A stretch of DNA of 64,000 nt. Source: Nitrososphaerota archaeon (GTDB taxonomy: Archaea; Thermoproteota; Nitrososphaeria; Nitrososphaerales; Nitrosopumilaceae). Under the pieces are notes generated by a model. It saw nothing but the letters and a program-made list of their open reading frames with translations. It made no database searches and was not told the origin of the DNA. The stretch is from assembly GCA_016201435.1 (NCBI GenBank), contig JACQCT010000014.1, positions 124,001-188,000 on the forward strand. The letters run 5' to 3'. Both the position numbers and the translations under genes were made by a program. Of this stretch, positions 1 through 64,000 are shown piece after piece (within the stretch, counting starts at the first letter, position 1; every line of letters begins with the position of its first letter).

Positions 1-723
1 CTTGTTTTCTACAGGAAAAATGATCTGCGGATCCGTGTAATAGTTACCATAAGGATCGGTTCCATATGGCCTTTGGAAGCCTGTATCCTTTGACAGAACA
101 AGGGTTTCAGGATACAATGCTTTCCAGTCACTCCATTTTGCTATGTCAAAAGGTAACTTTTCAAGCTCATAACCTGCAAGATTTCCAGATATCCCCCTTC
201 CAAGTGCCTGACTCCAAAGAGAGTCCGTATATCTGTCATACATGACTAGGTTACTGTTATACAATTTTCCCGAGGTTCCAAATTCTACCTCTGAATCATT
301 TATTTTTCTTAGAAAAACTTCGCTTGTAAAGCACAATGGGCAGTAGGTTACCGAGACCGGCGTGTCACCAAGCTTGTCATTTACGATCTCATGCCAAACC
401 AGAATTGATAGCGGATATGCCTTTGTTACATTGTTTAATCGCAATCCGATTACAACATCATTATTGGCAAGAAAGTCTGCATCCTTTGCCGTAACAAATT
501 TTGGATTATCAATTGATGGAATTCCATCTTTTGGTGGTCCACCACCTACTATTTTATCCTCTGGAACAACATCGTTTGTACTTGCTTTGGTTGCTATTGC
601 TTTTGCCTGCGTGTTCTGAGTTGGAGTTTGAAAATTTTCGCCCAGATGATTATTTGCAAAAATTAAAATTCCTACAATTGTAATTATAGATACTCCAGTT
701 ATAACATAAATGGTCTTCATCAT
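1..723 (-). CDS. DUF3179 domain protein, 3' end cut by window edge
   Basis: The minus strand is open from an ATG pair at 720-723 to the left edge, so at least 240 residues are present and the C-terminus is missing. An N-terminal hydrophobic stretch (about residues 4-22) suggests a signal peptide or membrane anchor. The body carries the hallmarks of DUF3179: TYCPLCFTS around residue 130, then FGTSGKLYNSNLVMYDR and SLWSQALG, and later a TDPYGNYYTD segment. The family is a widespread exported archaeal and bacterial family of unknown function; the CPLC pair could bind metal or form a disulfide. It is divergent from egtB. Family assignment is confident, function is not. Confidence 0.85.
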   Translation of the reverse strand, partial: MMKTIYVITGVSIITIVGILIFANNHLGENFQTPTQNTQAKAIATKASTNDVVPEDKIVGGGPPKDGIPSIDNPKFVTAKDADFLANNDVVIGLRLNNVTKAYPLSILVWHEIVNDKLGDTPVSVTYCPLCFTSEVFLRKINDSEVEFGTSGKLYNSNLVMYDRYTDSLWSQALGRGISGNLAGYELEKLPFDIAKWSDWKALYPETLVLSKDTGFQRPYGTDPYGNYYTDPQIIFPVENK

Positions 724-1001
724 TTGATACAGAACTGTTGGAAAAATATTAAAGACTTGTTCCAAATTACACCATAATCATCGTCACAGGAAATTTCTCT
801 CATTATAAACATAAAATATTTCTTGAATGCTTTGATTTAAAATTGAACGTTTCTACGATTTTATTATATTTTACACGTTTTGCATCCAGAGATAATTCAC
901 AGTATAATGTAATTTTTGGTTAGAATTGTTCTTTTTGTAAATTAAAAAAGTTTGAAGGGTTGTACGGATCATTTAATAATCATTTTTTGTTTCATTTTTA
1001 C

Positions 1002-2315
1002 ATGTTATTTCAGGCAAGCGTTACCGATTCCAAATTTCAATTACAGCAATTCAAGAATACAAGAACGCAAACTTTGCAGCTTGTAGAACCGCTTGAGAAA
1101 GAAGACTATGTAGTACAGACTGCATTTTTCACGAGTCCGCCAAAGTGGCATCTTGGACATGTAACCTGGTTCTACGAAGTAGTTCTCAGCAAGCTGGAGA
1201 GTAATTATGAGTTTTTTTCGCCCGAGTTCTCGAAGATTTTTAACTCGTATTACAGGGCGTTTGGAGAACCTCATGATAAGGCAAAAAGGGGCATATTATC
1301 AAGGCCAACCGTAGAAGAAACCCTTAGTTATTTTCATACTATCAACAAACGCGTAGAAAAATTTTTTGCGACCCGAAATTCCATGGAAGAAAAGGAGATC
1401 TATCTTTTCAAGACTGCCTTTAATCACGAATGCCAGCACCAAGAGCTTCTCGTATATGATCTTCAACATCTACTAGCTGGAAGATACAAACCTGTAAAGA
1501 ATAATTTTCCACCAGTGCCATCACCTGTAGAAAAAAAGCAGATCAATATTGACGGTGGTTTGTACGATATGGGATATTCGGGAATAGATTTTTGCTATGA
1601 CATAGAACTACCCGAACACAAAGTCTATCTCAATTCTTACGCCATGGATGTATTCCCTGTAACAAACAGCGAGTTCCTAAAATTCATTGAGGACGGAGGG
1701 TATGGTGATTATAGATTTTGGTTATCAGATGGATGGGAAGCTGTGAAAAAGAACAATTGGGAAGCTCCCATGTATTGGCAAAAAGAAGATGACAAATGGA
1801 TAAAAGATGACTTTAGAGGAAAGACCAAGATAAATCCAAATGAGCCTGTGTGCAACGTTAGTTTTTACGAAGCAGATGCATACTGCAAGTGGGCAAACAA
1901 AAGACTTCCAACAGAGGCAGAATGGGAAAAGGCCGCATGCTGGAACGAAGAAAAAAAAGTAAAGACAGTTTATCCATGGGGCAATGAACCACCAACCGAA
2001 AACCATGCAAATCTTTTAGAATCATACCTTTGGTCTCCTACCGAGATTGGCTCATACCCTTTGGGCAAAAGCCGCTACGGATGCCATCAGATGATGGGTG
2101 ATGTTTGGGAATGGACTTCATCTGAATTTGTAGGCTATCCTGGGTTCAAGTCCAATTTTTCAGAATACAATGACAAGTGGTTTACAAATCAAAAAGTGCT
2201 AAGGGGCTCGTCTTTTGCAACTCCTGCATATTCCATTCGAAATAGCTACAGGAATTTTTTCAGGCTGGATGAGAGATGGATGTTTGCAGGATTCAGATGT
2301 GTGGAGGACTTGTAG
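1002..2315 (+). CDS. egtB: Ergothioneine synthase EgtB (iron-dependent sulfoxide synthase)
   Basis: EgtB couples trimethylhistidine (hercynine) to a thiol with oxygen to make the sulfoxide precursor of ergothioneine. The 437-residue protein has an N-terminal DinB-like helical domain with WHLGH at residues 49-53 and HECQH at 142-146, the expected three-His iron site (H50, H142, H146), then a formylglycine-generating-enzyme-type domain with PVTNSEF, NVSFYEADAYCKWANKRLPT, GDVWEWT and a terminal GFRC motif. The first ATG at 1002 is chosen; a TTG 42 bases upstream is also in frame. The egtD gene follows after two bases, so the two are co-transcribed. No egtA, egtC or egtE is near, which leaves the thiol donor (cysteine or gamma-glutamylcysteine) open. 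Confidence 0.92.
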   Translation: MLFQASVTDSKFQLQQFKNTRTQTLQLVEPLEKEDYVVQTAFFTSPPKWHLGHVTWFYEVVLSKLESNYEFFSPEFSKIFNSYYRAFGEPHDKAKRGILSRPTVEETLSYFHTINKRVEKFFATRNSMEEKEIYLFKTAFNHECQHQELLVYDLQHLLAGRYKPVKNNFPPVPSPVEKKQINIDGGLYDMGYSGIDFCYDIELPEHKVYLNSYAMDVFPVTNSEFLKFIEDGGYGDYRFWLSDGWEAVKKNNWEAPMYWQKEDDKWIKDDFRGKTKINPNEPVCNVSFYEADAYCKWANKRLPTEAEWEKAACWNEEKKVKTVYPWGNEPPTENHANLLESYLWSPTEIGSYPLGKSRYGCHQMMGDVWEWTSSEFVGYPGFKSNFSEYNDKWFTNQKVLRGSSFATPAYSIRNSYRNFFRLDERWMFAGFRCVEDL

Positions 2316-2317
2316 AA

Positions 2318-3355
2318 ATGTTGTCAGACACAAGACAAATACTCCTACACCAGGACAGAAAGTACGTCAAGATACAGAAAAGCAGAAATTTTTGCTATCT
2401 CAAGCCTGTAAACAAAATAAACCATACATTTGCAAAAGAAATTCACGGTGGGTTAGATAGAGAGAAAAAGTTTATTCACCCAAAATTTTTCTACGATCAG
2501 AAAGGCTCGCAGCTATTTGAAGAAATATGTGAGCTTCCTGAATACTATCTGACAAGAAAGGAAATAGAAATTCTTAAATCAATAAAATCCAGTTTACCAT
2601 CATATCTGACAGACAAGTATTCTCTAGTAGAGCTTGGAAGTGGTTCTGCAGTAAAAACAAGAAAGATAATTGAGATACTAACGAAACATCAGAAGTTTGT
2701 AGATTATTATCCAATCGACATATCCGAGATACTTGAGGAAGGATCAAATGAACTCCTAAATCATCATTCCAATTTGCAAATAACAGGAATTATAGATGAA
2801 TATGAGCATGGTTTGGAAATAGTAAGCACCATTTGCAAAACCAAAAAACTCATAGCTTTCCTTGGTTCAAGCCTAGGAAATTTTAACATGCAACAAAGCA
2901 AGGAATTTCTAAAAAGAATTTACAATACTATGGACAAAGATGACTTGTTTCTCACAGGTCTGGACTTGGTAAAGGATAAAAAAATTCTAGATAGAGCCTA
3001 CAATGATTCAAAAGGAATAACTGCAAGGTTCAATCTGAATCTCTTGTCCAGAATAAACTCAGAGCTGCATGGAAATTTTGAGCAAACCAAGTTTGAGCAT
3101 GTTGCTTTCTTCAACGAGGACAATGGGAGAATAGAGATGCATCTGCGTTCAAAGGAAAGACAGACTGTTCACATACCAGACATAAACCTGATCTTGGCCT
3201 TAGATGAAGGAGAATTAATTCATACAGAGTATTCCTACAAGTATACTCTGCAACAAATACATAAGATGGCAGAAGAAGCAGGATTTAGACCACTACAAAT
3301 TTGGCAAGACAAGGATAATTTTTTTGCCTTGGCTTTGTTATCTCCAAATGTATAA
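2318..3355 (+). CDS. egtD: Histidine N-alpha-methyltransferase EgtD
   Basis: EgtD trimethylates histidine with S-adenosylmethionine to give hercynine, the substrate of the upstream EgtB. The 345-residue protein contains FYDQKGSQLFEEI (58-70), the ELGSGSAVKTR SAM-binding loop (105-115) and the family's later ELHGNFEQTKFEHVAFFN segment, and is of usual family length. The ATG at 2318 is preferred because a GGAGG ribosome site lies at 2303-2307 and because it follows the egtB stop by two bases. An in-frame ATG at 2276 would overlap egtB. This gene and egtB form a minimal two-gene ergothioneine pathway. Confidence 0.93.
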   Translation: MLSDTRQILLHQDRKYVKIQKSRNFCYLKPVNKINHTFAKEIHGGLDREKKFIHPKFFYDQKGSQLFEEICELPEYYLTRKEIEILKSIKSSLPSYLTDKYSLVELGSGSAVKTRKIIEILTKHQKFVDYYPIDISEILEEGSNELLNHHSNLQITGIIDEYEHGLEIVSTICKTKKLIAFLGSSLGNFNMQQSKEFLKRIYNTMDKDDLFLTGLDLVKDKKILDRAYNDSKGITARFNLNLLSRINSELHGNFEQTKFEHVAFFNEDNGRIEMHLRSKERQTVHIPDINLILALDEGELIHTEYSYKYTLQQIHKMAEEAGFRPLQIWQDKDNFFALALLSPNV

Positions 3356-3411
3356 AACATACGGAAGGCTTGCCATTTATTACACAACCATACTCAAAAA
3401 ATAGATAATTA

Positions 3412-3699
3412 TTATAACAAAACCCGTAAGAACATATTGACTTTTTTATTATAAACAAATTCGTCTAGTTCTCGTTTTATAGAATTGATAATTTCATCAT
3501 ATGATTCTCCATATAGATCCTTTAACACCGCCTTTAGATATTCTGGTTTTTCAAAACAATCAGGTATGTAACAATGATATTTTTTGCACAAACTATCTGT
3601 CACTTTTTCATATACGGGTTTTCCTATATCAAGAAGTGTTTTCTCAATAACAAGACTTACTAATGCTTTCAAAGAATCTTTAGAATTCAACATGCCCAA
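3412..3699 (-). CDS. NitrOD5-like small helical protein
   Basis: A 95-residue soluble helical protein. The pattern LLDIGKPVYEKV, a conserved Y-C-I-PDCFEKPEYLKAVLKDLYG segment and a terminal IKRELDEF helix resembles the small NitrOD5 output domain common in Nitrosopumilus-type archaea (helical, about 85 residues, often stand-alone). Start may be 3699 or the second Met at 3693. It follows the NDH-2 fusion gene on the same strand after six bases, so it is probably its operon partner. Function unknown. Confidence 0.55.
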   Translation of the reverse strand: MGMLNSKDSLKALVSLVIEKTLLDIGKPVYEKVTDSLCKKYHCYIPDCFEKPEYLKAVLKDLYGESYDEIINSIKRELDEFVYNKKVNMFLRVLL

Positions 3700-3705
3700 A
3701 AATTC

Positions 3706-5658
3706 TCATGATAATTTTTCTATATCAGGAAGTACAGTTTGCAATACATCGTCGTTGATTTTTTCTTTCAAGTTTCTAAGCCTTGTAACATCTCGCTTTG
3801 AAAACAAATCAAGTATCCAATCAACTGCTACTCTTATTTTTTTCTGTGACGACGGAAGATGGGTCAAATAGTATTGTCTCCATATGAACCAAGCAAGCAG
3901 TCCACTAACCTTATGACCCATTAAAATTGCAACACCTGTTCTTTTTCCTATGGTAGCCATGGTTCCTTTGCTTTTGTAACTGAAAACATTTTTTGTCTTG
4001 GTTCCCTTGATTGAAGAAACAAGATTTTCGAATACAATTTTTGCTTCCCGTATGGCATGTTGTGCGGTTGGAGGATATGGTTTTCCAGAAACAGTATCTA
4101 TTATAGATGCACAGTCACCGAGGGCAAAAACATTAGGATGGTTTTTGACGCGGAGATATTCGTCTACTGTTACTCGTCCAATTTTATCATGTTCACAATC
4201 CAAATTCGATACGACGGGATCTATTGCAACACCGCCAGCCCATATCAAGGTGTTACATGGCATGTTCGTTTTGTTGTCAAGCAAAACAAAGTCTTTTCCC
4301 ACATCTACTACCTTGGTACTTGTTAGAATCTCGATTCCAGCCTTATTTAGAAAATTAGCTGCGTAGTCACCAAGCTCTTCACCTACTTCGGGAAGTATTC
4401 TCGGTCCAGAACTAACCAAGATTATTCTTATCTTCTTTGGGTCTATACTTCGATAGAAATTTTCTGCAGATTCCCGAATGAAATCGTTTATTTCTCCTAC
4501 GGTTTCAACACCAGAAAACCCACCACCTACCACTACAAATGTTAATAATTTTTCTTTTAGAGTCACATCATCTTCTTGATCAGCGCTCTCAAGCATGGCA
4601 ATAACATGATTTCTGATTGTCATCGCGTCTGCTAACGTTTTGATTGTAAGAGCATATTTTTCCAAATTCTTATTTCCAAAATAATTAGTCTTGCTTCCAA
4701 GTGCCAACACCAAATAATCATACTTGAGCTCCCTTTTTTTCATATCAAATAATCTCGATATTATGACACTCTTATTTTTCAGATCTACTGAATCAACTTT
4801 GGCCTCGTAGAATTTTGCACGTCTACAAAAAGTTCGAACGGGAGTTGTAATGTGTCGTGACTCTATCATCCCGGAGGAAACTTCGGGCAACATTGGCGTA
4901 AATAAAAAGAAATTGTCTTCGCTTACCAGACTTATGTTTATGTTTACATCATCTTCAAAAATGTCTTGAACTTTTTTGAGAACTTCGACGCCACCAAAGC
5001 CTCCACCAAGTATTAAAATGTGTTTTAGTGAAGGAGAGGGGGACTCGTGTACATATCTTCTGTGGTGTTCATATGTCTTTATTTTTGAAAATTCAATGTC
5101 ACATATATGGCATCTGTAATGTGTGCCAAACTTTCTTGTAAGAAGAGTGGAGACAACCCCTAGTGTTACACCCCAAATCAGATGTTTGAATATACCATCT
5201 GTAAAAGTCTGAAGATAATTTTGTTTTATTACGTTGGATGCCTCAAGTACGGACATATTTGGATCTAATTCTGTTAGTACCGGTATCATGTTAGGTGCCA
5301 ACAATAACTGATATACCGGTATGAAGACAATTGCAAATGCCACAATTCCTGCTAGCAGTCCGAAAATTATTCCGTTTGAGATTTTTGATATGTTTAATAT
5401 TTTTCCTTTGTAAAGAATTATGCCTGTAACTATACCAATTATGGTAGCAACAATAATGTGTAATGCAATTCCAGCACCTATCGAATGAGAACCTATTATA
5501 TGTGCAAAAACAAGCCAGGAAATATAGTATTGAGTTCCAACAGTAGCGTCAAGCAGGATGTTTGGTACAAACATAGTAAACCCGCCCAAAATCGAACCCA
5601 AGGTTATGAAAAAGATTTCCTTTTTCAGGGAGAAATTTACCCTTGGTTGAACAGTCAT
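3706..5658 (-). CDS. NDH-2-type FAD oxidoreductase fused to membrane domain and C2H2 finger
   Basis: A 650-residue protein with three parts. Residues 1-175 contain about four hydrophobic segments that would place it in the membrane. Residues 183-204 are a C2H2-like finger (C183, C186, H199, H204). Residues 212-650 are a type II NADH dehydrogenase-like flavoprotein: first dinucleotide site ILGGGFGG (216-223), second VVVGGGFSG, and a LGDCAS FAD motif near the end, followed by an amphipathic C-terminal region. Type II enzymes pass electrons from NAD(P)H to quinone at the membrane surface without pumping. The membrane and finger additions are not part of the usual family. It is divergent from a DsrE gene across a repeat-bearing promoter region. 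Confidence 0.85.
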   Translation of the reverse strand: MTVQPRVNFSLKKEIFFITLGSILGGFTMFVPNILLDATVGTQYYISWLVFAHIIGSHSIGAGIALHIIVATIIGIVTGIILYKGKILNISKISNGIIFGLLAGIVAFAIVFIPVYQLLLAPNMIPVLTELDPNMSVLEASNVIKQNYLQTFTDGIFKHLIWGVTLGVVSTLLTRKFGTHYRCHICDIEFSKIKTYEHHRRYVHESPSPSLKHILILGGGFGGVEVLKKVQDIFEDDVNINISLVSEDNFFLFTPMLPEVSSGMIESRHITTPVRTFCRRAKFYEAKVDSVDLKNKSVIISRLFDMKKRELKYDYLVLALGSKTNYFGNKNLEKYALTIKTLADAMTIRNHVIAMLESADQEDDVTLKEKLLTFVVVGGGFSGVETVGEINDFIRESAENFYRSIDPKKIRIILVSSGPRILPEVGEELGDYAANFLNKAGIEILTSTKVVDVGKDFVLLDNKTNMPCNTLIWAGGVAIDPVVSNLDCEHDKIGRVTVDEYLRVKNHPNVFALGDCASIIDTVSGKPYPPTAQHAIREAKIVFENLVSSIKGTKTKNVFSYKSKGTMATIGKRTGVAILMGHKVSGLLAWFIWRQYYLTHLPSSQKKIRVAVDWILDLFSKRDVTRLRNLKEKINDDVLQTVLPDIEKLS

Positions 5659-5709
5659 TTCTTATACCTATAGTTTATCATCAGGATTTGATTGCAAACA
5701 AGATTTATC

Positions 5710-5762
5710 ATGATTAAAATGAAATGATTAAAGTTTGATATTATGGATATCTTTTAATCATT
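5710..5762. promoter_or_regulatory. Three ATGATTAAA sites between divergent genes
   Basis: The 9-mer ATGATTAAA occurs at 5710-5718 and 5724-5732, and in inverted form at 5753-5761; extended by one base the last two form a 10-bp perfect inverted repeat (5723-5732 and 5753-5762) with a 20-base spacer. They lie between the NDH-2 fusion (start 5658) and the DsrE gene (start 5824). This looks like a regulator-binding region shared by both promoters; the AT-rich background makes chance occurrence possible. Confidence 0.45.
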
Positions 5763-5823
5763 AAAAATTAAATTGAATGGTTCATGTAAATTCGTAAATA
5801 TCACGTGTCAACAGAATAATATC

Positions 5824-6180
5824 ATGACAGAGAAATTTGCAGTAATAGCTCTTACTGATCCCTCGGATCATGCAAGGATATTTCACGCATTTCTGTATCT
5901 TTTTGATCTAAAAGACAGCGGTTTTCATTCTGAACTATTTCTTGATGGTGCTGCGGTAAAGATAATAGACGAAATGGAAAAGAATCCTTCCGACATAATT
6001 AGGCCCTTGTACGACAGGGCAGTAAAAGAGAGCCTCATCCGAGAAGCTTGTGGGTTTTGTGCAAATGCCTTTAAGGTTAGAGACAAGATTTTAAGATCTA
6101 GTATTAAACTAAGCCAAGAAAATCAACATATCGGCATAGGACAACTAGTAAAGGAAGGTTATCGGATTTTAACAGTATGA
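5824..6180 (+). CDS. DsrE/DsrF-like small protein
   Basis: A 118-residue cytosolic protein with the DsrE fold signature: ALTDPSDHARIFHAFLYLFDL at the N-terminus, a SELFLDGAAVKII strand-helix, and ACGFCANAF with two Cys near residue 80. DsrE-type proteins carry sulfur as a persulfide or act as small redox partners. The start ATG at 5824 is chosen because the domain begins right after it; an upstream ATG at 5773 adds residues unlike the family. The neighbours are redox flavoproteins (NDH-2-like, divergent; thioredoxin reductase, convergent). Confidence 0.7.
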   Translation: MTEKFAVIALTDPSDHARIFHAFLYLFDLKDSGFHSELFLDGAAVKIIDEMEKNPSDIIRPLYDRAVKESLIREACGFCANAFKVRDKILRSSIKLSQENQHIGIGQLVKEGYRILTV

Positions 6181-6239
6181 ATCTTGAAAATTTGGAATAG
6201 AATTTATCATGGTTTGATAGATTGCAATCCTTAAACAGC

Positions 6240-7154
6240 TTACGATACTTTGTCGAGGAATCTGATGGCATCCATTGCTGCTTGTGCACCAGAACCTGCA
6301 GCTGTTATTGCTTGTCTGTATTCAAAGTCAAATACGTCTCCTGCCACAAAAACTCCTTCTACACTAGTCTGGCTTTTGTTTATTCTTTCAATGAAACCTT
6401 GTGGGTTGATCTTGACTTTCCCTCTAAAAATTTCTGTATTGGGTTTGTGACCTATTGCAACAAATACCGCATCGCAAAGAATTTCTGTAATTTTACCATC
6501 TTTAACATTTTCAATTCTAATGCCGGTAACTTTTTGTTGGCCAAGAATTTCTTTTACAACATGCCACCAAATAAATTCAATTTTTGGCTCAGAGAAAGCT
6601 CGTTGTTGCATTATGTGACTTGCTCTTAGCTCATCCCTTCTGTTAATTATGGCAACTTTGTTTACTATTTTTGCCAAAAATAATGCATCCTCTATTGCAA
6701 CATCACCTCCACCTATCAGGCAGACATTCTTTCCTCTAAAGAAGAAACCATCACAAGTGGCACATGCAGAAATCCCTTTACCTTTTAGTCTTTCTTCAGA
6801 TTCCAATCCAAGCCAAATAGCAGAGGCTCCTGTTGCTATTATTACGGTGTCAGCCTTTAGTTCCATATCCGTAGTTTTGATAAGAAAAGGTCTTGCTGTG
6901 AAATCAACATCAGTAACACTACTATCAATGAATTTTGCACCAACCTTTGACGCCTGCTCTCTCATCTTTGTCATCAGATCTGGTCCCATTATTCCACCTG
7001 GAAATCCCGGAAAATTTTCAACATCAGTGGTGAATATCAACTGTCCACCTGGCTGGTCTCCAGAGATCAAAGTAGTTTCTATGCCAGCTCTTACTAGATA
7101 GATTGACGCTGTCAAACCAGCAGGGCCAGACCCAATGACTACTGCATTTGCCAT
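6240..7154 (-). CDS. trxB: Thioredoxin reductase
   Basis: Flavoenzyme that uses NADPH to reduce thioredoxin. The 304-residue protein has the FAD site GSGPAG (8-13), the GGQL motif, the redox-active CATC pair (C131, C134) followed by DG, the NAD(P) site IGGGDVAIEDA, and the closing GDVFDFEYRQA motif. Length fits the low-molecular-weight class. The ATG at 7154 is chosen because the FAD motif follows directly; an upstream in-frame start at 7193 is less likely. It is convergent with the DsrE gene, which also suggests a thiol-redox neighbourhood with the ergothioneine genes. Confidence 0.93.
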   Translation of the reverse strand: MANAVVIGSGPAGLTASIYLVRAGIETTLISGDQPGGQLIFTTDVENFPGFPGGIMGPDLMTKMREQASKVGAKFIDSSVTDVDFTARPFLIKTTDMELKADTVIIATGASAIWLGLESEERLKGKGISACATCDGFFFRGKNVCLIGGGDVAIEDALFLAKIVNKVAIINRRDELRASHIMQQRAFSEPKIEFIWWHVVKEILGQQKVTGIRIENVKDGKITEILCDAVFVAIGHKPNTEIFRGKVKINPQGFIERINKSQTSVEGVFVAGDVFDFEYRQAITAAGSGAQAAMDAIRFLDKVS

Positions 7155-7226
7155 TTCTTTTTTACAAAAGTCGATCCTCACAAGACTATACAAAGTTTTT
7201 TAACGAAAAAGTATCTATACAAAAAC

Positions 7227-7559
7227 ATGTACGAATGTGAAGAATGCGAGGAAAAATCCGATTATTCCAAGTATAATGAACCAATAATAGTAGAATCAAA
7301 AACTGGAAAAAAAATGTTAATTCATCCTGAATGTTGTTCCACAGAAAATTTGATTAAAGTACTCGGAGAGATAGCGGAATCCGAGAGATTGTTTTATGAT
7401 GATGTATTAAGCCTTGTAAGAAATTGTGATTTTACAAAATTGCAAGAGTTTGAACAAAAGTACGGCACCTATGATGAAATTAGAAGTGGAATCTCCATTG
7501 ACAGGTTCAAAGGGATACTTGCCATTGTGACAGAACTTAAGAGTCGACATTTAAAATAA
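7227..7559 (+). CDS. Hypothetical protein with N-terminal CxxC
   Basis: A 110-residue protein I do not recognise. It opens with MYECEECEEK, a CxxC pair, and has a second His-Pro-Glu-Cys-Cys pair near residue 36, which together could form one zinc site. The rest is predicted helical (residues 40-110). The ATG is about 20 bases from an AT-rich promoter-like stretch, so the transcript may be nearly leaderless. It is divergent from trxB. Confidence 0.6.
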   Translation: MYECEECEEKSDYSKYNEPIIVESKTGKKMLIHPECCSTENLIKVLGEIAESERLFYDDVLSLVRNCDFTKLQEFEQKYGTYDEIRSGISIDRFKGILAIVTELKSRHLK

Positions 7560-7810
7560 TAAGACAAGTGCTAGCATCATCAAGTTAAAATTTAATAATA
7601 AAAATAAAAACAATCTTGAACAGTTAAATTTTTTCTACAGTTTTGAAGTGTCTTTTTAGATTTCTTATCAAGCAAATATGAATTAGATTTAAGGATTGTG
7701 ATAATTATCAATTATTATAATTAAAAAATGAAATGTGATTTTTGCAATAATTTGGACAAAGCCTTATCTATTAATTTTATCTTGGAATCATAGGGTTTGG
7801 CCGGTACTAA
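7560..7810. other. Intergenic stretch, no supported gene
   Basis: About 250 very AT-rich bases. The only thing seen is a 21-codon reading frame at 7728-7793 that starts MKCDFCNN; it has a CxxC pair but is too short to accept as a gene. It could be an upstream frame or the remains of a zinc-finger gene. Confidence 0.4.
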
Positions 7811-8347
7811 ATGGAAGAAAATTTAAACAAATCAAAAACTGTTTCTTTTCGTGTTCCTGAAAATACAATTAAAGAAGTAGAAATGGAGGCAAAAACAAAA
7901 TTAATTTCTACTAACACGCTGATAAACCAAATTCTTCTTGATTATGTATCATGGCATCGATATCAAAAAAGAATGAGAACATTTCCTGTATCTGAAGAAG
8001 TTTTAATCTATTTTATTGAATGCCTCAACGAATCACAAAGAAAAGAAGCAATAGAAATTTCATTCAATAGCCTTAGAGATTGGTCACTTGTATCAAAGAA
8101 AAAATTTGACCTACATTCTTGCTTGGAAGCACTTGAAGATTACTGTAGATTAGCAGGGATCTCAGTTGAGGACAGCATATTGTCAGGAAACCATTCTTTT
8201 GTTATACGCCACAATCTAAGTAGAAATGTTTCCTTACTCATATCTGAGCTTATTAAGAAAATTTTTTGGGAGCTTAAGAAGGTGAACTTGGAAACTCAGT
8301 TAACAAAAACTACCGTAATATCAAAACCGCTTTCTAGGATAGATTAG
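7811..8347 (+). CDS. Ribbon-helix-helix-like N-terminus, unknown C-terminus
   Basis: A 178-residue protein. Residues 8-55 fit a ribbon-helix-helix DNA-binding unit: a KTVSFRVPENTIKEVE strand-helix followed by STNTLINQILLDYVSW. The remaining 120 residues (KKFDLHSCLEALEDYC..., RHNLSRNVSLLISELIKKIF) are helical and unfamiliar, possibly a sensing or oligomerisation part. Its 3' end overlaps the convergent gene by 14 bases. Likely a transcription regulator; target unknown. Confidence 0.55.
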   Translation: MEENLNKSKTVSFRVPENTIKEVEMEAKTKLISTNTLINQILLDYVSWHRYQKRMRTFPVSEEVLIYFIECLNESQRKEAIEISFNSLRDWSLVSKKKFDLHSCLEALEDYCRLAGISVEDSILSGNHSFVIRHNLSRNVSLLISELIKKIFWELKKVNLETQLTKTTVISKPLSRID

Positions 8348-8822
8348 GCTCTTTTCTAGAAACAATCTGTTTTGAGTTGTCCTTGTCTTCTAAATCTGGT
8401 TTGTCTTGGACTAATTCAGTTTTTTTGTAAATATCTAGATATCTCTCAGCATCTTGCGTAATCTGTACGAGAGTTTTATTATTAGTCCTTAGATTGGTTT
8501 TCATATATTTTAGAAATTCAATATAAAATGAATCTAGGTGTTGGATACTTTGGATCCATGCTTCTGTTAACATATTAGATTGTTTTATGGCCATATTGTA
8601 ATTCCACCACGATGGGAAGTATTTTGCATATTTTTTTTGCAGATCTATATTCTGTTGAATCAGATCAAGCATACCGTAGAGGAACTCAGTATTGACGTCT
8701 AGACATGCAGTTGAAAAGCGTTTAGAAAAGTTCTCGCATTCCTGTATTCTTTGGACATAGTTTTCCTTCAGTTTATCAAAAAATTTTTCCTTACTTGAAA
8801 CAATTTCAATAGTCTGTGCCAT
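8334..8822 (-). CDS. Helical hypothetical protein
   Basis: A 162-residue, almost entirely helical acidic-basic protein without membrane segments. It has a FPSWWNYNMAIKQ core around residue 75 and a highly charged C-terminal tail. The shape (long amphipathic helices, aromatic cluster) recalls granule-associated or phasin-like proteins, but I see no diagnostic motif. The start at 8822 is chosen over 8837 because the leading residues are hydrophobic read-through of the promoter. Divergent from the DUF6659 gene. Confidence 0.55.
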   Translation of the reverse strand: MAQTIEIVSSKEKFFDKLKENYVQRIQECENFSKRFSTACLDVNTEFLYGMLDLIQQNIDLQKKYAKYFPSWWNYNMAIKQSNMLTEAWIQSIQHLDSFYIEFLKYMKTNLRTNNKTLVQITQDAERYLDIYKKTELVQDKPDLEDKDNSKQIVSRKEPNLS

Positions 8823-8854
8823 TATAATAAAATACATAATTTATTACATAAGTG

Positions 8855-8895
8855 TGTTGCAACAACTGCATGAATTTTATTGCAACTCTTTGCAA
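8855..8895. promoter_or_regulatory. TTGCAA repeat cluster in divergent promoter
   Basis: A perfect 10-bp palindrome TGTTGCAACA at 8855-8864 is followed by TTGCAAC at 8880-8886 and TTGCAA at 8890-8895. All lie between the divergent genes starting at 8822 and 8929. The arrangement suggests a regulator that reads TTGCAA half-sites. Confidence 0.4.
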
Positions 8896-8909
8896 GGCTT
8901 TTTGTACTA

Positions 8910-8926
8910 TCTCTATTAGATAGAGA
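8910..8926. promoter_or_regulatory. Inverted repeat next to start codon
   Basis: TCTCTAT-TAG-ATAGAGA forms a perfect 7-bp inverted repeat ending two bases before the ATG at 8929. It could be an operator overlapping the transcription start or a hairpin covering the initiation site. Confidence 0.4.
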
Positions 8927-8928
8927 CA

Positions 8929-9318
8929 ATGTTAGTCGAAACGAGTGATTTTTTGCCACAGATAAGAACTTTCTTAGAAGATGGAGTTGATTATATCGGA
9001 ATAATCAACAAATGTGGAAGACTGGAAGATTTTGCATCCAAAGAGGACATTAAACTTTCAGCAGAAAAACGAGAGATGTTTTGCATGGGATTAAGACTTC
9101 TGGGTTCTATGCAAGAAGATTATGATGATGAATTCGGACCTGTTAATTACAGTATGACTGAAAGGGAAAACTCAAAAATTTTATCAATACCTGCTTTTTC
9201 TCATACGATTCTAGCTATAATAAACAAGGATCTGGATCACACACAAGTAATAAACAAAATAAGAAGCATGATAGGTCCTAACATCTTAGCAAAATATAGA
9301 AAGGAGAAATTATCTTGA
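8929..9318 (+). CDS. DUF6659-like protein, first copy
   Basis: A 129-residue protein with the layout of the archaeal DUF6659 family: an N-terminal helix, IGIINKCGRLEDFAS (residues 23-37), a KREMFCMGLRLLGSMQEDYDDEFGPV segment and a strand-rich C-terminus ending in a helix with MIGPN. The same layout (INSMGRLVAGG, then DFDYSLGPVKYS) recurs in the gene at 58915-59298, so the two are paralogues. Profile resembles roadblock-type small regulatory proteins, but that is inference. It heads an operon with a zinc-ribbon gene and a patatin. Confidence 0.65.
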   Translation: MLVETSDFLPQIRTFLEDGVDYIGIINKCGRLEDFASKEDIKLSAEKREMFCMGLRLLGSMQEDYDDEFGPVNYSMTERENSKILSIPAFSHTILAIINKDLDHTQVINKIRSMIGPNILAKYRKEKLS

Positions 9319-9512
9319 ATATTTACGATACAAAGCAGATAAGTTGTTACAAATGTGGTAGATGTATAGGGGAAATTGATTATGACGCGATAATCATTAA
9401 TCCAAAATGCGGACTTTGTGCTAATCCATTACCCGAAAATGATGATAAATTAACATATTTGAAAAATAAATTTGAAAATGTAAACGAAAATGTAATTGTT
9501 GTAGAAAATTAA
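9315..9512 (+). CDS. Small zinc-ribbon protein
   Basis: A 65-residue protein with CYKCGRC near the start (residues 11-17) and CGLCANPL near residue 34, a probable four-Cys zinc site. It starts at TTG 9315, overlapping the upstream stop by four bases, and an AAGGAG ribosome site at 9301-9306 supports that start. It sits between the DUF6659-like and patatin genes. Confidence 0.6.
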   Translation: MNIYDTKQISCYKCGRCIGEIDYDAIIINPKCGLCANPLPENDDKLTYLKNKFENVNENVIVVEN

Positions 9513-9522
9513 TTATGTTGTG

Positions 9523-10624
9523 GTGAAGAAAATTATCTACAAAGACTAGTCAAAAACTATGTGATGAAACTGTTCTTGTATTACAGGGTGGAGGATCCTT
9601 AGGAGCATATGAGTGTGGGGTATATCAGACATTAGAAAAACTTGGAATAAAATGTAATGTAATTGCTGGAACTTCGATTGGAGGTGTTAATGCAGCAATA
9701 ATAGCTGCAAGTAAAAATGATGAACCTGCAAAGGATCTGGAAAACTTTTGGCTAACTTTGGCCGAAACTGTCACTCCATATTTTTTACCTGATAAGACTA
9801 GACAATTTTCATCATCAATGTATTCGGCAATCTGGGGTAACCCCAACGCCTTTGTGCCTTTATGGTTTAGACCAACCTTTAATCTTGTATACAACTCTCC
9901 TTATCTTTATGAGATCACGCCGTTAAAGGAGACGTTAAAAGAATATGTTGATTTTGAGAAGCTAAAGGAAGTTGGTAGACCAAGACTCATCATCACTTCA
10001 ACGGACATACAGAATGGAAAACCATCTGTATTTGATAGCAAACACGATGACATTCAGGCAGAACATGTACTTGCAAGTGCAGGTTATCCTTTCTATGGCA
10101 TCGCATGGACACACCTACGTGGCAAATATCTCTGGGATGGTACATTACTAAGTAACACTCCATTACGTGAGGTAATAGATGCCTCGCCAAGTTGCGACAA
10201 AAAAGTAATCATAGTCAACCTTTTTCCACACATACAAGAAGATCTTCCCAAAAATATGTCTGAAGCATGGCACAGAGCCAGAGACATTATGCATACTGAT
10301 AAAACTGATCACACCGTTAGAATGTCAAGAATCATTTCAAGATACTTGGACATCATAAAAAAAATGCATGATATTTTAGGATCTACTACACTTGATGAAA
10401 AAGCAAGAAAAAAGTTCGAAGAAATAGAACCAGAGTACCATAAGCTTGCCTGTGAGCGTGGTGCGATAATTAAACAAATAATACGTGTAGAACGGCAAGA
10501 AGATTCGCCTTTTCTTTTTGAGGATGCTGATTTTTCAATTGATACAATAAAACAACTAATACGAGATGGAATAAAAGATACCCAAAAGGTCTTTGCAAAG
10601 ATTCAAGGGAAAGATTGGCAATAG
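9523..10624 (+). CDS. Patatin-like phospholipase with apparent frameshift at codon 4
   Basis: Patatins are Ser-Asp dyad lipid acyl hydrolases. The reading frame that holds the family motifs is open only from 9527: QGGGSLGAYECG oxyanion loop at about 9584, GTSIGG nucleophile elbow at about 9668, and the WDGTLLSNTP aspartate near 10135. It has no ATG, GTG or TTG before 9758, which lies after the nucleophile. A GTG at 9523 followed by AAG AAA gives the right start if one A is removed from the AAAA run at 9529-9532; the product then begins MKKLS, matching MQKLS of the intact paralogue at 57807. So the gene is frameshifted by one base, is a recent pseudogene, or needs frameshifting. The rest of the frame is intact to 10624. 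Confidence 0.8.
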
Positions 10625-10694
10625 AACAGTGTCAAGAAAAGGGAATGCGAAACTTATAATAAAAATATATGTAATAAATAAAAAAATAGCAACT

Positions 10695-10901
10695 TTACTT
10701 TTTGGGTTCTGGTATTACTGCCTTGTCATGAGGACCACAGAGATGATCTCCACATACAAGATTAGGATCGTATAAGGCAGTTGAATGTCTGTTTGCACCT
10801 TGACCCTTTTGCAATGCAGCAGCTTCACCAAAGTTTGAAACTAATGCTATTGCAATTATCAGTATTGCAACCAATCCAACATATCTTAGTTTTTGATTCA
10901 T
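10695..10901 (-). CDS. Small exported protein with CGDHLCGPHDKA motif
   Basis: A 68-residue protein with an N-terminal membrane segment or signal peptide (residues 5-25, VGLVAILIIAIALVSNFGEA) and a short polar tail with two Cys and two His (VCGDHLCGPHDKAV). It may be secreted or membrane-anchored and could bind a metal. I do not know a function. Start at 10901 is chosen because the hydrophobic segment begins directly after it. Confidence 0.6.
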   Translation of the reverse strand: MNQKLRYVGLVAILIIAIALVSNFGEAAALQKGQGANRHSTALYDPNLVCGDHLCGPHDKAVIPEPKK

Positions 10902-10974
10902 GATTATCATACCACTTGAATCATTATACGGATTTAGTCAAATAATTAAAGAAAATTTTGAACAGTTAAGCTGG

Positions 10975-11160
10975 TTAATACGCGTGTGATGACATTAGAC
11001 TCTTTCTAACTATGAACTGTGTCAACGCTTCCTTTGAATATTCAATTCCGTGTTCTTCCGAAGAATGTTTTCCAAACTTCTTTATTATTTCCTGTACATC
11101 ATCCCCCTCGCTAACAAAATCACATTCAAATCCGTAATCTCTGCAACTAAATCTGACCAT
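10975..11160 (-). CDS. DUF1059 family small protein
   Basis: A 61-residue protein matching the DUF1059 pattern: FSCRDYGFECDF at the N-terminus, a helix with IIKKFGKHSSEEHGIEYS and a short final helix. Family function is unknown. It starts with ATG at 11160 and has its own promoter region. Confidence 0.8.
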   Translation of the reverse strand: MVRFSCRDYGFECDFVSEGDDVQEIIKKFGKHSSEEHGIEYSKEALTQFIVRKSLMSSHAY

Positions 11161-11455
11161 TGAATGATCTTATGTTGTCTTTTCTTTTATAGTTGATAGA
11201 AGATTATCAGATTTGATTTTTAAAGTTGTTTTAAAACGTAACAGCATGCGAGTTAAAGGTAGTCTTTTACCTATCTGATTCATAGGATTCACTTCATCAT
11301 CACGCTACCAAAATGTGGTGCTTGTAAGAAAACAACTTCGGAGATTGACGGTAGACCAGCATGTGTCATATCTATATCCGGGTGAACTATCAAACATGCC
11401 TATGCCAAGTCATAAAATTCTCACTTTGTCGATGCTTTTTACATGTTACAGTTGC
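11161..11455. other. Intergenic stretch with a start-less Cys-rich frame
   Basis: About 295 bases without an acceptable gene. On the plus strand, 11263-11394 reads as a frame with KCGACKKT and RPAC, which looks like coding sequence for a zinc site, but it has no ATG, GTG or TTG and is closed by TGA. It may be a gene remnant. Confidence 0.3.
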
Positions 11456-11560
11456 TCATGATTCTGTCTGTTCTTTGCCTTTTCCACAGACATAACAAAA
11501 CTGACGGTCGCCCAATTTTTCCCATATGTGTTTGTGTGTAAAGTCTTGAATTTGATCCAT
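11456..11560 (-). CDS. 34-residue protein with CYVCGKGK motif
   Basis: A short frame from ATG 11560 to TGA 11456. The product has an N-terminal amphipathic helix (DQIQDFTHKHIWEKLG) and a single CYVCGKGK knuckle. The clean start-stop and the zinc knuckle favour a real gene, but the length is minimal and only one CxxC pair is present, so it would have to pair or dimerise to hold zinc. Confidence 0.45.
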   Translation of the reverse strand: MDQIQDFTHKHIWEKLGDRQFCYVCGKGKEQTES

Positions 11561-11596
11561 AATGACCATGATCTTAGTATTGATTTTGATAGAGAT

Positions 11597-11773
11597 TCAA
11601 GACTCTGCCCAATTCGTACCGCACTTTGTGCATTTTCCCCTCATTCCATTATATCTCGGTTCCCAATACAATTCAATCTCTGAATTACAAACAGGGCATT
11701 CTGTCTTCTCATGATCATTTACGTTCTCATGTACAATACAGTTGCAGCTGGAAGAATAGATTTGTATCTTCAA
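11597..11773 (-). CDS. 58-residue zinc-ribbon protein ending NWAES
   Basis: Read from TTG 11773, which has a GAGG ribosome site about seven bases upstream, to TGA 11597. The C-terminal half is a four-Cys ribbon: ECPVCNSEIEL, then YNGMRGKCTKCGTNWAES as the last residues. The same C-terminal pattern appears in the mini-proteins at 31522-31650 and 54031-54150, so this is one member of a small family. It probably binds one zinc; role unknown. Confidence 0.65.
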   Translation of the reverse strand: MKIQIYSSSCNCIVHENVNDHEKTECPVCNSEIELYWEPRYNGMRGKCTKCGTNWAES

Positions 11774-11829
11774 GTTATTTCCTCAATATTTTTCCAAGTT
11801 TGTAGATGTCATATTTATCGTACAACATT

Positions 11830-11952
11830 CTAATATGCATTGGATTTATGTTCCTGTACATGTGCATCAATTTTTTCTTTTGATTCGAAAACGGTGTTAC
11901 AAATTCTGCATCGAAATCTTGCTACATATTCGTTCTTTTCAAATGTCTTCAT
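11830..11952 (-). CDS. 40-residue C2H2 zinc-finger protein
   Basis: From ATG 11952 to TAG 11830. The whole protein is one classical finger: FRCRICNTVFESKEKIDAH then VQEH, spacing C-x2-C-x12-H-x3-H. Single-finger proteins of this size are common in Nitrososphaerota. Likely nucleic-acid or protein binding; target unknown. Confidence 0.65.
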   Translation of the reverse strand: MKTFEKNEYVARFRCRICNTVFESKEKIDAHVQEHKSNAY

Positions 11953-12058
11953 AAAACAAGTTACTACAACAAAGCAGATAAGTGCATCTTACAAGTGTTC
12001 AATTTTAGTTTGAACAATTACAAGTAATGCCTTTGTATTTTTAAGAAGTATAATTTGC

Positions 12059-12181
12059 ATGAATCAGAGTGAAAATGAAAAGCTCTGGGTATGCTATAGA
12101 TGTAATTTAGTATTCAGAGACGAATTCTATGCTAATCTACATAAGGACATTTCAAATCACAGATCACGAAAATTAGAGTAA
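12059..12181 (+). CDS. 40-residue C2H2 zinc-finger protein
   Basis: From ATG 12059 to TAA 12181. One finger fills the protein: WVCYRCNLVFRDEFYANLH then KDISNH, spacing C-x2-C-x12-H-x5-H, with a basic SRKLE tail. It is divergent from the finger gene ending at 11830, with about 106 bases between the starts. Confidence 0.65.
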   Translation: MNQSENEKLWVCYRCNLVFRDEFYANLHKDISNHRSRKLE

Positions 12182-12315
12182 ATGAAAAATATGAAGATGG
12201 AGTGGTTCTGTTAAGGCCTATTACAATTCTGAGTTTATGTCAATATTTGAAATTCGCTTGTAATTGATTAACGAAAGTTATACAAATGAAATTGAAAATT
12301 ATAATTGAAACACAG

Positions 12316-13842
12316 TTATTTCTTAATTATCTTCTTGAATTTACCAAACATTCCACTTGACTTGTAATTTTCATCAAAATTATTAAGACATGATTGGCTG
12401 CAAAAATTCTTTGAAACTAGAGCATATTTTTTTGAAACTATGTGTGCGGTACAAACATAAGAATTGCATTCAATACATTTTTGCCTATGTGATGAACAAA
12501 CAACTGTCTGGCATCCTTTACATGAAACAGTACTACAATTTCCACATAACATGGCTCTACAGATTCCACAGTTCGTTTTCGGTTCATGTTCGGAACAAAA
12601 ACTAGTCATGCAATCAATGCAAATTTTGGCTGATTTTTCACACAAGATTTTCTCACATGTTTTACATGCTCGACTGTGCTTGTCACAGCATGTGGCATGA
12701 CATTCTGAACATAGAGCGATTGTGTGATTCTTACAAAGACTACACTTTATCATTTCATCATATAATGATGAACCATCATAGCCGAAGTAGACCCTGCGAT
12801 ATGATTTCTCACCTACTCTAAATGTCACATCCCAAGTTGGGACATATATCAGGTGTTTACCTAATATTCTTACATCGTCTGGACGAGGCCTTTTGATGAT
12901 TTGTTTTCTTTCATTCTTTGCTGTTGTATAACTTGCTCGTATTTCATTTCGTGCTGCAATTTGATCTTGTAAGTGCTGTACAATTCCTCTTTCATTTATC
13001 CCTGGTTCAAATTTTTTGATGGTAAATCCCTTTTCTTGAATACTGTAATGGATCTCTGCATTTGTATAGTATTTTTCAATGTGTCTACAAATAGGATCAT
13101 TTTCTGCAACAACCTTACCATGCTGTGCGTCAACTACTACAATACCATTATCAGTTATGTCATCTAATGTTTCTCCTGTTCCAGGATGAGAAACTGAAAT
13201 GTGAAGATTATAATTAATTACCAAATATGGTCCTAATTTTAATTCTGCATGGTGAGTAGTTCCAAGTATATCACGATTAACAATATACTCTGGAGATTCA
13301 TTATGATAATTTACAGGAATCATTTTATCACATTCTACTGTTTTTCCTATTCCAACCGATTTTTGAGCCTTGATGTTATCACCTATAGTTGGTCTTTTAC
13401 TTGCTGTAAGTCCTAATCTTGACTTGAAGTAATCTTCTATTTCCCAGTTTTTCTGCGAATATGCTAAATTTTTTAATTTTTCAATCTCATCATAATCAAG
13501 TAAAATTATATTCAAACCCTTTTTTTCACGTACATGTTCTGCTCTTGAAGGAAGTGTATCTGCAATAGAACCTGAGGAAGCAAAAATTCCATGTTTTAGG
13601 TTTTCAAATTCAAGCATTTCCACAAGATGAGAAAATTGTTCAGAGCCAGGTGTCTGACCATGCCAGTCTTTACAAGAAACTCCAATCAAGGTATCTGAAG
13701 CAGGGTCTTGAGCCAAAACATCCAAGTCTCCCATCATTTTTCCTTGATACATTACGTTATGCGGTTGTTCTTTTATCACAAATCCTGCACTGTGCAAAAT
13801 TAAAGCGATCTGGCCTTCAAATGACTCTCCAGGCTTTGACAT
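12316..13842 (-). CDS. Nuclease-like protein with Cys/His-rich tandem-finger tail
   Basis: A 508-residue protein. Residues 1-100 look like a restriction-endonuclease/Mrr-type fold: FEGQIALILHSAGF, then MGDLDVLA (D41) and LIGVSCKDW (K58). The usual Glu of the ExK motif is replaced by Ser, so catalysis may be lost or altered. The middle (150-350) is unrecognised. The last 130 residues carry at least 25 Cys and several His in a repeating CxxC-x(5-10)-CxxHx pattern (CSECHATCCDKHSRACKTC), resembling chained B-box or treble-clef fingers. Could be a DNA-targeting enzyme or a DNA sensor. Divergent neighbours are unrelated small genes. Confidence 0.6.
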   Translation of the reverse strand: MSKPGESFEGQIALILHSAGFVIKEQPHNVMYQGKMMGDLDVLAQDPASDTLIGVSCKDWHGQTPGSEQFSHLVEMLEFENLKHGIFASSGSIADTLPSRAEHVREKKGLNIILLDYDEIEKLKNLAYSQKNWEIEDYFKSRLGLTASKRPTIGDNIKAQKSVGIGKTVECDKMIPVNYHNESPEYIVNRDILGTTHHAELKLGPYLVINYNLHISVSHPGTGETLDDITDNGIVVVDAQHGKVVAENDPICRHIEKYYTNAEIHYSIQEKGFTIKKFEPGINERGIVQHLQDQIAARNEIRASYTTAKNERKQIIKRPRPDDVRILGKHLIYVPTWDVTFRVGEKSYRRVYFGYDGSSLYDEMIKCSLCKNHTIALCSECHATCCDKHSRACKTCEKILCEKSAKICIDCMTSFCSEHEPKTNCGICRAMLCGNCSTVSCKGCQTVVCSSHRQKCIECNSYVCTAHIVSKKYALVSKNFCSQSCLNNFDENYKSSGMFGKFKKIIKK

Positions 13843-13891
13843 GGTATATCATAAAGAGTGGACAAGAAAAATCTTCTGATGTTAATTTGAC

Positions 13892-14485
13892 TTATTTTAA
13901 AAATCCATTGGCATAATCTTGAACTGTCACAGTTACCAGAGAAAAAATAAATGACATACATATCACGAAGGTTCCTGGAATTAGACTGATCTTGAATCTA
14001 TAATGATTAAATTCATTTTTTATCGAAAAGGAACGTTTGTACCCCCATAATAAAAAATATTGAACTATTGGAATTCCAGAATAAATTATAATATAACTCA
14101 TTGTGGTCCAGAATTGGAAATTTTGTTTATTGGTAATAACTACAGGATATTGATCAGCAAGTATTCCTATAATTCCTACTCGAAATAGTACAAAGTCTGT
14201 GGCAATTAATGCTCCTATGCTTATGAAAACAAGACTAGATTTGACTTTACTATTTTTAATCTTCAAAAAAAATTCTTTGTTATTAACAATTATCATTGCA
14301 TCGTAATAAAATTCTATAACAGTCAGAGGAACAAGAATGACATAGTATCCTTGATATTCCCAGAGGATTGCTCTAAAATTATCTACAGATGGAATATTCT
14401 TGAGTGCATCCATAATGAACAATATTATTTCCCAAAGAATGAACAGATTTGTAAAATAACTTTCGATAAATGACTTCCATTTCAT
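13892..14485 (-). CDS. Multi-pass membrane protein, unknown
   Basis: A 197-residue protein with about five hydrophobic segments (around residues 13-30, 45-62, 85-105, 128-145, 165-185). No transporter or enzyme motif is visible. It lies between the nuclease-like gene and a PD-(D/E)XK-like gene on the same strand, with gaps of 50 and 116 bases. Confidence 0.55.
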   Translation of the reverse strand: MKWKSFIESYFTNLFILWEIILFIMDALKNIPSVDNFRAILWEYQGYYVILVPLTVIEFYYDAMIIVNNKEFFLKIKNSKVKSSLVFISIGALIATDFVLFRVGIIGILADQYPVVITNKQNFQFWTTMSYIIIYSGIPIVQYFLLWGYKRSFSIKNEFNHYRFKISLIPGTFVICMSFIFSLVTVTVQDYANGFLK

Positions 14486-14601
14486 TTCCTTCTCCGCTGC
14501 CTATTACCAACTAATTAAATCCTGTGTCAAAACTCTGCATGAAAAATACATTATAGAAGTGGGTCTTCAGAGATAGGTACTATATTCTACTAGTTCTGTT
14601 C

Positions 14602-15084
14602 TCATTTCCAGTAATAATCAACTGTAAAGGGATTCTCTTTGTACCAATCCACAATTGATTTAGTTTCAGGATCGTATTGGCACAAACAGAAACTGCGATA
14701 ATTACCTACACTCAAAATATTATATGCCGTAGTAGACAATTTCTTTATTTCAACAGGAATCTCCTTTGTAGATACTAGAAATCCAAAATTTGCATCAAAC
14801 AAATCTATGTATTTTTTTGTTTGATAAATGTGGTCTAGCTTAATTTCCTCATCTTTGATTTCTATTATAATGAACTTGCTGGAATACTGTTCTGATATGA
14901 AGCCAGTTATGTCAGGTTTTGCCTCCTTCAAGAAAGAGAATATTATGTCTCGATTTCTAATTTTTTCCTTTAATCTATTACTTGGTTGACCAGTAGCAGT
15001 TATTTCAAGGTATGATTCTTTTTTCTCTTTTAGTAATTTTTCAAAAACCTGTCTTATGGGCTCATAGTAGTCTTTTTCAGCCAT
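14602..15084 (-). CDS. PD-(D/E)XK-like nuclease-fold protein
   Basis: A 160-residue protein. An N-terminal helix is followed by KPDITGFI and FIIIEIKDEEI, which fit the Asp and ExK of the PD-(D/E)XK nuclease core, then a helix and the strand ANFGFLVST. These residues would coordinate metal and cut a phosphodiester bond. The ATG at 15084 is used; an upstream start at 15096 is possible. It is a stand-alone domain, suggesting a defence or repair role rather than a housekeeping enzyme, but substrate is unknown. Confidence 0.6.
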   Translation of the reverse strand: MAEKDYYEPIRQVFEKLLKEKKESYLEITATGQPSNRLKEKIRNRDIIFSFLKEAKPDITGFISEQYSSKFIIIEIKDEEIKLDHIYQTKKYIDLFDANFGFLVSTKEIPVEIKKLSTTAYNILSVGNYRSFCLCQYDPETKSIVDWYKENPFTVDYYWK

Positions 15085-15237
15085 AGATAATCTCACAGAT
15101 GGTACTTAATTTGATTTTATTATTTTGAAATATTCTTATGATGATAAATCAGACAAACATTATGATAATAAGACTGGTTTTCCATTTCCTCCTATGTTTT
15201 AGATAGATCACCGCTTTACTATTTCCTTCTAATCTTC

Positions 15238-15744
15238 TCAGTAGGATATTTTTGCATACATCCAGATTTTATTATTCTCTGGTTTCTTTGGTGATCGAAC
15301 AAAACCTAATTGTTCGTATAATGAAGTCTTTCCCACACTGGTTTGAAGAACTATGTAGCGACATGCTACTTTTTCGCCAATTTCTTGAGCCAAACCTAGA
15401 CAGAATTTACAAATTTCTTTGGCTATTCCTTTTCCCCTGCGATTTTTATCAACTCCTAATTGCCCTAGTAACATAGCTGGATATCGTATCGGTGTTGCTT
15501 TTGAGACTTTTTCACTTCTATCAAGTAATTCAACACTTATAGCGAACATGGAAACAGTGAAGTATGCTACAAATTCACTTTCGTGATTGACTACTCTAAC
15601 TGTACACAATTTATTTGGATGATAAGATAATGCCTTGCTCTTAGCAAATTCATCCACTCCCAATGGATCAGTTCCATCTTTTTCAGTGAAATCTAGTTTA
15701 GAAAGATCATATTTGCTACTTAAGATATCATAACATATTTCCAT
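15238..15744 (-). CDS. GNAT-family N-acetyltransferase
   Basis: A 168-residue acetyl-CoA-dependent acyltransferase. The acetyl-CoA loop is visible as LLGQLGVDKNRRGKGIAKEI, followed by an IVLQTSVGKTSLYEQLGFV segment typical of the last helix and strand. Substrate cannot be told from sequence. It lies upstream of the PD-(D/E)XK-like gene on the same strand after a 150-base gap. Confidence 0.8.
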   Translation of the reverse strand: MEICYDILSSKYDLSKLDFTEKDGTDPLGVDEFAKSKALSYHPNKLCTVRVVNHESEFVAYFTVSMFAISVELLDRSEKVSKATPIRYPAMLLGQLGVDKNRRGKGIAKEICKFCLGLAQEIGEKVACRYIVLQTSVGKTSLYEQLGFVRSPKKPENNKIWMYAKISY

Positions 15745-15780
15745 GGAACTAGTCTATGGAATAAACTGTAGATAAAATAT

Positions 15781-15918
15781 CTATGCGTTACAGTGCTTTT
15801 TGTAATACTTGCGTGCTTCTTCCAGAAACAGCTTACGCTCTGGAGTTAGCTCCTGAGAATCATACTCTAGAAAGGCTTCTGCTTCCTTTCCTTGTAATTT
15901 TAAAATCTCTTCTGTCAT
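15781..15918 (-). CDS. 45-residue acidic-basic hypothetical protein
   Basis: From ATG 15918 to TAG 15781. The product is helical, with an ELTPERKLFLEEARKYYKKH second half. Two TGATATCA sites, also found as the operator of the neighbouring ribbon-helix-helix gene, lie just upstream of its start, which supports it being an expressed and co-regulated gene. Confidence 0.55.
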   Translation of the reverse strand: MTEEILKLQGKEAEAFLEYDSQELTPERKLFLEEARKYYKKHCNA

Positions 15919-15962
15919 GTTCAATCAATATTTAGAAAATGAAGCATAAAATTGTGATGTAT

Positions 15963-16007
15963 TGATATCAAAATTAAGGCTGATCTGTATATCATTATCT
16001 GATATCA
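15963..16007. promoter_or_regulatory. Two TGATATCA sites
   Basis: TGATATCA (itself palindromic) occurs at 15963-15970 and 16000-16007, the second overlapping the stop codon of the zinc-ribbon gene. The same octamer forms the perfect operator at 16372-16394. Probably binding sites of the ribbon-helix-helix protein encoded at 16180-16368. Confidence 0.5.
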
Positions 16008-16187
16008 AATCCAACGTATAGGGGCGTGACAATATGGACATGGATTTTGATTCCTCATTATCTCCGCTTTACAGTGTGGACACAAGTATCGAGTTTGTTT
16101 TGTAGCCTCATCAATGATCTTGATGACTGCTGCAGCTCCAATCACTAGGAGTATGAACCCAATCAAGGCATCAAAATCGTCACCCAT
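16005..16187 (-). CDS. Small membrane protein with zinc ribbon
   Basis: A 60-residue protein with one membrane segment (LIGFILLVIGAAAVIKII) and a C-terminal four-Cys ribbon (LCPHCKAE, then CPYCHAP). Its ATG at 16187 overlaps the stop of the ribbon-helix-helix gene by eight bases, so the two are translated as a unit. It would tether a zinc ribbon on the membrane face. Confidence 0.65.
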   Translation of the reverse strand: MGDDFDALIGFILLVIGAAAVIKIIDEATKQTRYLCPHCKAEIMRNQNPCPYCHAPIRWI

Positions 16188-16368
16188 GAGATTTCTTTTC
16201 CGCACTCTTTTTCAAATCAGAGAGAAATATCCCAATAATCTCTATTACTATCTCATTTCGAGATTTGTATTTACCCTTTGATTGTCTTACAATCTCATCC
16301 AATGCAATTACGTAATGCTCTGGGAGCCTCAACAAAACTGGCTTTTCCTTTGGTTCTGGTACTGACAT
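16180..16368 (-). CDS. Ribbon-helix-helix regulator
   Basis: A 62-residue protein with the ribbon-helix-helix pattern KPVLLRLPEHYVIALDEIV followed by KSRNEIVIEIIGIFLSDL. Such proteins bind DNA as dimers through the first strand. A perfect inverted repeat stands four bases upstream of its start, which points to autorepression. It leads a two-gene operon with the membrane zinc-ribbon protein. Confidence 0.7.
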   Translation of the reverse strand: MSVPEPKEKPVLLRLPEHYVIALDEIVRQSKGKYKSRNEIVIEIIGIFLSDLKKSAEKKSHG

Positions 16369-16371
16369 ACT

Positions 16372-16394
16372 ATGATATCAAAAGGTGATATCAT
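16372..16394. promoter_or_regulatory. Perfect inverted-repeat operator ATGATATCA-N5-TGATATCAT
   Basis: Arms at 16372-16380 and 16386-16394 are exact reverse complements with a five-base spacer, directly upstream of the ribbon-helix-helix start at 16368 and next to an AT-rich TATA-like stretch. A ribbon-helix-helix dimer pair is the obvious ligand. Related TGATATCA sites lie at 15963 and 16000. Confidence 0.6.
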
Positions 16395-16443
16395 TATTTA
16401 AAATAATAACATAGTAATCATTCACAGTTTGAATTACACCAGA

Positions 16444-16770
16444 TCAAAAAATTTTTTTTGGATCATAAAAATCCTCAATTTTTTTCATGGCCTGTGATAG
16501 AATATCTTGAATGCTATGCCCTGATAATCCAATCCACATTCCTCCATGTCCTTTTACTTTAATCATTCTTTCGTCACTATATTGCAGGTTTGCCGAATAA
16601 AGTGGAGCGGCACTAAATCCAGAACCTTTTTTGTTAAAATTTTGGAAAATTTCTAACTTAATCGGATTGTTAGAATGAAGGGTATAAAGCTCCCATGTAC
16701 CCATTGGTTTACTAATTCTGTAAAATGAGTTCTTTCCCTCAAGTATTTCCTCTATCTCTTTTACAGACAT
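16444..16770 (-). CDS. Hypothetical protein, third gene of HEPN operon
   Basis: A 108-residue soluble protein I do not recognise. It mixes a short N-terminal helix, a strand-rich middle (RISKPMGTWELYTLHS, then IKVKGHGGMWIGLSGHS) and a C-terminal helix. It follows the 287-residue gene after 26 bases, completing a three-gene unit headed by a HEPN protein. Confidence 0.5.
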   Translation of the reverse strand: MSVKEIEEILEGKNSFYRISKPMGTWELYTLHSNNPIKLEIFQNFNKKGSGFSAAPLYSANLQYSDERMIKVKGHGGMWIGLSGHSIQDILSQAMKKIEDFYDPKKIF

Positions 16771-16796
16771 ACTTTCAAGTTGTTAATTTGATAACT

Positions 16797-17660
16797 TTAA
16801 GGTTCCGTAGTAAATTCTAGAAATTTCTTACCAAATGGAGTAATAATATTCTTAGTACGACTTACCAGTTCTTCTAACGCATAGGTAGTAAGTTCTTTCT
16901 CATAATAACCACCTTTTGGAGGCCCAGGAGGTTTATCCGTTTGATCAATCAGATAATCGGTTTCAAGTCTTCTTATGGAAGCATCATAAAGGGTTTTTTC
17001 TACCTTCAGCACTTTATTGATATCGGAAACGACGTCAATGTATGTAATCTCACCTTGATTCCCAATATTCATTTGATAAATTTGTTTGATTGTCTCCATT
17101 GGATTATTAAGAATTTGTAATATTTGTAATTGAATTGGTGTTAAGGTATCGATATAATGCAAATAAGTAAATTTTGCATCACTTGGCGTGTTGATTTTTA
17201 ATGCAGTGTTGACAATTACACCTTGTAAATATTCCAATTTAATTGGTTGTGAAAAATTCCTTACCGCAATTTGAGAAGATTGTATTAAAACATCAATAAA
17301 TTCATCGTTCTTCAATAATTCATTATAGTTCACCTTACCTTTTTCTTCAAGGTCTTTAATTCTGTAATCTATACTCGTAAGATAAGATTGAAGTCTCTTG
17401 TTTACTGGAGATTCTACTGCTGAGGAGAAAATTTCAGAAATCGGACCACCTGCTATGGGAATAATGGAAAGACCCGTTTTAATTCCAGAATGAATCAAAT
17501 CCATCCCAGTCGGTTTGAATACAGATTCGGGCGTCAATCCCTTGACTTCTTCTCTCTTCAATGCATCATGATCACCTATCTTATGGGATATTCCTTCTTT
17601 GATAAAGTGACATTGAGCATCATTACATATCGTATCATCTTGACTTGTCATTTTACTCAT
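16797..17660 (-). CDS. Hypothetical protein, second gene of HEPN operon
   Basis: A 287-residue protein. Near residue 60 it has GLSIIPIAGGPISEIFSSAV followed by a KRLQSYLTSID helix, a weakly hydrophobic glycine-rich segment seen in several uncharacterised defence-associated proteins. The C-terminal half (residues 190-287) looks like a winged-helix-type region. It follows the HEPN gene after 28 bases. Function unknown. Confidence 0.5.
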   Translation of the reverse strand: MSKMTSQDDTICNDAQCHFIKEGISHKIGDHDALKREEVKGLTPESVFKPTGMDLIHSGIKTGLSIIPIAGGPISEIFSSAVESPVNKRLQSYLTSIDYRIKDLEEKGKVNYNELLKNDEFIDVLIQSSQIAVRNFSQPIKLEYLQGVIVNTALKINTPSDAKFTYLHYIDTLTPIQLQILQILNNPMETIKQIYQMNIGNQGEITYIDVVSDINKVLKVEKTLYDASIRRLETDYLIDQTDKPPGPPKGGYYEKELTTYALEELVSRTKNIITPFGKKFLEFTTEP

Positions 17661-17688
17661 ACTGAGTGATTGACAATCTTATGTCTTA

Positions 17689-18978
17689 CTAGGTATATCG
17701 TAATCTTTGAAAATAACTATCAAGATATTTTAAATCATCAGCATTTTTTTTAGCAATATGATTGAATTTTTTAGTTAACGGTACAAGACGCTCAGTTGAC
17801 CATCTAAGGAAATTATCAGCCCATTGATAATCATCTTCTGTAATTGTTCTTTTTCTTTTTGCTATCCCAGTATGAGCAAATCTAGAACGTTTATCATAAA
17901 ATTCTTTCATTTTTTCATGTAATTTTATCCTTGAATCAAACAAATGTTTCTGGACAAATTCATTAGTGATTGTATCGTATTTGTGTAATGGGATTTTGTA
18001 GATTTCTTTTTGCCACCATTTGATGTCGGCTAATAAGAAAGTAATTTTCTCTGCTATTTTTAAACCAAGATAGTCTCTGTCATCACTTCCCAACAATAGA
18101 CTCTCAAGTCCTATTATACAAATGAGAAATCTAACGTGTAATGGAGTATCGTGTTCTATGAGACCGTAGATGTCTATTGCATTTAAAATTCGCTGTTCAA
18201 GCTCGACAGGATTCTTCTTGTTAAAAATCGCATTAATTATTCTGATGTACTTATCTACGTGTTTTGGTTTCCAAATATTGCGTTCAGGTTTATTTCCCTC
18301 TGACAATTCACCATAGCCATGTTTTGTTGAATGCATGTAATAATAAAAAGACGAGTTGGCACTACGATTAGTACTTACTCTGTTTCCCACCACAAAATTT
18401 AGAATATTGTAGCTACGTCGTAACTTCGCAAATGCTTTTTCTTTTGCCTTCTCGTTTCCTATTGCAGTCACAGAGATTTTCATGTATGCATCCCTTTGAC
18501 GAATTCGTATCCAATCTCTTTTTGACATTGTTGGATATTGTAACTTCTCTCTCTCGTATGGCATATGTGCTTTGATGGATTTTTTTATTTGTTTTGGCAA
18601 TTTTTCAAAAGAATAGAAAATTCCATCTCCTAATCGATATCCAGATCTGAAATCTGCTTTGAATCCAAACTTGAAGTAAAAATCGAAAATGTCTTGTTGA
18701 GTAAAAATGTATTTGTTTACAAATTTAGGAATATCTCTTTTCTTTTTTATTTTAAAAAAATCTTGCCGTAAGTGTAGATGCAATGGGTAGTTAAATAATT
18801 CAAAGACATCATGCCATGAAAAATTATCTTTTAAATTCGAGAATTTTTCAATTTCATTAAGAAGCTCTGTCACGGTCATGTTTAAAAGATCGTTAAGTTC
18901 GTTATGCTTCATTCGTTCATGCATTAATTTATGAACTTTCCACGATAATTCGTAGACTTTTTCCTTATCACCGTTCAA
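17689..18978 (-). CDS. HEPN-domain protein (ApeA-like)
   Basis: A 429-residue protein. The C-terminal 150 residues form a HEPN-like helical domain: FLICIIGLESLLLG, a long helical pair, and YDKRSRFAHTG, which gives the R-x4-H ribonuclease signature, followed by a closing helix with WADNFLRWS. HEPN proteins are commonly RNases in anti-virus and toxin systems. The N-terminal 250 residues are unfamiliar and may recognise a trigger. The start is TTG at 18978. It heads a three-gene operon inside the integrated element. Confidence 0.6.
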   Translation of the reverse strand: MNGDKEKVYELSWKVHKLMHERMKHNELNDLLNMTVTELLNEIEKFSNLKDNFSWHDVFELFNYPLHLHLRQDFFKIKKKRDIPKFVNKYIFTQQDIFDFYFKFGFKADFRSGYRLGDGIFYSFEKLPKQIKKSIKAHMPYEREKLQYPTMSKRDWIRIRQRDAYMKISVTAIGNEKAKEKAFAKLRRSYNILNFVVGNRVSTNRSANSSFYYYMHSTKHGYGELSEGNKPERNIWKPKHVDKYIRIINAIFNKKNPVELEQRILNAIDIYGLIEHDTPLHVRFLICIIGLESLLLGSDDRDYLGLKIAEKITFLLADIKWWQKEIYKIPLHKYDTITNEFVQKHLFDSRIKLHEKMKEFYDKRSRFAHTGIAKRKRTITEDDYQWADNFLRWSTERLVPLTKKFNHIAKKNADDLKYLDSYFQRLRYT

Positions 18979-19096
18979 TCGTTACTAGTTAGAAGCGGCT
19001 ATTAAAGAGACTTTTCTTGAATTGTTTACGGATTATACTTTGATCAAAGATTAAATTTCTGATCACATTCTTGCTAATATTGAAAGTTATTTGGAT

Positions 19097-19291
19097 TTAT
19101 AGTATATGACTGTATTCACCATACTGTATTTTTTGTTCTGCTTCTGCAGCCTCTTTTGTTTCGAAGTGATCTATGAAGTATAACGATTCTCCAGGAATTC
19201 CAAACGGGTCTATTCCTACCAGATCGAATCCAATCTCTGGAGTGAACTCCTCTATCTCGTTCAGAATTATTTGTATATCGAAACTGCTCAT
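19097..19291 (-). CDS. Small acidic hypothetical protein
   Basis: A 64-residue acidic protein with DLVGIDPFGIPGESLYFID in the middle and an FETKEAAEAEQKI helix. No domain recognised. It lies between the HEPN operon and the terminase-like genes with over 100 bases on each side. Confidence 0.45.
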   Translation of the reverse strand: MSSFDIQIILNEIEEFTPEIGFDLVGIDPFGIPGESLYFIDHFETKEAAEAEQKIQYGEYSHIL

Positions 19292-19499
19292 TTTACATGC
19301 ATCCTGTGTTCTTTTCTATTGCAAGGGAGCATTAGGCTTCACACACCTACATTATGCACCCTGTCTAATTTAAAATAATATTAGGATATTTTGCTCATGT
19401 AGGCACAAGTCATTTTCTTCTAGTTTCAAACTTTGATTATTTCTTACTGGTAGGAGCAGGTAATATTCGATTTTTTATGGAAATTTTGGATTATTCATC
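19292..19499. other. Intergenic stretch, nothing recognised
   Basis: About 200 bases between the small acidic gene and the terminase-like gene. No start-stop frame, repeat or RNA-like fold stood out on reading. Confidence 0.4.
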
Positions 19500-20564
19500 T
19501 TAATCATCCGTTACATCACTAATTGTATCATCAGTTGGATTGAACATCATCCACATATCAGCTGCCTCCTGAGTTTCATTATCAAAGTGTTCTGGTTTGT
19601 ACCATGTAGAACCAGATGCGAAAAAGTCTGCATTATAGAATGTTCCAAATAATGGTCCAAGCCTGATTTTTTCAGAATCTATAAAGTCTTTAGTGAAAAA
19701 TTTGTCTCGAAGGCCTAGCTCATAACCATAGATCTCTACATGAAAAGCATGTTTTGCCTTTCTTTTTGATTTCTTTGTTTGCTTTCCTTTCTGTTCAACT
19801 GATTTCTCATATCTATCAAATTCATCATAAACTGGACCACTTGGAGCTCGTGCAGGACATTCTACAATTACAGGCCCTTGAGAATTTGCAACTCTGGAAA
19901 GCAAAGCTGCCCATACTCTGTTTTGTTGTTCAGGAGTTCTATCTGATATTGTAATATCGGAGGACCACACAAAAGCTACTTTCTTGTGGGAAAGCAAAGC
20001 TCCAGGACTCATACCAACTATAATAATTTTAGTTGGCCTTTTTAGATCATCTGGATTGTGAATCCATATTGTTCTTACTTTAGTTACTTCGTCTTTGAGT
20101 AAACCCATTGCAGAAAAGTTCTTTGTAATTAGATAGTCTCGGTATTTGTTGGAACCTAATAGAATCTGCCTTAAATCGTGTGCATGTGTCTTTGCCTGCT
20201 CGTCTGATTGGGCATTGATGATGAGTTCCATTCCTCTACAGTCTTTTATTGCATGCCATAGAGTAATCAGAATACAAATAGATGAGATTCCTATCTTCTG
20301 TGATTTTAATACAAGAATCTTGTTATGCTTGAAATGATCATTCCATAATTTGAATTGAAGTGGAGCTAGCTTGTCTATTTGTTCTCTTGTAAGAGAATGA
20401 AAAAATGGTTTCTCTAATTCATCATAGAACTTTTGGAGATCATTAGGTATATCCTGAGATAGTTTTAGAGATTTTTCAAACAATAATTTTTCTAGTTTTT
20501 CATATTCAGAATTGCCAGTATCAAGATCATCATACATTGATATGTTACGCCAAGGATCTTTCAT
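19500..20564 (-). CDS. Terminase large subunit-like ATPase
   Basis: A 354-residue protein resembling the ATPase half of a viral DNA-packaging motor. ILVLKSQKIGISS (83-95) fits the deviant Walker A of terminases (LKARQxGIST type), KKVAFVWSSDITISDR the Walker B region, and VIVECPARAPSGPVYDEF the coupling segment. Full terminases run to 450-600 residues with a C-terminal nuclease; here that part is short and ends in an acidic tail, so nuclease activity is doubtful. Its ATG overlaps the stop of the upstream gene by four bases, as expected for a small/large subunit pair. Confidence 0.65.
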   Translation of the reverse strand: MKDPWRNISMYDDLDTGNSEYEKLEKLLFEKSLKLSQDIPNDLQKFYDELEKPFFHSLTREQIDKLAPLQFKLWNDHFKHNKILVLKSQKIGISSICILITLWHAIKDCRGMELIINAQSDEQAKTHAHDLRQILLGSNKYRDYLITKNFSAMGLLKDEVTKVRTIWIHNPDDLKRPTKIIIVGMSPGALLSHKKVAFVWSSDITISDRTPEQQNRVWAALLSRVANSQGPVIVECPARAPSGPVYDEFDRYEKSVEQKGKQTKKSKRKAKHAFHVEIYGYELGLRDKFFTKDFIDSEKIRLGPLFGTFYNADFFASGSTWYKPEHFDNETQEAADMWMMFNPTDDTISDVTDD

Positions 20565-20992
20565 TTTGAATTAGGTTGGATTGTGTCTGTTAGAAATTTA
20601 GATTTCATCTCGGCTTGTTTTTCCATTACTGCTCTTGTCTTGTTGTAAGCTCCTGCTAGATATGGTTGCATTTCTGCGATAGTTTTAGCTGCAAGTATTC
20701 TTTTGAAAGGATCCTCTATACTATGATAATTATCCCACATTTCACGTTCGATGACAAGCAGTGTATCTATACGAGCCATGTGTTGTTCCAGAAATCCAGT
20801 CTGGGCTATCTCCATGGAGCGTTTGTCTACGCTATTCTTTATTTTGTCAAGTTCTCTATAATATCCAGATGTTGATATTTTATATCCGTGAACTTCGAGC
20901 CATGGAAGTGCCTTTGCAAGTGGTAGTCTCATTATTTGAGTCTGGATGATTAATAATTGTCTGCCATCCATGGCTTGTTTTTTACTTGACAA
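20561..20992 (-). CDS. Putative terminase small subunit
   Basis: A 143-residue, largely helical protein. Its place directly before the large-subunit-like gene with an ATGA overlap is the main evidence. The N-terminal part (LPLAKALPWLEVHGYKIS, then SGYYRELDKIK) could be a helix-turn-helix that reads the packaging site. TTG at 20992 or ATG at 20971 may be the start. Confidence 0.5.
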   Translation of the reverse strand: MSSKKQAMDGRQLLIIQTQIMRLPLAKALPWLEVHGYKISTSGYYRELDKIKNSVDKRSMEIAQTGFLEQHMARIDTLLVIEREMWDNYHSIEDPFKRILAAKTIAEMQPYLAGAYNKTRAVMEKQAEMKSKFLTDTIQPNSK

Positions 20993-21177
20993 ATTTACGA
21001 TCTTCCCATTTTTTTGTCATATTCCATGCCTATGTTGAGAGTCATTTTCTCAGGTTATTCCAAAAGATTACTTGTTTTAGATGTTGTACAATATCTTTGG
21101 ATGAAGGCATTTTGATCAACAATATATTCTAATCTCTCTAGCATACCTGTAAAATTCAATCCAGTACTCCATTATTG
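20993..21177. other. Gap with two tiny frames
   Basis: Between the replication-type ATPase and the terminase pair. A 29-codon frame (21055-21144, minus) and a 16-codon frame (20995-21045, minus) run in the direction of the operon, but both are too short to accept without support. Confidence 0.3.
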
Positions 21178-22647
21178 TCATTCATTCCCTGGCACGATTT
21201 GATACGAATTCAGTTTCGTGGCATCATTTTCTTTTGTTTTATTCGTAAAATCATCCATTTTACTAGCTGAATCGCCATCCCACGAACCCACAAGAGAATA
21301 ACGCTCACCCAATGATTCTAGTTGAGTTTTTAACCAAGTGTCAAATTCTTCTTGTGTAAAGTTTATGCTAGTAGTTTCTAGATCAGAGAACTTTTTTTCG
21401 GTTGGGAAATATTGGTTTTCCCTAGTTGTGTCATCTCTTGTTAGAAATCCATTATTAGCCAGCCAATTGAGAAGCTCTCTTGCCCTGTTTTCACTATAAC
21501 CGCCATTTTTTATAACACTTGAATGTTTTACGATATCTTTTACTGTCACTCCTCTTGATTCTAGAATACAGTTTTCACTGTACAATTTTTTTACTAGAGC
21601 CAGAATTTGCATTTGTTTTACAGAAGTTTTGTTAATCGTTTGTTTGATTGTTTGTCCGGCTATCTCTAGTGCTTCTGTAAAGTCCTCTGGCTTTGCTATT
21701 ATCCAATATGTGCATTCTTTTTCTGTTGAACCAAAATTGTCAACAAGAAAATTCTTCGGTTTATTGTCTTGTAGATATGGCCTGTTTAATCCATGAATAA
21801 ACGCAATAACACAGGTTAGATTGAGTATTTTTGCAAGGTCTCTTCTTATTTCCAAGTGTTTTGGAATGACAGATTCTAGTTTGTGAGCAAACGGGATTAA
21901 AATTCCCTCAGTATGTTGGGCCATTTTCTTTAATTGGTTGAAAAACCTAGTCAATTCTTCAATATTGGTCTCCCATTCATCGTTAGCCTTGATTTTGGAG
22001 TAATCTGATAGTGTATATTTGATAATTCGTTCTGTTTGGATATCTGATTCATCAAGTTCCATCATGAATACCCTGTTAGCTGTCTCTGAATCGATATCGA
22101 ATTTTGTTGCAACTGTTACAAATACGGGAAACCCAGATACAACAAAATCTTTAGGTGTATTTTCTCCTTTTTCTCCCCTTTCCACACATCCAAACTTTAA
22201 GACACCTTCTGTTAGTAGATGTTTCAGTCTTTGAATGGATAGTTGTTTGTCATCATTTACCCGTTCTAATTGTTCAAGCTTGATTATCTTTCCGTTTACA
22301 TTATGCTGTGATCTTTTGAAATGTGCCTCTGTGAAATCAGTATAATCAATCAAGTCATTTTTGAATGGTTGTAATACATTGTTCAGTAAATAGGATTTTC
22401 CAGTACTGGAACTGTTTGATATTATTGCACTTAATCGGAATTTCTTTGGTAGATCTTTTGATACAAAACAGCCGATCAGGGTCTTGATGTTGTTTGATTC
22501 ACCTACTATCTTGCTTGAATATTTTTGTGCTATCGTGTCAAGCAGTTTTGGGTCTTTTGGATTAATTTTGTTCGTAAGTTCCTGATTTTGTGGCACGAAA
22601 GTAGTTTCCGTGGAATCAACCGTTTTTTCGTGGGACGGCTTAGACAA
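21178..22647 (-). CDS. Replication-type ATPase of the integrated element
   Basis: A 489-residue P-loop protein. SNSSSTGKS (77-85) is the Walker A motif, with KIIKLEQLERV as the likely Walker B, a FPVFVTVAT sensor strand and VFMMELDESD. After residue 340 comes a winged-helix-like segment (VKDIVKHSSVIKNGGYSENRARELLNWL). This order resembles helicase-loader or primase-helicase ATPases of viruses and plasmids, without a visible primase domain. It overlaps the upstream small zinc gene by eight bases. Likely job: replication of the element. Confidence 0.55.
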   Translation of the reverse strand: MSKPSHEKTVDSTETTFVPQNQELTNKINPKDPKLLDTIAQKYSSKIVGESNNIKTLIGCFVSKDLPKKFRLSAIISNSSSTGKSYLLNNVLQPFKNDLIDYTDFTEAHFKRSQHNVNGKIIKLEQLERVNDDKQLSIQRLKHLLTEGVLKFGCVERGEKGENTPKDFVVSGFPVFVTVATKFDIDSETANRVFMMELDESDIQTERIIKYTLSDYSKIKANDEWETNIEELTRFFNQLKKMAQHTEGILIPFAHKLESVIPKHLEIRRDLAKILNLTCVIAFIHGLNRPYLQDNKPKNFLVDNFGSTEKECTYWIIAKPEDFTEALEIAGQTIKQTINKTSVKQMQILALVKKLYSENCILESRGVTVKDIVKHSSVIKNGGYSENRARELLNWLANNGFLTRDDTTRENQYFPTEKKFSDLETTSINFTQEEFDTWLKTQLESLGERYSLVGSWDGDSASKMDDFTNKTKENDATKLNSYQIVPGNE

Positions 22648-22834
22648 CTTGCATTTCCTCCAATTTAAGATTAAATCCCAAAGTGAATTTACCGTCTAAC
22701 CAATCGCAATATTCCTCATCATTGAGTAGACCAGATTTTTTAACTTCAGCCTTGCATTTGATACAGTTAATATCAAAAATATTCCAATGGTTGACGTTGA
22801 GACAGACAGGTAAAATTGATTCATTCTTACTCAT
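22640..22834 (-). CDS. Small zinc-binding protein in replication operon
   Basis: A 64-residue protein with C-x(4)-H and INCIKCKAEVKK Cys residues that may bind zinc. The ATG at 22834 is chosen because it overlaps the preceding stop by eight bases (ATGAGTAA), a coupled start; an upstream ATG at 22846 is less likely. Its 3' end overlaps the ATPase start in the same way. Confidence 0.55.
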   Translation of the reverse strand: MSKNESILPVCLNVNHWNIFDINCIKCKAEVKKSGLLNDEEYCDWLDGKFTLGFNLKLEEMQVV

Positions 22835-22967
22835 CTTGCTCTTCAAGTCCTTTTAGAAGTAATCTACGATAAACTAATGATCTAGGCAAGTCATTACGAA
22901 CATTCTCTATTTTTTTTACCAAGTTTATTGGGAGAGAAAGAACTACAGTAGTGCTTTTTTTTACCAT
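22827..22967 (-). CDS. 46-residue ribbon-helix-helix regulator
   Basis: From ATG 22967 (or 22976, three residues longer) to TAA 22827. The pattern KKSTTVVLSLPINLVKKIE then LPRSLVYRRLLLKGLEEQ is a complete ribbon-helix-helix unit. It opens the operon that contains the zinc protein and the replication ATPase and stands next to an inverted-repeat operator shared with the divergent winged-helix gene. Confidence 0.7.
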   Translation of the reverse strand: MVKKSTTVVLSLPINLVKKIENVRNDLPRSLVYRRLLLKGLEEQDE

Positions 22968-22992
22968 TACATACATTAGAATTAATACTTAT

Positions 22993-23031
22993 TATGTCGG
23001 TATGTACGACATAGTATTAGATTGCGACATA
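22993..23031. promoter_or_regulatory. TATGTCG inverted repeat in divergent regulator promoter
   Basis: TATGTCG at 22993-22999 and CGACATA at 23007-23013 are exact reverse complements with a seven-base spacer; a third CGACATA lies at 23025-23031, overlapping the first codons of the plus-strand gene. The position between two divergent regulator genes fits a lysogeny-type switch operator. Confidence 0.6.
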
Positions 23032-23864
23032 GCCCCAAAACAGAGTTTCATGAACTCATATTGCGGAGATTGGCACTGAATCCCGAATTTGAGGGTAAAT
23101 ATTCATCATTTAAAGGCCTTACCAGATATCAAATATCAAGAGGGTTTGACGAGAACGATAAGAGGATCCCACAATCAACTATACTAGATTACACTAAGGA
23201 ATTAGAAGAGAATGGATGTGTAAGGCGTATTTTAAAAACCAAGCTTGGAACTGGGAAATACAGAATAACCTATGATCTTACTACCCTGGGCATGATACGA
23301 TGGTTTCATTATCTGAACAATAATCCTGACATCTTGAAGAGAATAGGCCTAAACAAAATCAGAGCCGTTGTTACAAAATCTAAGAGGCTTTTACCATTCA
23401 TATCAGACAACTGGTCAGAACTCAATAAAATATTCAAAAACGAGTTAGTGGTGACCATGACATTACTATGGGTATCAGATATCGAGATAAGTTACTATGA
23501 TAGTAAAACTACAGGTTCTCTTGCTTCAGCACCTCTTAACGCTGGATACCTAAAGATTCAGATAATCAACCAGATAGATCCCCCTAGATCTAAAAAAATT
23601 ATGAGAGACGCAGTGTTTGAGAAAAGGAATCGTAATTTGGCAGAGTTATTTACATTTGTTTACCTTTACACACTAGACAGGAAACAACCCATACAAGATA
23701 AAAAACTCTATTATGAAAACAGGAAAAAATTACTTTCTCTAATAAAATCTCATCCTCCTACTTATAATGCATATTTGAAATTCATAGAGCAGTTAAAGAC
23801 TGAGATAGGAATGGCAGTGGATTACATTAAAGAAATAGAACTCGTACTAAAAAACATCAATTAG
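23022..23864 (+). CDS. Winged-helix regulator-like protein of the element
   Basis: A 280-residue protein. Residues 20-95 look like a winged helix: GLTRYQISRGF, STILDYTKELEENGCVRRI and the wing GTGKYRITYDLTTLG. The remaining 180 residues are helical and unfamiliar. TTG at 23022 is the only start codon before the domain. It is divergent from the ribbon-helix-helix gene and shares its operator region, and is convergent with the integrase after six bases. Confidence 0.6.
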   Translation: MRHSPKTEFHELILRRLALNPEFEGKYSSFKGLTRYQISRGFDENDKRIPQSTILDYTKELEENGCVRRILKTKLGTGKYRITYDLTTLGMIRWFHYLNNNPDILKRIGLNKIRAVVTKSKRLLPFISDNWSELNKIFKNELVVTMTLLWVSDIEISYYDSKTTGSLASAPLNAGYLKIQIINQIDPPRSKKIMRDAVFEKRNRNLAELFTFVYLYTLDRKQPIQDKKLYYENRKKLLSLIKSHPPTYNAYLKFIEQLKTEIGMAVDYIKEIELVLKNIN

Positions 23865-23870
23865 AAACGA

Positions 23871-25055
23871 TTATTTCTTATTTTTCCTATAATTTACAAC
23901 GCCTTCCTTTACCATATCTCTCTTTATTTGGCCAATAATTTCTTCTTTAAGAGAAGCCATTAGGTCGGAATTGTTGATTTTTAACGCATTAGAGTAAGAT
24001 TGTTGTGCTTGTATTTCCTTCGTCTCATCTAATTCCCTTCTTAGTTCTTCCACTTGTTGCTTTAGTTTGTCCTTGTCAGACAGTTCTTTTTTGAGAATTT
24101 TATTCTCGGCATCTTTGCGTTCAGTATCATCTATTGTTAGATTGGTTATGTGTATTTTAAACTCGTTAAAGAGCACATCAACGTCGGGATCGTGATAGGT
24201 ACTGTCTAATGGTATATCCCTGACTTCATGCGACATTAGTTTCTCTGTAAGACTTCTATTTCCTAATTTGTTATTTTTTAGAATAGTATTGAATCGCTTT
24301 CTAAAGGCGTGATCCATTGCCTTGTTAAATCTTCTACCCACTTTTTCCCGTGAAACTGACTTGTTTACTATTTTTCGTATAAGATTCTTCAAGGCTCCAA
24401 CGGTTGAATGTTCGGCCTTTAATCTTCCAATTGCATACTTTGATCTAAACAACGGGCTTTCAGGTGAGATATATTCACCGTCTCTTTTCCTCTGAGTGAT
24501 GTAACCATCCATAGCCCTTGAAGCTTCAGGTGTAAGAAAGCCAAGGTATTCAAATTTACTGTCAGGATAAAACGTGATCACCTTGCAACCATCTGTTAAG
24601 TCCATCATGTGTTTTAATTTTAATTCGGGCACAGCACCGATTCTGGCACCAGTAGAGGCCAAAAGATGGACCAATGATATTAATTTCAAACTCTTTGCAA
24701 GCTCTAACATCTTTTGAATGTCTTCTGTGGTGTATGCATTACCACCAGCTTTTTTCACTTTGGCTGGGTAAAGCTTGTGTATTTTCTTCCAATTTACCAA
24801 AACATCATTCATAATGAAAAAGTGTTCAACGCCTTTCATGTAGGTAGATACTGAATTTGGAGAGACCTGTTTTTTGAGATCCATAACATAGTCTTCGATC
24901 ATTTCTTGGATCTTTTTGTGTTCTATGGTAAGCAGTGCATCTCCTGATTTTAGTTTGTAGTATTTTCGAAATCGCTCTAACCCAAATGTATAGGTACCCA
25001 GTGAAGCTTTGGAATCTATTCCCTCTTCGAATAGCCTTAAGCTTCTATCGCTCAT
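23871..25055 (-). CDS. Tyrosine recombinase/integrase
   Basis: A 394-residue integrase. An N-terminal SAM-like DNA-binding part (15-95) precedes the catalytic domain with R138 (STGARIG), H249-x2-R252 (HAFR), H276 (LMSHE) and the nucleophile Y287 (DSTYHDPD). After residue 310 there is a coiled coil of about 45 residues and a basic end, an extension beyond the usual catalytic domain. It would integrate and excise the element to its left. No attachment-site repeat was identified by eye. Confidence 0.88.
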   Translation of the reverse strand: MSDRSLRLFEEGIDSKASLGTYTFGLERFRKYYKLKSGDALLTIEHKKIQEMIEDYVMDLKKQVSPNSVSTYMKGVEHFFIMNDVLVNWKKIHKLYPAKVKKAGGNAYTTEDIQKMLELAKSLKLISLVHLLASTGARIGAVPELKLKHMMDLTDGCKVITFYPDSKFEYLGFLTPEASRAMDGYITQRKRDGEYISPESPLFRSKYAIGRLKAEHSTVGALKNLIRKIVNKSVSREKVGRRFNKAMDHAFRKRFNTILKNNKLGNRSLTEKLMSHEVRDIPLDSTYHDPDVDVLFNEFKIHITNLTIDDTERKDAENKILKKELSDKDKLKQQVEELRRELDETKEIQAQQSYSNALKINNSDLMASLKEEIIGQIKRDMVKEGVVNYRKNKK

Positions 25056-25104
25056 ACCAGTCTATAGTGTCTTCTGTATTAAAACACCTTTTTGGTACCT
25101 TACC

Positions 25105-25410
25105 TTAATGGTTAAGATTCTCTTTATCTATAAATTTCTGTAGAATGTTTTCAACATCTTCAGTAGAAGATGAGTTTTTTATAGTTTCAACAATTTCTTT
25201 TTCATCAATTTCATAACAATTTAGCAATTCACCTTGATCTTTAAAAAAAAGATACACCTTGTCTTGAAATATGCAATAGTACAGCTTTTCAATTTCCATT
25301 AATTCTGGTTTAATTTTAACGCCCTCAGATTCTGCGATAACAGGGTAATCCATGAAAAGTCTAATCTCCTGAAGATATTTAGTAGTTGGTTTCGATAATA
25401 TAATAAGCAT
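25105..25410 (-). CDS. Hypothetical protein divergent from dinB
   Basis: A 101-residue protein starting MLIILSKP at 25410. It is strand-rich at first (KLYYCIFQDKVYLFFKDQGEL) with a charged helical C-terminus. No family recognised. An in-frame ATG at 25479 would run into the dinB coding region, so the shorter start is used. It shares a short divergent promoter with dinB. Confidence 0.55.
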   Translation of the reverse strand: MLIILSKPTTKYLQEIRLFMDYPVIAESEGVKIKPELMEIEKLYYCIFQDKVYLFFKDQGELLNCYEIDEKEIVETIKNSSSTEDVENILQKFIDKENLNH

Positions 25411-25428
25411 TTTTCTGCTCAAAGTAAC

Positions 25429-26523
25429 ATGGAAAAACGTGTTGTATTTCACATAGACTTTGATTATTTTTTTGCACAATGTGAAGAATTACGAAATCCA
25501 GATCTAAAAACAAAACCAGTAGCGGTTTGTGTATTTTCTGATCGTGGTGGAGATAGCGGTGCAATAGCCACTGCCAATTACATTGCAAGAAACTATGGTG
25601 TCAAATCAGGTATGCCGATAAAATTTGCCAAGAAAAAATTAGAGAAAGTAAATAATGCAGTTTTTCTGCCTACTGATTTTGAATACTATTCAGAAATTTC
25701 ACAAAAGGCAATGGATGCAATAAAAGAATTTGCAGATATTTTTGAATATGTAGGAAGAGATGAAGCATATCTTGATGTATCAATGAGAACCGAAGGAAGT
25801 TTTGACAAGGCGTCTCATCTGGCTCAACAATTAAAAAATGTAGTTAGAAAATCATCAAAGCTTTCTTGCACAGTAGGAGTATCATCAAACAAGCTTGTAG
25901 CAAAAATTGCATCAAGTTTTAAAAAACCAGATGGATTAACGATAGTTTCTCCAGAAAAGATTGAAAGTTTCCTAGATCCCCTTCCAATTAGAGCAATTCC
26001 AGGGATTGGAAAAAAAACAGAAGAAGTTTTTTCAGAAATGAGCCTTGAAACAATTTTGCAACTAAAAACGCTAGATGTGTTTTCTCTTAATAGTAAGTTT
26101 GGTAGAAAAATTGCCGCATATATTTACAATGCAGCAAGAGGTATTGATAATGAACCCGTTTCCCCACGACAAGAAGCAACACAATATAGTAGAATAGTCA
26201 CATTAAAAGAAGACTCAAAAGAATATGGTTTTCTGGCAAAAAATTTAGAGAATCTTTGTGATGAGATTCATTCTACAATTATCGCGGATAGCATAATTTT
26301 CAAATCAGTTGGAATACAATTTGTACAGTCAGATCTATCTAACAAAACTAAATCAAGAACTCTAAAGAATCCCACTTCTAGCCTTGACGAGCTCAAAAAA
26401 ACTGTCATGCATCTTCTAAGTGAAGCATTAGAGGACCAACAACTTTTGGTGCGAAGAATTGGAGTCAGAGTGTCTGATCTTTCAAAAATATCTGGTCAAG
26501 ACAACATAACTAGATATTTCTAA
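25429..26523 (+). CDS. dinB: Y-family DNA polymerase IV (Dpo4-type)
   Basis: Translesion polymerase that copies past damaged bases. The 364-residue protein has DFDYFFAQ (D10) and GRDEAYLD (D111, E112), the three metal-binding acids, the Y-family VGVSSNKLVAKIASSFKKP finger-palm segment, a helix-hairpin-helix IPGIGKKT thumb motif, and a little-finger domain. The usual SxDEAY is RDEAY here. The 3' end overlaps the convergent peptidase gene by four bases. Ends in NITRYF, which loosely resembles a PCNA-binding tail. Confidence 0.92.
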   Translation: MEKRVVFHIDFDYFFAQCEELRNPDLKTKPVAVCVFSDRGGDSGAIATANYIARNYGVKSGMPIKFAKKKLEKVNNAVFLPTDFEYYSEISQKAMDAIKEFADIFEYVGRDEAYLDVSMRTEGSFDKASHLAQQLKNVVRKSSKLSCTVGVSSNKLVAKIASSFKKPDGLTIVSPEKIESFLDPLPIRAIPGIGKKTEEVFSEMSLETILQLKTLDVFSLNSKFGRKIAAYIYNAARGIDNEPVSPRQEATQYSRIVTLKEDSKEYGFLAKNLENLCDEIHSTIIADSIIFKSVGIQFVQSDLSNKTKSRTLKNPTSSLDELKKTVMHLLSEALEDQQLLVRRIGVRVSDLSKISGQDNITRYF

Positions 26524-26996
26524 AATAAACCCACGTGTGATGCTAATCTTTTGTGTTCTTCTGGAGTGATCCATTCTACAAGAAGATAATCTAAAATCTC
26601 TTCGTCATTCATCCCAAGATTTTTTGCTTCCAGAACTGCTATCTCATATGCCTCAATCTCAGTGGGCCTGTCAACATATGCATATGATTTGTTATAAAGA
26701 TCAAGACCTTGTCTTTGCTGCATTACATGCACAAGCTCATGAACAATATCAAGATAGAGTATTTTTGAATCAGAGTTTTGTAAATGTCTAAAACCAATCA
26801 CAATTGAGGCATCATCGTTTTTTACGTACATGTAATGATCACTTTCTTCAACAATTACTTTGGTTTTTAAAAAAATATCATCAAGTTCTTCTTTTGTTTT
26901 GAAAACTTTCATAAGAACAGATACTTCTTGTAATCCGTCAAAAATTTCAGCAAGAGAATAATCTCCAGGAGTTACGTTTCTATTGATTTTTATCAT
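26520..26996 (-). CDS. HExxH metallopeptidase-like protein
   Basis: A 158-residue protein with DIVHELVHVMQQ (H86, E87, H90), a zinc-peptidase motif, and PTEIEAYEIAVLEA as the likely third-ligand helix, as in ImmA/IrrE- or SprT-like families. Its start overlaps the end of the archaeosortase-like gene by 17 bases, so both are co-transcribed. Substrate unknown; the pairing may mean a processing role for exported proteins, but this is inference. Confidence 0.6.
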   Translation of the reverse strand: MIKINRNVTPGDYSLAEIFDGLQEVSVLMKVFKTKEELDDIFLKTKVIVEESDHYMYVKNDDASIVIGFRHLQNSDSKILYLDIVHELVHVMQQRQGLDLYNKSYAYVDRPTEIEAYEIAVLEAKNLGMNDEEILDYLLVEWITPEEHKRLASHVGLF

Positions 26997-27924
26997 GTTC
27001 TTGTTTAGCTATCTCAAGTTTTTTTATACGCTTTGTTTCTACAGCTGTCACTATTAGTAAGAAGATAAACAGCCATGGCAGAAACATTATTTCGCCTGCA
27101 ATACCGTGAAATGATTCAAACTCGTTTACGTTAGTAGATACTTTTAGTACAAAAAGAGATAAGGAAAATATTCTAATCACGTTTACTACAATTGTGCCTA
27201 CAACTCCAAGTACAAAGTACATGGCTTTTCTATTTCTTGGGATGTTCATTTTGAGTAAAAATGCCATCATCACAAGAGAGTAGATTATGATACTATGGAC
27301 TCCTGCGGAAGGCCAGAATACTTGTAGGGCAAATGGACCATGTTCTCCAATTAAGAGCATGATATTTGCATGTGCACTTGCAACACCCAGATGAAGTGAA
27401 TTTATCAAGAAAACATCAAATTTTACTAGATAAGGTACAACATACTGTAGCGGCCCTAGAGTGTCATACGGAAAGAACGCGTCAAGTGACAAAATTATTG
27501 CAGTGCCAGCTGTGTATATTGGACCTGCTGGGGATATTCTTATCCATCTTTTTCCAAACAATATGGTCATGGATGCAACAAAGAAAATTGCCATGACGAT
27601 AAAATCCCACATCCAAGTCCATGAATCTTTTAATAGAACGTTAAAGTGTGGTGCAACAGAAATTAAATAATTACGCAGTCCAAATTCCAAACTTATCAGA
27701 TATATGATTGTAATTGCAGCTAGTGGGATGATTACTAGTAGTCGTTTTTTGGGTATGATTAGTTTGAGGCCGATAAGTTCTGCGGCAATAAATGCCATTG
27801 CAAAAAGAAATCCTCCCCTACCTTGATTCCAGCTTAGACTAAAAGAGTCAGGAAAAGCAGCTAAAGCAAGTATTGTTGGACTTGCAAGTATCAAAATTGC
27901 ATAAATGACAGTTTTGTTCTGCAT
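26980..27924 (-). CDS. Archaeosortase/exosortase-like membrane protein
   Basis: A 314-residue protein with about eight membrane segments and the exosortase/archaeosortase motif set: FWPSAGVHSII (S206 where the family has a Cys), NVIRIFSL (R251) and SFHGIAGE (H273). Members in Nitrososphaerota (thaumarchaeosortases) are predicted to process PEFG-CTERM surface proteins at the membrane. The Ser at the nucleophile position is notable. No PEFG-CTERM target was seen in this window, though the exported proteins at 32.7-42 kb are candidates for surface display. Confidence 0.7.
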   Translation of the reverse strand: MQNKTVIYAILILASPTILALAAFPDSFSLSWNQGRGGFLFAMAFIAAELIGLKLIIPKKRLLVIIPLAAITIIYLISLEFGLRNYLISVAPHFNVLLKDSWTWMWDFIVMAIFFVASMTILFGKRWIRISPAGPIYTAGTAIILSLDAFFPYDTLGPLQYVVPYLVKFDVFLINSLHLGVASAHANIMLLIGEHGPFALQVFWPSAGVHSIIIYSLVMMAFLLKMNIPRNRKAMYFVLGVVGTIVVNVIRIFSLSLFVLKVSTNVNEFESFHGIAGEIMFLPWLFIFLLIVTAVETKRIKKLEIAKQEHDKNQ

Positions 27925-27964
27925 TAATTAGGTAGAAATTTGCGGTAAATAAAAACTCTAGCAA

Positions 27965-29125
27965 CTAGAAAAAATCTGAGATTGATTTTTGTTTTCTTGC
28001 CTTTTGCAAGTTACTTTTTGCAAGCCATTCTTTCTTATCAATACTCAAACTTTTACAGGCAAGATCAAGACCTTCTTCAAAACTTGAAACTAGAATTGGT
28101 TTTTGTTTTAATGCCATTCTTACTCCCTCCCGTACTTGCCAAACCCCCACAGGAACAGCATATTCTGGTCTTATTTCTCGCAGTACAAGAGCTGCTGCCT
28201 GCACTTTGTTTTTAAAAAGATATTCTGCAACACCTAGCCTTGAGGCAAAATGAGCCCCTGCAGTAGCAGGGTAATGATCTAGTCCTCTTCTGTCCTCAAA
28301 ATCGGAACCAAATCCAATATTTCCCTGCTGATCATACCATGCTTCTTGCATTTCAAACATCCACCTGCTTGGAAAAATAATTACAGAGAAAAAATTCCCA
28401 ATATGATTAAAGAAAAACACTTGGCAGCTATCAATTATATCAAACTGCATTATTTCGGATATCAAAGATTTTGATATTATGTCATCGGTAGCTGTTATAC
28501 TCCATCTAGTGGGAACTAGTTTTCTATTTTTGCCAAACATTCCTATGCTAAAGCATTTTTGAATTCTTGATATCTCAATGCCTTTGTTGTATAGTTCCAA
28601 AACAGAATCTTGGGCAAGCAAATCCTTGTCGTAATAGATTTTTTGTATGTGTTTGTCTGAACTAGAATTGGAAAACTTGGCTGTTTTAATTTCGCCAATT
28701 GGTCCAAATGGCGGATTCTCGCCGTCAATTGATGTGACTGGAATCGTATTTTTTAAAAATTGAATATCAGAATCAATTGGTCTTGACGCCATTGCTACTT
28801 CTTGGAGATTTTCAATGTATTTCCCAGTAGGATTTGCTACAGGTATATTTTGTATTCCTCTTACCAAGCTGAGTCGATAGTTTACAATCTCCTCTAGACT
28901 TTTTCCTAGCCATTGTTCTGGAGAATCTAAAATCATGGTATTACCATGTACAGGTGGGAGCATGGGACCTACCGAGACTTTTGGATAACCATATGTTCCC
29001 ACAAAGACAGATGGCGGGCTTGAACCACTTATAAAATCAGATGAAAAGAGATTACCATATTTAGACAGGTATTCATTCCAGTTTGTCTCAATTGCTTTGC
29101 GAATATCAGTAGCAGTACGTTTCAC
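27965..29125 (-). CDS. nreA: NreA-type DNA repair protein with PCNA-binding tail
   Basis: Archaeal Nre proteins act in DNA damage repair with PCNA. The 386-residue protein shows the family pattern: SGSSPPSVFVGTYGYPKVSVGP, DSPEQWLGKS, MASRPIDSD, and REIRPEYAVPVGVWQVREGV. The last eight residues QKSISDFF fit a PIP box (Q-x2-[ILM]-x2-FF), the known PCNA contact of this family. No N-terminal zinc ribbon is present. It is close to dinB, another damage-response gene. Confidence 0.88.
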   Translation of the reverse strand: MKRTATDIRKAIETNWNEYLSKYGNLFSSDFISGSSPPSVFVGTYGYPKVSVGPMLPPVHGNTMILDSPEQWLGKSLEEIVNYRLSLVRGIQNIPVANPTGKYIENLQEVAMASRPIDSDIQFLKNTIPVTSIDGENPPFGPIGEIKTAKFSNSSSDKHIQKIYYDKDLLAQDSVLELYNKGIEISRIQKCFSIGMFGKNRKLVPTRWSITATDDIISKSLISEIMQFDIIDSCQVFFFNHIGNFFSVIIFPSRWMFEMQEAWYDQQGNIGFGSDFEDRRGLDHYPATAGAHFASRLGVAEYLFKNKVQAAALVLREIRPEYAVPVGVWQVREGVRMALKQKPILVSSFEEGLDLACKSLSIDKKEWLAKSNLQKARKQKSISDFF

Positions 29126-29160
29126 TGAGTATCAAAGTAATTCTATCTAATAATATTGTA

Positions 29161-29192
29161 GAATCAACAAGCGCTAGCTTGTAGTTAGATTC
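29161..29192. promoter_or_regulatory. Hairpin-forming inverted repeat
   Basis: ACAAGC (29167-29172) and GCTTGT (29177-29182) pair around a four-base loop, and outer arms GAATC (29161-29165) and GATTC (29188-29192) extend the stem with an asymmetric bulge. It lies between nreA and the divergent gene at 29221, so it could be an operator or a leader hairpin. Confidence 0.35.
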
Positions 29193-29220
29193 ATGTACCT
29201 TAATTGAAAAAGGTAGAGAA

Positions 29221-29607
29221 TTGGCTGACGCGGAATCATTTGGAGTTGAGAAAGGATACGGTGATCAAGCAATACAATGGATGAATGATGAAGCAAAAAA
29301 AACAGGATGGAAGTTTGAGGCAAGACTTTACAATTATGAAATTACCACAAAAAACTTTGGTGTATTTGAGATGTATTCGTGGATTGGTGATCCCAAGGCA
29401 GCAAGGGATCTGGTGATAAAAGCTAGCAATAGATTCAAGATCAAAGTTATAGAAGGAGGTTACAAATCAAAACAGTTTATTCTAAAACTTGAAAAAAATG
29501 AGTACGGCATGGTTCGAAAAGGAGATAGAATAATAGGGCGTATAGAATTTTCTTCTTCCAGATTAACAGAAAGCAAATGGGTAGTAAAGTTAGAAGAGAG
29601 AAAATAA
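29221..29607 (+). CDS. Hypothetical protein, possible nucleic-acid binding
   Basis: A 128-residue soluble protein with TTG start. It has a helical first third (DQAIQWMNDEAKKTGW) and then alternating strands rich in Lys and Arg (RLYNYEITTKNFG, IKVIEGGYKSKQFILKLE). No known family was recognised. It is divergent from nreA. Confidence 0.5.
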   Translation: MADAESFGVEKGYGDQAIQWMNDEAKKTGWKFEARLYNYEITTKNFGVFEMYSWIGDPKAARDLVIKASNRFKIKVIEGGYKSKQFILKLEKNEYGMVRKGDRIIGRIEFSSSRLTESKWVVKLEERK

Positions 29608-29626
29608 TTTTTTGAAATTATAAAAT

Positions 29627-30190
29627 CTATAATTTGCTTCTTGCAAGCATCTGGGCTACCCTAAGTGGTTCAGGTATTGATCCCTGTAAAGTAAAGGCAT
29701 CTAACAGATTTCTAGTTTCTTGAATGGTACAACCCTCAATTCTAACATACAAGTCATGCCCAGTATGAAGTAAAAAGTGGGTTCTTTCACCAAGATTATG
29801 GTATTCTTTAATCTTTGATTGATAAGAATCTGGAAAATGAAACTTTATTGCATCCTCGATTCCCTTGGAATCCTCATAAGTTACACCAATAATTGGAATT
29901 TTTATTTCACTCCAAATTTTTTTAATATCTACTATATTATACATTGAAATAATTAATCCTGAGATCATCAGGAAGCTTATATCATCCCGTTGTAGTTTTT
30001 TGTACATCTGTAAGATAGAATCAGTTGCATCGTTTCCTTCTATTGTTGTTTGGCCAAAAACAAACCCGTCAACGATAAAATCTCGTCTCATAACAACTCC
30101 TGCCAGTGTTGAAACTTTGTCTTCTTCTTGAAAGCTTTCAGCTATAGCTAGTCCGCGTAATCCTTTTTTTTCAATGTGAAGGTGATTCAT
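29627..30190 (-). CDS. DUF99 family protein (endonuclease V-like fold)
   Basis: A 187-residue protein matching archaeal DUF99: GLAIAESF, STLAGVVMRRDFIVDGF, a DATDSILQM segment, RDDISFLMISGLIISMYNIVD and IPIIGVTYEDS. Family members are thought to adopt an endonuclease V-like fold; enzyme activity is not established. The gene begins inside the 3' end of a 41-codon membrane-protein gene, an overlap of 20 bases. Confidence 0.85.
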   Translation of the reverse strand: MNHLHIEKKGLRGLAIAESFQEEDKVSTLAGVVMRRDFIVDGFVFGQTTIEGNDATDSILQMYKKLQRDDISFLMISGLIISMYNIVDIKKIWSEIKIPIIGVTYEDSKGIEDAIKFHFPDSYQSKIKEYHNLGERTHFLLHTGHDLYVRIEGCTIQETRNLLDAFTLQGSIPEPLRVAQMLARSKL

Positions 30191-30296
30191 CTTTTTGTCG
30201 TCTAGAGAACTTTCGGTAACCCAAACTTATCACTATAATAAAAATAGCTGAAATCACTGACCACGAACCAAATGCAATCACATCCACATTTGCCAT
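30171..30296 (-). CDS. 41-residue single-span membrane protein
   Basis: From ATG 30296 to TGA 30171, overlapping the DUF99 start. The product has one membrane segment (WSVISAIFIIVISLGY) followed by a basic tail (RKFSRRQKDE), so the C-terminus should face the cytoplasm. The frame continues upstream with coding-like residues (YHDIEEYRHKIGS) but has no start codon there, which leaves the true N-terminus open. Confidence 0.5.
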   Translation of the reverse strand: MANVDVIAFGSWSVISAIFIIVISLGYRKFSRRQKDESPSH

Positions 30297-30671
30297 TGAA
30301 CCAATCTTATGGCGGTATTCTTCAATATCATGATATCGATAATTGATTCTTTTCCCTTGTAGTTTTGATTTTCTTCAAATTATCTCATATTCTTAAAAGA
30401 GCATGTCGTATTGTCATACACGGTAAAAATTCTTTAATTTTTGTGCACCACTGTCGTAGTCAATTTCTTTTCTTAGAATAGTTGTTATCATAATGCCTTT
30501 ATAGAATCAACTTAGCTAACCCGTCAAATTCTTAGCTAAATTTTACAGTTACTACAATAAACACTGAAAACCATATCATAATATGAATTCCATATACGGT
30601 GGTGCATAATATGGGCGGCATATCAGGTCCTTTTCCACATAAAAAACACGAATAATTGTTGCAGTTATTCA
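30297..30671. other. Intergenic region with paired TTAGCTAA palindromes
   Basis: About 375 AT-rich bases. The perfect palindrome TTAGCTAA occurs at 30512-30519 and 30532-30539, exactly 20 bases apart, within identical CTTAGCTAA 9-mers. A short frame at about 30612-30656 (14 codons) is not accepted. The palindromes lie downstream of the FilR1-type regulator gene and upstream of the small membrane protein gene. Confidence 0.45.
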
Positions 30672-31481
30672 CTATTCATGTTTTAATTTACTTTCTTGGA
30701 AAACACTAGAATTATCCCAGCAGTATTTGAAATAGTCAAGGCACCATTCATGAAAAGCAGAATCATCACTGTAGAACATTTCGCTCATATCAAGCTCGCC
30801 TCCAGATTTAGGAAATGTGACACATGCTTCTTTTTCATTTAATATAACTGCAACTTGCACATTATTTCTCATCTTTCTTTCAATGAGACCCTGTTCTATG
30901 AGTTTTTTAAAACCAAGTTTTTCAAGAACCTGTTTTCTTTCTTTTGGAATTATAGCAGATTCTGAAAATATTGAATTTACTTTTACTCCCTTATTGACGT
31001 TCTTTACTAGTGGTTCTAAAAGATCAGAGTCATATGGAACTTCAAATAAAATATTATATATGTAATCATTAGAATTTTTGTAAATATTCTTCCACTGTTC
31101 TAGTACTTTGATAAACCCTTTGATATGTTGGCCTTTCTCAAGTGCCCCAATTCTTTGAATAAATTTTTGTGGAAGATCTCCAAAATCGTGATCCCTAAAG
31201 TATTTTTTGTTTTGTGACAAAAATGCCAGCGAAGGAATTTGTGCACACATTGTTTTACCGTAGGTTGTAATACTATAATCACCATCTGCATCTTTTACTA
31301 TTAGGTTGGCTTTTACGAGGCGTTCAAAATTTCTGTATACCTCAGGCACTGTAGCATCAAGAGCTTTCGCAATTACAGACACCTTGGACTTTGTGTCTAA
31401 AAGTCTTAAGAGTATTCCAAGGCGTTGTTGGCTTGCTAACTCTAAAAAATCATCTGCCGTTTTTTCGTAATCGTAATTCAC
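30672..31481 (-). CDS. FilR1-type HTH regulator, first copy
   Basis: A 269-residue regulator. Residues 8-75 form an ArsR-like winged helix (LELASQQRLGILLRLL, VSVIAKALDATVPEVYRNFERL, wing DADGDYSITTYGKT). The rest matches the FilR1 middle domain (DUF1724 type), with FIQRIGALEKGQHIKGFIKVL, KVNSIFSESAIIPKER and a closing FHEWCLDYFKYCWD. It is paralogous over its full length to the protein at 53185-53985. In both places a mini zinc-ribbon gene stands just upstream on the same strand. Confidence 0.8.
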   Translation of the reverse strand: MNYDYEKTADDFLELASQQRLGILLRLLDTKSKVSVIAKALDATVPEVYRNFERLVKANLIVKDADGDYSITTYGKTMCAQIPSLAFLSQNKKYFRDHDFGDLPQKFIQRIGALEKGQHIKGFIKVLEQWKNIYKNSNDYIYNILFEVPYDSDLLEPLVKNVNKGVKVNSIFSESAIIPKERKQVLEKLGFKKLIEQGLIERKMRNNVQVAVILNEKEACVTFPKSGGELDMSEMFYSDDSAFHEWCLDYFKYCWDNSSVFQESKLKHE

Positions 31482-31521
31482 AAACTACCATTACACTATT
31501 AGAATCTAAATCTTACTTGCC

Positions 31522-31650
31522 TTACGATTCAGGCCAATTTGAACCACAACTTGGGCATGTACCCCTCAAGCCCCTATATTGACGTACAAAAATTATGAGT
31601 GCCTTAGAGCACCCACATCCCTGACATTCTACATACCCATATCGATTCAT
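31522..31650 (-). CDS. 42-residue zinc-ribbon protein ending NWPES
   Basis: From ATG 31650 to TAA 31522, 40 bases upstream of the FilR1-type regulator. Four ribbon Cys come as CQGCGCSK and TCPSCGSNWPES, linked by VRQYRGLRG. The same RG-x-RG-x-C-x2-CG-x-NW-x-ES ending is found at 11597 and 54031. Likely a zinc-dependent partner of the regulator; this is inferred from the repeated pairing. Confidence 0.7.
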   Translation of the reverse strand: MNRYGYVECQGCGCSKALIIFVRQYRGLRGTCPSCGSNWPES

Positions 31651-31757
31651 GTAGATTCTTCATCTTTTCACCAACATAAGTCAGACTATGCAAAATAGCT
31701 AAGTATTTACAATATCAGGTAAGTTGAGGTTATCATTGAATTTGAGTAAATAAAGTC

Positions 31758-32471
31758 ATGTGCGGATTCGGTTATGTATACAGAGAAGAAGAACAATATC
31801 AGAAATCTGATGAACTACTAAAACTAACAAGTTCTAATGAACTATTAGAACGAATTAGAGATAAACCGATTACGGAGATTACATTTGTAGAGGGGTACAC
31901 AAATTGTTGTGTCGGTATAGTAGACATAGTAAACTCTACGGGCATTACAGCCAAGCTAGTTAATGGCCAACTATGCAAATACTATAGTACTTTTCTTAAT
32001 ACGATGGCTGATATTGTAAGAGATTTTGGTGCAAAAGTGTTAAAAAATATTGGTGACAGTCTTTTGTATTATTTTCCTGAAACTTCGTTTACAGATAAAA
32101 AAACAGCTTTTAGGAATGTACTTGAATGCAGTCTGGCAATGATTGACAACCACACTGCACTTAATCAAAAAATGTATAACGAGGATCTACCAGATGTAAA
32201 TTACAGAGTCAGTGCAGATTATGGAAATATACTCATTGCAAGTTCTTTTAATTCTTCCATTGAAGATATTTTTGGCCCGACAGTAAATCTTTGTGCAAAG
32301 ATTAATTCTATTGCAAAACCAAACAAAATTGCCATTGGGGGGGATCTATATCTAAATGTAAAAGATTTGGATGGATATGACTTTGATTTGATCAAGACAT
32401 ATTCATCAGGATTAAAACTAGAGTACCCCGTTTATTCCATAATACGAAGTAAAGTCAAAAAATGGTTTTAA
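31758..32471 (+). CDS. Class III adenylate/guanylate cyclase
   Basis: A 237-residue single-domain nucleotide cyclase. Metal-binding Asp residues are in VGIVDIVNSTG (D56) and NIGDSLLYYF (D100), followed by YRVSADYGNILIA and the FGPTVNLCAKINSIA segment that holds the transition-state region. No membrane segment or sensor domain is attached, apart from a 40-residue N-terminal helix. A second, larger cyclase-domain protein is encoded at 48824-50257. Confidence 0.85.
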   Translation: MCGFGYVYREEEQYQKSDELLKLTSSNELLERIRDKPITEITFVEGYTNCCVGIVDIVNSTGITAKLVNGQLCKYYSTFLNTMADIVRDFGAKVLKNIGDSLLYYFPETSFTDKKTAFRNVLECSLAMIDNHTALNQKMYNEDLPDVNYRVSADYGNILIASSFNSSIEDIFGPTVNLCAKINSIAKPNKIAIGGDLYLNVKDLDGYDFDLIKTYSSGLKLEYPVYSIIRSKVKKWF

Positions 32472-32692
32472 CAATCCACATTCTAATAATAAAAAGAAAA
32501 TGATGAGAAGATAATTAGAATCATTGTAATAATTTTGTTATTTTTATTTTCAATGATGCAGTGATTTTTGAATAATGCACAAAAAGTAGATAATAAAATA
32601 AATATACTTTTTTATTGTAAAATTGAAATAATAACATGAAATACAAAGATGAATGAATATTTTATAATTTATAGAATACCTAACAGAAAGAG
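32472..32692. other. Intergenic stretch, nothing recognised
   Basis: About 220 very AT-rich bases between the cyclase and the promoter of the exported-protease cluster. No gene, repeat or RNA fold was recognised. Confidence 0.4.
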
Positions 32693-32700
32693 TTTATATC
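32693..32700 (+). promoter_or_regulatory. Probable TATA box of metzincin gene
   Basis: TTTATATC preceded by a purine-rich GAAAGAG stretch (BRE-like) ends 19 bases before the ATG at 32720. With the usual archaeal spacing of about 25 bases from TATA to transcription start, the message would be leaderless. Confidence 0.45.
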
Positions 32701-32719
32701 GTAGTAAATATTCAAAATC

Positions 32720-34858
32720 ATGGGTTTGGACAAAACATCATTTCTGCTAGTGTTATTTGTGTTTTTAATTTCTGTTACTGTTTTATCCGTCAATACTAAA
32801 TCGGTTTACGCAAATCCATCAGGTACAGACACCTGGGGACTGTTACCAAATCAAAACTATGTAGATTTATCAATTAACCAAGCTTGCGGATCCGGCAATG
32901 ATAACGATCTTGATGGAATATGTAATAGCTGGGAGGACGGAACTAATGGACCTGGTCTCCACATCAGAATTAGTCAGGGGGGTATAAATTACAGCTATGA
33001 CTTGAGCTGTAATACAGCCGCAACCTATTCCACGGATCCTACTGGATACAGCGTATGTCCTTCAGCTAACCACAAAGATGTCTATGTGGAGATTGACGCG
33101 ATGCAGGGACACTCGATCAGTGCAACTGCTATAGGTGACGTTGCTAACGCATTTAATCAATCGCCTGTAACAAATGGTGACAGCACAACTGGTGTACATT
33201 TGCATGTTCAATATGGTGAGAACCCCAGCACATCAAGTGAAGACACCGGTGTTCATGTTACTAGCCTAAAGGTCGCAACTGCACTTTGGAATACAAATAC
33301 CGCACCCAATTATGGGTATTGGGTTGGGAAAGAAAATTTCTTCGGCACAATTGCTGAAAGGAATACAGCGAATGCTGATCATATTACATATTGTGTTCAC
33401 AGTGATGGCACATCAGAAACGTGGCATGACTGCGGTACTGCAAAGAGACAATCCTTCCATTACGCTATGTCTATTCATAAACAGTATGAATCTTCTACAT
33501 CATCAGGTTATGCTGAGATAGGCGGAAATGATTTCGTAATGTCACTAGGAGCTTTGGCTACTGTAGGTACAGATGAAATGGAAGCTGATTTCATGCATGA
33601 ACTTGGTCATAACCTTGGTCTTTACCATGGCGGGGTAAGATCTCCAGATGTGAACGCGAATGGTAAATTTGACGCAACCGACGATAACGCTGATAATTGC
33701 AAGCCAAACTACATCAGCATAATGAATTATGAATATGAATTCAGATCATCAGGTGCCCAGTGCAGGGTTCTGGATTACTCTAATGTTCTCTTGAATCCTC
33801 TCGATGAAAATAATCTTGTCGATAGCGCTGTGGGCAGCGATCCCTACCCAAATCCTGTTCCAGATCCACCTGGAGGTGCGACCGGAACTTGTAATAATGC
33901 TGCTCATAACGGTCAAGAACAACCAATTTGGTACTCAAATCCTTCGGGGGCTAAAACACCAGCAACAACTGGAACAAGTCCTGGTGCGACAGTTGACTGG
34001 AATGGTGATGGTATTTCAGGAGCAACATATAATCAAAACCTTAACAACATACCATCCATTACAGGATGCAGCTCCACTTACAAGTCTATACTGATAGGAC
34101 ATAATGACTGGACTTCAGGTGATATGAACTATAACTTCAGATCTTCTGCTCTGTATTCAAGCAATGATAACAACACGGCTGATACTGCTTTTTGTGATAA
34201 TTGTCTCTATGTGACTGAGGGTAATCAAACATCGACGCCACCGCAAAACTTGCAGGCCGTGGCAGGTAATGCACAAACATCACTAAGCTGGACGGCTCCA
34301 GCAAACAACGGTGATTCTCCAATCACAGGCTACAAAATATACAGATCAATTACTACTGGAACAGAAACACTTCTGACAACAATTGGAAACGTCACCTCAC
34401 ACACTGATATCGGACTTACAAACGGTGTGACATACTTTTACATAGTAACCGCTATCAACTCTGCAGGGGAGTCTGTAAACTCTGATGAGGCAAGTGCCAC
34501 ACCTGTTACTATTCCATCAGCACCGAATACGTTTATTGATAACACATCTAACCCATCCCAAGGTACTGTAACATTTTCTTTCCATTCGGACATGCCTCAA
34601 AGTACTTTTGAATGTCAATTAGATAGCGGAGGTTTCTCGACGTGTACAAGCCCGCAATCATATTCTGGTTTAGTCCCGGGACAACACATGCTACAAATCA
34701 GGGCCATTAACAACGGTCAGATGGATTCAACTCCTGCTTCATCTTCAGTGCAGGTTAGCTCACCACCGACTGACTTGCAGTATGTAAACATTGGTTTAGT
34801 TACTGCAGTATTAGCAATAACAAGCATCATCTTGGCAATAGTAGCTCGCAGAAGATAG
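32720..34858 (+). CDS. Exported metzincin protease with FnIII domain and C-terminal anchor
   Basis: A 712-residue surface protein. A signal peptide (5-32, ending VYANP) is followed by a metallopeptidase domain with HELGHNLGLYH (H293, E294, H297, H303), the metzincin zinc motif, and a Met-turn ISIMNYE. Residues about 510-590 are a fibronectin type III domain (PPQNLQAV, SLSWTAPANNGDSPITGYKI) and 595-680 an Ig-like repeat. The end has one membrane span (INIGLV-like segment YVNIGLVTAVLAI) and RRR, which would anchor it with the protease outside. The subtilisin gene starts one base after its stop, so the two proteases form an operon. Confidence 0.85.
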   Translation: MGLDKTSFLLVLFVFLISVTVLSVNTKSVYANPSGTDTWGLLPNQNYVDLSINQACGSGNDNDLDGICNSWEDGTNGPGLHIRISQGGINYSYDLSCNTAATYSTDPTGYSVCPSANHKDVYVEIDAMQGHSISATAIGDVANAFNQSPVTNGDSTTGVHLHVQYGENPSTSSEDTGVHVTSLKVATALWNTNTAPNYGYWVGKENFFGTIAERNTANADHITYCVHSDGTSETWHDCGTAKRQSFHYAMSIHKQYESSTSSGYAEIGGNDFVMSLGALATVGTDEMEADFMHELGHNLGLYHGGVRSPDVNANGKFDATDDNADNCKPNYISIMNYEYEFRSSGAQCRVLDYSNVLLNPLDENNLVDSAVGSDPYPNPVPDPPGGATGTCNNAAHNGQEQPIWYSNPSGAKTPATTGTSPGATVDWNGDGISGATYNQNLNNIPSITGCSSTYKSILIGHNDWTSGDMNYNFRSSALYSSNDNNTADTAFCDNCLYVTEGNQTSTPPQNLQAVAGNAQTSLSWTAPANNGDSPITGYKIYRSITTGTETLLTTIGNVTSHTDIGLTNGVTYFYIVTAINSAGESVNSDEASATPVTIPSAPNTFIDNTSNPSQGTVTFSFHSDMPQSTFECQLDSGGFSTCTSPQSYSGLVPGQHMLQIRAINNGQMDSTPASSSVQVSSPPTDLQYVNIGLVTAVLAITSIILAIVARRR

Positions 34859-34859
34859 T

Positions 34860-37800
34860 ATGAAATGGCAAGCTATCATTCTTGGCACAATAGTAGCTTG
34901 TGGAATTGTTCCTATACAGTATTCTTCTATCCCTTTCATGTCACCACCCACTTTGATACCACAAGCTTATGCTGCAAATGCAACAGGTTCAATCACAATG
35001 GCTATGACAAGCAGTGTTGCAACTACATTACCCGTTGTAAATCCTACTAATGACATAGCAGTAAACCCAACAACCAACACAATCTATGTAACTTTTCTAG
35101 GTGCTCCCAATTCAACCTCCGTAATTGATGGTGCAACAAATACTGTCACAGCTACAATACCAATTGGATCTAGTTCTAATCATGTGGCAGTAAACCCAAC
35201 AACTAACACCATCTATGTAACTAATGCCAGTAAAATCTCCGCAATTAATGGTACAACAAATACTGTCACAGCTACAATACCAATTGGATCTAGTAGTTCT
35301 AATTTGAATTATGTGGCAGTAAACCCAACAACTAACACCATCTATGTAACTAATGCCAGTAAAATCTCCGCAATTAATGGTACAACAAATACTGTCACAG
35401 CTACTTTAGATGCTGGATCTGATTTGAATGGTATAGCAATAAACCCAACAACTAACACCATCTATGTAACTGTCTCCAATTCTTATAAAATCTGGGTAAT
35501 TGATGGCACGATAAATGCTTTCACAGATACAATATCAGTAGGAAATTTTCCTCAAAGTGTAGCAGTGAACCCTGTAACCAATACCATCTATGTGACTACA
35601 TCTACCAATTCAATTTTCGTAATTGATGGCACAACAAATACTGTCACAGCTACAATACCAATTGGATCTGGTCCTAATCATGTGGCAATAAATCCTATTA
35701 CCAATACCATCTATGTAACATCATATGACAATACAATTTATGTAATTGATGGAACAACAAATACTGTCACAGCTACAATACCAATTGGAAGTGTTCCTCA
35801 AGGAGTAGCAGTGAACCCTGTAACCAATACCATCTATACAGCTAATAGAAATCTCAATACAATATCCGTTATTAATGGCGCAATAAACAATTGGTCATCT
35901 GGGGAGAAAATTTCTATAACCTTGATTGATCCTGATGCAAACAAAAATAACGCAATTGCAGAACACCTCAACGTGTATGATCCAACAGTAGAAAGGATTG
36001 CTACAATGAGGATTGGTGCTCCGTTCACATTGACCGGTGGGAGTGCGGATTTCTTTAACTTTAATAATAGAACAGTTACAGGTTCAGGTTTTGAATCATC
36101 TAGTATTGGTGCGTCAGTGCGTGTATTAACCCAAGAACATACTGCAATAACTGACAAGGCGCAAGATGAATCAATTAGTGGACGGCCTGTTTACACTATA
36201 GGTTCATCACCTGCTACAATCAGAAACCATGGCGGCATGATTATAGATCTGAAAACAACAATGCAGACTCTGAGAGATACCATTCACGATACTGCAGTAG
36301 GCAACCCAGAGAAATTCAAAGGATTCAACTTCCTTAACTTAGATCTGAGATCATTTCAACTTCTGAGCCATCATGCATTAGGAGTTTCAATAACATCGGT
36401 GACAGTATATTTGGCACACAACCCTGGCGGTCCAATACTTGATTCAAGTGGTAATTTGTCACCTGGTTTGAACATAGTCCCGATCGCAAACACAACTTCG
36501 TTGCAGGACTTCATCAACCTTAATGTAACAAGCAATAAAGTTACTAATTCCTCACAGGTAAACAAGGACATCTTTGAAATTCCAAAGACAGACAACATCG
36601 GTTTGATCTTCCAGTTTACAACAAATGGCGAGGTGGTCCTTGGTCCAAACCAAGGATACCCAATAGTGTCTGACTTTTTCTCAATTGGTTTAACGGATTT
36701 TGATGTAACAAATGATCAAAGAATAAACAATGCAATTTACAGATTTGAGCTTGAAGAGACTGGTAATAACACAAACATCTTTACTGGTTCAAACACGTAT
36801 GTTATGCTCAACCAGCTTAACATCTTTGATCCAAACACCTACTCTACCCTGAAGACACACGGCACTGAAGTCAAGTTTGCCGCAATTCAAGACATGCGCC
36901 AAGTAAAGGGCAATGCTCCTCAAGTCACATACTTGGATCGAGGTACCAATGGCATTAATACAATAATAGCTGCACAACAAGATATACGATCACATAATGG
37001 TATAGTAAAATTTGATCAAAAGAAATACAACATTGGTGATGCTGTTGGGATAACACTTTGGGATAGTGACTTGAATGTCGAAAATGATCTTTTGGACATT
37101 TACACAAGTGTTCCTCCATCAGGAAATTTGGCAACTGATCCACAAGATGTTACAGTAGATACAATTGGCTTGCGCGGTCTTGGAACAAACTCCTATGGAG
37201 TCTCTTTTGGAAAACTATTGGAAATAGTATTTGGCAACTATGACATAAGATGGTCTAACTCGATCATCCCAGGCGATGTAAATCACACATCTTCATGTAC
37301 ATTTGCAGCAGGTGACGTTAACTCGCCTACTGCGACAACACTGGGAAAAGCAACTAGCTTGTCAGCTACTGGCTTTACCCTAGTTGAGACTGGTCCATCC
37401 ACTGGCATCTTCAAAGGTGACTTTGAATTCCCAGACGAACTTTGCCAGTCAGGTGTTGTAGTCTCTACTACGGGGTTGGACATCAAGGCCAAGTACTATG
37501 ACTTTACAGATGGCTCTGGAAGATTTGCTGAGAAATCAGACTCTGTAATGGGTTTTGGTTTTGTTGACACACTGAAAATTGTCCCAGAGTTTGCCACTTT
37601 TACGACAATAAATCACGTCAAACCTCTTCCTAATTCACCGGACGAACCGGTCCCAGTAATAATATTTTACAGAAATTCAACAGTCATCGGAGCAGGCAAG
37701 GATGAATTAAGGAATCTAGGATTGACCCCAACCAAAACTATCGATATACTTCCCTCTGTTTCCCTAGATTTAACGCGTACTCAACTGGACGGAATATCAA

Positions 37801-40028
37801 ACAAATACGCCGTAGCCATTTTTCGAGATCAAACAGTCTATGCATCTGGAATTCAGACCGACAACACTATCAAAGCAAATTCCGTATGGCCAAGCTATAC
37901 AGGCAATGGCATAAATATTGCCATCCTAGATTCAGGAATCGCAGAACAACCATTACTACCACCAGATCTTTGTCATACCACTTTTAGTGTTGGCGATTGT
38001 TCTGATGAGGTTGGACATGGTACTCATGTAACTGGGATTGCATTGGCACGTGGATCAACAACCTCCCCAGCTTCAACACCTCTAATAGGTGTTGCACCAC
38101 AGGCATCTCTCATAGTTGTTAAGGTGACTCACCTAATTAACAATTTATCGCAGGGTCAGTATTCAAATGTAGGTGCTGGCATAGATTGGGCAATTCATTA
38201 TGGCGGTGCAGATGTAATAAATTTAAGCCTTGAAAGTGCAGCTACTTTTCACGACAACGAAAATTGTGATGTTGATCCGATTTCAAGTAATGATGTTGGA
38301 GGCATTTACCCATATATTTACGCAGCATTAGAACATGGCGTATCTGTTGTTGCTGCAAGTGGCAACCAAGGAGATATTGCCTCCCCAGCTTGTATAAGCA
38401 AGGTCATCGCGGTAGGAGCGGTTGATAGTAGTTTCCAACTTTTCAATGATGGCGTTCACTCGTCTGGTACTGGTGAAGCCATGAGGGCACATGGACTGGT
38501 TGCTCCAGGGGTAAACATAATGTCGACTTGGCCTTTCTCTCCTATTCCACCAGGTAACACATCAGGTATGAAATCAGAAAGTGGTACTTCGATGGCGGCA
38601 CCAGCAGTAACTGGAACCATAGCACTGATGAAGCAGAAAAATGTTGCATCTGGCAACCCACCTTTGGACCCTCAAGATATATCCAATATTCTATTCTTTT
38701 CTGCGTGTAAATTTTCCTGCGGCATTCCCGTTCTACCAGATCAAAGATTTGGCAACGGAATGTTAGATGCCTCTGCAGCTGTAAACTTGGCTGCACAGTC
38801 ATTACCTCTAACTCATAGAACTCATACGGACTTAACAGTTAGTCAGCCGTCTGCTTTTGTTGGTGATGATATTACCGTTATGGCGACTGTATCAGATATT
38901 GAACTCGTTAAAATTAAACCTGTAGGTTTTGATAATCTTGTCTTTTTTGATACACATCATCATTACGATTATTTTACTGGTAAAACTTGCAGCGATGATC
39001 TTGTTAACAAACAACTAAAATGTACGATACATTGGAAACCAGGAATTGCAGATAATTTCCAAGTTTTTGCCGTATTTTTAGGTGATGGTGGTTTTCACCA
39101 TGACATGAGTTCTGGAAGCAAATCTGTTAATGTTATAATTCATCCTCCTCCTACGACTAAAACTACTGTAACTGCAAGCAAAAGTTCCATAAACAAAAAA
39201 GACACTACTGAGATTATTGTAAAGGTATCGCCAGATCCTGGTGTAACACCTATTACTTCAGGGAGTGTGACATTCCAAACCACCGGATTATCAGGTGGAT
39301 GGATTGATCCACCATCACCACCATGTAGTCCATCCGGTACCGACTTTGTATGTCATACAACTTATCATGCTCCAGACTTGAAAGGAATTGTTACAATAAA
39401 GGCTACATTTTCTGATACGCTTGGTGCACATCTTGGAAGCGATGGGCATCAAGATATCCAAGTTACTGATTGCATGTTTTCAACATTTGCTTTTGGAAGC
39501 GTGCTCGAGCCACAAGTTAAAGCCATCAGAGATTTCCGAAACCATAATTTACTTCAAACCAAAGACGGTTCAAGTTTCATGATTGTTTTCAACGCATGGT
39601 ACTATTCGTTCAGCCCATATGTTTCTGATTTAGAAAGAAGCCAACCATGGTTTAAACAAATGGTAATGACGTCAACATATCCACTTTTAGATATTCTTAC
39701 AGCTGCTGGCAAGGTATACTCTGTGCTGCCAGGAGAATACGGCTCGTTATCATCTGGCCTTGTCGCTAGTTCCTTGATAGGCGGGGTCTATTTTGGCCCA
39801 CTTGCTTTATCATCACGACAAGTAAGGAACCACAAATACAATTACAAACTGGTTGCCGGAATATTTTTCAGTATTCTTGCAGCAACAATTTGCTCAGTCA
39901 TTCTAGGAAATCAAATAGCATTGATGGTAACAACACCCATTTTTGTTATATCCTCAACTGCAATCTTTGCTACACTATCAACAAAGGCATTAGTAATCAT
40001 TTACAAGAAGATAAAGAGCCACATATGA
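34860..40028 (+). CDS. YVTN-propeller/subtilisin surface protein
   Basis: A 1722-residue exported protein. After a signal peptide (1-38) come seven TNTIYVT-type repeats (about 45-345), enough for one seven-bladed propeller. Residues 345-960 are beta-rich modules with two ETGxxTxIF signatures. Residues 1015-1300 are a subtilisin domain with D1024 (ILDSGI), H1053 (GHGTHVTG) and S1244 (GTSMAAP). Ig-like modules follow, and the last 150 residues hold three or more membrane spans. Expected to sit in the cell envelope and cut proteins outside. It follows the metzincin gene by one base. Confidence 0.88.
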   Translation: MKWQAIILGTIVACGIVPIQYSSIPFMSPPTLIPQAYAANATGSITMAMTSSVATTLPVVNPTNDIAVNPTTNTIYVTFLGAPNSTSVIDGATNTVTATIPIGSSSNHVAVNPTTNTIYVTNASKISAINGTTNTVTATIPIGSSSSNLNYVAVNPTTNTIYVTNASKISAINGTTNTVTATLDAGSDLNGIAINPTTNTIYVTVSNSYKIWVIDGTINAFTDTISVGNFPQSVAVNPVTNTIYVTTSTNSIFVIDGTTNTVTATIPIGSGPNHVAINPITNTIYVTSYDNTIYVIDGTTNTVTATIPIGSVPQGVAVNPVTNTIYTANRNLNTISVINGAINNWSSGEKISITLIDPDANKNNAIAEHLNVYDPTVERIATMRIGAPFTLTGGSADFFNFNNRTVTGSGFESSSIGASVRVLTQEHTAITDKAQDESISGRPVYTIGSSPATIRNHGGMIIDLKTTMQTLRDTIHDTAVGNPEKFKGFNFLNLDLRSFQLLSHHALGVSITSVTVYLAHNPGGPILDSSGNLSPGLNIVPIANTTSLQDFINLNVTSNKVTNSSQVNKDIFEIPKTDNIGLIFQFTTNGEVVLGPNQGYPIVSDFFSIGLTDFDVTNDQRINNAIYRFELEETGNNTNIFTGSNTYVMLNQLNIFDPNTYSTLKTHGTEVKFAAIQDMRQVKGNAPQVTYLDRGTNGINTIIAAQQDIRSHNGIVKFDQKKYNIGDAVGITLWDSDLNVENDLLDIYTSVPPSGNLATDPQDVTVDTIGLRGLGTNSYGVSFGKLLEIVFGNYDIRWSNSIIPGDVNHTSSCTFAAGDVNSPTATTLGKATSLSATGFTLVETGPSTGIFKGDFEFPDELCQSGVVVSTTGLDIKAKYYDFTDGSGRFAEKSDSVMGFGFVDTLKIVPEFATFTTINHVKPLPNSPDEPVPVIIFYRNSTVIGAGKDELRNLGLTPTKTIDILPSVSLDLTRTQLDGISNKYAVAIFRDQTVYASGIQTDNTIKANSVWPSYTGNGINIAILDSGIAEQPLLPPDLCHTTFSVGDCSDEVGHGTHVTGIALARGSTTSPASTPLIGVAPQASLIVVKVTHLINNLSQGQYSNVGAGIDWAIHYGGADVINLSLESAATFHDNENCDVDPISSNDVGGIYPYIYAALEHGVSVVAASGNQGDIASPACISKVIAVGAVDSSFQLFNDGVHSSGTGEAMRAHGLVAPGVNIMSTWPFSPIPPGNTSGMKSESGTSMAAPAVTGTIALMKQKNVASGNPPLDPQDISNILFFSACKFSCGIPVLPDQRFGNGMLDASAAVNLAAQSLPLTHRTHTDLTVSQPSAFVGDDITVMATVSDIELVKIKPVGFDNLVFFDTHHHYDYFTGKTCSDDLVNKQLKCTIHWKPGIADNFQVFAVFLGDGGFHHDMSSGSKSVNVIIHPPPTTKTTVTASKSSINKKDTTEIIVKVSPDPGVTPITSGSVTFQTTGLSGGWIDPPSPPCSPSGTDFVCHTTYHAPDLKGIVTIKATFSDTLGAHLGSDGHQDIQVTDCMFSTFAFGSVLEPQVKAIRDFRNHNLLQTKDGSSFMIVFNAWYYSFSPYVSDLERSQPWFKQMVMTSTYPLLDILTAAGKVYSVLPGEYGSLSSGLVASSLIGGVYFGPLALSSRQVRNHKYNYKLVAGIFFSILAATICSVILGNQIALMVTTPIFVISSTAIFATLSTKALVIIYKKIKSHI
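35040..35880 (+). repeat. Seven tandem propeller repeats, partly near-identical in DNA
   Basis: The coding region of the propeller repeats the unit TNTIYVT seven times at roughly 120-base spacing. Several stretches are identical at DNA level, for example ACTGTCACAGCTACAATACC occurs at about 35141, 35261, 35640 and 35764. The near-identity suggests recent duplication or gene conversion of blades. Confidence 0.8.
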
Positions 40029-40150
40029 GATTTCATGTAAGTCACGGTGTATTTTCTGGATGAAATCATTAGAAAGATTAATTCAAGTTTTGGATTTACA
40101 GAATTCTGACTTTATAAAGATTTGTTGCCATAAATGTAAGTAATGATTAA

Positions 40151-41950
40151 GTGTATTCCGTACCAGATATACCATATGAACATGGACTTGGAGATGGTCT
40201 TCTGAATTTAGATTATTCACGTTTTTTCCAGAAATTTAAAGTTGGAAAAGAATCACGTATATTCCTTGCATCGATTTTAATCCTAGCAGGATTTTCTTTG
40301 TTTGTTCCAATTCAATTGGCGATGGCTACTGTAACAGTTACTTGGGATTTTAGCACAGGACATAGCACTAACGATGGTGGTGTTAATGCACTTGTTCCTC
40401 GTGTATTTTTTACTGTAAATGACACCAGCCTGATAAATGGTAAACAAGACACCATATCCGTTAAAGTCAACTCCACTTCAGACCAGAATGGAATTACGCT
40501 TACTATACCTGAAGATCCTGGAGATACAGGAATTTTCACTAATACAAATCTTATTTTCACAAATGGTCCAAGTCAATTCCATCTTAGTGATACTGCAATC
40601 GTCAATCTTAATGATTCATCAGGGAACATAGATCCAACTCAGGTAGATTTTGTACCTAATTCTGCTTTGCCTTTTGGTTTATTGATTTTTTCAACATCGG
40701 ATCCTGCAGGCATTTCATTTTTTGTCAAAGAAACCGGAAACAATACAGGAATTTTCAGTAATCCCGTAACGTTTACCAGTGGTCCTTCGGTTACTAACAG
40801 TTCGATTCAGGCAAATAACGGAGACATAATTAGTATTTTTAACCAAGATACAGGGCAATTTCAAAACTGGCTAATAATTCCAAATCCAAATTCTGCATTA
40901 GATGCGCTACCTGCAAATGAGGGGGATAATGTTACCGCAATATACAATGGAGTCAAGGACCAAACCAGATTAGATGCAGCTTCAGGAGGTGGAGGGGGAG
41001 GTGGTGGACTCATACAACCCGGTTTAGTGCTCGACATACTAGCAGCAATCGGTGGTAGTCCCTTCATTGTCTCACCTCCATCATTTGGGGGAGCTTACTA
41101 TCATTATTCTGATGGCCTGACAATTACACAAGGTACAACAATGACAACTTTTGACACATCAAAGTACAATCAAGAAATTCCTAAACAAGTTATGATAGAG
41201 GGACAAAAAGTCAATATGACCTTTAAGACATTTGAGTCATACAACCCAACTGCTGTAATTCACATGGGATTGTACATCATACCAAGAGGCCAAGACATGT
41301 TAACAACAAATAGTATCGCCTCTATAGTATATGATAAGAATTCTCCCGTGGAAGTCAATGACCCAAATCACATACTGTCAAACGCCTCGGTATCTTCTAC
41401 TTCTGATGGTAAATTCCAATATACCCAATTCTCATTTGTTCCAACAAAATCATATGACAAGATGTCATTTCTTGTCAGAGCTTGGAACGATCACCTGTAC
41501 TCAACTGATGTAAGGGTTCACGATGAGATTATCCAACTTCCATCTCCCAAAATCTTGCCTACTGGTGTTTTTATGTATGATAACTTTAACGATTTACAAG
41601 CAGCGTTAGAAAAGGACAAATTTTACAAGTCACCGATAATGGCTCACATTCATAGTACGACAGATGTATTCAGTTCGACCGATGCTGGTCATCTCTATTG
41701 GTTATATGATACCATAAATCATACAGTAACTTTGGTAATTGAAGACAAAAATGATAACGAGCTATATTCATACAAAGGAACACTTGATCCATTTGTCCAA
41801 GATAAAAAAGGTGATTATGGATTTATGCATTTTACTGTCAAACAGTTGAATAGGGAGGATGAACAACAAGAAAAACAAGCTATGGAAATTGAAGCGGCCA
41901 AGGCATTGTTTTTGGCATTAGAAAATGGCATGAATTTTGGAAATCAGTAA
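40151..41950 (+). CDS. Exported beta-rich surface protein
   Basis: A 599-residue protein, start GTG 40151. A hydrophobic signal (about 38-60) is preceded by an unusually long 35-residue N-terminal stretch. Two copies of a beta module carry GDTGIFTNTNLIFTNGPSQ and ETGNNTGIFSNPVTFTSGPS, the ETGxxTGIF signature that also occurs in the subtilisin protein upstream. A run of eight Gly at about residue 280 separates this from a C-terminal part of unknown fold. It lies 122 bases after the subtilisin gene on the same strand and probably belongs to the same surface assembly. Confidence 0.65.
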   Translation: MYSVPDIPYEHGLGDGLLNLDYSRFFQKFKVGKESRIFLASILILAGFSLFVPIQLAMATVTVTWDFSTGHSTNDGGVNALVPRVFFTVNDTSLINGKQDTISVKVNSTSDQNGITLTIPEDPGDTGIFTNTNLIFTNGPSQFHLSDTAIVNLNDSSGNIDPTQVDFVPNSALPFGLLIFSTSDPAGISFFVKETGNNTGIFSNPVTFTSGPSVTNSSIQANNGDIISIFNQDTGQFQNWLIIPNPNSALDALPANEGDNVTAIYNGVKDQTRLDAASGGGGGGGGLIQPGLVLDILAAIGGSPFIVSPPSFGGAYYHYSDGLTITQGTTMTTFDTSKYNQEIPKQVMIEGQKVNMTFKTFESYNPTAVIHMGLYIIPRGQDMLTTNSIASIVYDKNSPVEVNDPNHILSNASVSSTSDGKFQYTQFSFVPTKSYDKMSFLVRAWNDHLYSTDVRVHDEIIQLPSPKILPTGVFMYDNFNDLQAALEKDKFYKSPIMAHIHSTTDVFSSTDAGHLYWLYDTINHTVTLVIEDKNDNELYSYKGTLDPFVQDKKGDYGFMHFTVKQLNREDEQQEKQAMEIEAAKALFLALENGMNFGNQ

Positions 41951-42007
41951 AGATAGATGGTACTCTTTATTTTTTATGTTCACATCTTAATGAATTACTT
42001 AATAATT

Positions 42008-42928
42008 TTATTGAACGATAGTTCCGCTACCTACTATCCGTATGGTTTGTGATTCCGGTTTTAAAATAACACAGATGTCACCTTTATCAAAAACGACTGG
42101 CTTGCCAAGTGACAGTTTCATTGGATTTAATGAAATTATCTTTGCAGGTCTAATTTGTAATCCTATATTTACAAGAAACATTTGATTTTCAGTTAAATCA
42201 CCTTTGAAAAATTTGTTCTTTGAATAGTCTAGTGTAATTTCTTGTGATACTTTAACTGAATCAGGTAAAGATAACAAATCTCCTCTTTGAACATCATCTG
42301 GAGTAATTCCTTTTACTGAAAGGCCAACTCGCGCGGGTGATATAGCCTCATCTACAGGGTCGTCATGCATTTGAATAGATTTGATCAAGACATCAGAGCC
42401 CTTAGGTAGGAGTTTTAGGTTATCGTATGTCTTTATTTTTCCTTGAGTCACCTTACCGAGTATAACAGTCCCAACACCCTTGACATCAAAGCAGTGGTCT
42501 ATCGAAATTTTGACTTTACCATCTTTTGTTATGGGCTGCAGTGCATCTACTTCTTTTTTCAGATCTCCAATCTCAACTAGTTTGTATTGTTCTACTACTG
42601 TGCCCTTTATCATAGCAAGAAGATTGTTTCTGTCTACTTCGTATGAATGACATAACAACCCTTGTGTTTTTTTAAGAACGTCTAGTGCAACAATTTGTTC
42701 TCCGGTAAATTTGTCAATTTTGGTTACGTAAAAAATCACATATTCTCCCATGTTAATAGCCTGAAAAAGCGACGGTATCTTTTCTGGAAAACCCGTTGGA
42801 GTTGTCCATGTTTTTACTATATCTGATTCTTTTCTATCATATATTGTAAGATCTGTCGCGGTTCCCTTTTTACCAAAATCTTTGGCAATCGATTCGTCTC
42901 CAAGTAATGTATAGTTAATTGATTTCAT
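42008..42928 (-). CDS. EF-Tu/SelB-like protein lacking a GTPase P-loop
   Basis: A 306-residue protein built like a translation GTPase, but residues 1-110 lack GxxxxGK[ST], DxxG and NKxD. Instead the equivalent start reads LLGDESIAKDFGKKGTATDL. Residues 120-200 match domain 2 (HCFDVKGVGTVILGKVTQGKI, then KSIQMHDDPVDEAISPARVGL), and 210-306 match domain 3. So it keeps the tRNA- or partner-binding barrels and has lost GTP binding. A role in regulation or rescue of translation is possible; no experimental role is known to me. Confidence 0.7.
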   Translation of the reverse strand: MKSINYTLLGDESIAKDFGKKGTATDLTIYDRKESDIVKTWTTPTGFPEKIPSLFQAINMGEYVIFYVTKIDKFTGEQIVALDVLKKTQGLLCHSYEVDRNNLLAMIKGTVVEQYKLVEIGDLKKEVDALQPITKDGKVKISIDHCFDVKGVGTVILGKVTQGKIKTYDNLKLLPKGSDVLIKSIQMHDDPVDEAISPARVGLSVKGITPDDVQRGDLLSLPDSVKVSQEITLDYSKNKFFKGDLTENQMFLVNIGLQIRPAKIISLNPMKLSLGKPVVFDKGDICVILKPESQTIRIVGSGTIVQ

Positions 42929-43015
42929 GGGTATTCGTAAAAGTCCATCACAATGGTACTTGTAAAAAATCTTGTGTCATTTATTAAACAAATTGAGTTT
43001 GAGCGTTAACAGATT

Positions 43016-43600
43016 TTATAGAACAAGCTTCTGTGCAAGATCTACTGAGAACTCTTTCTTGCTTAATGATATTGGTTTTTCATATTGTACAATGGGAGTA
43101 ACTAAACTAATAACAGATAATTCTAGAGTGCCTACAAGTCTTCCTAGATCTATACTTGTGACCTTTTCAACATGTTTAATTTCTATGTCCTTGATCTGTA
43201 ATTCAGAGGTAATTTTGAATTTAATTTTAACAGTTGCAATCTCTGCGTTATTAATTTTTTTTACAAATTCCACGTATGGTTTTAGCTCTGATTTAAAAAT
43301 GTGAGAATCAAACTTTATACTAACACCATGTTTTTGAATTTGAATATTAATATCGCTTACCAAGGGTGCAACTAATGGTTCAATGGTATACTCGATGATT
43401 TTATTTGCGATTTTATTTGATAATTTGATAAGAGAAAAATCATGTTCTTTGCTAGATTCTTTGTACCAGTCCAAAACGGTCTTGACAGATTCTAGTTTAC
43501 ATAAATCCTCATTCTTTTCAAGAAGCTCACTTACAGTATCAATTAGCGTGTCTTCTATTTTATCAGTCACATAATTTAGTGAAACATTATTTTGTGTCAA
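43016..43600 (-). CDS. Hypothetical protein
   Basis: A 194-residue soluble protein. A helical first half (IEDTLIDTVSELLEKNEDLCKL) precedes strand-rich repeats (VSIKFDSHIFKSELKPYVE, IATVKIKFKITSELQIKDIEI). No family recognised. Its ATG overlaps the stop of the upstream exported-protein gene by four bases, so the two are translationally linked. Confidence 0.5.
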   Translation of the reverse strand: MTQNNVSLNYVTDKIEDTLIDTVSELLEKNEDLCKLESVKTVLDWYKESSKEHDFSLIKLSNKIANKIIEYTIEPLVAPLVSDINIQIQKHGVSIKFDSHIFKSELKPYVEFVKKINNAEIATVKIKFKITSELQIKDIEIKHVEKVTSIDLGRLVGTLELSVISLVTPIVQYEKPISLSKKEFSVDLAQKLVL

Positions 43601-44322
43601 TTTGGTTCTAGTCCGCCTTTTATCTCAACAGTCGGAATTGGCGCTTTGGATGATTTGTATTTGCGAAAATAATATGTTGCTCCACCAATTATTGCCAATC
43701 CTACTATTATCCATACAATATCTTCAGAAAAAAATGTCTGGTTTTGTTTTTGATTTGATATATCTGATGATGTCAATGCAGTTGATGAGTTTGCTTGACT
43801 CGGTAAATCTGATGATGTAATAGTTTCTGACATAGTTACTGACTTTACTGCAGATGTTGATACATCATCATTGATTGGTAGTGATTCTGATAGAGTTATT
43901 GACTTGACGGGAAATGCTGATACATCTGTTGAGTTTGTCGGCCTGAAAACAATTATTTTGTCCACATTGCTACTAAAGGAAGCAGATTCTGCAGATATGT
44001 ACAATTCTGCATAAATAAGATATTTTTCTGGACGTGCTACAGACGTCCATACAAAATTAAAATCACCGTTTGGGCCTGATACTGTAGTTCCGATAACTTT
44101 ACCTGTAGTTCCATCCTTGATTGTTACTGTTTGCCCGCTCAAAGGGTCATTATTAAGTTCAACCGTTCCAAAAAATGTTATTGTAGCACCTTCTTGAACT
44201 GAAGGAGGCACAGGGTTTAAGATAATACTAGGTTGCGCATTAGCAGGTTGCAATAATATTGATTGAGAAAACATGAACAAAACCAATACTGCCATGATAA
44301 GACAGTATGATCTTTTCATCAA
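43597..44322 (-). CDS. Membrane-anchored Ig-like exported protein
   Basis: A 241-residue protein with a signal peptide (1-29, ending PANAQ), one Ig-like module (VPPSVQEGATITFFGTVEL, then GQTVTIKDGTTGKVI), a Ser/Thr-rich stalk with two SESLPI/SETITSSD repeats, and a C-terminal membrane span (IVWIIVGLAIIGGATYYF) with a short basic tail. It would project a small beta domain from the cell surface. Confidence 0.65.
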   Translation of the reverse strand: MMKRSYCLIMAVLVLFMFSQSILLQPANAQPSIILNPVPPSVQEGATITFFGTVELNNDPLSGQTVTIKDGTTGKVIGTTVSGPNGDFNFVWTSVARPEKYLIYAELYISAESASFSSNVDKIIVFRPTNSTDVSAFPVKSITLSESLPINDDVSTSAVKSVTMSETITSSDLPSQANSSTALTSSDISNQKQNQTFFSEDIVWIIVGLAIIGGATYYFRKYKSSKAPIPTVEIKGGLEPN

Positions 44323-44415
44323 TATGCTAACACATAATCAAAATAAAACATGTTTCTTTTTCAAATTATTTTCATTGCAGAATTTACAATAGTTATGAGA
44401 TTTGTTGTCAAAATT

Positions 44416-45438
44416 TTATCTTTGTTTAAATGATCTGTCTATTTCCTGTCTTGATTTTTCCCCATATACTATAGGACTATTTGTTTCCCATGTAACATAT
44501 TCCCATTTCCAGAGTCTTTGGTTTGTATCATGCTCTGCCATTGCATGATTAGATGTGTTTATGAAAACTATTGGGTGTTTGGTGTTGGCAAAATAATACT
44601 TGATTTTGTGCTTTGGAATCTTGCCAAACCATGGTTTATCTCCATGTATGTCGTCTTTTTCGAGATTATTTTCTCCGCTATATATCCCCTGAAATTGAAA
44701 GTTTTCTGGAACTTGTTGTTTTAATATGATCCTAAATGTTTCAACATCTAGTAGTCTATGGTAAAGATCCTTTCTTATAAGACGATAAAGCCAATCAAAG
44801 ATGCGATGCTCTCTTAGTTGCTCTCCATTCATAATAATGGTGACTTCATACTCTTCCGAATCAAGTTTGTGACAGTGAATTTCTCTGACAAAATTTTTCC
44901 ATGAATCAATTGCAGGCATGTAGACGACAGGTATGATTCTGTCATCATCTTTTGTAGGTACGTTGAAAATATTGCTTTTATCTAGAGTGTCTTTTTCTTG
45001 TCTTAGCATTAAATAAATTTTGTAAACATTGCTATTTTCTAATGTAATTTCGTTTTTGACCCATTCCCAGATCCAATATTGATCATCAAGCTCAAGTACC
45101 CAACGAGGTCTAGGTGCTCCATAAGTTTTATTTTTCTCATTATGTTCTGGCGGTTCAGGATAGCTTTCGGTTTTAGGTTCTTTGATATTTGAGACATCAA
45201 ATCCAAGCATATATTTTAATTTGACATTTTTTTTCATATATGTACTTGATACCATGTTTGTACTTCTTATTATAACTCGAATTTTGTCGTCAGGTCCTTT
45301 AGCTGCTGAAACGCTGCAATTATCCCAGTCCCAAATCTCTGAATTATTGCTCCAACGAAAAATCCGTTGATTGTTTTTTAGTTCTGCTTCAAATCTGTAC
45401 TCTTTGTGTGAAAACCAGACCAATGAGTTTTCCATCAA
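44416..45438 (-). CDS. Hypothetical protein in GMC operon
   Basis: A 340-residue soluble protein rich in Trp and Tyr (IFRWSNNSEIWDWDN, RPRWVLELDDQYWIWEW), without membrane spans or a motif I recognise. The aromatic strand pattern resembles carbohydrate- or lipocalin-like beta folds. It follows the GMC oxidoreductase gene after six bases, so it probably works with that enzyme. Confidence 0.5.
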   Translation of the reverse strand: MMENSLVWFSHKEYRFEAELKNNQRIFRWSNNSEIWDWDNCSVSAAKGPDDKIRVIIRSTNMVSSTYMKKNVKLKYMLGFDVSNIKEPKTESYPEPPEHNEKNKTYGAPRPRWVLELDDQYWIWEWVKNEITLENSNVYKIYLMLRQEKDTLDKSNIFNVPTKDDDRIIPVVYMPAIDSWKNFVREIHCHKLDSEEYEVTIIMNGEQLREHRIFDWLYRLIRKDLYHRLLDVETFRIILKQQVPENFQFQGIYSGENNLEKDDIHGDKPWFGKIPKHKIKYYFANTKHPIVFINTSNHAMAEHDTNQRLWKWEYVTWETNSPIVYGEKSRQEIDRSFKQR

Positions 45439-45444
45439 ATCACT

Positions 45445-48144
45445 TTATGCAATCCTTTTTAGAATATAAGAAAAACCGATTCTAGTTCCTTTAATTTTGT
45501 CTTCTTCAACACCTAGGAAACTCACTCCAAGCTCTTTTGGAAGTGTTAGTCCCTTAATGTTCAGCCTTTTTGAAATTTTTTCAAGCCACAAATCTGTTTC
45601 AGGCGAAAATGGAATTTGCAGAACGCGTTGAAAATCCTCAATTAACGGCTTCAAGGCATCTTCTGAGGACCATTCTGAAACCCATCGGCCTACAACAAAA
45701 TCAGGTGTAACCATTCTTATTTCATCATGAAATGGAGTCGGATCATTAAATCTGAACAGGTTTTTTGTCACCTCAAGATCAGATTTTCCAGTAAGCATGT
45801 TATTGAAGTTATAACGCAAATCTAATTTTCCGCCTTTGTGATCAAAATGAAACACCTGAGAGCGCGGAGAAACTGCAGAGTCCGAGACGAGCATTCCATC
45901 CCAAACTCCAATCATTTCCTCTTCAGAAGGAACATGACTTAGCTCATCGCTATGAAAAAGGGTAAGGAGATCATCTTCTGTCATAAAATCTACATCATAT
46001 ACTCTTGACATATTAAAGCTGAATAATTCCATTCCTTTACCAAAAGGACCAAGGAACGCTTTTCCAATTATCGTGTTTTCATCTACCATCTTTAAAAGAT
46101 CATATGCAGAAGAATAAGGAAAATCCTCATATTCCAAATGAATAACTTTGCCATAACCTGTGACTTCTTTTTCTTTTGCAATGCTTTTTGCATTTACTAT
46201 TTGTGGCTCAAATGGATGAGTTACTCCTCTCAATGTTGTATTATCAACTTTCCAGAATTTTTTATAAAATCCTCCGAAGTATCGTAGTATGGTTGTCATG
46301 GCATCATAATCTCGTCCATAAAATCCCTTCCAGTACACATCATTGTAAATCGTAAGTGTCGTTGGATCAAATTTCCAATTTTTACCCACCACTATTTGCT
46401 CTTCATCTGAATTTGCAAGTCTTGAAAAGAGATCAGTTCTATGATCAACAACTGAAAACATTTCGCCCAACGTTTCAGTTTTGCAAAATCTTGGCTGTAA
46501 AATATCACATGTGTTACCTAAAGATTTTGTAATTTCAGGAAATGATTTCCATTTATTAATTATCTTGTTGGCAGTTATGGTTGCAAGCGCCATAATTGTT
46601 AATTGTGGATTTACTCCTAACGGGACAGGAAAAACCGAAGCATCACAAACATATAGATTTTTGAAATCAAATACTTTACAGTCTGAATCAACAATGCCAT
46701 TTTTGATGCCAGAGCCTATTTTGTTTCCTCCCTGTGGATGCGCAGAGCCAAGCATTAATGCGTGTGGGTTATTCCTAACAGCTTGTTCTAACTTTGAAAT
46801 ATCATCCTCGGAATCAAGTCTTGGAACTTCGCTGTGCGAGGTGAGAACATAATCTGCCCCAATACTAAACCACATTTTAGCAAGAACCCCCATTCCTTTA
46901 GCTATTCCATTAACAGTAGAAGTTGCAAGATCATAATTCACTTTTGGACCTCCGCTATAGGTCATCTCAATGGTTCCAACAGGCTCATCTCGTACCATCA
47001 CACCGGCCATTGCGTAATTATCAAAGTCCTTCATCATGAGATCATGTTGCAATCCAAAGTAAGGCATCGCTAAAGACATCTGAAATATTGGTATGAATAT
47101 ACTCTCAATTAGAAATCCTCCATTTTTTACGCCGTTTGTAACACCAAATTCATGGCAGGTATACGACATTGGAATTCCCCTATTACCATATATCATGTCT
47201 TTGAAATGCCCCATGACAAATGGTGCAGGGTGTAACGCTAATCCCTTTCCTACATTTGTTCCCCCTATCCTTGATCTTTGTAAAAGATTTGAAGAAGCAA
47301 TAGAACCAGCTGAAACAATAATTGTTTTTGCGTTTACACGAATTCTATATTTTTCGTTGCCAATCCCATCTACAAATATACCGTCGACACCAGTTGCCAC
47401 TCCGTCTTGGTAAGTAATTTTTTCAGCTTTGCAGTTACAATATGCAGTATAATCCATGTTAGGATTGTTTAATGCATCACGAATGTATGTTACCAACATA
47501 CTCTGCTTTGTGTTATAATGACAACCAAGATGACAAAACCCACATTTCACACAAGAATGCAAGCTTGGATCTGTAAAAGACTGTCCGCAGTTTCTTTCGT
47601 TTTTGTAGTGTTTGATTGGTTTGCCATTGATATTGTATTTCTCGCAAGCTTTTCTTAGCATTTTTGCATTTTCATTTAGCTCCTCTTCAGTGACCTCAGT
47701 TACGTGAATTCTTTTTGCAACTTCATCTAATGCCTTGTCCCACTCATTATTTTTAATTGACACGCCAAGATTTTGCCATTGTTTTATTACCGTATCAGGA
47801 ATTCTAAAGCAAACTGCGTCATTTATGACTGTGGAACCGCCAAGGCAAGAGCCTTGAGCTATAGCTATTCTCAAACTGGATGTAAAATTAGCTCCACCAT
47901 TTTTCCAAAGTAATGGTATCATATCAGCATCTCTTTGGTTCATTGATTCTCCGTCATAGTATCCGCCCTTTTCCAGCACAACAACAGACTTGCCTGCTTC
48001 TGCTAGTTTTGTAGCAAGAATTGCACCTGCAGCACCAGAGCCAATAACACACACGTCTACATTACAAACCACATCACGAGTAACAACCTTGTACTTTTCT
48101 GTGCGGCTCTCAAAACTTTCTGTGCCGTAGACGTAGTTTGTCAT
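45445..48144 (-). CDS. GMC-family flavoprotein oxidoreductase with extra C-terminal domain
   Basis: A 899-residue protein. CVIGSGAAGAILATKLAEAG (32-51) is the FAD site, GSCLGGSTVIND the GMC signature and HPQGGNKIG...GVNPQLTIMALA the C-terminal GMC part. A Cys-rich segment (HSCVKCGFCHLGCHYNTKQS) sits in the middle as in long-chain alcohol oxidases. GMC enzymes oxidise alcohols or sugars. After residue 575 an extra 320-residue, beta-rich region is unrecognised and not part of the usual enzyme. The ATG at 48144 overlaps the upstream stop by four bases; an in-frame start at 48186 is less likely. Confidence 0.8.
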   Translation of the reverse strand: MTNYVYGTESFESRTEKYKVVTRDVVCNVDVCVIGSGAAGAILATKLAEAGKSVVVLEKGGYYDGESMNQRDADMIPLLWKNGGANFTSSLRIAIAQGSCLGGSTVINDAVCFRIPDTVIKQWQNLGVSIKNNEWDKALDEVAKRIHVTEVTEEELNENAKMLRKACEKYNINGKPIKHYKNERNCGQSFTDPSLHSCVKCGFCHLGCHYNTKQSMLVTYIRDALNNPNMDYTAYCNCKAEKITYQDGVATGVDGIFVDGIGNEKYRIRVNAKTIIVSAGSIASSNLLQRSRIGGTNVGKGLALHPAPFVMGHFKDMIYGNRGIPMSYTCHEFGVTNGVKNGGFLIESIFIPIFQMSLAMPYFGLQHDLMMKDFDNYAMAGVMVRDEPVGTIEMTYSGGPKVNYDLATSTVNGIAKGMGVLAKMWFSIGADYVLTSHSEVPRLDSEDDISKLEQAVRNNPHALMLGSAHPQGGNKIGSGIKNGIVDSDCKVFDFKNLYVCDASVFPVPLGVNPQLTIMALATITANKIINKWKSFPEITKSLGNTCDILQPRFCKTETLGEMFSVVDHRTDLFSRLANSDEEQIVVGKNWKFDPTTLTIYNDVYWKGFYGRDYDAMTTILRYFGGFYKKFWKVDNTTLRGVTHPFEPQIVNAKSIAKEKEVTGYGKVIHLEYEDFPYSSAYDLLKMVDENTIIGKAFLGPFGKGMELFSFNMSRVYDVDFMTEDDLLTLFHSDELSHVPSEEEMIGVWDGMLVSDSAVSPRSQVFHFDHKGGKLDLRYNFNNMLTGKSDLEVTKNLFRFNDPTPFHDEIRMVTPDFVVGRWVSEWSSEDALKPLIEDFQRVLQIPFSPETDLWLEKISKRLNIKGLTLPKELGVSFLGVEEDKIKGTRIGFSYILKRIA

Positions 48145-48734
48145 TTCTGCTCCCATACAAGTTTGTGAGTATGTTCTTCTTTCCAAGGATATCTCGGGAC
48201 TTGCGGACCGTCATATCCAATTATTTCCCAAGTTTCTGGTCTGGTGTATAGAATCCATGCGTCTATTGTATTCATCAAAAGACCAAACGTTGTTGCAATA
48301 TCTGTATTGTTCATGTCTACAGCCTCGCCCAGTCTTCCAAAATCGGCTGGAAATCTATCAATATTGTGAGAATATGGATCATCTATAAACGGTATCTTCT
48401 TTTCTAGTGAATCCAAAATAATGTCAAACGTAAGATTTGTTTTATCTGGAGATTTTACACCATGTCTAGTTTCAGTGGTATAGATAATTTCACCAAGTGA
48501 ATTTCTAATCATCAGGTAAATATCTGGGTTACCTTCAAGCCAGCCATCCTGAAATTGTTCTTTATCAAAAGAGATTTCAAATTTACCGTCATCATTTACC
48601 CAAACACTCCCAAGCATGTCATCGTTACGATCTTCAAAAAATTCTTGGTCGCTGTCCATTGCTTGAATTTTTAGATTCTTGATAGCATTTCCATTTATAT
48701 CTTTTATACTTCCTTTAATGATATAATCTGGCAC
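48141..48734 (-). CDS. Transthyretin-like/dioxygenase-like beta protein
   Basis: A 197-residue protein. Residues 3-115 fit a transthyretin- or CarboxypepD-like beta domain (IIKGSIKDINGNAIKNLKIQ, then DDGKFEISFDKEQF, RNSLGEIIYTTETRHG). The last 70 residues are helical. It opens a three-gene operon with the GMC flavoprotein (ATGA overlap) and the 340-residue protein. Role unknown, perhaps in handling a substrate of the oxidase. Confidence 0.55.
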   Translation of the reverse strand: MPDYIIKGSIKDINGNAIKNLKIQAMDSDQEFFEDRNDDMLGSVWVNDDGKFEISFDKEQFQDGWLEGNPDIYLMIRNSLGEIIYTTETRHGVKSPDKTNLTFDIILDSLEKKIPFIDDPYSHNIDRFPADFGRLGEAVDMNNTDIATTFGLLMNTIDAWILYTRPETWEIIGYDGPQVPRYPWKEEHTHKLVWEQK

Positions 48735-48823
48735 AGTTATTTTTTCAATTTGTAATAATTAAAGATTCGTGTGTTATTTTTTGTAGTTTTTATATTTATA
48801 AAAAAATATTTGCTATACGGAAA

Positions 48824-50257
48824 TTACCACTCGAATCTATACGCCTCATATGCATACAAATTGGATTTTTGCCAAGTAATCTCTGTTTTGTTTTTCAGGT
48901 ATTTTATTTGCGCTGCTGGTGAAACAAGCATCATCTTAGCTTTTGTAGCAGGATCAACTTTGAGTATTCGTTGTTTAATCTCAATTCCCCTTGGCAGAGT
49001 TAGTAAATATTTGAATTTCTTACAGTCTGTCGATAATGTATATTGGAAGTTTCTTTCCGGTTCTTCCCAATCATACTCAAGTGTAAGAAATCTTCTTTTC
49101 TGTCCTGGTTTTAGTGGTTTATTCAGCTTGACAAGAAATTCCTTGTTATAGGGTTTGTTCACATTTACACTAATTATCTGAAGTTTCTTGTTTTCCTCAT
49201 CTTTTATGGAGATATTAAGATCTGAAAAGTCTCTTGGTACATCACCTTCAAGATAGTATGACACCTGGTCTAGTGCTTGATTTGTAACATTTACCAGGTT
49301 CCAAATCCAAGTATGATGGGTCATCATAGTTTTTTGATTAGTTACATCAAGTTTTAGTTCAATTCTTGGAAACAAAAACTTTGAATGAGGCTCAGGGCCT
49401 GGTTTTGGACTTGCCCGAAATGGAGGAAGTTTGTTTCCCCACCCCTCACCATAGATATTGTACAATGACAATTTTTCTCCATGTTTTATTTTGTATTCAC
49501 CAATGTCATGCAATACTGATTTATTTTCAGGCGATAGTTTGTAAATAGTTTCAGCAATTCTTGAAGATGCTAGGATTTGCATTGGTCTTGCTAAATCCAT
49601 CACACGTCTTGCCATAATTATACCTGGCCCCCAGAAATTATCCTTGCCAGTCAAATCCTTGATAAAATAAACGGGACCTGTTTCTATTCCAATTCGTATA
49701 TTGAGTTTGTCTTTGCCTTTCCTCTTCTCATTATATTTTGAGATAATTTTATGTAATTCTATTGCAAGTCGCAAAGGTTTTTCAGGGCTGTCACTAAAAC
49801 CAATAACCATACCATCTCCAGTAATAGTCATTACATCAGATTTTAGATTTCGTTGCCTAAATGTTTCAGTTCTTCCTATTAATTCATTTAATGCCCAAAC
49901 CTTACGTGCCTGATCTTTAGTTAACAATGCAGGATTGGCACTACCTACAATATCAGTAAAAAACCAGTGATAAGTTTTTGTCAGAGTTTTAACATCAGGG
50001 AAATTTTCAAAATCATCATTTTTTAATACCCGTAAAAGATGTGAAATAAAACCATCCGGGCAGTATTTTAAAATTTCAAAGCTATTCATTGTTGTTCTTA
50101 TCGGAGATTTGAGCTTGTGTCTCTTTATTTCTTGTAGTATCCAGTTTTTTCCTTTTCCTGACTCTTCAAGCAATCCAAGAATTTCCGCAATTTTGGAATT
50201 CTTATCAGTTGCTTTTGCATTATGCTTTCTAGTTATAATACGATTAGCTTTTAACAC
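48824..50257 (-). CDS. Class III cyclase-domain protein with C-terminal beta region
   Basis: A 477-residue protein. Residues 95-280 are an adenylate/guanylate cyclase domain: WFFTDIVGSANP (D102), ITGDGMVIGF (D148), IRIGIETGPVYF and WGPGIIMARRVMDLA. The N-terminal 95 residues are helical. Residues 300-477 are beta-rich and resemble a SMODS-associated or C2-like ligand domain (IELKLDVTNQKTMMTHHTW). It is a second signalling cyclase besides that at 31758. It sits next to the RAM/MEDS pair, which also looks like a signalling unit. Confidence 0.75.
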   Translation of the reverse strand: MLKANRIITRKHNAKATDKNSKIAEILGLLEESGKGKNWILQEIKRHKLKSPIRTTMNSFEILKYCPDGFISHLLRVLKNDDFENFPDVKTLTKTYHWFFTDIVGSANPALLTKDQARKVWALNELIGRTETFRQRNLKSDVMTITGDGMVIGFSDSPEKPLRLAIELHKIISKYNEKRKGKDKLNIRIGIETGPVYFIKDLTGKDNFWGPGIIMARRVMDLARPMQILASSRIAETIYKLSPENKSVLHDIGEYKIKHGEKLSLYNIYGEGWGNKLPPFRASPKPGPEPHSKFLFPRIELKLDVTNQKTMMTHHTWIWNLVNVTNQALDQVSYYLEGDVPRDFSDLNISIKDEENKKLQIISVNVNKPYNKEFLVKLNKPLKPGQKRRFLTLEYDWEEPERNFQYTLSTDCKKFKYLLTLPRGIEIKQRILKVDPATKAKMMLVSPAAQIKYLKNKTEITWQKSNLYAYEAYRFEW

Positions 50258-50342
50258 TGCTTTTTTTATTCCATATTCATCTATTCAAGGTTAGCGGTGT
50301 ATGATCATGCAAAAACAGAATTTTATTTGCAAATGAATATAA

Positions 50343-50924
50343 TCACAAAGCACAAAAAACTCCGCCCTCTCCAAATCTTGGTGCATAAATTACGGCATGG
50401 TGATTTACTCTAAGATCTTCCATCCATTGTTTACGCTTGCTGGGTTCCATTCCTGATATGTCATATGGACATATCAGACAGCCTCCAAAGTCTTCAAACT
50501 TGTCATGTGTAATACATTCTAGTTCCAATTCAACTGACATTCCATCAGTAGTACTGACATCTTGTACTATTCTTGAGACTATTCTAAATGGAGGAATTAG
50601 ATCAGACAAAATCATATCAAGATCCATCTTGCATCTTTTCATTATTTCGTCACGACCGCCACAAGTACGATGTATTTGATAAACCCTCAACCTCTTGCTC
50701 TGAAAGTATCTCAACGGTATACCATAGTTTAGCATTTTAAGTACTATTGAACCCGAGTCTTCTTCTGTTGCATATACACAATGCTCACCAATTTCTAATC
50801 CATGTTTTATAAATCGAAACTCTATCAATCTTGCATATTCTGATTCTTCATAGAATAGTGCAATGTGTTGTTTAGATTCAAGCGAGTCTACGTATCTGAA
50901 AGGCACTGGAGTTAAGTCATACAT
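50343..50924 (-). CDS. MEDS-domain sensory protein
   Basis: A 193-residue protein matching the MEDS (DcmR-type) sensory domain: HIALFYEESEYARLIEFRFIKHGL, then EHCVYATEEDSGSIVLKMLNYG and a C-terminal CLICPYDISGM segment. In other archaea this domain senses small molecules and partners with regulators. Its start overlaps the stop of the RAM-domain gene by eight bases. Confidence 0.75.
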   Translation of the reverse strand: MYDLTPVPFRYVDSLESKQHIALFYEESEYARLIEFRFIKHGLEIGEHCVYATEEDSGSIVLKMLNYGIPLRYFQSKRLRVYQIHRTCGGRDEIMKRCKMDLDMILSDLIPPFRIVSRIVQDVSTTDGMSVELELECITHDKFEDFGGCLICPYDISGMEPSKRKQWMEDLRVNHHAVIYAPRFGEGGVFCAL

Positions 50925-51225
50925 GACACATCTTTCCTTTGGTTGAATTCAGAAAAGATTTTGATTGTTCACAGATTATTGTTGTAGTTGTACGGACTTT
51001 TTGTATTCTTCTAATCTTGGATTCAATGGTTTCTCGCAAGGCCTCTATTGATGGAACCGCAATTTTTGTCACAATATCATATGGGCCAATTGTGGTCGTC
51101 ATCTCTTTGATGGATTTAATTGATTTTAACTCCTCCATAACATATTCCTGGGCACCATCTTCACAGTTAATCATAACGTATGCCTGTTGAGACTTGTATT
51201 CTAATTCCTCAGGATTTCTAAGCAT
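50917..51225 (-). CDS. Stand-alone Lrp/AsnC ligand-binding (RAM) domain protein
   Basis: A 102-residue protein consisting of the effector-binding half of Lrp/AsnC regulators (AYVMINCEDGAQEYVMEEL, then TTIGPYDIVTKIAVPSIEAL and KVRTTTTIIC), without a DNA-binding helix-turn-helix. Such proteins bind amino acids or other small ligands and modulate partner regulators. ATG 51225 is used because the domain follows; a GTG at 51261 is also in frame. Co-transcribed with the MEDS gene. Confidence 0.8.
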   Translation of the reverse strand: MLRNPEELEYKSQQAYVMINCEDGAQEYVMEELKSIKSIKEMTTTIGPYDIVTKIAVPSIEALRETIESKIRRIQKVRTTTTIICEQSKSFLNSTKGKMCHV

Positions 51226-51269
51226 AATGATAGGTTCGTGATGATATGATATTACCACCACTTGATAAA

Positions 51270-51320
51270 TTAGCTAAAAGTTGCAGATCTAGCTTAGTTG
51301 TTGTGACATAAGCTAAATTC
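51270..51320. promoter_or_regulatory. AGCTAA-type motif cluster upstream of RAM/MEDS operon
   Basis: The palindrome TTAGCTAA (51270-51277) is followed by TAGCTTAG (51290-51297) and AAGCTAAA near 51313, just upstream of the operon start. The same TTAGCTAA appears at 30512, 30532 and, in near forms, at 31695, 54194 and 54213. It may be a regulator-binding motif used at several loci in the window. Confidence 0.4.
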
Positions 51321-51379
51321 TAAAAATCACATGTCTCCAATAAAATGAATGTGTGAAGAAATTTTTCCTATGTAAAACG

Positions 51380-52186
51380 TCATGGATTCCTGGAATATTT
51401 TCCCATCAGAGTAGCTTGTTCTAAAATATGACCATTCATTGCCTGTATGAGATTATCTTTTGTGGAACCATCTACAAGATCAAGTACGGCATCTATCGCA
51501 TATAGTTTGAAAAAATATCTATGAGTTCCAGATGGCGGACATGGTCCCCCATAACCTGTTTTGCCAAAAATTGTGATTCCCTGCGGATAAGATATTTTTT
51601 CTCCCTTGTTGAATTGCGTCTTTTCTGGAGGAATATTCCAAATAATCCAATGTGTCACTGTTCCTATTGGAGCATCTGGATCCTCAACTATTAATGCAAG
51701 ACTTCGGACATTGGAAGGCACCCCAGTTATTGTTAATTGAGGAGAAACATTAGTTCCATCACATGTGTATTCTGATGGAATTGTTTCATTATTTTTAAAT
51801 GCTGAACTTGATAAAACCATGACCTGTTTTGTTTTAATTTGAATGATGTTTTTTTGTATCAAATACTCTATTCCTTTAACAAAATCACCATCAGTTATGG
51901 TGCCGTTTGCCCACAAGCCAGCATTGTTTTTAATCCAATTTGGAATTTGCTGAGAAAAACCAGTTTCTGATTGAGTTTGCGGAATTTTCATTATTCCAGA
52001 TTGTATCAGATACTGAATGCCATTAACAAAATCATTGTCCCCAATTTGTCCCTCTGACCACCACTTGGCATTATTTTTTACCCATGGTGGAATTTGTATC
52101 TCTTCGGCAAGAGATTTGGTTGAAAATAATGATACTGCAAATATTGTAAATAATATTACAAGGCCAAAAATTCTCCTATATTTCAT
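51380..52186 (-). CDS. Exported PEBP (YbhB/YbcL-like) protein with tandem KNNAxW repeats
   Basis: A 268-residue protein. After a signal peptide (1-28) come two copies of a 45-residue repeat typical of Nitrososphaerota exported proteins (IPPWVKNNAKWWSEGQI and IPNWIKNNAGLWANGTI, each ending with DxDFVxGIxYLI). Residues 120-268 are a phosphatidylethanolamine-binding-protein domain (DGTNVSPQLTITGVP, DPDAPIGTVTHWIIWNIPP, GPCPPSGTHRYFFKLYA). Located outside the cytoplasmic membrane; ligand unknown. Confidence 0.85.
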   Translation of the reverse strand: MKYRRIFGLVILFTIFAVSLFSTKSLAEEIQIPPWVKNNAKWWSEGQIGDNDFVNGIQYLIQSGIMKIPQTQSETGFSQQIPNWIKNNAGLWANGTITDGDFVKGIEYLIQKNIIQIKTKQVMVLSSSAFKNNETIPSEYTCDGTNVSPQLTITGVPSNVRSLALIVEDPDAPIGTVTHWIIWNIPPEKTQFNKGEKISYPQGITIFGKTGYGGPCPPSGTHRYFFKLYAIDAVLDLVDGSTKDNLIQAMNGHILEQATLMGKYSRNP

Positions 52187-52224
52187 ATAAAGTAAATTAG
52201 CAAATGGTTTTAGATAAATTCGAT

Positions 52225-53106
52225 CTAGGATCTTTTATTATTTTGTGCAACAATCAAATCTACTTTATAGTGAAGATGCAAGCGTGAATTGATATTTAAT
52301 TTCCAAGGCAGAAACTTTGGTTTTTTTGTATTTTGATTAATAATAAACCCCCTTTTTTCTAGTTCAAGCCTAAGTGATTTAGAATCAACTGTTTGTTTTA
52401 CAGAATTTATTCCTCTCTCAAAGTCATATGGATCAGAAATCAAAATCATATCGTTTGCTTGTTTAGATAAAACATCTAGTAAATCAAGTGGTTCAACAAG
52501 TTCTAATAGATTTAATCCAGCAACTAGACCAAATTTAGTTTCCCCAAATGGATGATTTAATGAGTTGGCTACAAAGAAATCAAGATTTTTAAAATTATTT
52601 TGTTTTGCTTCCATGATGGCAAAAAAAGATTGATCTATTCCAAATACAATATCATGTTTTGTTGCTAGGTATTTTGTAACATATCCTATTGAACAGCCAT
52701 GTTCTAATACCAAACCAGATTTTGTAAATTTGTTAAGTGAATTTTTTATATGAGAATAAAATTTAGATTTGATGCTATTTTTGTATGTGACTACCCATCG
52801 TTTCTCTACAGGGGTCACATCTAGATTAGAATTTTTTATTTTTTTAAGTGAATTTTTTACAAATGATTTTATTTTTACATTTTTTGCTCTGGTCACCAAG
52901 TATCCTCCCAATTGGGCACGGTTAGAAAGATATGATGTAAGATTGGAATACAGGATTGGGATTTTTGAAATTATAGGATACTTGTTGCCGCAATTATTAC
53001 AGACAAGAAAACCTTCTTCAATTTCATCTGATTGCCCAAGTATTTCTGTTTCTAGTGTGCCGTAGCAATTTACACATCTTACATATTCCAAGCTAAATTG
53101 ATGCAT
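52225..53106 (-). CDS. Class I SAM methyltransferase with Trm112-like zinc ribbon
   Basis: A 293-residue protein. Residues 10-50 hold four Cys (YVRCVNCYG, LVCNNCGNKYPI) in a Trm112-like ribbon. Residues 110-230 are a Rossmann methyltransferase core: VLEHGCSIGYVTKYLA is the SAM loop, FGIDQSFFAIMEA motif II. Substrate is not clear; small molecules or lipids are as likely as RNA. Confidence 0.65.
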   Translation of the reverse strand: MHQFSLEYVRCVNCYGTLETEILGQSDEIEEGFLVCNNCGNKYPIISKIPILYSNLTSYLSNRAQLGGYLVTRAKNVKIKSFVKNSLKKIKNSNLDVTPVEKRWVVTYKNSIKSKFYSHIKNSLNKFTKSGLVLEHGCSIGYVTKYLATKHDIVFGIDQSFFAIMEAKQNNFKNLDFFVANSLNHPFGETKFGLVAGLNLLELVEPLDLLDVLSKQANDMILISDPYDFERGINSVKQTVDSKSLRLELEKRGFIINQNTKKPKFLPWKLNINSRLHLHYKVDLIVAQNNKRS

Positions 53107-53184
53107 TTCAGATAAAAAGTAGCATATCTACTTGGATTAAATCTATAATGGAATAGTTTTTGATATAATGTGCTTGAGATATGC

Positions 53185-53985
53185 CTATTCTTTGAGTTTT
53201 CCTTCTTGAAAAGCACCTGAACCATACCAACAGTATCTAAAATAATCTAGGCACCATTCTTGGAAAAGCTGGTCTTTGCCGTAGAACATTTCTCTCATAT
53301 CTGCGTCCCCATCAAGTGTAGGAAAGACAACACATGCTTCCTTTTCATTTAAAACAATGACTACACTGACATTTTTTTTCATTTTTCTTTCAACTAGCCC
53401 TTTCTCTAAAAGACTTTTCATGCCAAGTTTGGCCAAAAGTTCTTTTCTTCCTTTTGGCACTATAACAGATTCTGAGAAAATATAATTTAGTTTAACGCCA
53501 TGTTTTACTTTGTTAAGAAGCGGCTCAATTAGATCAAGAGGCACCTCGGTAAAAATTTGGTAAATAAAATTATCAGCATTTTTGTATATAGACTTCCACT
53601 GTTCTAATACTTTGACAAAACCTTTTACATGCTGACCTCCAGATAATGCACCAATCCTTTGAATGAATTTCATTGGGATATCTCCAAAATCATGATTTTC
53701 AAAATATTTTCTATTTTTGGACAAGAAGAGCAATGAAGGTACCTGAGTACACATGGTCTTGCCATAAGTAGTGAGATCATAATATCCATCTTTGTCCTTC
53801 TTTATCAAACCAGCATCAGATAGTCGCTCAAAATTTCTATGAACTTCCTGAACTGTTGCACCCAACTCCTTTGCCATATTTGAGATCTTTGTTTTTTTCA
53901 AAAAAAGATTAAAGATTATGTTTAGTCTTTGTTCGCTTGCAAGTTCTAAAAAGTCATTTGCGGCATTCTCATAATTATTTTCCAT
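53185..53985 (-). CDS. FilR1-type HTH regulator, second copy
   Basis: A 266-residue paralogue of the regulator at 30672, alike from end to end: LELASEQRLNIIFNLF, VQEVHRNFERLSDAGLI winged helix, then FIQRIGALSGGQHVKGFVKVLEQW and FQEWCLDYFRYCWY. The C-terminal FilR1-type domain may bind a ligand. Like its paralogue it stands 46 bases downstream of a mini zinc-ribbon gene. Confidence 0.8.
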   Translation of the reverse strand: MENNYENAANDFLELASEQRLNIIFNLFLKKTKISNMAKELGATVQEVHRNFERLSDAGLIKKDKDGYYDLTTYGKTMCTQVPSLLFLSKNRKYFENHDFGDIPMKFIQRIGALSGGQHVKGFVKVLEQWKSIYKNADNFIYQIFTEVPLDLIEPLLNKVKHGVKLNYIFSESVIVPKGRKELLAKLGMKSLLEKGLVERKMKKNVSVVIVLNEKEACVVFPTLDGDADMREMFYGKDQLFQEWCLDYFRYCWYGSGAFQEGKLKE

Positions 53986-54030
53986 ATGCAGATTTTATAA
54001 AGTATGAATCTAAATCTTACGTGTATAAAT

Positions 54031-54150
54031 TCAGGATTCCGGCCAATTTGTACCGCATTTTTGACAAGTACCTCTGAATCCTCGATATTTTGCCTCAAAT
54101 GTTACTATGGCTTCTGGGGAGCCACAGCAAAGACATTCTGTTTTTTCCAT
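54031..54150 (-). CDS. 39-residue zinc-ribbon protein ending NWPES
   Basis: From ATG 54150 to TGA 54031. Ribbon Cys are in TECLCCGSPEA and TCQKCGTNWPES, joined by KYRGFRG. The spacing and last residues match the mini-proteins at 31522 and 11597. It is the upstream partner of the second FilR1-type regulator. Confidence 0.7.
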   Translation of the reverse strand: MEKTECLCCGSPEAIVTFEAKYRGFRGTCQKCGTNWPES

Positions 54151-54256
54151 ACATTAGTAATGCATGCTTTGTAGATTACCTAAATTCAACAATTTAGCTT
54201 ATTATTCATATAATTAGCTGATTAGAGTCTATCAACCTGTAATGTATAGCATATAC

Positions 54257-54412
54257 ATGGAAGTAAAACCAGAACTAACACGAACAAAATCCAGCACGTG
54301 GCACAAAGAGGTGCGTGCATCTTTCAAGAAAGTAGTCGCATTTGACCTGCTCTTTTATGGTCTAGGTGCAATTACTGGTGCTGGAATCATAGGCGCAATC
54401 CTACTTTCCTAG
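54257..54412 (+). CDS. 51-residue single-span membrane protein
   Basis: From ATG 54257 (or 54242, five residues longer) to TAG 54412. A basic N-terminal half (KSSTWHKEVRASFKKVVAFD) is followed by a glycine-rich membrane segment (GLGAITGAGIIGAILLS) that ends the protein. The stop codon lies inside the 3' arm of a hairpin terminator. Confidence 0.6.
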   Translation: MEVKPELTRTKSSTWHKEVRASFKKVVAFDLLFYGLGAITGAGIIGAILLS

Positions 54413-54430
54413 GATTGCGTACTATTTTTT
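54394..54430 (+). terminator. Hairpin with T-run
   Basis: CGCAATCCTA (54394-54403) and TAGGATTGCG (54410-54419) pair perfectly around a six-base loop; a TTTTTT run follows at 54425-54430. The 5' arm codes for the last residues of the 51-residue protein and the stop codon opens the 3' arm. Confidence 0.65.
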
Positions 54431-54453
54431 AATTATCAAATTCTAACAGCAAC

Positions 54454-55626
54454 ATGTTATCATCAAAAACCACTGCAAGAAAAGCCATAGCATTGCATAA
54501 GAAACTAAAAGGCAAGATTTTATTTGGAAATAAAACCCATCAGTTAAAACTAAAAGAAATACAGTTGATTTACACCCCAGGAGTTGCAGCTGTAAGCGAG
54601 ACTATTTTCCATCATCCAGATCAGAAATATGTACTCACATCAAAACGAAACAATGTTGCCATAGTAACTGATGGAACAAGAATTCTAGGATTAGGCAACA
54701 TTGGTCCATATGCAGCACTTCCAGTCATGGAAGGAAAAGCAATTCTGTATCGACAGTTTGGTAGCATTACTGCGTTTCCGTTATGCCTTAATACAACTAA
54801 AAAAGATCAAATCATTAAAACTATTCAGGCAATAGAACCAGCTTTTGGTGCAATAAATCTTGAAGATATAGAATCACCAAAAGTCATGGAGATTGCTGAA
54901 GAGTTGGAGAGAAAAATATCCATTCCAATATTTCATGACGACCGACATGGAACATCAGTTGTTGCCTTGGCTGCATTGTTAAACTCATTAAAATTAATCA
55001 AAAAGCAAATCTCCTCAATCAAAATAGTAATAGCTGGAGCTGGTTCTGCAGGTTTTGGTATTGCAAGTCTACTCAAATTTGCTGGTTGTAAAAACATTAT
55101 TGTTGTAGATTCGGTTGGCGCAATATACAAAGGAAGAGCTAAGAACATGAATAAATACAAAAAAATTATTGCAGGTTCAACTAATTTCAAAAAAGAAAAA
55201 GGGACATTTGTAGAGATCATAAAAAATTCAGATGTATTCATTGGCGTATCAGGAGTAAAGAACATGCTAACATCAGATATGATCAAAACCATGAATCAAG
55301 ATCCAATAGTTTTTGCCCTTACAAATCCAGAACCTGAGGTGGAACCATTGATTGCAAAAAAAGCAGGTGTAAAAATTATTGCGACTGGGAGTTACAGATT
55401 TCACAATAGGGTAAACAATGCCCTTGTTTTCCCATATCTAATGAGGGCAATATTGGATCAAAAAATACAAAAGATAAGTCTTGGCATGCTTTTGGCAACT
55501 GCAAAGGCCATAGCAAATACAGTTACCAAAAAAGAACTACATTATAACAGAATCATTCCTGATGTTGGAGATGAAAGACTGCAAAAAAACATAACTTTGG
55601 CATTAAAAAAATTCTATAAAAAATAA
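54454..55626 (+). CDS. NAD(P)-dependent malic enzyme
   Basis: Converts malate to pyruvate and CO2. The 390-residue protein has the family motifs LIYTPGVAAVSE (Y40), VTDGTRILGLGNIGPYAALPVMEGKAILY (K95), INLEDIESP, PIFHDDRHGTSVV, the nucleotide site IAGAGSAGFGIA and FALTNPEPEV. Length fits the small prokaryotic type without a phosphotransacetylase domain. It lies after a terminator, so it has its own promoter. Supplies pyruvate or NAD(P)H from C4 acids. Confidence 0.93.
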   Translation: MLSSKTTARKAIALHKKLKGKILFGNKTHQLKLKEIQLIYTPGVAAVSETIFHHPDQKYVLTSKRNNVAIVTDGTRILGLGNIGPYAALPVMEGKAILYRQFGSITAFPLCLNTTKKDQIIKTIQAIEPAFGAINLEDIESPKVMEIAEELERKISIPIFHDDRHGTSVVALAALLNSLKLIKKQISSIKIVIAGAGSAGFGIASLLKFAGCKNIIVVDSVGAIYKGRAKNMNKYKKIIAGSTNFKKEKGTFVEIIKNSDVFIGVSGVKNMLTSDMIKTMNQDPIVFALTNPEPEVEPLIAKKAGVKIIATGSYRFHNRVNNALVFPYLMRAILDQKIQKISLGMLLATAKAIANTVTKKELHYNRIIPDVGDERLQKNITLALKKFYKK

Positions 55627-55710
55627 GAATTTAATCAGACTAGTATTCATTAACATTGTTCTGAACAAATGTGTCGTAATTCTTTATAGATTCGTTAGAG
55701 TAGACACGAT

Positions 55711-55962
55711 ATGACAATGCCTAACGATGAGGAATTATTTGATGAGATCTTTGTTTCATCCAATTTCAATACGGTATTTTGTACTAGACATGAATTAGAT
55801 GATTATCTAAATTCTTTGATGGTATCAGGAATGCCAAGAGGAATGAGCATTGTTTTTACCAAAAAGAAATTGAATAGAAAATATACCAGAGCTGAGATAA
55901 TTAATGCCACACCGGAACAGATCAAAGGAATAACCGAATCAAGTGGACATTTGGTTCACTAG
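55711..55962 (+). CDS. Small acidic hypothetical protein
   Basis: An 83-residue protein without a recognised domain. It has an acidic start (NDEELFDEIF), DDYLNSLMVSGMPRGMSIVF in the middle and a RAEIINATPEQIKGI helix. It lies 84 bases after the malic enzyme gene on the same strand. Confidence 0.5.
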   Translation: MTMPNDEELFDEIFVSSNFNTVFCTRHELDDYLNSLMVSGMPRGMSIVFTKKKLNRKYTRAEIINATPEQIKGITESSGHLVH

Positions 55963-55993
55963 AATTTATTTCATGTTTTTTGCAACGAGTGAT

Positions 55994-56299
55994 TTACAAA
56001 TTCTTTCCCTTGAATTGAAAGAAAATTTCCTTTCTTGTTCCTTCTTGGTCCCATGCAGCAACCTTGTACCTGCCAGAAGTTCTCCATTGTTTTGTGTCAA
56101 ATTTTAAAACAGTAGAGTATGAACTCTTTTGTGAATTAATGTATTGATCTGCACTAAACACTTCCTTTTCTGATGGATCAAAAACAACAAAGTGCAGTGT
56201 CTGTTTTGGATTGAGTGCTTCATAATCTAGTTTTATCTTTACATATTCGCCTTCGTTGTAAATTGCCTTGTCAATATTTAGTATGATTCTATTGGTCAC
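55994..56299 (-). CDS. Ig/MG2-like small beta protein
   Basis: A 101-residue protein built of strands (IILNIDKAIYNEGEYVKIKLD, TLHFVVFDPSEKEVF, GRYKVAAWDQEGTRKEIFF), like an MG2 or Ig domain, without a signal peptide. It follows the aldehyde dehydrogenase gene after 11 bases and may be its operon partner; link to that enzyme is unknown. Confidence 0.5.
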   Translation of the reverse strand: MTNRIILNIDKAIYNEGEYVKIKLDYEALNPKQTLHFVVFDPSEKEVFSADQYINSQKSSYSTVLKFDTKQWRTSGRYKVAAWDQEGTRKEIFFQFKGKNL

Positions 56300-56310
56300 A
56301 TCTTGAATCC

Positions 56311-57699
56311 TTATTCTACGTGATGATGGTGAACCAACTGATCATAGAATCTTATTGATTTTATGTTGACAAACTCTAACATACCATATCTTGATAGTTC
56401 TCTTCCAAATCCACTGTGTTTTACACCACCAAAAGGAATTCGAGGGTCTGAAATCAAGACGTTGTTAACTGTCACCATTCCAGATTCTACCATTCTTGAT
56501 AGTTTTTCTGCCTTTACCAGATCCTGTGTCCATATACTTGCTCCAAGACCATATTGAGAATCATTTGCAATTTTTATTGCTTCCATCTCACTATTAACAA
56601 CAGTAATTGGCGCCACAGGACCAAATGTTTCCTCTTGCGCCATGCGCATTTTTGGAGAAATCTTGGCAATAACAGTAGGGCTGTAGAAATAGCCTTTGTC
56701 TTTGATTCGTTTTCCACCAGTCAACACTTCTGCACCGTTTTTGACAGCATCAGTTACCAGTTCATCTATCTTATTCAGACCATCAATGTTTACCAGTGGA
56801 CCAATATCAGTATCCTCCAAAGTAGGGTCACCAACACGAAGTTTTTCTGTATTTTGAACAAATTTTTCAATAAATTCTTTTGAAATATTTTTTGTTACCA
56901 AGAATCGTTTTGATGCAATACAGCTCTGACCGCAATTAATAAAACGGCCTTTGACAGCTCCATTTGCGGCCTTTGCCACATCAGCATCATCACAAACTAT
57001 GAAAGGATCACTACCTCCTAGCTCAAGAACGCATTTTTTTAGCTGCGATGTTGCTCTCTGAGCTACCTTTGCCCCTATTGAGGTACTTCCCGTAAATGTT
57101 ACCGCGTTTATATCAGAATCAATCATTGATTCCACAATACTCGAGTCACCAACTAGAGTTTGGAACACACCTTCAGGAAATCCCGCTTTTCTAAACAAAT
57201 GTTCGATTTCAATTCCACATTGCATTGTTGCACTAGCTGGTTTGAGAACAATGGTATTTCCTGCCATTAGCGATGGTGCTGCAAATCGTAGTGCTTGCCA
57301 ATAAGGAAAGTTCCACGGCATTATACTTCCTATTATTCCAATTGGTTCAAATGACAAAAAGCTCTTTCTTGCATCAGTGTTAACAATCTCATGATTCAAG
57401 AAAATATCTCCATTGTCACCATAAAATTCCATAGCCCACGCACATTTTTCAACTTCAGAAAGCGCTTCCTTGATTGGCTTTCCCATTTCTTTGGTTGCAA
57501 CACGAGCAAGATCAGTTTTATTTTTTCTTAATTCATCAGCTAAAGTATGTACAAACGCAGATCTTTTTTTAATGTCCTTCTTCCATTCATTAAAAGCAGA
57601 TCTTGATTTTTTTACAGATTCGTTGATCTTTTCTTTACTTATGATTTGATATTCAGCAATGATTTGTTCGGTAGTAGGATTAATTGTTTTTACTGTCAT
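56311..57699 (-). CDS. Succinate-semialdehyde dehydrogenase-type aldehyde dehydrogenase
   Basis: A 462-residue NAD(P)-dependent aldehyde dehydrogenase. MPWNFPYWQALRFAAPSLMAGN, TFTGSTSIG, catalytic E226 (LELGGSDPF) and C260 (NCGQSCIAS) are all present, with an intact C-terminus. Close in pattern to GabD/Sad-type enzymes; in this phylum such an enzyme serves succinate-semialdehyde steps of the 3-hydroxypropionate/4-hydroxybutyrate cycle. The protein ends in a natural HHHHVE tail. Divergent from the patatin gene across a strong inverted repeat. Confidence 0.8.
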   Translation of the reverse strand: MTVKTINPTTEQIIAEYQIISKEKINESVKKSRSAFNEWKKDIKKRSAFVHTLADELRKNKTDLARVATKEMGKPIKEALSEVEKCAWAMEFYGDNGDIFLNHEIVNTDARKSFLSFEPIGIIGSIMPWNFPYWQALRFAAPSLMAGNTIVLKPASATMQCGIEIEHLFRKAGFPEGVFQTLVGDSSIVESMIDSDINAVTFTGSTSIGAKVAQRATSQLKKCVLELGGSDPFIVCDDADVAKAANGAVKGRFINCGQSCIASKRFLVTKNISKEFIEKFVQNTEKLRVGDPTLEDTDIGPLVNIDGLNKIDELVTDAVKNGAEVLTGGKRIKDKGYFYSPTVIAKISPKMRMAQEETFGPVAPITVVNSEMEAIKIANDSQYGLGASIWTQDLVKAEKLSRMVESGMVTVNNVLISDPRIPFGGVKHSGFGRELSRYGMLEFVNIKSIRFYDQLVHHHHVE

Positions 57700-57730
57700 G
57701 CCAAATCAATACCATTATTGTATTAGAATG

Positions 57731-57756
57731 TTACATTAGTTTTCAGTCTAATGTAA
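57731..57756. promoter_or_regulatory. Perfect 9-bp inverted repeat between aldehyde dehydrogenase and patatin
   Basis: TTACATTAG (57731-57739) and CTAATGTAA (57748-57756) are exact reverse complements with an eight-base spacer. They lie in the 107-base divergent promoter between starts 57699 and 57807, with a TTTAAAT TATA-like box near 57778 for the patatin gene. Likely operator. Confidence 0.55.
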
Positions 57757-57806
57757 TCAACGAACCTATTCGATACTTTAAATATTTTTCAATAGTATCA
57801 AAACTA

Positions 57807-58904
57807 ATGCAAAAGTTATCAGCACATGACGATAAAAATTTGGATTTTGAAACAGTACTTGTATTACAAGGCGGCGGTTCTCTTGGCGCCTATGAATGCG
57901 GAGTTTACAAAACATTAGATAAACACCGAATAAAGTTCGATGTAGTTGCAGGAACTTCCATGGGTGGAATTAACGCGGCCATAATAGCTGGGTCCAAAAG
58001 TGATGCGCCTGTAAAGAACCTTGAAGATTTTTGGTTAAATCTGGCAGAAACTGTAACTCCATCATTTCTATCACAAGATAAACGGGCACAATTATCATCA
58101 ATGTATGTTTCCATGTGGGGAACTCCTAATGCATTCCAGCCCATATGGTTTATACCAAATTTATTCAGTTTTCTGTATAGTAATAGTCCCTACCTTTATG
58201 ATGTGGAACCATTAAAAAAGACAATAAAAAATTATATTGATTTTGAAAAATTAAAAAATCCAGATAGCCCCAGACTTATCATTACATCTACAGATGTACA
58301 AAACGGAAAGCCTTCCATATTTGATAGCAAGTATGATAAAATTAACGAGTCTCATATTGTTGCAGGTTGTGGTTATCCTTTCTACGGTATTGCATGGACA
58401 GAAGTAAGTGGCAGGTATCTATGGGACGGATCATTGTTGAGCAACACTCCATTAACCGAAGTGATAAACGCGTCACCAATATATGATAAAAAAGTGTATG
58501 TGGTTGATCTGTTTCCACATATACAAGAAAACCTACCAAAAAATATGATGGAATCATGGCACAGAGCTAGAGACATCATGGATTCAGACAAGAGCGAGCA
58601 TGCAATCAGAATGTCAAAAATTATTTCAAGATATCTTTCTTTGATAAAAAACATGCATGATTTTATAGAATCTTCCAATCTTGATGAAAAAGCAAAAAAG
58701 AAGTTTGAAAAAATAGAATCGGAATATGACAAACTAGCATGTCAACGAGGTACAATAATAAGGGAAATAATTCGCATAAGGCGACAAGAAGAAGGAGACT
58801 CACACTTTCTATTTGAGAATGCAGACTTTTCACTTGCTACCATTAAACAACTGATAAGTGATGGGGAAAAAGACGCAGAGAAAGTGTTGTTAGCTAAATC
58901 ATAG
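57807..58904 (+). CDS. Patatin-like phospholipase, intact copy
   Basis: A 365-residue lipid acyl hydrolase. QGGGSLGAYECGVY (21-34) is the oxyanion loop, GTSMGG holds nucleophile S51, and WDGSLLSNTPL holds D207. The C-terminal 120 residues are helical. ATG at 57807 is chosen because the paralogue at 9523 aligns there. It would release fatty acids from lipids at the membrane; archaeal ether lipids lack acyl groups, so its target may be imported or bacterial lipid. Convergent with a DUF6659-like gene. Confidence 0.88.
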   Translation: MQKLSAHDDKNLDFETVLVLQGGGSLGAYECGVYKTLDKHRIKFDVVAGTSMGGINAAIIAGSKSDAPVKNLEDFWLNLAETVTPSFLSQDKRAQLSSMYVSMWGTPNAFQPIWFIPNLFSFLYSNSPYLYDVEPLKKTIKNYIDFEKLKNPDSPRLIITSTDVQNGKPSIFDSKYDKINESHIVAGCGYPFYGIAWTEVSGRYLWDGSLLSNTPLTEVINASPIYDKKVYVVDLFPHIQENLPKNMMESWHRARDIMDSDKSEHAIRMSKIISRYLSLIKNMHDFIESSNLDEKAKKKFEKIESEYDKLACQRGTIIREIIRIRRQEEGDSHFLFENADFSLATIKQLISDGEKDAEKVLLAKS

Positions 58905-58914
58905 AGAAACCAGT

Positions 58915-59298
58915 TTATTGTAATCCGATTATTTTCATAATCTTATTTGCAAACTTGTCTATATCCACAGTTGGCTCTGCAGAAACTAACAATACGTTTG
59001 AGTTTATTGGAAAGCTTATCATTACTGCATTTTGTCTGCGCGATGCAGAGTACTTGACAGGACCAAGACTATAATCAAAGTCTTTTCTCATAGATACTCG
59101 TAATGCCAACTCCATGTACATTTTTTGTCTCTCTGCATCATCTTCAAGTGGTGTTATTCCGTCTTTAAAACCACCTGCAACAAGTCTACCCATTGAATTT
59201 ATGCAGCCTGCGAATCTGATTGCGTCATCTTGTAAAAGATTTCTACATTTTTGATCAAATAGCCAATATTCATCTGTTTTTTCTTTTTGTGTACTCAT
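58915..59298 (-). CDS. DUF6659-like protein, second copy
   Basis: A 127-residue protein with the DUF6659 pattern: a DEYWLFDQKCRNLL start, RFAGCINSMGRLVAGGFKDG, MELALRVSMRKDFDYSLGPVKYS, and a strand-rich end. It is paralogous to the protein at 8929. ATG 59298 is used; the upstream in-frame starts give hydrophobic residues. It is convergent with the patatin gene, ten bases apart. Confidence 0.7.
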   Translation of the reverse strand: MSTQKEKTDEYWLFDQKCRNLLQDDAIRFAGCINSMGRLVAGGFKDGITPLEDDAERQKMYMELALRVSMRKDFDYSLGPVKYSASRRQNAVMISFPINSNVLLVSAEPTVDIDKFANKIMKIIGLQ

Positions 59299-59458
59299 TA
59301 CCAATAATTCATTATTATGACATAAAAACGCTACTACCATTTTCATTTAGTTTATTATATTATTTCATTATGATACATACAAACGGTTAACATATCTCAT
59401 AAAAAATAATTAGCGCAAAAGTTGTTAAACTAAAATAATACGCATTTAATTTACGGTT

Positions 59459-59833
59459 ATGATTACCATAAACTGTAGGGAAGTAGAAGGTATAAAATCA
59501 GCACTTGCAGTTTATGTGTCTGATCAGATAGGAGCTATTCCGGTGCTCAAGTCTCATGAATTCATGTTAGCGCCAATAGATGATCAAGAAAAAATTGATG
59601 AAGGTTCAGTGGTAAAATCAATAAAAAATTTTTTAAATTCTATCGGTGAAGAAGAAAACTTCTCAGTCATAAATACAAATAATATGATTTCCATCGTGTC
59701 AATAAATGGAAAAGTTTTGGAATCTGCAAATAATCTGTCTACAGATCAATTTTTCTCGTGTACACATTGCGGCTACATAACAAGGTATGAGACAGTTTAC
59801 AAAAACCATGAAAAAATCCATTATCTAGTTTAG
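59459..59833 (+). CDS. Hypothetical protein with C-terminal C2H2 finger
   Basis: A 124-residue protein. The last 30 residues form one finger (FSCTHCGYITRYETVYKNHEKIH, spacing C-x2-C-x12-H-x4-H). The rest is strand-rich and unfamiliar. Similar small finger-tailed proteins are typical of Nitrososphaerota. Probably a regulator or adaptor. Confidence 0.65.
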   Translation: MITINCREVEGIKSALAVYVSDQIGAIPVLKSHEFMLAPIDDQEKIDEGSVVKSIKNFLNSIGEEENFSVINTNNMISIVSINGKVLESANNLSTDQFFSCTHCGYITRYETVYKNHEKIHYLV

Positions 59834-59946
59834 TTGTATTTGAAGAAAATCATTGTGAGATTATATTATAAAATTTTGGTTGTGGAAAACCATCCATATA
59901 TGAATTAGAATAACACTAATTACTAGATGTTTAACCCACATTAATT

Positions 59947-60213
59947 ATGAAAAATGAGAAACAGCTTGTCGTTGGAGCCATAGCAGCAGCCATCATAGTT
60001 ATGGCAGTAGCAGTTTTTCCCTTCTGGAATTTAATTCCAAACAAGGTTACAGAGACAGTAAAAGTCGTATTAGTAGATGAAACAGGCTGTACTGCTGAAA
60101 CACATGACGGGTTTGATGTAAAAATTGGTCCATGTAATGCAAAAGCCGGAGACACCATTACGGCGTCATTTGATGGAAAAATCAGAGACAGACAAAAACC
60201 ATTTACGCCTTAG
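59947..60213 (+). CDS. Small membrane-anchored exported protein
   Basis: An 88-residue protein with an N-terminal membrane segment (VVGAIAAAIIVMAVAVFPFW) and an exported 60-residue beta-like part holding two Cys (TGCTAETHDG, IGPCNAKAG) that may form a disulfide. Function unknown. Confidence 0.6.
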   Translation: MKNEKQLVVGAIAAAIIVMAVAVFPFWNLIPNKVTETVKVVLVDETGCTAETHDGFDVKIGPCNAKAGDTITASFDGKIRDRQKPFTP

Positions 60214-60227
60214 TTTTGAAAAATTTT

Positions 60228-60584
60228 CTAGAGTAGTTTTAGATCTTTTGTAACTTTATCGACTTTATCCTCTGGAGCTGGCCCAATTGAAATACATGTA
60301 ACTGTTCCAGGAGCAATTTGAGTATGACCAGCATCTGTTACTTCTGACCAAGGAAGATCAATGGATATTGCATGTCTTTTTATTTTTTCCAATTCATCAA
60401 GGCTGGTCACTTTTACAACAACTTTTTCCTGACCTGATAATTCCCATTCCCTGTACCACTCTGGATGTGATTTTCTGACATGTTCTGCACCTAAAACACA
60501 TGCATGTCCAACTTGGGCTGCTATTTTTCCAGTACCCATGTTAAGATCTTTTCTTACTACAACTACTTGTTTAACCAAACCCAT
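60228..60584 (-). CDS. pth2: Peptidyl-tRNA hydrolase, archaeal type
   Basis: Frees tRNA from stalled peptidyl-tRNA. The 118-residue protein shows the Pth2 pattern: KQVVVVRKDLNMGTGKIAAQVGHA, a KVVVKVTSLDEL strand-helix, TDAGHTQIAPGTVTCISIGP and a terminal VDKVTKDLKLL helix. ATG 60584 is preferred because the family begins there. Confidence 0.93.
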   Translation of the reverse strand: MGLVKQVVVVRKDLNMGTGKIAAQVGHACVLGAEHVRKSHPEWYREWELSGQEKVVVKVTSLDELEKIKRHAISIDLPWSEVTDAGHTQIAPGTVTCISIGPAPEDKVDKVTKDLKLL

Positions 60585-60659
60585 GCCAATTTTTAAAACC
60601 AATTAGAGTATGTTAAACTTTTGAATTGAATTAAATAATTGAACTAAATTAAAAAATCG

Positions 60660-61796
60660 TTGGATTACGATGTCATAATTGCAGGTGGTAGTGTCTCAGG
60701 TCTTCTGTGTGCAAGAGAAATAGCAAGCCTGGGCCATAGTGTTTTAGTCATAGAGGAGGATTCGGAGATTGGAACACCTGAGCATTGTGGCGGTCTAGTC
60801 AGCATCATGGGAATAGATGAGCTTGGTGTGGTACCCATGAGAGCAACTCTTGATAATAAGATAAGATCCGCTGCGATTTTTTCACCTGCAAAAAAGAGTT
60901 TTTCGCTTGATGCAAGATCTCAAAAAGTCATAGTATTAGACAGACGTGAATTTGACAAACAAATCGCACACCAAGCACAAACTAATGGTGCAGAAATCCG
61001 TGTCAGAACATCTCTAAGAGAGATTTTTGACGACGGTGTGAAAACGTCAGAGGGCTCATTAAAATGCAAAATTGTTGTTGATGCACGAGGAGTATCTTCA
61101 CTTATTCAAAAAGATAGAACCGGAATATTGCAATCTGCACAGTATGAAGTGTATGCTGACTGGATTGAAAAGGACAGAATCGAGGTATATTTTGATCAAG
61201 AAAAATTCCCTGGTTTTTTTGCATGGATTATTCCTACCAGAAGAGATGAGGCCAAAGTAGGAGTAGCAGGAAAAGGCATCAATGCTGCTGTTGCTCTTGA
61301 AAGTTTTCTCAAAGAGAAGGGAAAACATTCAACGATAAGAAAAATATATGCGCCTATTTGGATAAAAGGCCCCATACAGAATTTCGTGTCAAAAAACATT
61401 GTAATCATTGGAGACGCCGCAGGCCAATCAAAGCCTACAACTGCAGGAGGGATTTATTCATGTGGTCTTGGCGGCATATTTGCTGGAAGATCCATTTCTA
61501 AATTTTTAGAGTTTGGGAAATCATCTGATCTTCTTGAATACCAAAAAACATGGATAGATAAATTTGGTCAGGAGTTTGAACACATGCTTCTTGCACGAGG
61601 TCTTCTTGAAAGACTGGACAACAAATCAATTGATAAAATGTTTGAATCCATAACACCCGAGATTGTAGAAGAAATATCAAAAGAAGGTTCCTTTGATTTT
61701 CATACGATCTCACTTGCAAAGCTACTTGGTGTGAAAGGTTCAGTTAAGGCAATACAGGCAATTTTAGGAAGCGAGTTTAGAAGACTGTTAACATGA
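60660..61796 (+). CDS. Geranylgeranyl reductase-family flavoprotein
   Basis: A 378-residue FAD enzyme that saturates isoprenoid chains, for example in archaeal lipids. DVIIAGGSVSGLLCAREIA (4-22) is the FAD site, GTPEHCGGLVS the conserved Cys loop, VVDARG and VIIGDAAGQSKPTTAGGI the later FAD-binding motifs. TTG start at 60660 follows from the domain edge. It is divergent from pth2. Confidence 0.85.
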   Translation: MDYDVIIAGGSVSGLLCAREIASLGHSVLVIEEDSEIGTPEHCGGLVSIMGIDELGVVPMRATLDNKIRSAAIFSPAKKSFSLDARSQKVIVLDRREFDKQIAHQAQTNGAEIRVRTSLREIFDDGVKTSEGSLKCKIVVDARGVSSLIQKDRTGILQSAQYEVYADWIEKDRIEVYFDQEKFPGFFAWIIPTRRDEAKVGVAGKGINAAVALESFLKEKGKHSTIRKIYAPIWIKGPIQNFVSKNIVIIGDAAGQSKPTTAGGIYSCGLGGIFAGRSISKFLEFGKSSDLLEYQKTWIDKFGQEFEHMLLARGLLERLDNKSIDKMFESITPEIVEEISKEGSFDFHTISLAKLLGVKGSVKAIQAILGSEFRRLLT

Positions 61797-61853
61797 GAGA
61801 AGAATAACAAATGATAAGCAAGGTATAAATTCGGTTTTTTATCAGCTTTGAAC

Positions 61854-62033
61854 ATGTCATCATCTATTGCATTACCAGTATGCAGCTCGTGTCACAGACC
61901 TATCATGCCTAATGATAAATGTGTCAAATTCAACTGCCCTAGCTGTGGTACAATGTTGGTTTGGAGATGTGAGAGCTGCAGAGAATCTGCCAAAACCTAT
62001 AAATGCAAATCCTGCAACTTTGATGGACCATAG
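61854..62033 (+). CDS. Small archaeal zinc-finger protein (HVO_2753-like)
   Basis: A 59-residue protein with four CxxC knuckles ([29 protein letters not shown]), so two zinc ions. This family is found next to the aEF1-beta gene in many archaea, as here, where the elongation factor starts four bases after its stop. A ribosome-linked role is suspected but not proven. Confidence 0.85.
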
Positions 62034-62037
62034 AAAA

Positions 62038-62319
62038 ATGGCACGACTTTTACTTCGAGCAAAAATCCTTCCAACAGACACAGAAACAGATCTGGATGCA
62101 ATTGCGAAAAAGATCGCGTCTACATTAAAAGATGGAATACAGCTTTCAAAATATACAAAAGAGCCATTAGCTTTTGGGCTCTACTTTATTAGCGCAGAAT
62201 TCTCATTGGAAGATAAGGATGGGCAGATGGACTCGCTTGAAAACACTGTCAAGGCAATAGAAGGCGTAGGAGAATTTGAAGTCCTTGGAGCAAGCAGAGC
62301 ATCTGTAGATGTAAAGTAG
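62038..62319 (+). CDS. ef1b: Elongation factor 1-beta (aEF1B)
   Basis: Guanine nucleotide exchange factor for EF-1A. The 93-residue protein has the ferredoxin-like fold pattern: [47 protein letters not shown] and a closing VEVxGAS-type strand ([13 protein letters not shown]). It is co-transcribed with the zinc-finger gene upstream and the CDC48 gene downstream. Confidence 0.92.
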
Positions 62320-62327
62320 GTGTTTTT

Positions 62328-64000
62328 TTGGTACGTAAAGATGAACCGCTTCAAATGCGTGTCGGCGAAGCAAAGCAAAGAGATGTAGGAAAAAGACGAG
62401 CTCGTATTGAACCAGAAGCTATGGAATATTTAAAAGTAGAACCTGGCGACATGGTAGAAATTGTCGGTAAAAGATCAAGTTGTGCAATAGTGTGGCCAAC
62501 CGATGATGACAACAAAGCTCCAGACATGATTAGAATTGACGGTCAAACAAGAAAGAACGTGGGTATCGGAATTAATGACATTGTTAATGTAAAAAAGATT
62601 GTAGCTAAACCTGCAAAAAGTGTGGTGCTCATGCCAGTAAATGGAAATGTTACGGTTGACAAGGAGTTTACTGATTTTGTAAAAAACAGACTCAAAGGTC
62701 TACCACTTTCTGAGGGTGATGAAATTTCTGTAATGATTCTAGGCAACTCGATGGACTTTAAGATTCACAAAATATCACCCAAGACAGTTGTTAAGATAGA
62801 ACGTGGCACGACTCTTACAATTCTAACTGAAACATCAGTTGACAAGAAATTACGAGTAACCTATGAAGAGATAGGAGGATTAAAGACACAGACAAAAAGG
62901 ATGAGAGAGATTGTGGAGTTACCATTACGACATCCCGAAGTGTTCCAGACATTTGGGATAGAACCGCATAGTGGAATTTTGTTATATGGTCCACCAGGAT
63001 GCGGAAAGACTTTGATTGCCAAAGTACTAGCTAGCGAATCAGAGGCAAACTTTTACTCCATAAACGGACCTGAAATAATGAACAAGTATTATGGAGAAAC
63101 AGAGGCTCGACTCCGTGACATATTCAAAGAAGCAAAAGAGAATTCTCCAAGTGTAATATTTATTGATGAAATTGATGCCATTGCTCCAAAAAGAGAAGAA
63201 GCATACGGCGATGTAGAAAAAAGAGTCGTTGCACAGCTTTTAGCTTTGATGGATGGACTTACGGATAGAGGAAATGTCATTGTACTTGGTGCAACAAATA
63301 GACCAGAGAGTGTAGATCCAGCATTAAGAAGACCTGGAAGATTCGATAGAGAAATTGAAATTTCTGTACCAAATGTAGATGGAAGGTTAGAGATACTTCA
63401 CATTCACACTAGAGGAATGCCACTTGATGAAGATGTAGATTTGAAAATACTTTCAGCAGAACTTCATGGCTATACTGGAGCTGATATCAAGTCATTATGT
63501 AGAGAAGCTGCTATGAAAGCACTTAGAAACTATTTGCCAGAAATAGATATGGAGACAGAAAAAATTTCTACTGAAATTTTACAATCAATGAGGATTCGTT
63601 TACAAGACTTTTACGATGCAATGCATGAGATCGTGCCTACTGCCATGAGGGAATTCTATGTAGAAAGTCCAAAAGTTTGGTGGAAAGACGTCGGCGGATT
63701 AGATGATGCAAAAAGAACATTACATGACAACTTGATCATGGCAATAAAAGAACCCGCCAAATTCCAAAAGATGGGAATCAAACCACCAAAGGGAGCATTA
63801 CTTTATGGTCCACCAGGATGTGGAAAAACTCTCCTAGCAAGATCACTTGCAACCGAAGGAGGAGCTAACATGATTCTCGTAAGAGGTCCAGAAATTTTAT
63901 CAAAATGGGTAGGAGAGTCTGAAAAAGCAATTAGAGACATATTCAGAAAAGCAAAAGCGTCTTCTCCATGTATTGTAATTTTTGATGAGCTTGATTCTTT
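62328..64000 (+). CDS. CDC48/VCP-type AAA ATPase, 3' end cut by window edge
   Basis: Hexameric unfoldase that extracts proteins for degradation. At least 557 residues are present. The N domain (8-170) is followed by D1 with YGPPGCGKT and [11 protein letters not shown], and D2 with a second YGPPGCGKT and IFDELDS at the right edge. Arginine fingers GRFDREIE are in D1. TTG at 62328 is used, with a GTAGGTG ribosome site before it; the first ATG is ten codons later. It sits eight bases after aEF1-beta. Confidence 0.9.

What the first reader, a model, noticed from the sequence alone, without database searches (positions are those of the whole stretch)
8929..10624. Patatin linked to DUF6659 twice in one window
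A DUF6659-like gene, a zinc-ribbon gene and a patatin form one operon here; at 57807-59298 a second patatin sits ten bases from a second DUF6659-like gene. The linkage is kept although gene order and orientation differ, which points to a functional pair, perhaps a lipid hydrolase with its regulator.
Basis: partly seen in the sequence, partly recalled or inferred. Interest (0 to 1): 0.65.

Follow-up and report, generated by a model that had tools for sequence, protein, structure and literature searches.

The report
Archaeal storage-polyester breakdown gene module
The two gene pairs look like parts of a kit with which ammonia-oxidizing archaea use up a stored bioplastic: a candidate polyester-cutting enzyme plus a small Roadblock-shaped protein of unknown role that is also found next to the plastic-making genes in many relatives.

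Summary
Both patatin-DUF6659 pairs are in the window, and a third lies 3.5 kb upstream of it; these are the genome's only three patatins. Two corrections: the first patatin (9527-10624) lacks a start codon, because an in-frame TGA follows the ATG; and gene order suggests an operon at 8929-10624 but does not prove one.

In relatives the link is enriched. DUF6659 lies within 2 kb of 16 of 60 patatins of this type (2.1 expected) and of 0 of 19 other patatins. The stronger association is with polyhydroxyalkanoate (PHA) genes. DUF6659 sits 11-102 bp from, and divergent to, phaE-phaC in 51 of 60 phaC loci. Patatins of this type have phaC, phaE or a phasin-like gene within 5 kb in 30 of 60 loci (other patatins 0 of 19). 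They are distant full-length homologues of a Haloferax patatin that is probably the PHA depolymerase PhaZh1.

Models of both window DUF6659 proteins have the Roadblock/LC7 fold.

Best reading: the patatin is a candidate for the depolymerase reported missing from ammonia oxidizers, and DUF6659 is a Roadblock-fold adaptor of PHA metabolism. No activity was tested. 'Lipid hydrolase with its regulator' is partly right.

The parts
7811..8347 (+). ribbon-helix-helix (RHH) type regulator gene
   Evidence: weak CopG/HicB Pfam matches (E 0.01-0.02, below cut-off); same cluster as the RHH gene beside Nitrosotalea PHA-cluster patatins
8334..8837 (-). alpha-helical protein, unassigned; a link to the phasin-like cluster was tested and is not significant (E 0.24)
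   Evidence: relatives precede two other patatins and a patatin fragment (L132, L172, L155)
8857..8895 (+). three TTGCAA boxes in the divergent gap before the DUF6659 gene, possible regulator site
8929..9318 (+). DUF6659-like protein, Roadblock/LC7 fold (129 aa)
9315..9512 (+). small zinc-ribbon protein (65 aa)
   Evidence: weak DUF7479 match E 0.006; two relatives among the patatin loci, L148 and L159, in L148 again next to a DUF6659
9527..10624 (+). patatin 1, catalytic motifs intact, no start codon in frame (ATG 9515 then TGA 9524-9526)
10695..10910 (-). small secreted-type peptide of a family seen at five of 79 patatin loci
10835..10870 (.). TTGCAA-N9-TTGCAA sites (10850 exact, 10835 one mismatch) inside the start of the 10695-10910 ORF
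56311..57699 (-). aldehyde dehydrogenase, nearest named family succinate-semialdehyde dehydrogenase (below cut-off), divergent from patatin 2
57807..58904 (+). patatin 2, Ser92/Asp248 (numbered from 57684) and oxyanion motif present
58915..59346 (-). DUF6659 protein, Roadblock/LC7 fold, convergent with patatin 2

Best explanation
The patatins are intracellular PHA depolymerases of the PhaZh1 type. They hydrolyse the stored polyester of PHA granules with a Ser-Asp dyad, and the neighbouring aldehyde dehydrogenase (and an alcohol dehydrogenase at the third locus) oxidizes a released hydroxyacid. DUF6659 is a Roadblock/LC7-fold protein that belongs to the PHA system as a whole: one subfamily is divergent from phaE-phaC, others sit beside patatin. 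It probably forms dimers that act as an adaptor or regulatory platform for synthase, depolymerase or their regulators. Where an RHH gene is present, it may control the module through TTGCAA-N9-TTGCAA sites. Shown by computation: homology, catalytic residues, fold, gene linkage, co-occurrence of sites with the RHH gene. Inferred: substrate, monomer pathway, role of DUF6659, operator function.
For: Class III PhaC (414 bits, cut-off 365.3) and PhaE (PF09712 55.2 bits, cut-off 25.7) in the Nitrosotalea clusters. phaC, phaE or phasin-like gene within 5 kb of 30 of 60 such patatins, phaC of 26, against 0 of 19 for other patatins. Patatin 1 is sister to the Nitrosotalea PHA-cluster patatins (SH-aLRT 96). 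Own genome: ABH> AbrB-like> phasin-like> phaC< phaE< DUF6659>. DUF6659 divergent from phaE, gap 11-102 bp, in 51 of 60 phaC loci. The DUF6659 subclade of window 8929-9318 (6 rows) is beside patatin and RHH in 6 of 6. Homology to the Haloferax patatin beside an SDR gene: E 2e-14 (patatin 2), 7e-18 (Nitrosotalea), motifs shared. Roadblock fold, two models: Foldseek E 1.8e-6 and 8.3e-7; Z 14.5 for the first. RHH and site: 8 of 11 against 1 of 49. [quoted passage not shown]
Against: 30 of 60 such patatins have no PHA gene within 5 kb, some for lack of contig, others truly; in the own genome phaC is on another contig. In the 400-genome sample PhaC is in 265 and patatin in 123, so most PHA makers need another depolymerase. 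An alpha/beta hydrolase in the same clusters resembles the short-chain PHA depolymerase model (111 bits, cut-off 300). In Haloferax, deleting phaZh1 had no significant effect on PHA mobilization (PMC4823750, passage). DUF6659 has 17 copies in this genome and many family members lie away from PHA genes (48 of 92 rows outside the three named subclades have no named neighbour within 2.5 kb, though many loci are only 3.3 kb long). Patatin 1 may not be translated. The fold models rest on 8 sequences each.
Confidence: 0.58

Rival explanations
1. The patatin is a phospholipase or general lipase that remodels membranes or the lipid coat of granules; its place beside PHA genes reflects granule biology, but the polyester is cut by the alpha/beta hydrolase of the cluster.
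For: Nearest solved structures by sequence are the patatin-like PlpD (E 3.5e-7) and CapV phospholipase; NCBIfam's best hit is CBASS lipase, far below cut-off; the cluster's alpha/beta hydrolase resembles a PHA depolymerase model.
Against: The archaeal patatin reported in the PHA papers I saw is a depolymerase (PMC4823750 passage), and these proteins are distant full-length homologues of the Haloferax gene taken to be it. Other patatins have no PHA genes nearby, 0 of 19.
Confidence: 0.25
2. Paralogous spread: DUF6659 is a frequent gene family (about 15 copies per genome), and the patatin pairs are copies of one ancestral neighbourhood carried along by duplication, with no shared function.
For: About 9.5 DUF6659 per Mb; the three loci of the own genome lie within 63 kb of one contig; same-genus pairs are orthologous.
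Against: The three pairs carry DUF6659s of different subclades and in different gene orders; 7 of 15 patatin groups at 70% identity have at least one member with a DUF6659 within 2 kb; phaE-DUF6659 adjacency is kept in ten genera.
Confidence: 0.15
3. A phospholipase-effector defence pair, with DUF6659 as sensor or antitoxin.
For: PADLOC phospholipase effector profiles match (E 3e-14 to 8e-5).
Against: Patatin profiles cross-match by fold; DUF6659 matches no defence profile beyond a WH_III-A hit at E 0.005; the neighbourhoods are metabolic.
Confidence: 0.02

Closest known systems
PhaZh1-type patatin PHA depolymerase (Haloferax mediterranei; WP_004060664.1 taken as PhaZh1 from its neighbour and by recall)
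   Same: Patatin family, QGGGS / GTSxG / WDG motifs invariant in the joint alignment, full-length alignment, dehydrogenase gene as neighbour
   Different: Only 22-25% identity; neighbour is a succinate-semialdehyde-type ALDH, not an SDR; in Nitrosotalea the gene lies inside the phaCE cluster; no activity data
Class III PHA synthase clusters (phaR-phaP-phaE-phaC of Haloferax, PMC4823750 passage; phaCE of AOA)
   Same: PhaC and PhaE subunits, an AbrB-like gene and a phasin-like gene together
   Different: Divergent Roadblock-fold DUF6659 beside phaE; patatin, ALDH and RHH added in Nitrosotalea; phasin identity not confirmed
Roadblock/LC7 proteins (MglB, Ragulator p14, Asgard Roadblock 7yh1)
   Same: alpha-beta-beta-alpha-beta-beta-beta-alpha order, Z 11-14 over about 110 residues
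   Different: About 9-14% identity, no Robl_LC7 Pfam match in 24 members, no Arf-family GTPase found in the own genome, genomic context is PHA storage

Membership tests
Patatin (PF01734) | score over the curated cut-off and Ser-Asp dyad | tested here: met
   101.2 and 91.0 bits, cut-off 27.7; S92, D248 and oxyanion glycines invariant in 9 aligned sequences
PhaZh1-type PHA depolymerase | full-length homology to PhaZh1 | tested here: met
   E 2e-14 and 7e-18, 22-25% identity; identity of the reference as PhaZh1 is by neighbour and recall
PhaZh1-type PHA depolymerase | hydrolysis of native PHA, granule location | not testable with these tools
   needs enzyme and granule experiments
PhaZh1-type PHA depolymerase | gene neighbourhood with PHA metabolism | tested here: inconclusive
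   30 of 60 relatives yes, 0 of 19 other patatins; no PhaC or PhaE match within 5 kb of the three own-genome patatins (a phasin-like gene at the third)
DUF6659 (PF20364) | score over the curated cut-off | tested here: inconclusive
   58915-59346: 93.6 bits, met; 8929-9318: 22.9 bits, cut-off 27, not met, but recovered by iterative profile and same predicted fold
Roadblock/LC7 | fold | tested here: met
   the 50 Foldseek rows listed for each model are Roadblock, MglB, MP1-p14, Ragulator or dynein/microtubule-complex chains; Z 14.5
Roadblock/LC7 | match to the Robl_LC7 sequence model | tested here: not met
   0 of 24 members at E 1; so 'Roadblock fold', not filed as Robl_LC7 family
Roadblock/LC7 | Ras-like GTPase partner | tested here: inconclusive
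   no PF00025 match at E 0.01 in the own 96%-complete genome, control rang in 13 of 14; other GTPase families not searched
Class III PHA synthase | PhaC over TIGR01836 cut-off, PhaE subunit beside it | tested here: met
   own-genome PhaC 422.2 bits, cut-off 365.3; PhaE over the PF09712 cut-off in the Nitrosotalea representative

The most novel reading that the evidence does not exclude
Ammonia-oxidizing archaea control their polyester granules with a multi-copy family of Roadblock-fold adaptors (DUF6659) that works without a classic small-GTPase partner, pairing one paralogue with the synthase (phaE) and others with a patatin depolymerase; the ALDH/ADH partners would mean that the polymer contains 4-hydroxybutyrate drawn from the carbon-fixation cycle.
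Probability: 0.25. Interest if true: 0.82.

Novelty: new variant of a known kind. Interest (0 to 1): 0.62.

Why it matters
AOA are reported to make PHA but to lack canonical depolymerases (PMC3835317, passage), and a storage-granule study of N. maritimus names no PhaZ among its six PHA genes (PMC11082331, passages). A patatin inside PHA clusters is a directly testable candidate for at least part of the group. DUF6659, a family called 'unknown function' in Pfam, gains a fold and a conserved gene partner (phaE), which turns a blank in many nitrifier genomes into a specific hypothesis about carbon storage in some of the most abundant archaea.

Tried and rejected
Phasin identity of the window protein 8334-8837: tested against the phasin-like cluster by HMM (E 0.24) and hhalign (probability 19%), not accepted. 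The phasin label of cluster 1 itself rests on its place, its helical make-up and a weak PhaR match (E 0.008).

Small-GTPase partner for DUF6659: only the Arf model was searched, in the own genome alone, with no match. DUF6659 against solved structures by sequence gave nothing; fold search was needed.

Sigma-70-like promoters and terminators in 7500-11200: no more than shuffles give.

The fuzzy operator scan with two mismatches had a high background (0.10 per 310 bp) and was replaced by the one-mismatch scan. In the window the sites are not placed as in Nitrosotalea: the exact N9 site lies within a small ORF downstream of patatin 1, and the upstream boxes have other spacings.

Defence-system reading: considered and set aside.

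Literature: DUF6659 0 papers. Patatin + 'ammonia-oxidizing archaea' 4 papers; only the skin-AOA paper was opened, and its one passage concerns lipases of Nitrosocosmicus. Roadblock + polyhydroxyalkanoate 33 papers, 10 listed, titles and abstract starts only, none on this subject. Thaumarchaeota + roadblock 9, thaumarchaeota + phasin 17 (8 listed): nothing on this subject in the listings. 'Not in print' is therefore limited to these searches of an open-licence library; the PhaZh1 paper itself was not held.

The 19 'other' patatins are those scoring 300 bits or less; they include short frames or fragments (L134, L155, L185), of which L155 looks like a cut copy of the main type. Locus L198 was a mistaken 100-base fetch and was dropped. 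For the 60 phaC loci I took family members whose coordinates were listed (score-ranked, list truncated), mostly outside Nitrosotalea, plus one locus, G034, placed between two DUF6659 genes already known (L277); this may flatter the 51 of 60 a little.

Full report
WHAT IS THERE. The window is part of a 326-kb contig of a 1.84-Mb, 66-contig genome (96% complete, 8.9% contaminated). Relatives with names are Nitrosopumilales/Thaumarchaeota MAGs and Candidatus Nitrosotalea. At 8929-9318 lies a DUF6659-like gene, at 9315-9512 a zinc-ribbon gene and at 9527-10624 a patatin frame. At 57807-58904 lies a second patatin, convergent with a DUF6659 gene at 58915-59346, 10 bp apart. Two corrections: patatin 1 has no usable start in its frame (ATG 9515, TGA 9524-9526, then open to the stop), so it may be a recent pseudogene or an assembly error, although its catalytic residues are intact and it is 67% identical to patatin 2; and the 'operon' is inferred from gene order only.

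A THIRD PAIR. The genome has exactly three patatins. The third, 3.5 kb upstream of the window, stands in the order phasin-like> c26> DUF6659> ALDH< patatin> ADH<. An aldehyde dehydrogenase is also divergent from patatin 2 (56311-57699). Its nearest named families are succinate-semialdehyde dehydrogenases, below their cut-offs.

SURVEY OF PATATINS. Of 400 genomes of the order, 123 have a patatin. I fetched 73 patatin loci from the 54 patatin-bearing genomes of the window's family and 6 from other families. Sixty resemble the window's patatins (over 300 bits); 19 do not. DUF6659 lies within 2 kb of 16 of 60 against 2.13 expected from 826 DUF6659 matches in 87 Mb (genome sizes rounded), and of 0 of 19 others. 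Loci are related, so the Poisson p of 1e-9 overstates the case; after grouping at 70% identity, 7 of 15 groups have at least one such member. Within 5 kb, 26 of 60 have phaC, 30 have phaC, phaE or a phasin-like gene and 29 have the ALDH; of the 19 others none has a PHA gene.

THE PHA CLUSTER. In Nitrosotalea the common order is RHH< DUF6659< ALDH< patatin> ABH> AbrB-like/phasin-like> phaC< phaE< phasin-like> ABH> (members vary, and a second arrangement has the patatin at the other end of the cluster). PhaC is over the class III cut-off and PhaE over the Pfam cut-off. The own genome carries ABH> AbrB-like> phasin-like> phaC< phaE< DUF6659> on contig C21.

DUF6659 BELONGS TO PHA GENES. In 60 phaC loci (59 genomes; 56 of the loci outside Nitrosotalea), DUF6659 is divergent from phaE with a gap of 11-102 bp in 51. 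The 9 without it are four Nitrosotalea loci (L273-L276), two cut contigs (L237, L256), a second phaC copy (L272) and L223 and L263. The 51 come from ten genera (labels, counted by hand). In the DUF6659 tree (173 rows, few columns, FastTree) these form most of one clade: 51 of 56 rows have phaE nearby. The clade of window 8929-9318 has six rows, all beside patatin and RHH. The clade of window 58915-59346 has 19 rows, of which 5 are beside patatin and 11, all in loci of 3.3 kb or less, have no named neighbour. So the patatin link was made more than once, or moved, and is not obligatory.

FOLD. AlphaFold2 models of both window DUF6659 proteins (8 sequences each; pLDDT 74 and 80) match Roadblock/LC7 structures: Foldseek E 1.8e-6 and 8.3e-7 for the best hits, VIA-align Z 14.5 with rmsd 2.3 over 111 residues for the first. 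None of 24 members matches the Robl_LC7 Pfam model, and no Arf-type GTPase was found in this genome. I therefore describe a Roadblock fold, not membership in the GTPase-regulator family.

ENZYME. The Haloferax mediterranei patatin WP_004060664.1, next to an SDR gene on plasmid pHME505, which I take to be PhaZh1 (by neighbour and recall), aligns over most of its length with patatin 2 (E 2e-14) and a Nitrosotalea PHA-cluster patatin (E 7e-18), with QGGGS, GTSxG and WDG invariant in the joint alignment. A paper reports PhaZh1 as a PHA depolymerase whose deletion had no significant effect on mobilization (PMC4823750, passages). In the tree, patatin 1 is sister to the Nitrosotalea PHA-cluster patatins.

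REGULATION. TTGCAA-N9-TTGCAA (at most one mismatch) lies just upstream of the patatin in 8 of 11 loci that have the RHH gene within 5 kb and in 1 of 49 that do not; that one, L165, has under 0.7 kb of contig on the RHH side. The window has an exact site at 10850 and a second, overlapping one at 10835, plus three TTGCAA boxes at 8857-8895 beside its RHH gene; TTGCAA pairs with 0-18 bases between number 4 in the window against 0.48 expected. Spacing and position differ from Nitrosotalea, so this is a lead only.

KNOWN AND NEW. PHA synthase in AOA is well known (PMC4084955, PMC7554672, PMC8397731, passages), and absence of canonical depolymerases is stated in PMC3835317 (passage). In the searches named under Tried and rejected I found no paper on DUF6659 and none that links patatin to PHA in AOA.

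VERDICT. A real, enriched linkage, better explained by PHA storage than by a private lipid-hydrolase pair. Substrate, monomer pathway and the role of DUF6659 remain inferences.

Noticed in passing
L225-L277, e.g. L236:851-1225 and L236:6759-7151: In many Nitrosopumilaceae a second, different DUF6659 lies on the other side of the PHA cluster, a few genes beyond the alpha/beta hydrolase, so the cluster is flanked by two DUF6659 genes.
   Followed up: partly
window 10695-10910 (-); L121:9438-9650; L152:10763-10987: Small secreted-type peptides with a CGxHLCxP-like motif (by eye) recur in 5 of 79 patatin loci.
   Followed up: no
L138:5263-5682 and L015:534-950: A conserved protein next to phaC ends in an AbrB-type domain (TIGR01439 26.3 bits, cut-off 28.3), like the AbrB-like PhaR of Haloferax (recalled); it may be the AOA counterpart.
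   Followed up: no
L136, L156, L168, L186: In genus g17 the ALDH-patatin pair sits next to a gene that reads like a TFB transcription factor (by eye) and has no DUF6659 nearby.
   Followed up: no
window 9515-9526: In-frame TGA three codons after the only ATG of patatin 1; pseudogene, recoding or assembly error cannot be told apart here.
   Followed up: partly

Follow-up and report, generated by a model that had tools for sequence, protein, structure and literature searches.

CPxCG-related zinc finger micro-proteins are described as having two Cys/His pairs 7–40 residues apart, at least one CPxCG, CxxCG or CPxCx motif, and a length below about 70–100 aa (PMC2253796). One of them, Brz of Halobacterium salinarum, is a small CPxCG protein that is encoded directly upstream of bop and controls bop transcription (PMC2253796). 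Some proteins of the CPxCG type reportedly do not bind zinc (PMC11241148). Among archaeal regulators, FilR1 of Methanosaeta (Methanothrix) harundinacea carries a C-terminal REC domain at 276–446 and is phosphorylated by FilI, and the consulted part of that report names no zinc ribbon partner for it (PMC3991700), unlike the regulators described below.

The window analysed in this study is a stretch of 64,000 nucleotides from a Nitrososphaerota archaeon of the Nitrosopumilaceae, whose genome has 1.84 Mb in 66 contigs with an estimated contamination of 8.9%. It contains the following features.

11597..11773, minus strand: third ribbon of the family, 58 aa, NWAES ending, without an adjoining regulator or cyclase
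30672..31481, minus strand: regulator 1, 269 aa, GTG start; predicted ArsR/TrmB-like winged helix and FilR1_middle-like C-terminal part; ribbon-linked clade
31503..31510, minus strand: TATA-like box TTTAGATT in the spacer between ribbon 1 and regulator 1, first base 29 nt ahead of the regulator 1 start codon
31522..31650, minus strand: mini zinc ribbon 1, ORF of 42 aa, CxxCG ... CPxCG, C-terminal NWPES
31758..32471, plus strand: predicted class III nucleotidyl cyclase-fold protein, 237 aa, divergent from ribbon 1 (PF00211, E=1.6e-11)
53185..53985, minus strand: regulator 2, 266 aa; core orthologue clade
54007..54014, minus strand: TATA-like box TTTAGATT in the spacer between ribbon 2 and regulator 2, first base 29 nt ahead of the regulator 2 start codon
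54031..54150, minus strand: mini zinc ribbon 2, ORF of 39 aa, NWPES

The preliminary description of this DNA had noted two NWPES ribbon and regulator pairs, each on one strand, with regulators that are paralogous over their full length. Both points were confirmed. The spacers measure 40 nt (ribbon 1 to regulator 1) and 45 nt (ribbon 2 to regulator 2), and the regulators share 64% identity in an end-to-end alignment of 264 columns. The ribbons are 53% identical to each other, and the NWPES codon pattern occurs twice in the whole window, in both cases in a ribbon, against 0.06 expected.

The same description called the regulators FilR1-type, of which only a sub-threshold similarity remains. Copy 1 matched PF08350 (FilR1_middle) with 24.6 bits against a Pfam cut-off of 27 and copy 2 gave no match, while 7 of 23 relatives matched at E<0.01 (best 2.8e-5). 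The likeness to FilR1 and other PF08350 regulators lies in an ArsR-related winged helix and in the C-terminal part that comes after it. A profile search found no REC domain in the window regulators (266–269 aa); therefore, unlike FilR1, they are not two-component response regulators. They are predicted to carry an N-terminal ArsR/TrmB-like wHTH: HVO_A0261_N matched all 23 relatives at E<0.01, with scores below the cut-off in the window copies, and the predicted regulator structure had a mean pLDDT of 64 and about 85–92 over residues 21–70, so that only the wHTH was usable. The best Foldseek matches were to the TrmB/TrmBL2 group, but the top match, TrmBL2 (E=7e-5), had 13% identity and a TM-score of 0.18 to a model that is confident in its wHTH part only; the top matches, with TM-scores of about 0.2, were not relied on.

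The ribbons fit the definition of a CPxCG-type micro-protein and are predicted to bind zinc. Ribbon 1 has the pairs CQGCG...CPSCG and ribbon 2 CLCCG...CQKCG, and at 42 and 39 aa both lie within the length range; no Pfam or NCBIfam family matched above threshold. They resemble the haloarchaeal CPxCG micro-proteins (Brz, and HVO_0758 and others of Haloferax volcanii) in having less than 70 aa and two CxxCG/CPxCG-like knuckles, and they adjoin regulators as Brz adjoins the gene that it regulates, directly upstream (PMC2253796). They differ from them in that the family is largely restricted to Nitrosopumilaceae, has a fixed C-terminal WPES or FPLE tail and recurs beside regulator and cyclase genes.

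The invariant tail, which ends at the stop codon, also raises the idea of an amino-group carrier whose C-terminus is modified, as in LysW, whose terminal Glu carries the substrate. Weak profile matches to LysW chains (E 0.016 and 0.88) point the same way, but they cover the ribbon incompletely, in the region of one Cys pair. NWPES ends in Ser rather than Glu, and no lysine or arginine biosynthesis genes were seen among the ribbon neighbours. The ribbon thus has neither the C-terminal Glu nor the biosynthetic neighbours of LysW, and we consider this role very improbable.

The ribbons are real genes under purifying selection, because dN/dS stayed below 1 (about 0.05–0.26) in each of the six pairs for which dS was finite; ribbon 2 and its counterpart in the congener G005, for example, gave a dN of 0.067 and a dS of 0.453. 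Moreover, the distance matrices of ribbons and regulators were correlated (r=0.73, with 0 of 2000 permutations as high), as is partly expected from shared ancestry.

The linkage between the two genes was surveyed in 121 Nitrosopumilaceae genomes, a family to which Nitrosotalea belongs. The regulator was found in 87 and the ribbon in 100 of these genomes. A same-strand ribbon lay 0–200 bp upstream of the regulator in 28 pairs, against about 0.015 expected for the 141 regulator matches in the 121 genomes, and nearly all gaps of the linked pairs, counted to the matched regulator start, were 40–77 bp. Other arrangements were seven divergent pairs, usually with the cyclase gene between, and five convergent pairs with an FPLE ribbon. 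Ribbon and regulator are therefore linked in many genera, and the recurrent unit proposed earlier is borne out. The idea that the pairing is a local curiosity was dropped: the one-ribbon result of a regular-expression search came from loci that were mostly core orthologues, and the coordinate survey showed a wider linkage. The preliminary description had also named regulator paralogues without a ribbon as evidence that would speak against the unit. Such paralogues are indeed many, and they leave the association itself standing.

Outside Nitrosopumilaceae, the ribbon was all but absent from the sampled families, with one weak match (E 1.7e-5), whereas the regulator is widespread in the remainder of the order. 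This distribution makes the ribbon a lineage-specific addition to a regulator family that is older.

Six ribbon matches and three regulators were counted in the source genome itself. C15:25105 and C16:62394, two of these ribbon matches, share their gene order, have near-identical neighbours and are probably strain duplicates; ribbons without a regulator are also present. The third regulator (C59), about 40–42% identical, has no ribbon, and about 70 nt ahead of its match start lies the end of a C2H2-type mini-protein of 52 aa. In a sub-clade apart, this mini-protein (WICYRCNLTF...LHNEITKHSAR) ends about 70–190 nt upstream of the regulator match at G000:C59:3953-4111 (L011), G112:C283 (L259) and G102:C89 (L156), and in G085, G092 and G103 a mini-protein with a triple CxxC lies ahead of core regulators. 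Zinc mini-proteins may recur ahead of this winged-helix regulator family.

The two cassettes had been thought to be copied as a block, which the regulator phylogeny does not support. In a FastTree tree of 136 regulators, with moderate branch supports and some long branches, regulator 1 fell into a mostly ribbon-linked clade (39 rows, support 90; 25 upstream and 6 divergent ribbons) and regulator 2 into the widespread core clade (70 rows, support 93; 3 upstream and 5 convergent ribbons). Even without the tree, it is clear that regulator 2 groups with Nitrosotalea orthologues that lack a ribbon, at 79–85% identity. Judged from these sequences, the two regulators belong to two different old clades. 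Two of the three upstream ribbons of the core clade are those of this genome and of G005, the third being in one other genome, and in a third congener (G043) the ribbon at the position of ribbon 2 is frameshifted. Because only 3 of 70 core-clade rows have an upstream ribbon, two of them in this genus, ribbon 2 looks like a genus-level addition to a core-clade regulator. Since regulator 2 stands in a clade that is ribbon-less save for this genus and one other genome, a simple single-block duplication within the window was rejected. Its own orthologue aside, ribbon 2 is nearest to a ribbon of the other clade (G102:C13, distance 0.37), and it may have been derived from a cassette of that kind. 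The order cassette 1, EF-like domain, MEDS, Lrp/AsnC, PEBP, methyltransferase, cassette 2 is common to the window and G005; both cassettes therefore predate the layout of the window.

Co-transcription of ribbon and regulator as a two-gene operon is unlikely in view of the spacers. In both window copies, a TATA-like box begins exactly at -29 within the spacer, a position that in archaeal promoters fits the TATA box of a leaderless transcript. The box TTTA(G/C)AT recurs ahead of regulators whether or not they have a ribbon. TTTA starting 28–30 nt ahead of a start codon was found for 73 of 134 regulators, against 6–15 in shifted controls but 34 at a shift of 3 nt, the start codon being free to vary among candidates in the count and likewise in the controls. 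Other genes of the same loci had 43 TTTA in -31..-27, where flanking positions would lead one to expect 16.6. The signal ahead of the ribbon is weaker, a pyrimidine-TTA at -30 (ribbon 1) and -34 (ribbon 2) that is missing in some relatives. These data predict that the regulator has its own leaderless promoter, separate from that of the ribbon; a core promoter would account for the spacer, with no need of a shared operon. A lack of co-transcription had been put forward as a reason to doubt the unit; the spacer box predicts such a lack, and the association still stands. Our literature search found no paper on Nitrosopumilus promoters.

An ORF this short, placed directly ahead of the regulator on its strand, could also serve the regulator mRNA as a leader peptide or attenuator. 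This explanation is hardly credible: the TATA-like box of the regulator lies downstream of the ribbon stop codon, selection acts on the ribbon at the protein level, and ribbons also occur divergent, convergent, stand-alone and fused. It was rejected on the dN/dS values and the varied gene orders.

Within 2 kb of the 81 ribbons surveyed in 61 genomes, a gene for a class III cyclase-fold protein is the third recurrent part of the loci. It was present for 50 ribbons, against about 0.7 expected; a cyclase and/or a regulator was present for 59, with both at 12, the regulator alone at 9 and neither at 22. Three gene orders hold ribbon, cyclase and regulator together: the cyclase divergent from ribbon-regulator, the ribbon divergent from cyclase-regulator, and ribbon-regulator convergent with the cyclase. 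The predicted proteins resemble class III adenylate/guanylate cyclases (PF00211) in a domain match above the cut-off, and the metal-binding Asp24 and Asp68 as well as Lys64 and Asp138, the pair for adenine, are invariant in the five aligned. Unlike these enzymes, all five have Lys for the transition-state Arg, and the two FPLE-linked ones have Ser for the transition-state Asn. Because of the Lys replacement, catalysis is uncertain.

The commonest ribbon subtype, FPLE, lies directly upstream of a cyclase gene of about 264 aa on the same strand in most genomes. The FPLE subtype is tied to the cyclase and not to the regulator; therefore the cyclase might be the true partner of the ribbon, which would control or anchor it, the regulator being a downstream reader of the signal encoded nearby by happenstance. 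NWPES loci often carry the cyclase too, and the conserved catalytic residues would fit this reading. However, many NWPES ribbon-regulator pairs, including window copy 2, have no adjoining cyclase, the Arg is replaced in every aligned protein, and a natural fusion of ribbon and winged helix has no cyclase part. We regard a primary cyclase partner as unlikely, though a serious candidate.

This fusion is a protein of about 149 aa, with an ArsR/TrmB-like winged helix followed by a complete NWPES ribbon, in five genomes of genera g7 and g8; its helix domain alone is found in most other family genomes. Of the observations made, it is the one that hints most strongly at a winged-helix protein as working partner of the ribbon. 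The neighbours of other ribbons allow a different view, in which the ribbon acts on its own as a small transcription or RNA-binding factor: it would merely share a promoter region with the regulator genes and be a local switch of the adjacent gene, as with Brz, with no protein contact. Some ribbons adjoin unrelated metabolic and transport genes, such as those for HMG-CoA synthase, a dehydrogenase and a TauE exporter, and the separate promoter-like boxes of ribbon and regulator agree with such a factor. The same partner gene families nevertheless recur in several orientations and orders, and the fusion also speaks against this view, which we consider improbable.

In preference to the cyclase-partner and independent-factor readings, we propose, with about even confidence, that the NWPES ribbon, transcribed separately, is a zinc micro-protein and serves as co-regulator of the adjacent winged-helix regulator. 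With its presumably zinc-bound, folded knuckles and its invariant C-terminal tail, the ribbon would probably bind the regulator or dock next to it, either on DNA or on the basal transcription machinery, and would so alter where or when the regulator acts on its putative DNA targets. In many loci the class III cyclase-fold protein would supply the signal input. The earlier suggestion of a co-factor is thus supported by conservation across genera, the correlated distance matrices and the fusion; conserved linkage and fusion suggest an undescribed regulatory partner protein. We also counted in favour the excess of upstream pairs, the 59 linked ribbons, the three gene orders, the dN/dS values, the Brz precedent and the ribbons that adjoin TFB and Lrp/AsnC genes or a MarR gene. 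Against it stand the regulators that are ribbon-less in most of the core clade and in all sampled families other than Nitrosopumilaceae that have them, the 22 ribbons with neither partner, and the FPLE subtype.

No description of a ribbon-regulator module was found in the literature searched, and searches for zinc ribbon regulators and for nucleotidyl cyclases of Thaumarchaeota gave no papers. Few organisms on Earth are as abundant as the ammonia-oxidising archaea, and to our knowledge little is known about their gene regulation. The link of a conserved micro-protein with regulators and cyclase-fold proteins offers a concrete, testable regulatory module, and it gives a comparative handle on the roles of many archaeal CPxCG micro-proteins. 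More speculatively, and on balance quite unlikely, a cyclase-fold protein (active, or a nucleotide sensor) might act through an interchangeable mini zinc ribbon on the winged-helix regulator, in an undescribed signalling pathway of ammonia-oxidising archaea with the WPES and FPLE subtypes providing wiring specificity. If true, the zinc micro-protein would be the coupling element of that pathway. Gene callers that drop ORFs of less than 50 aa would miss the ribbons.

Some further features were observed around these loci. The flanking order shared with G005 (L290) fits there into about 6.5 kb, while window positions 32720-49000 hold additional genes, including those of large secreted proteins. 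Four family ribbons lie within 7 kb in L287 (G102:C28), beside a MEDS-domain gene and a PKD-repeat protein gene. By eye, window positions 13800-25100 may be an integrated element, with a tyrosine-recombinase-like protein (23871-25055), a terminase-like protein (19500-20564) and several unknown ORFs, and two closely similar patatin-like proteins lie on the same strand at 9758-10624 and 57684-58904. Near regulators and ribbons there recur small proteins that look exported and have a VCGDxxC-like motif, at window positions 10695-10910 (L013:2196-2411), at L011:3674-3952, and in L250 and L271.
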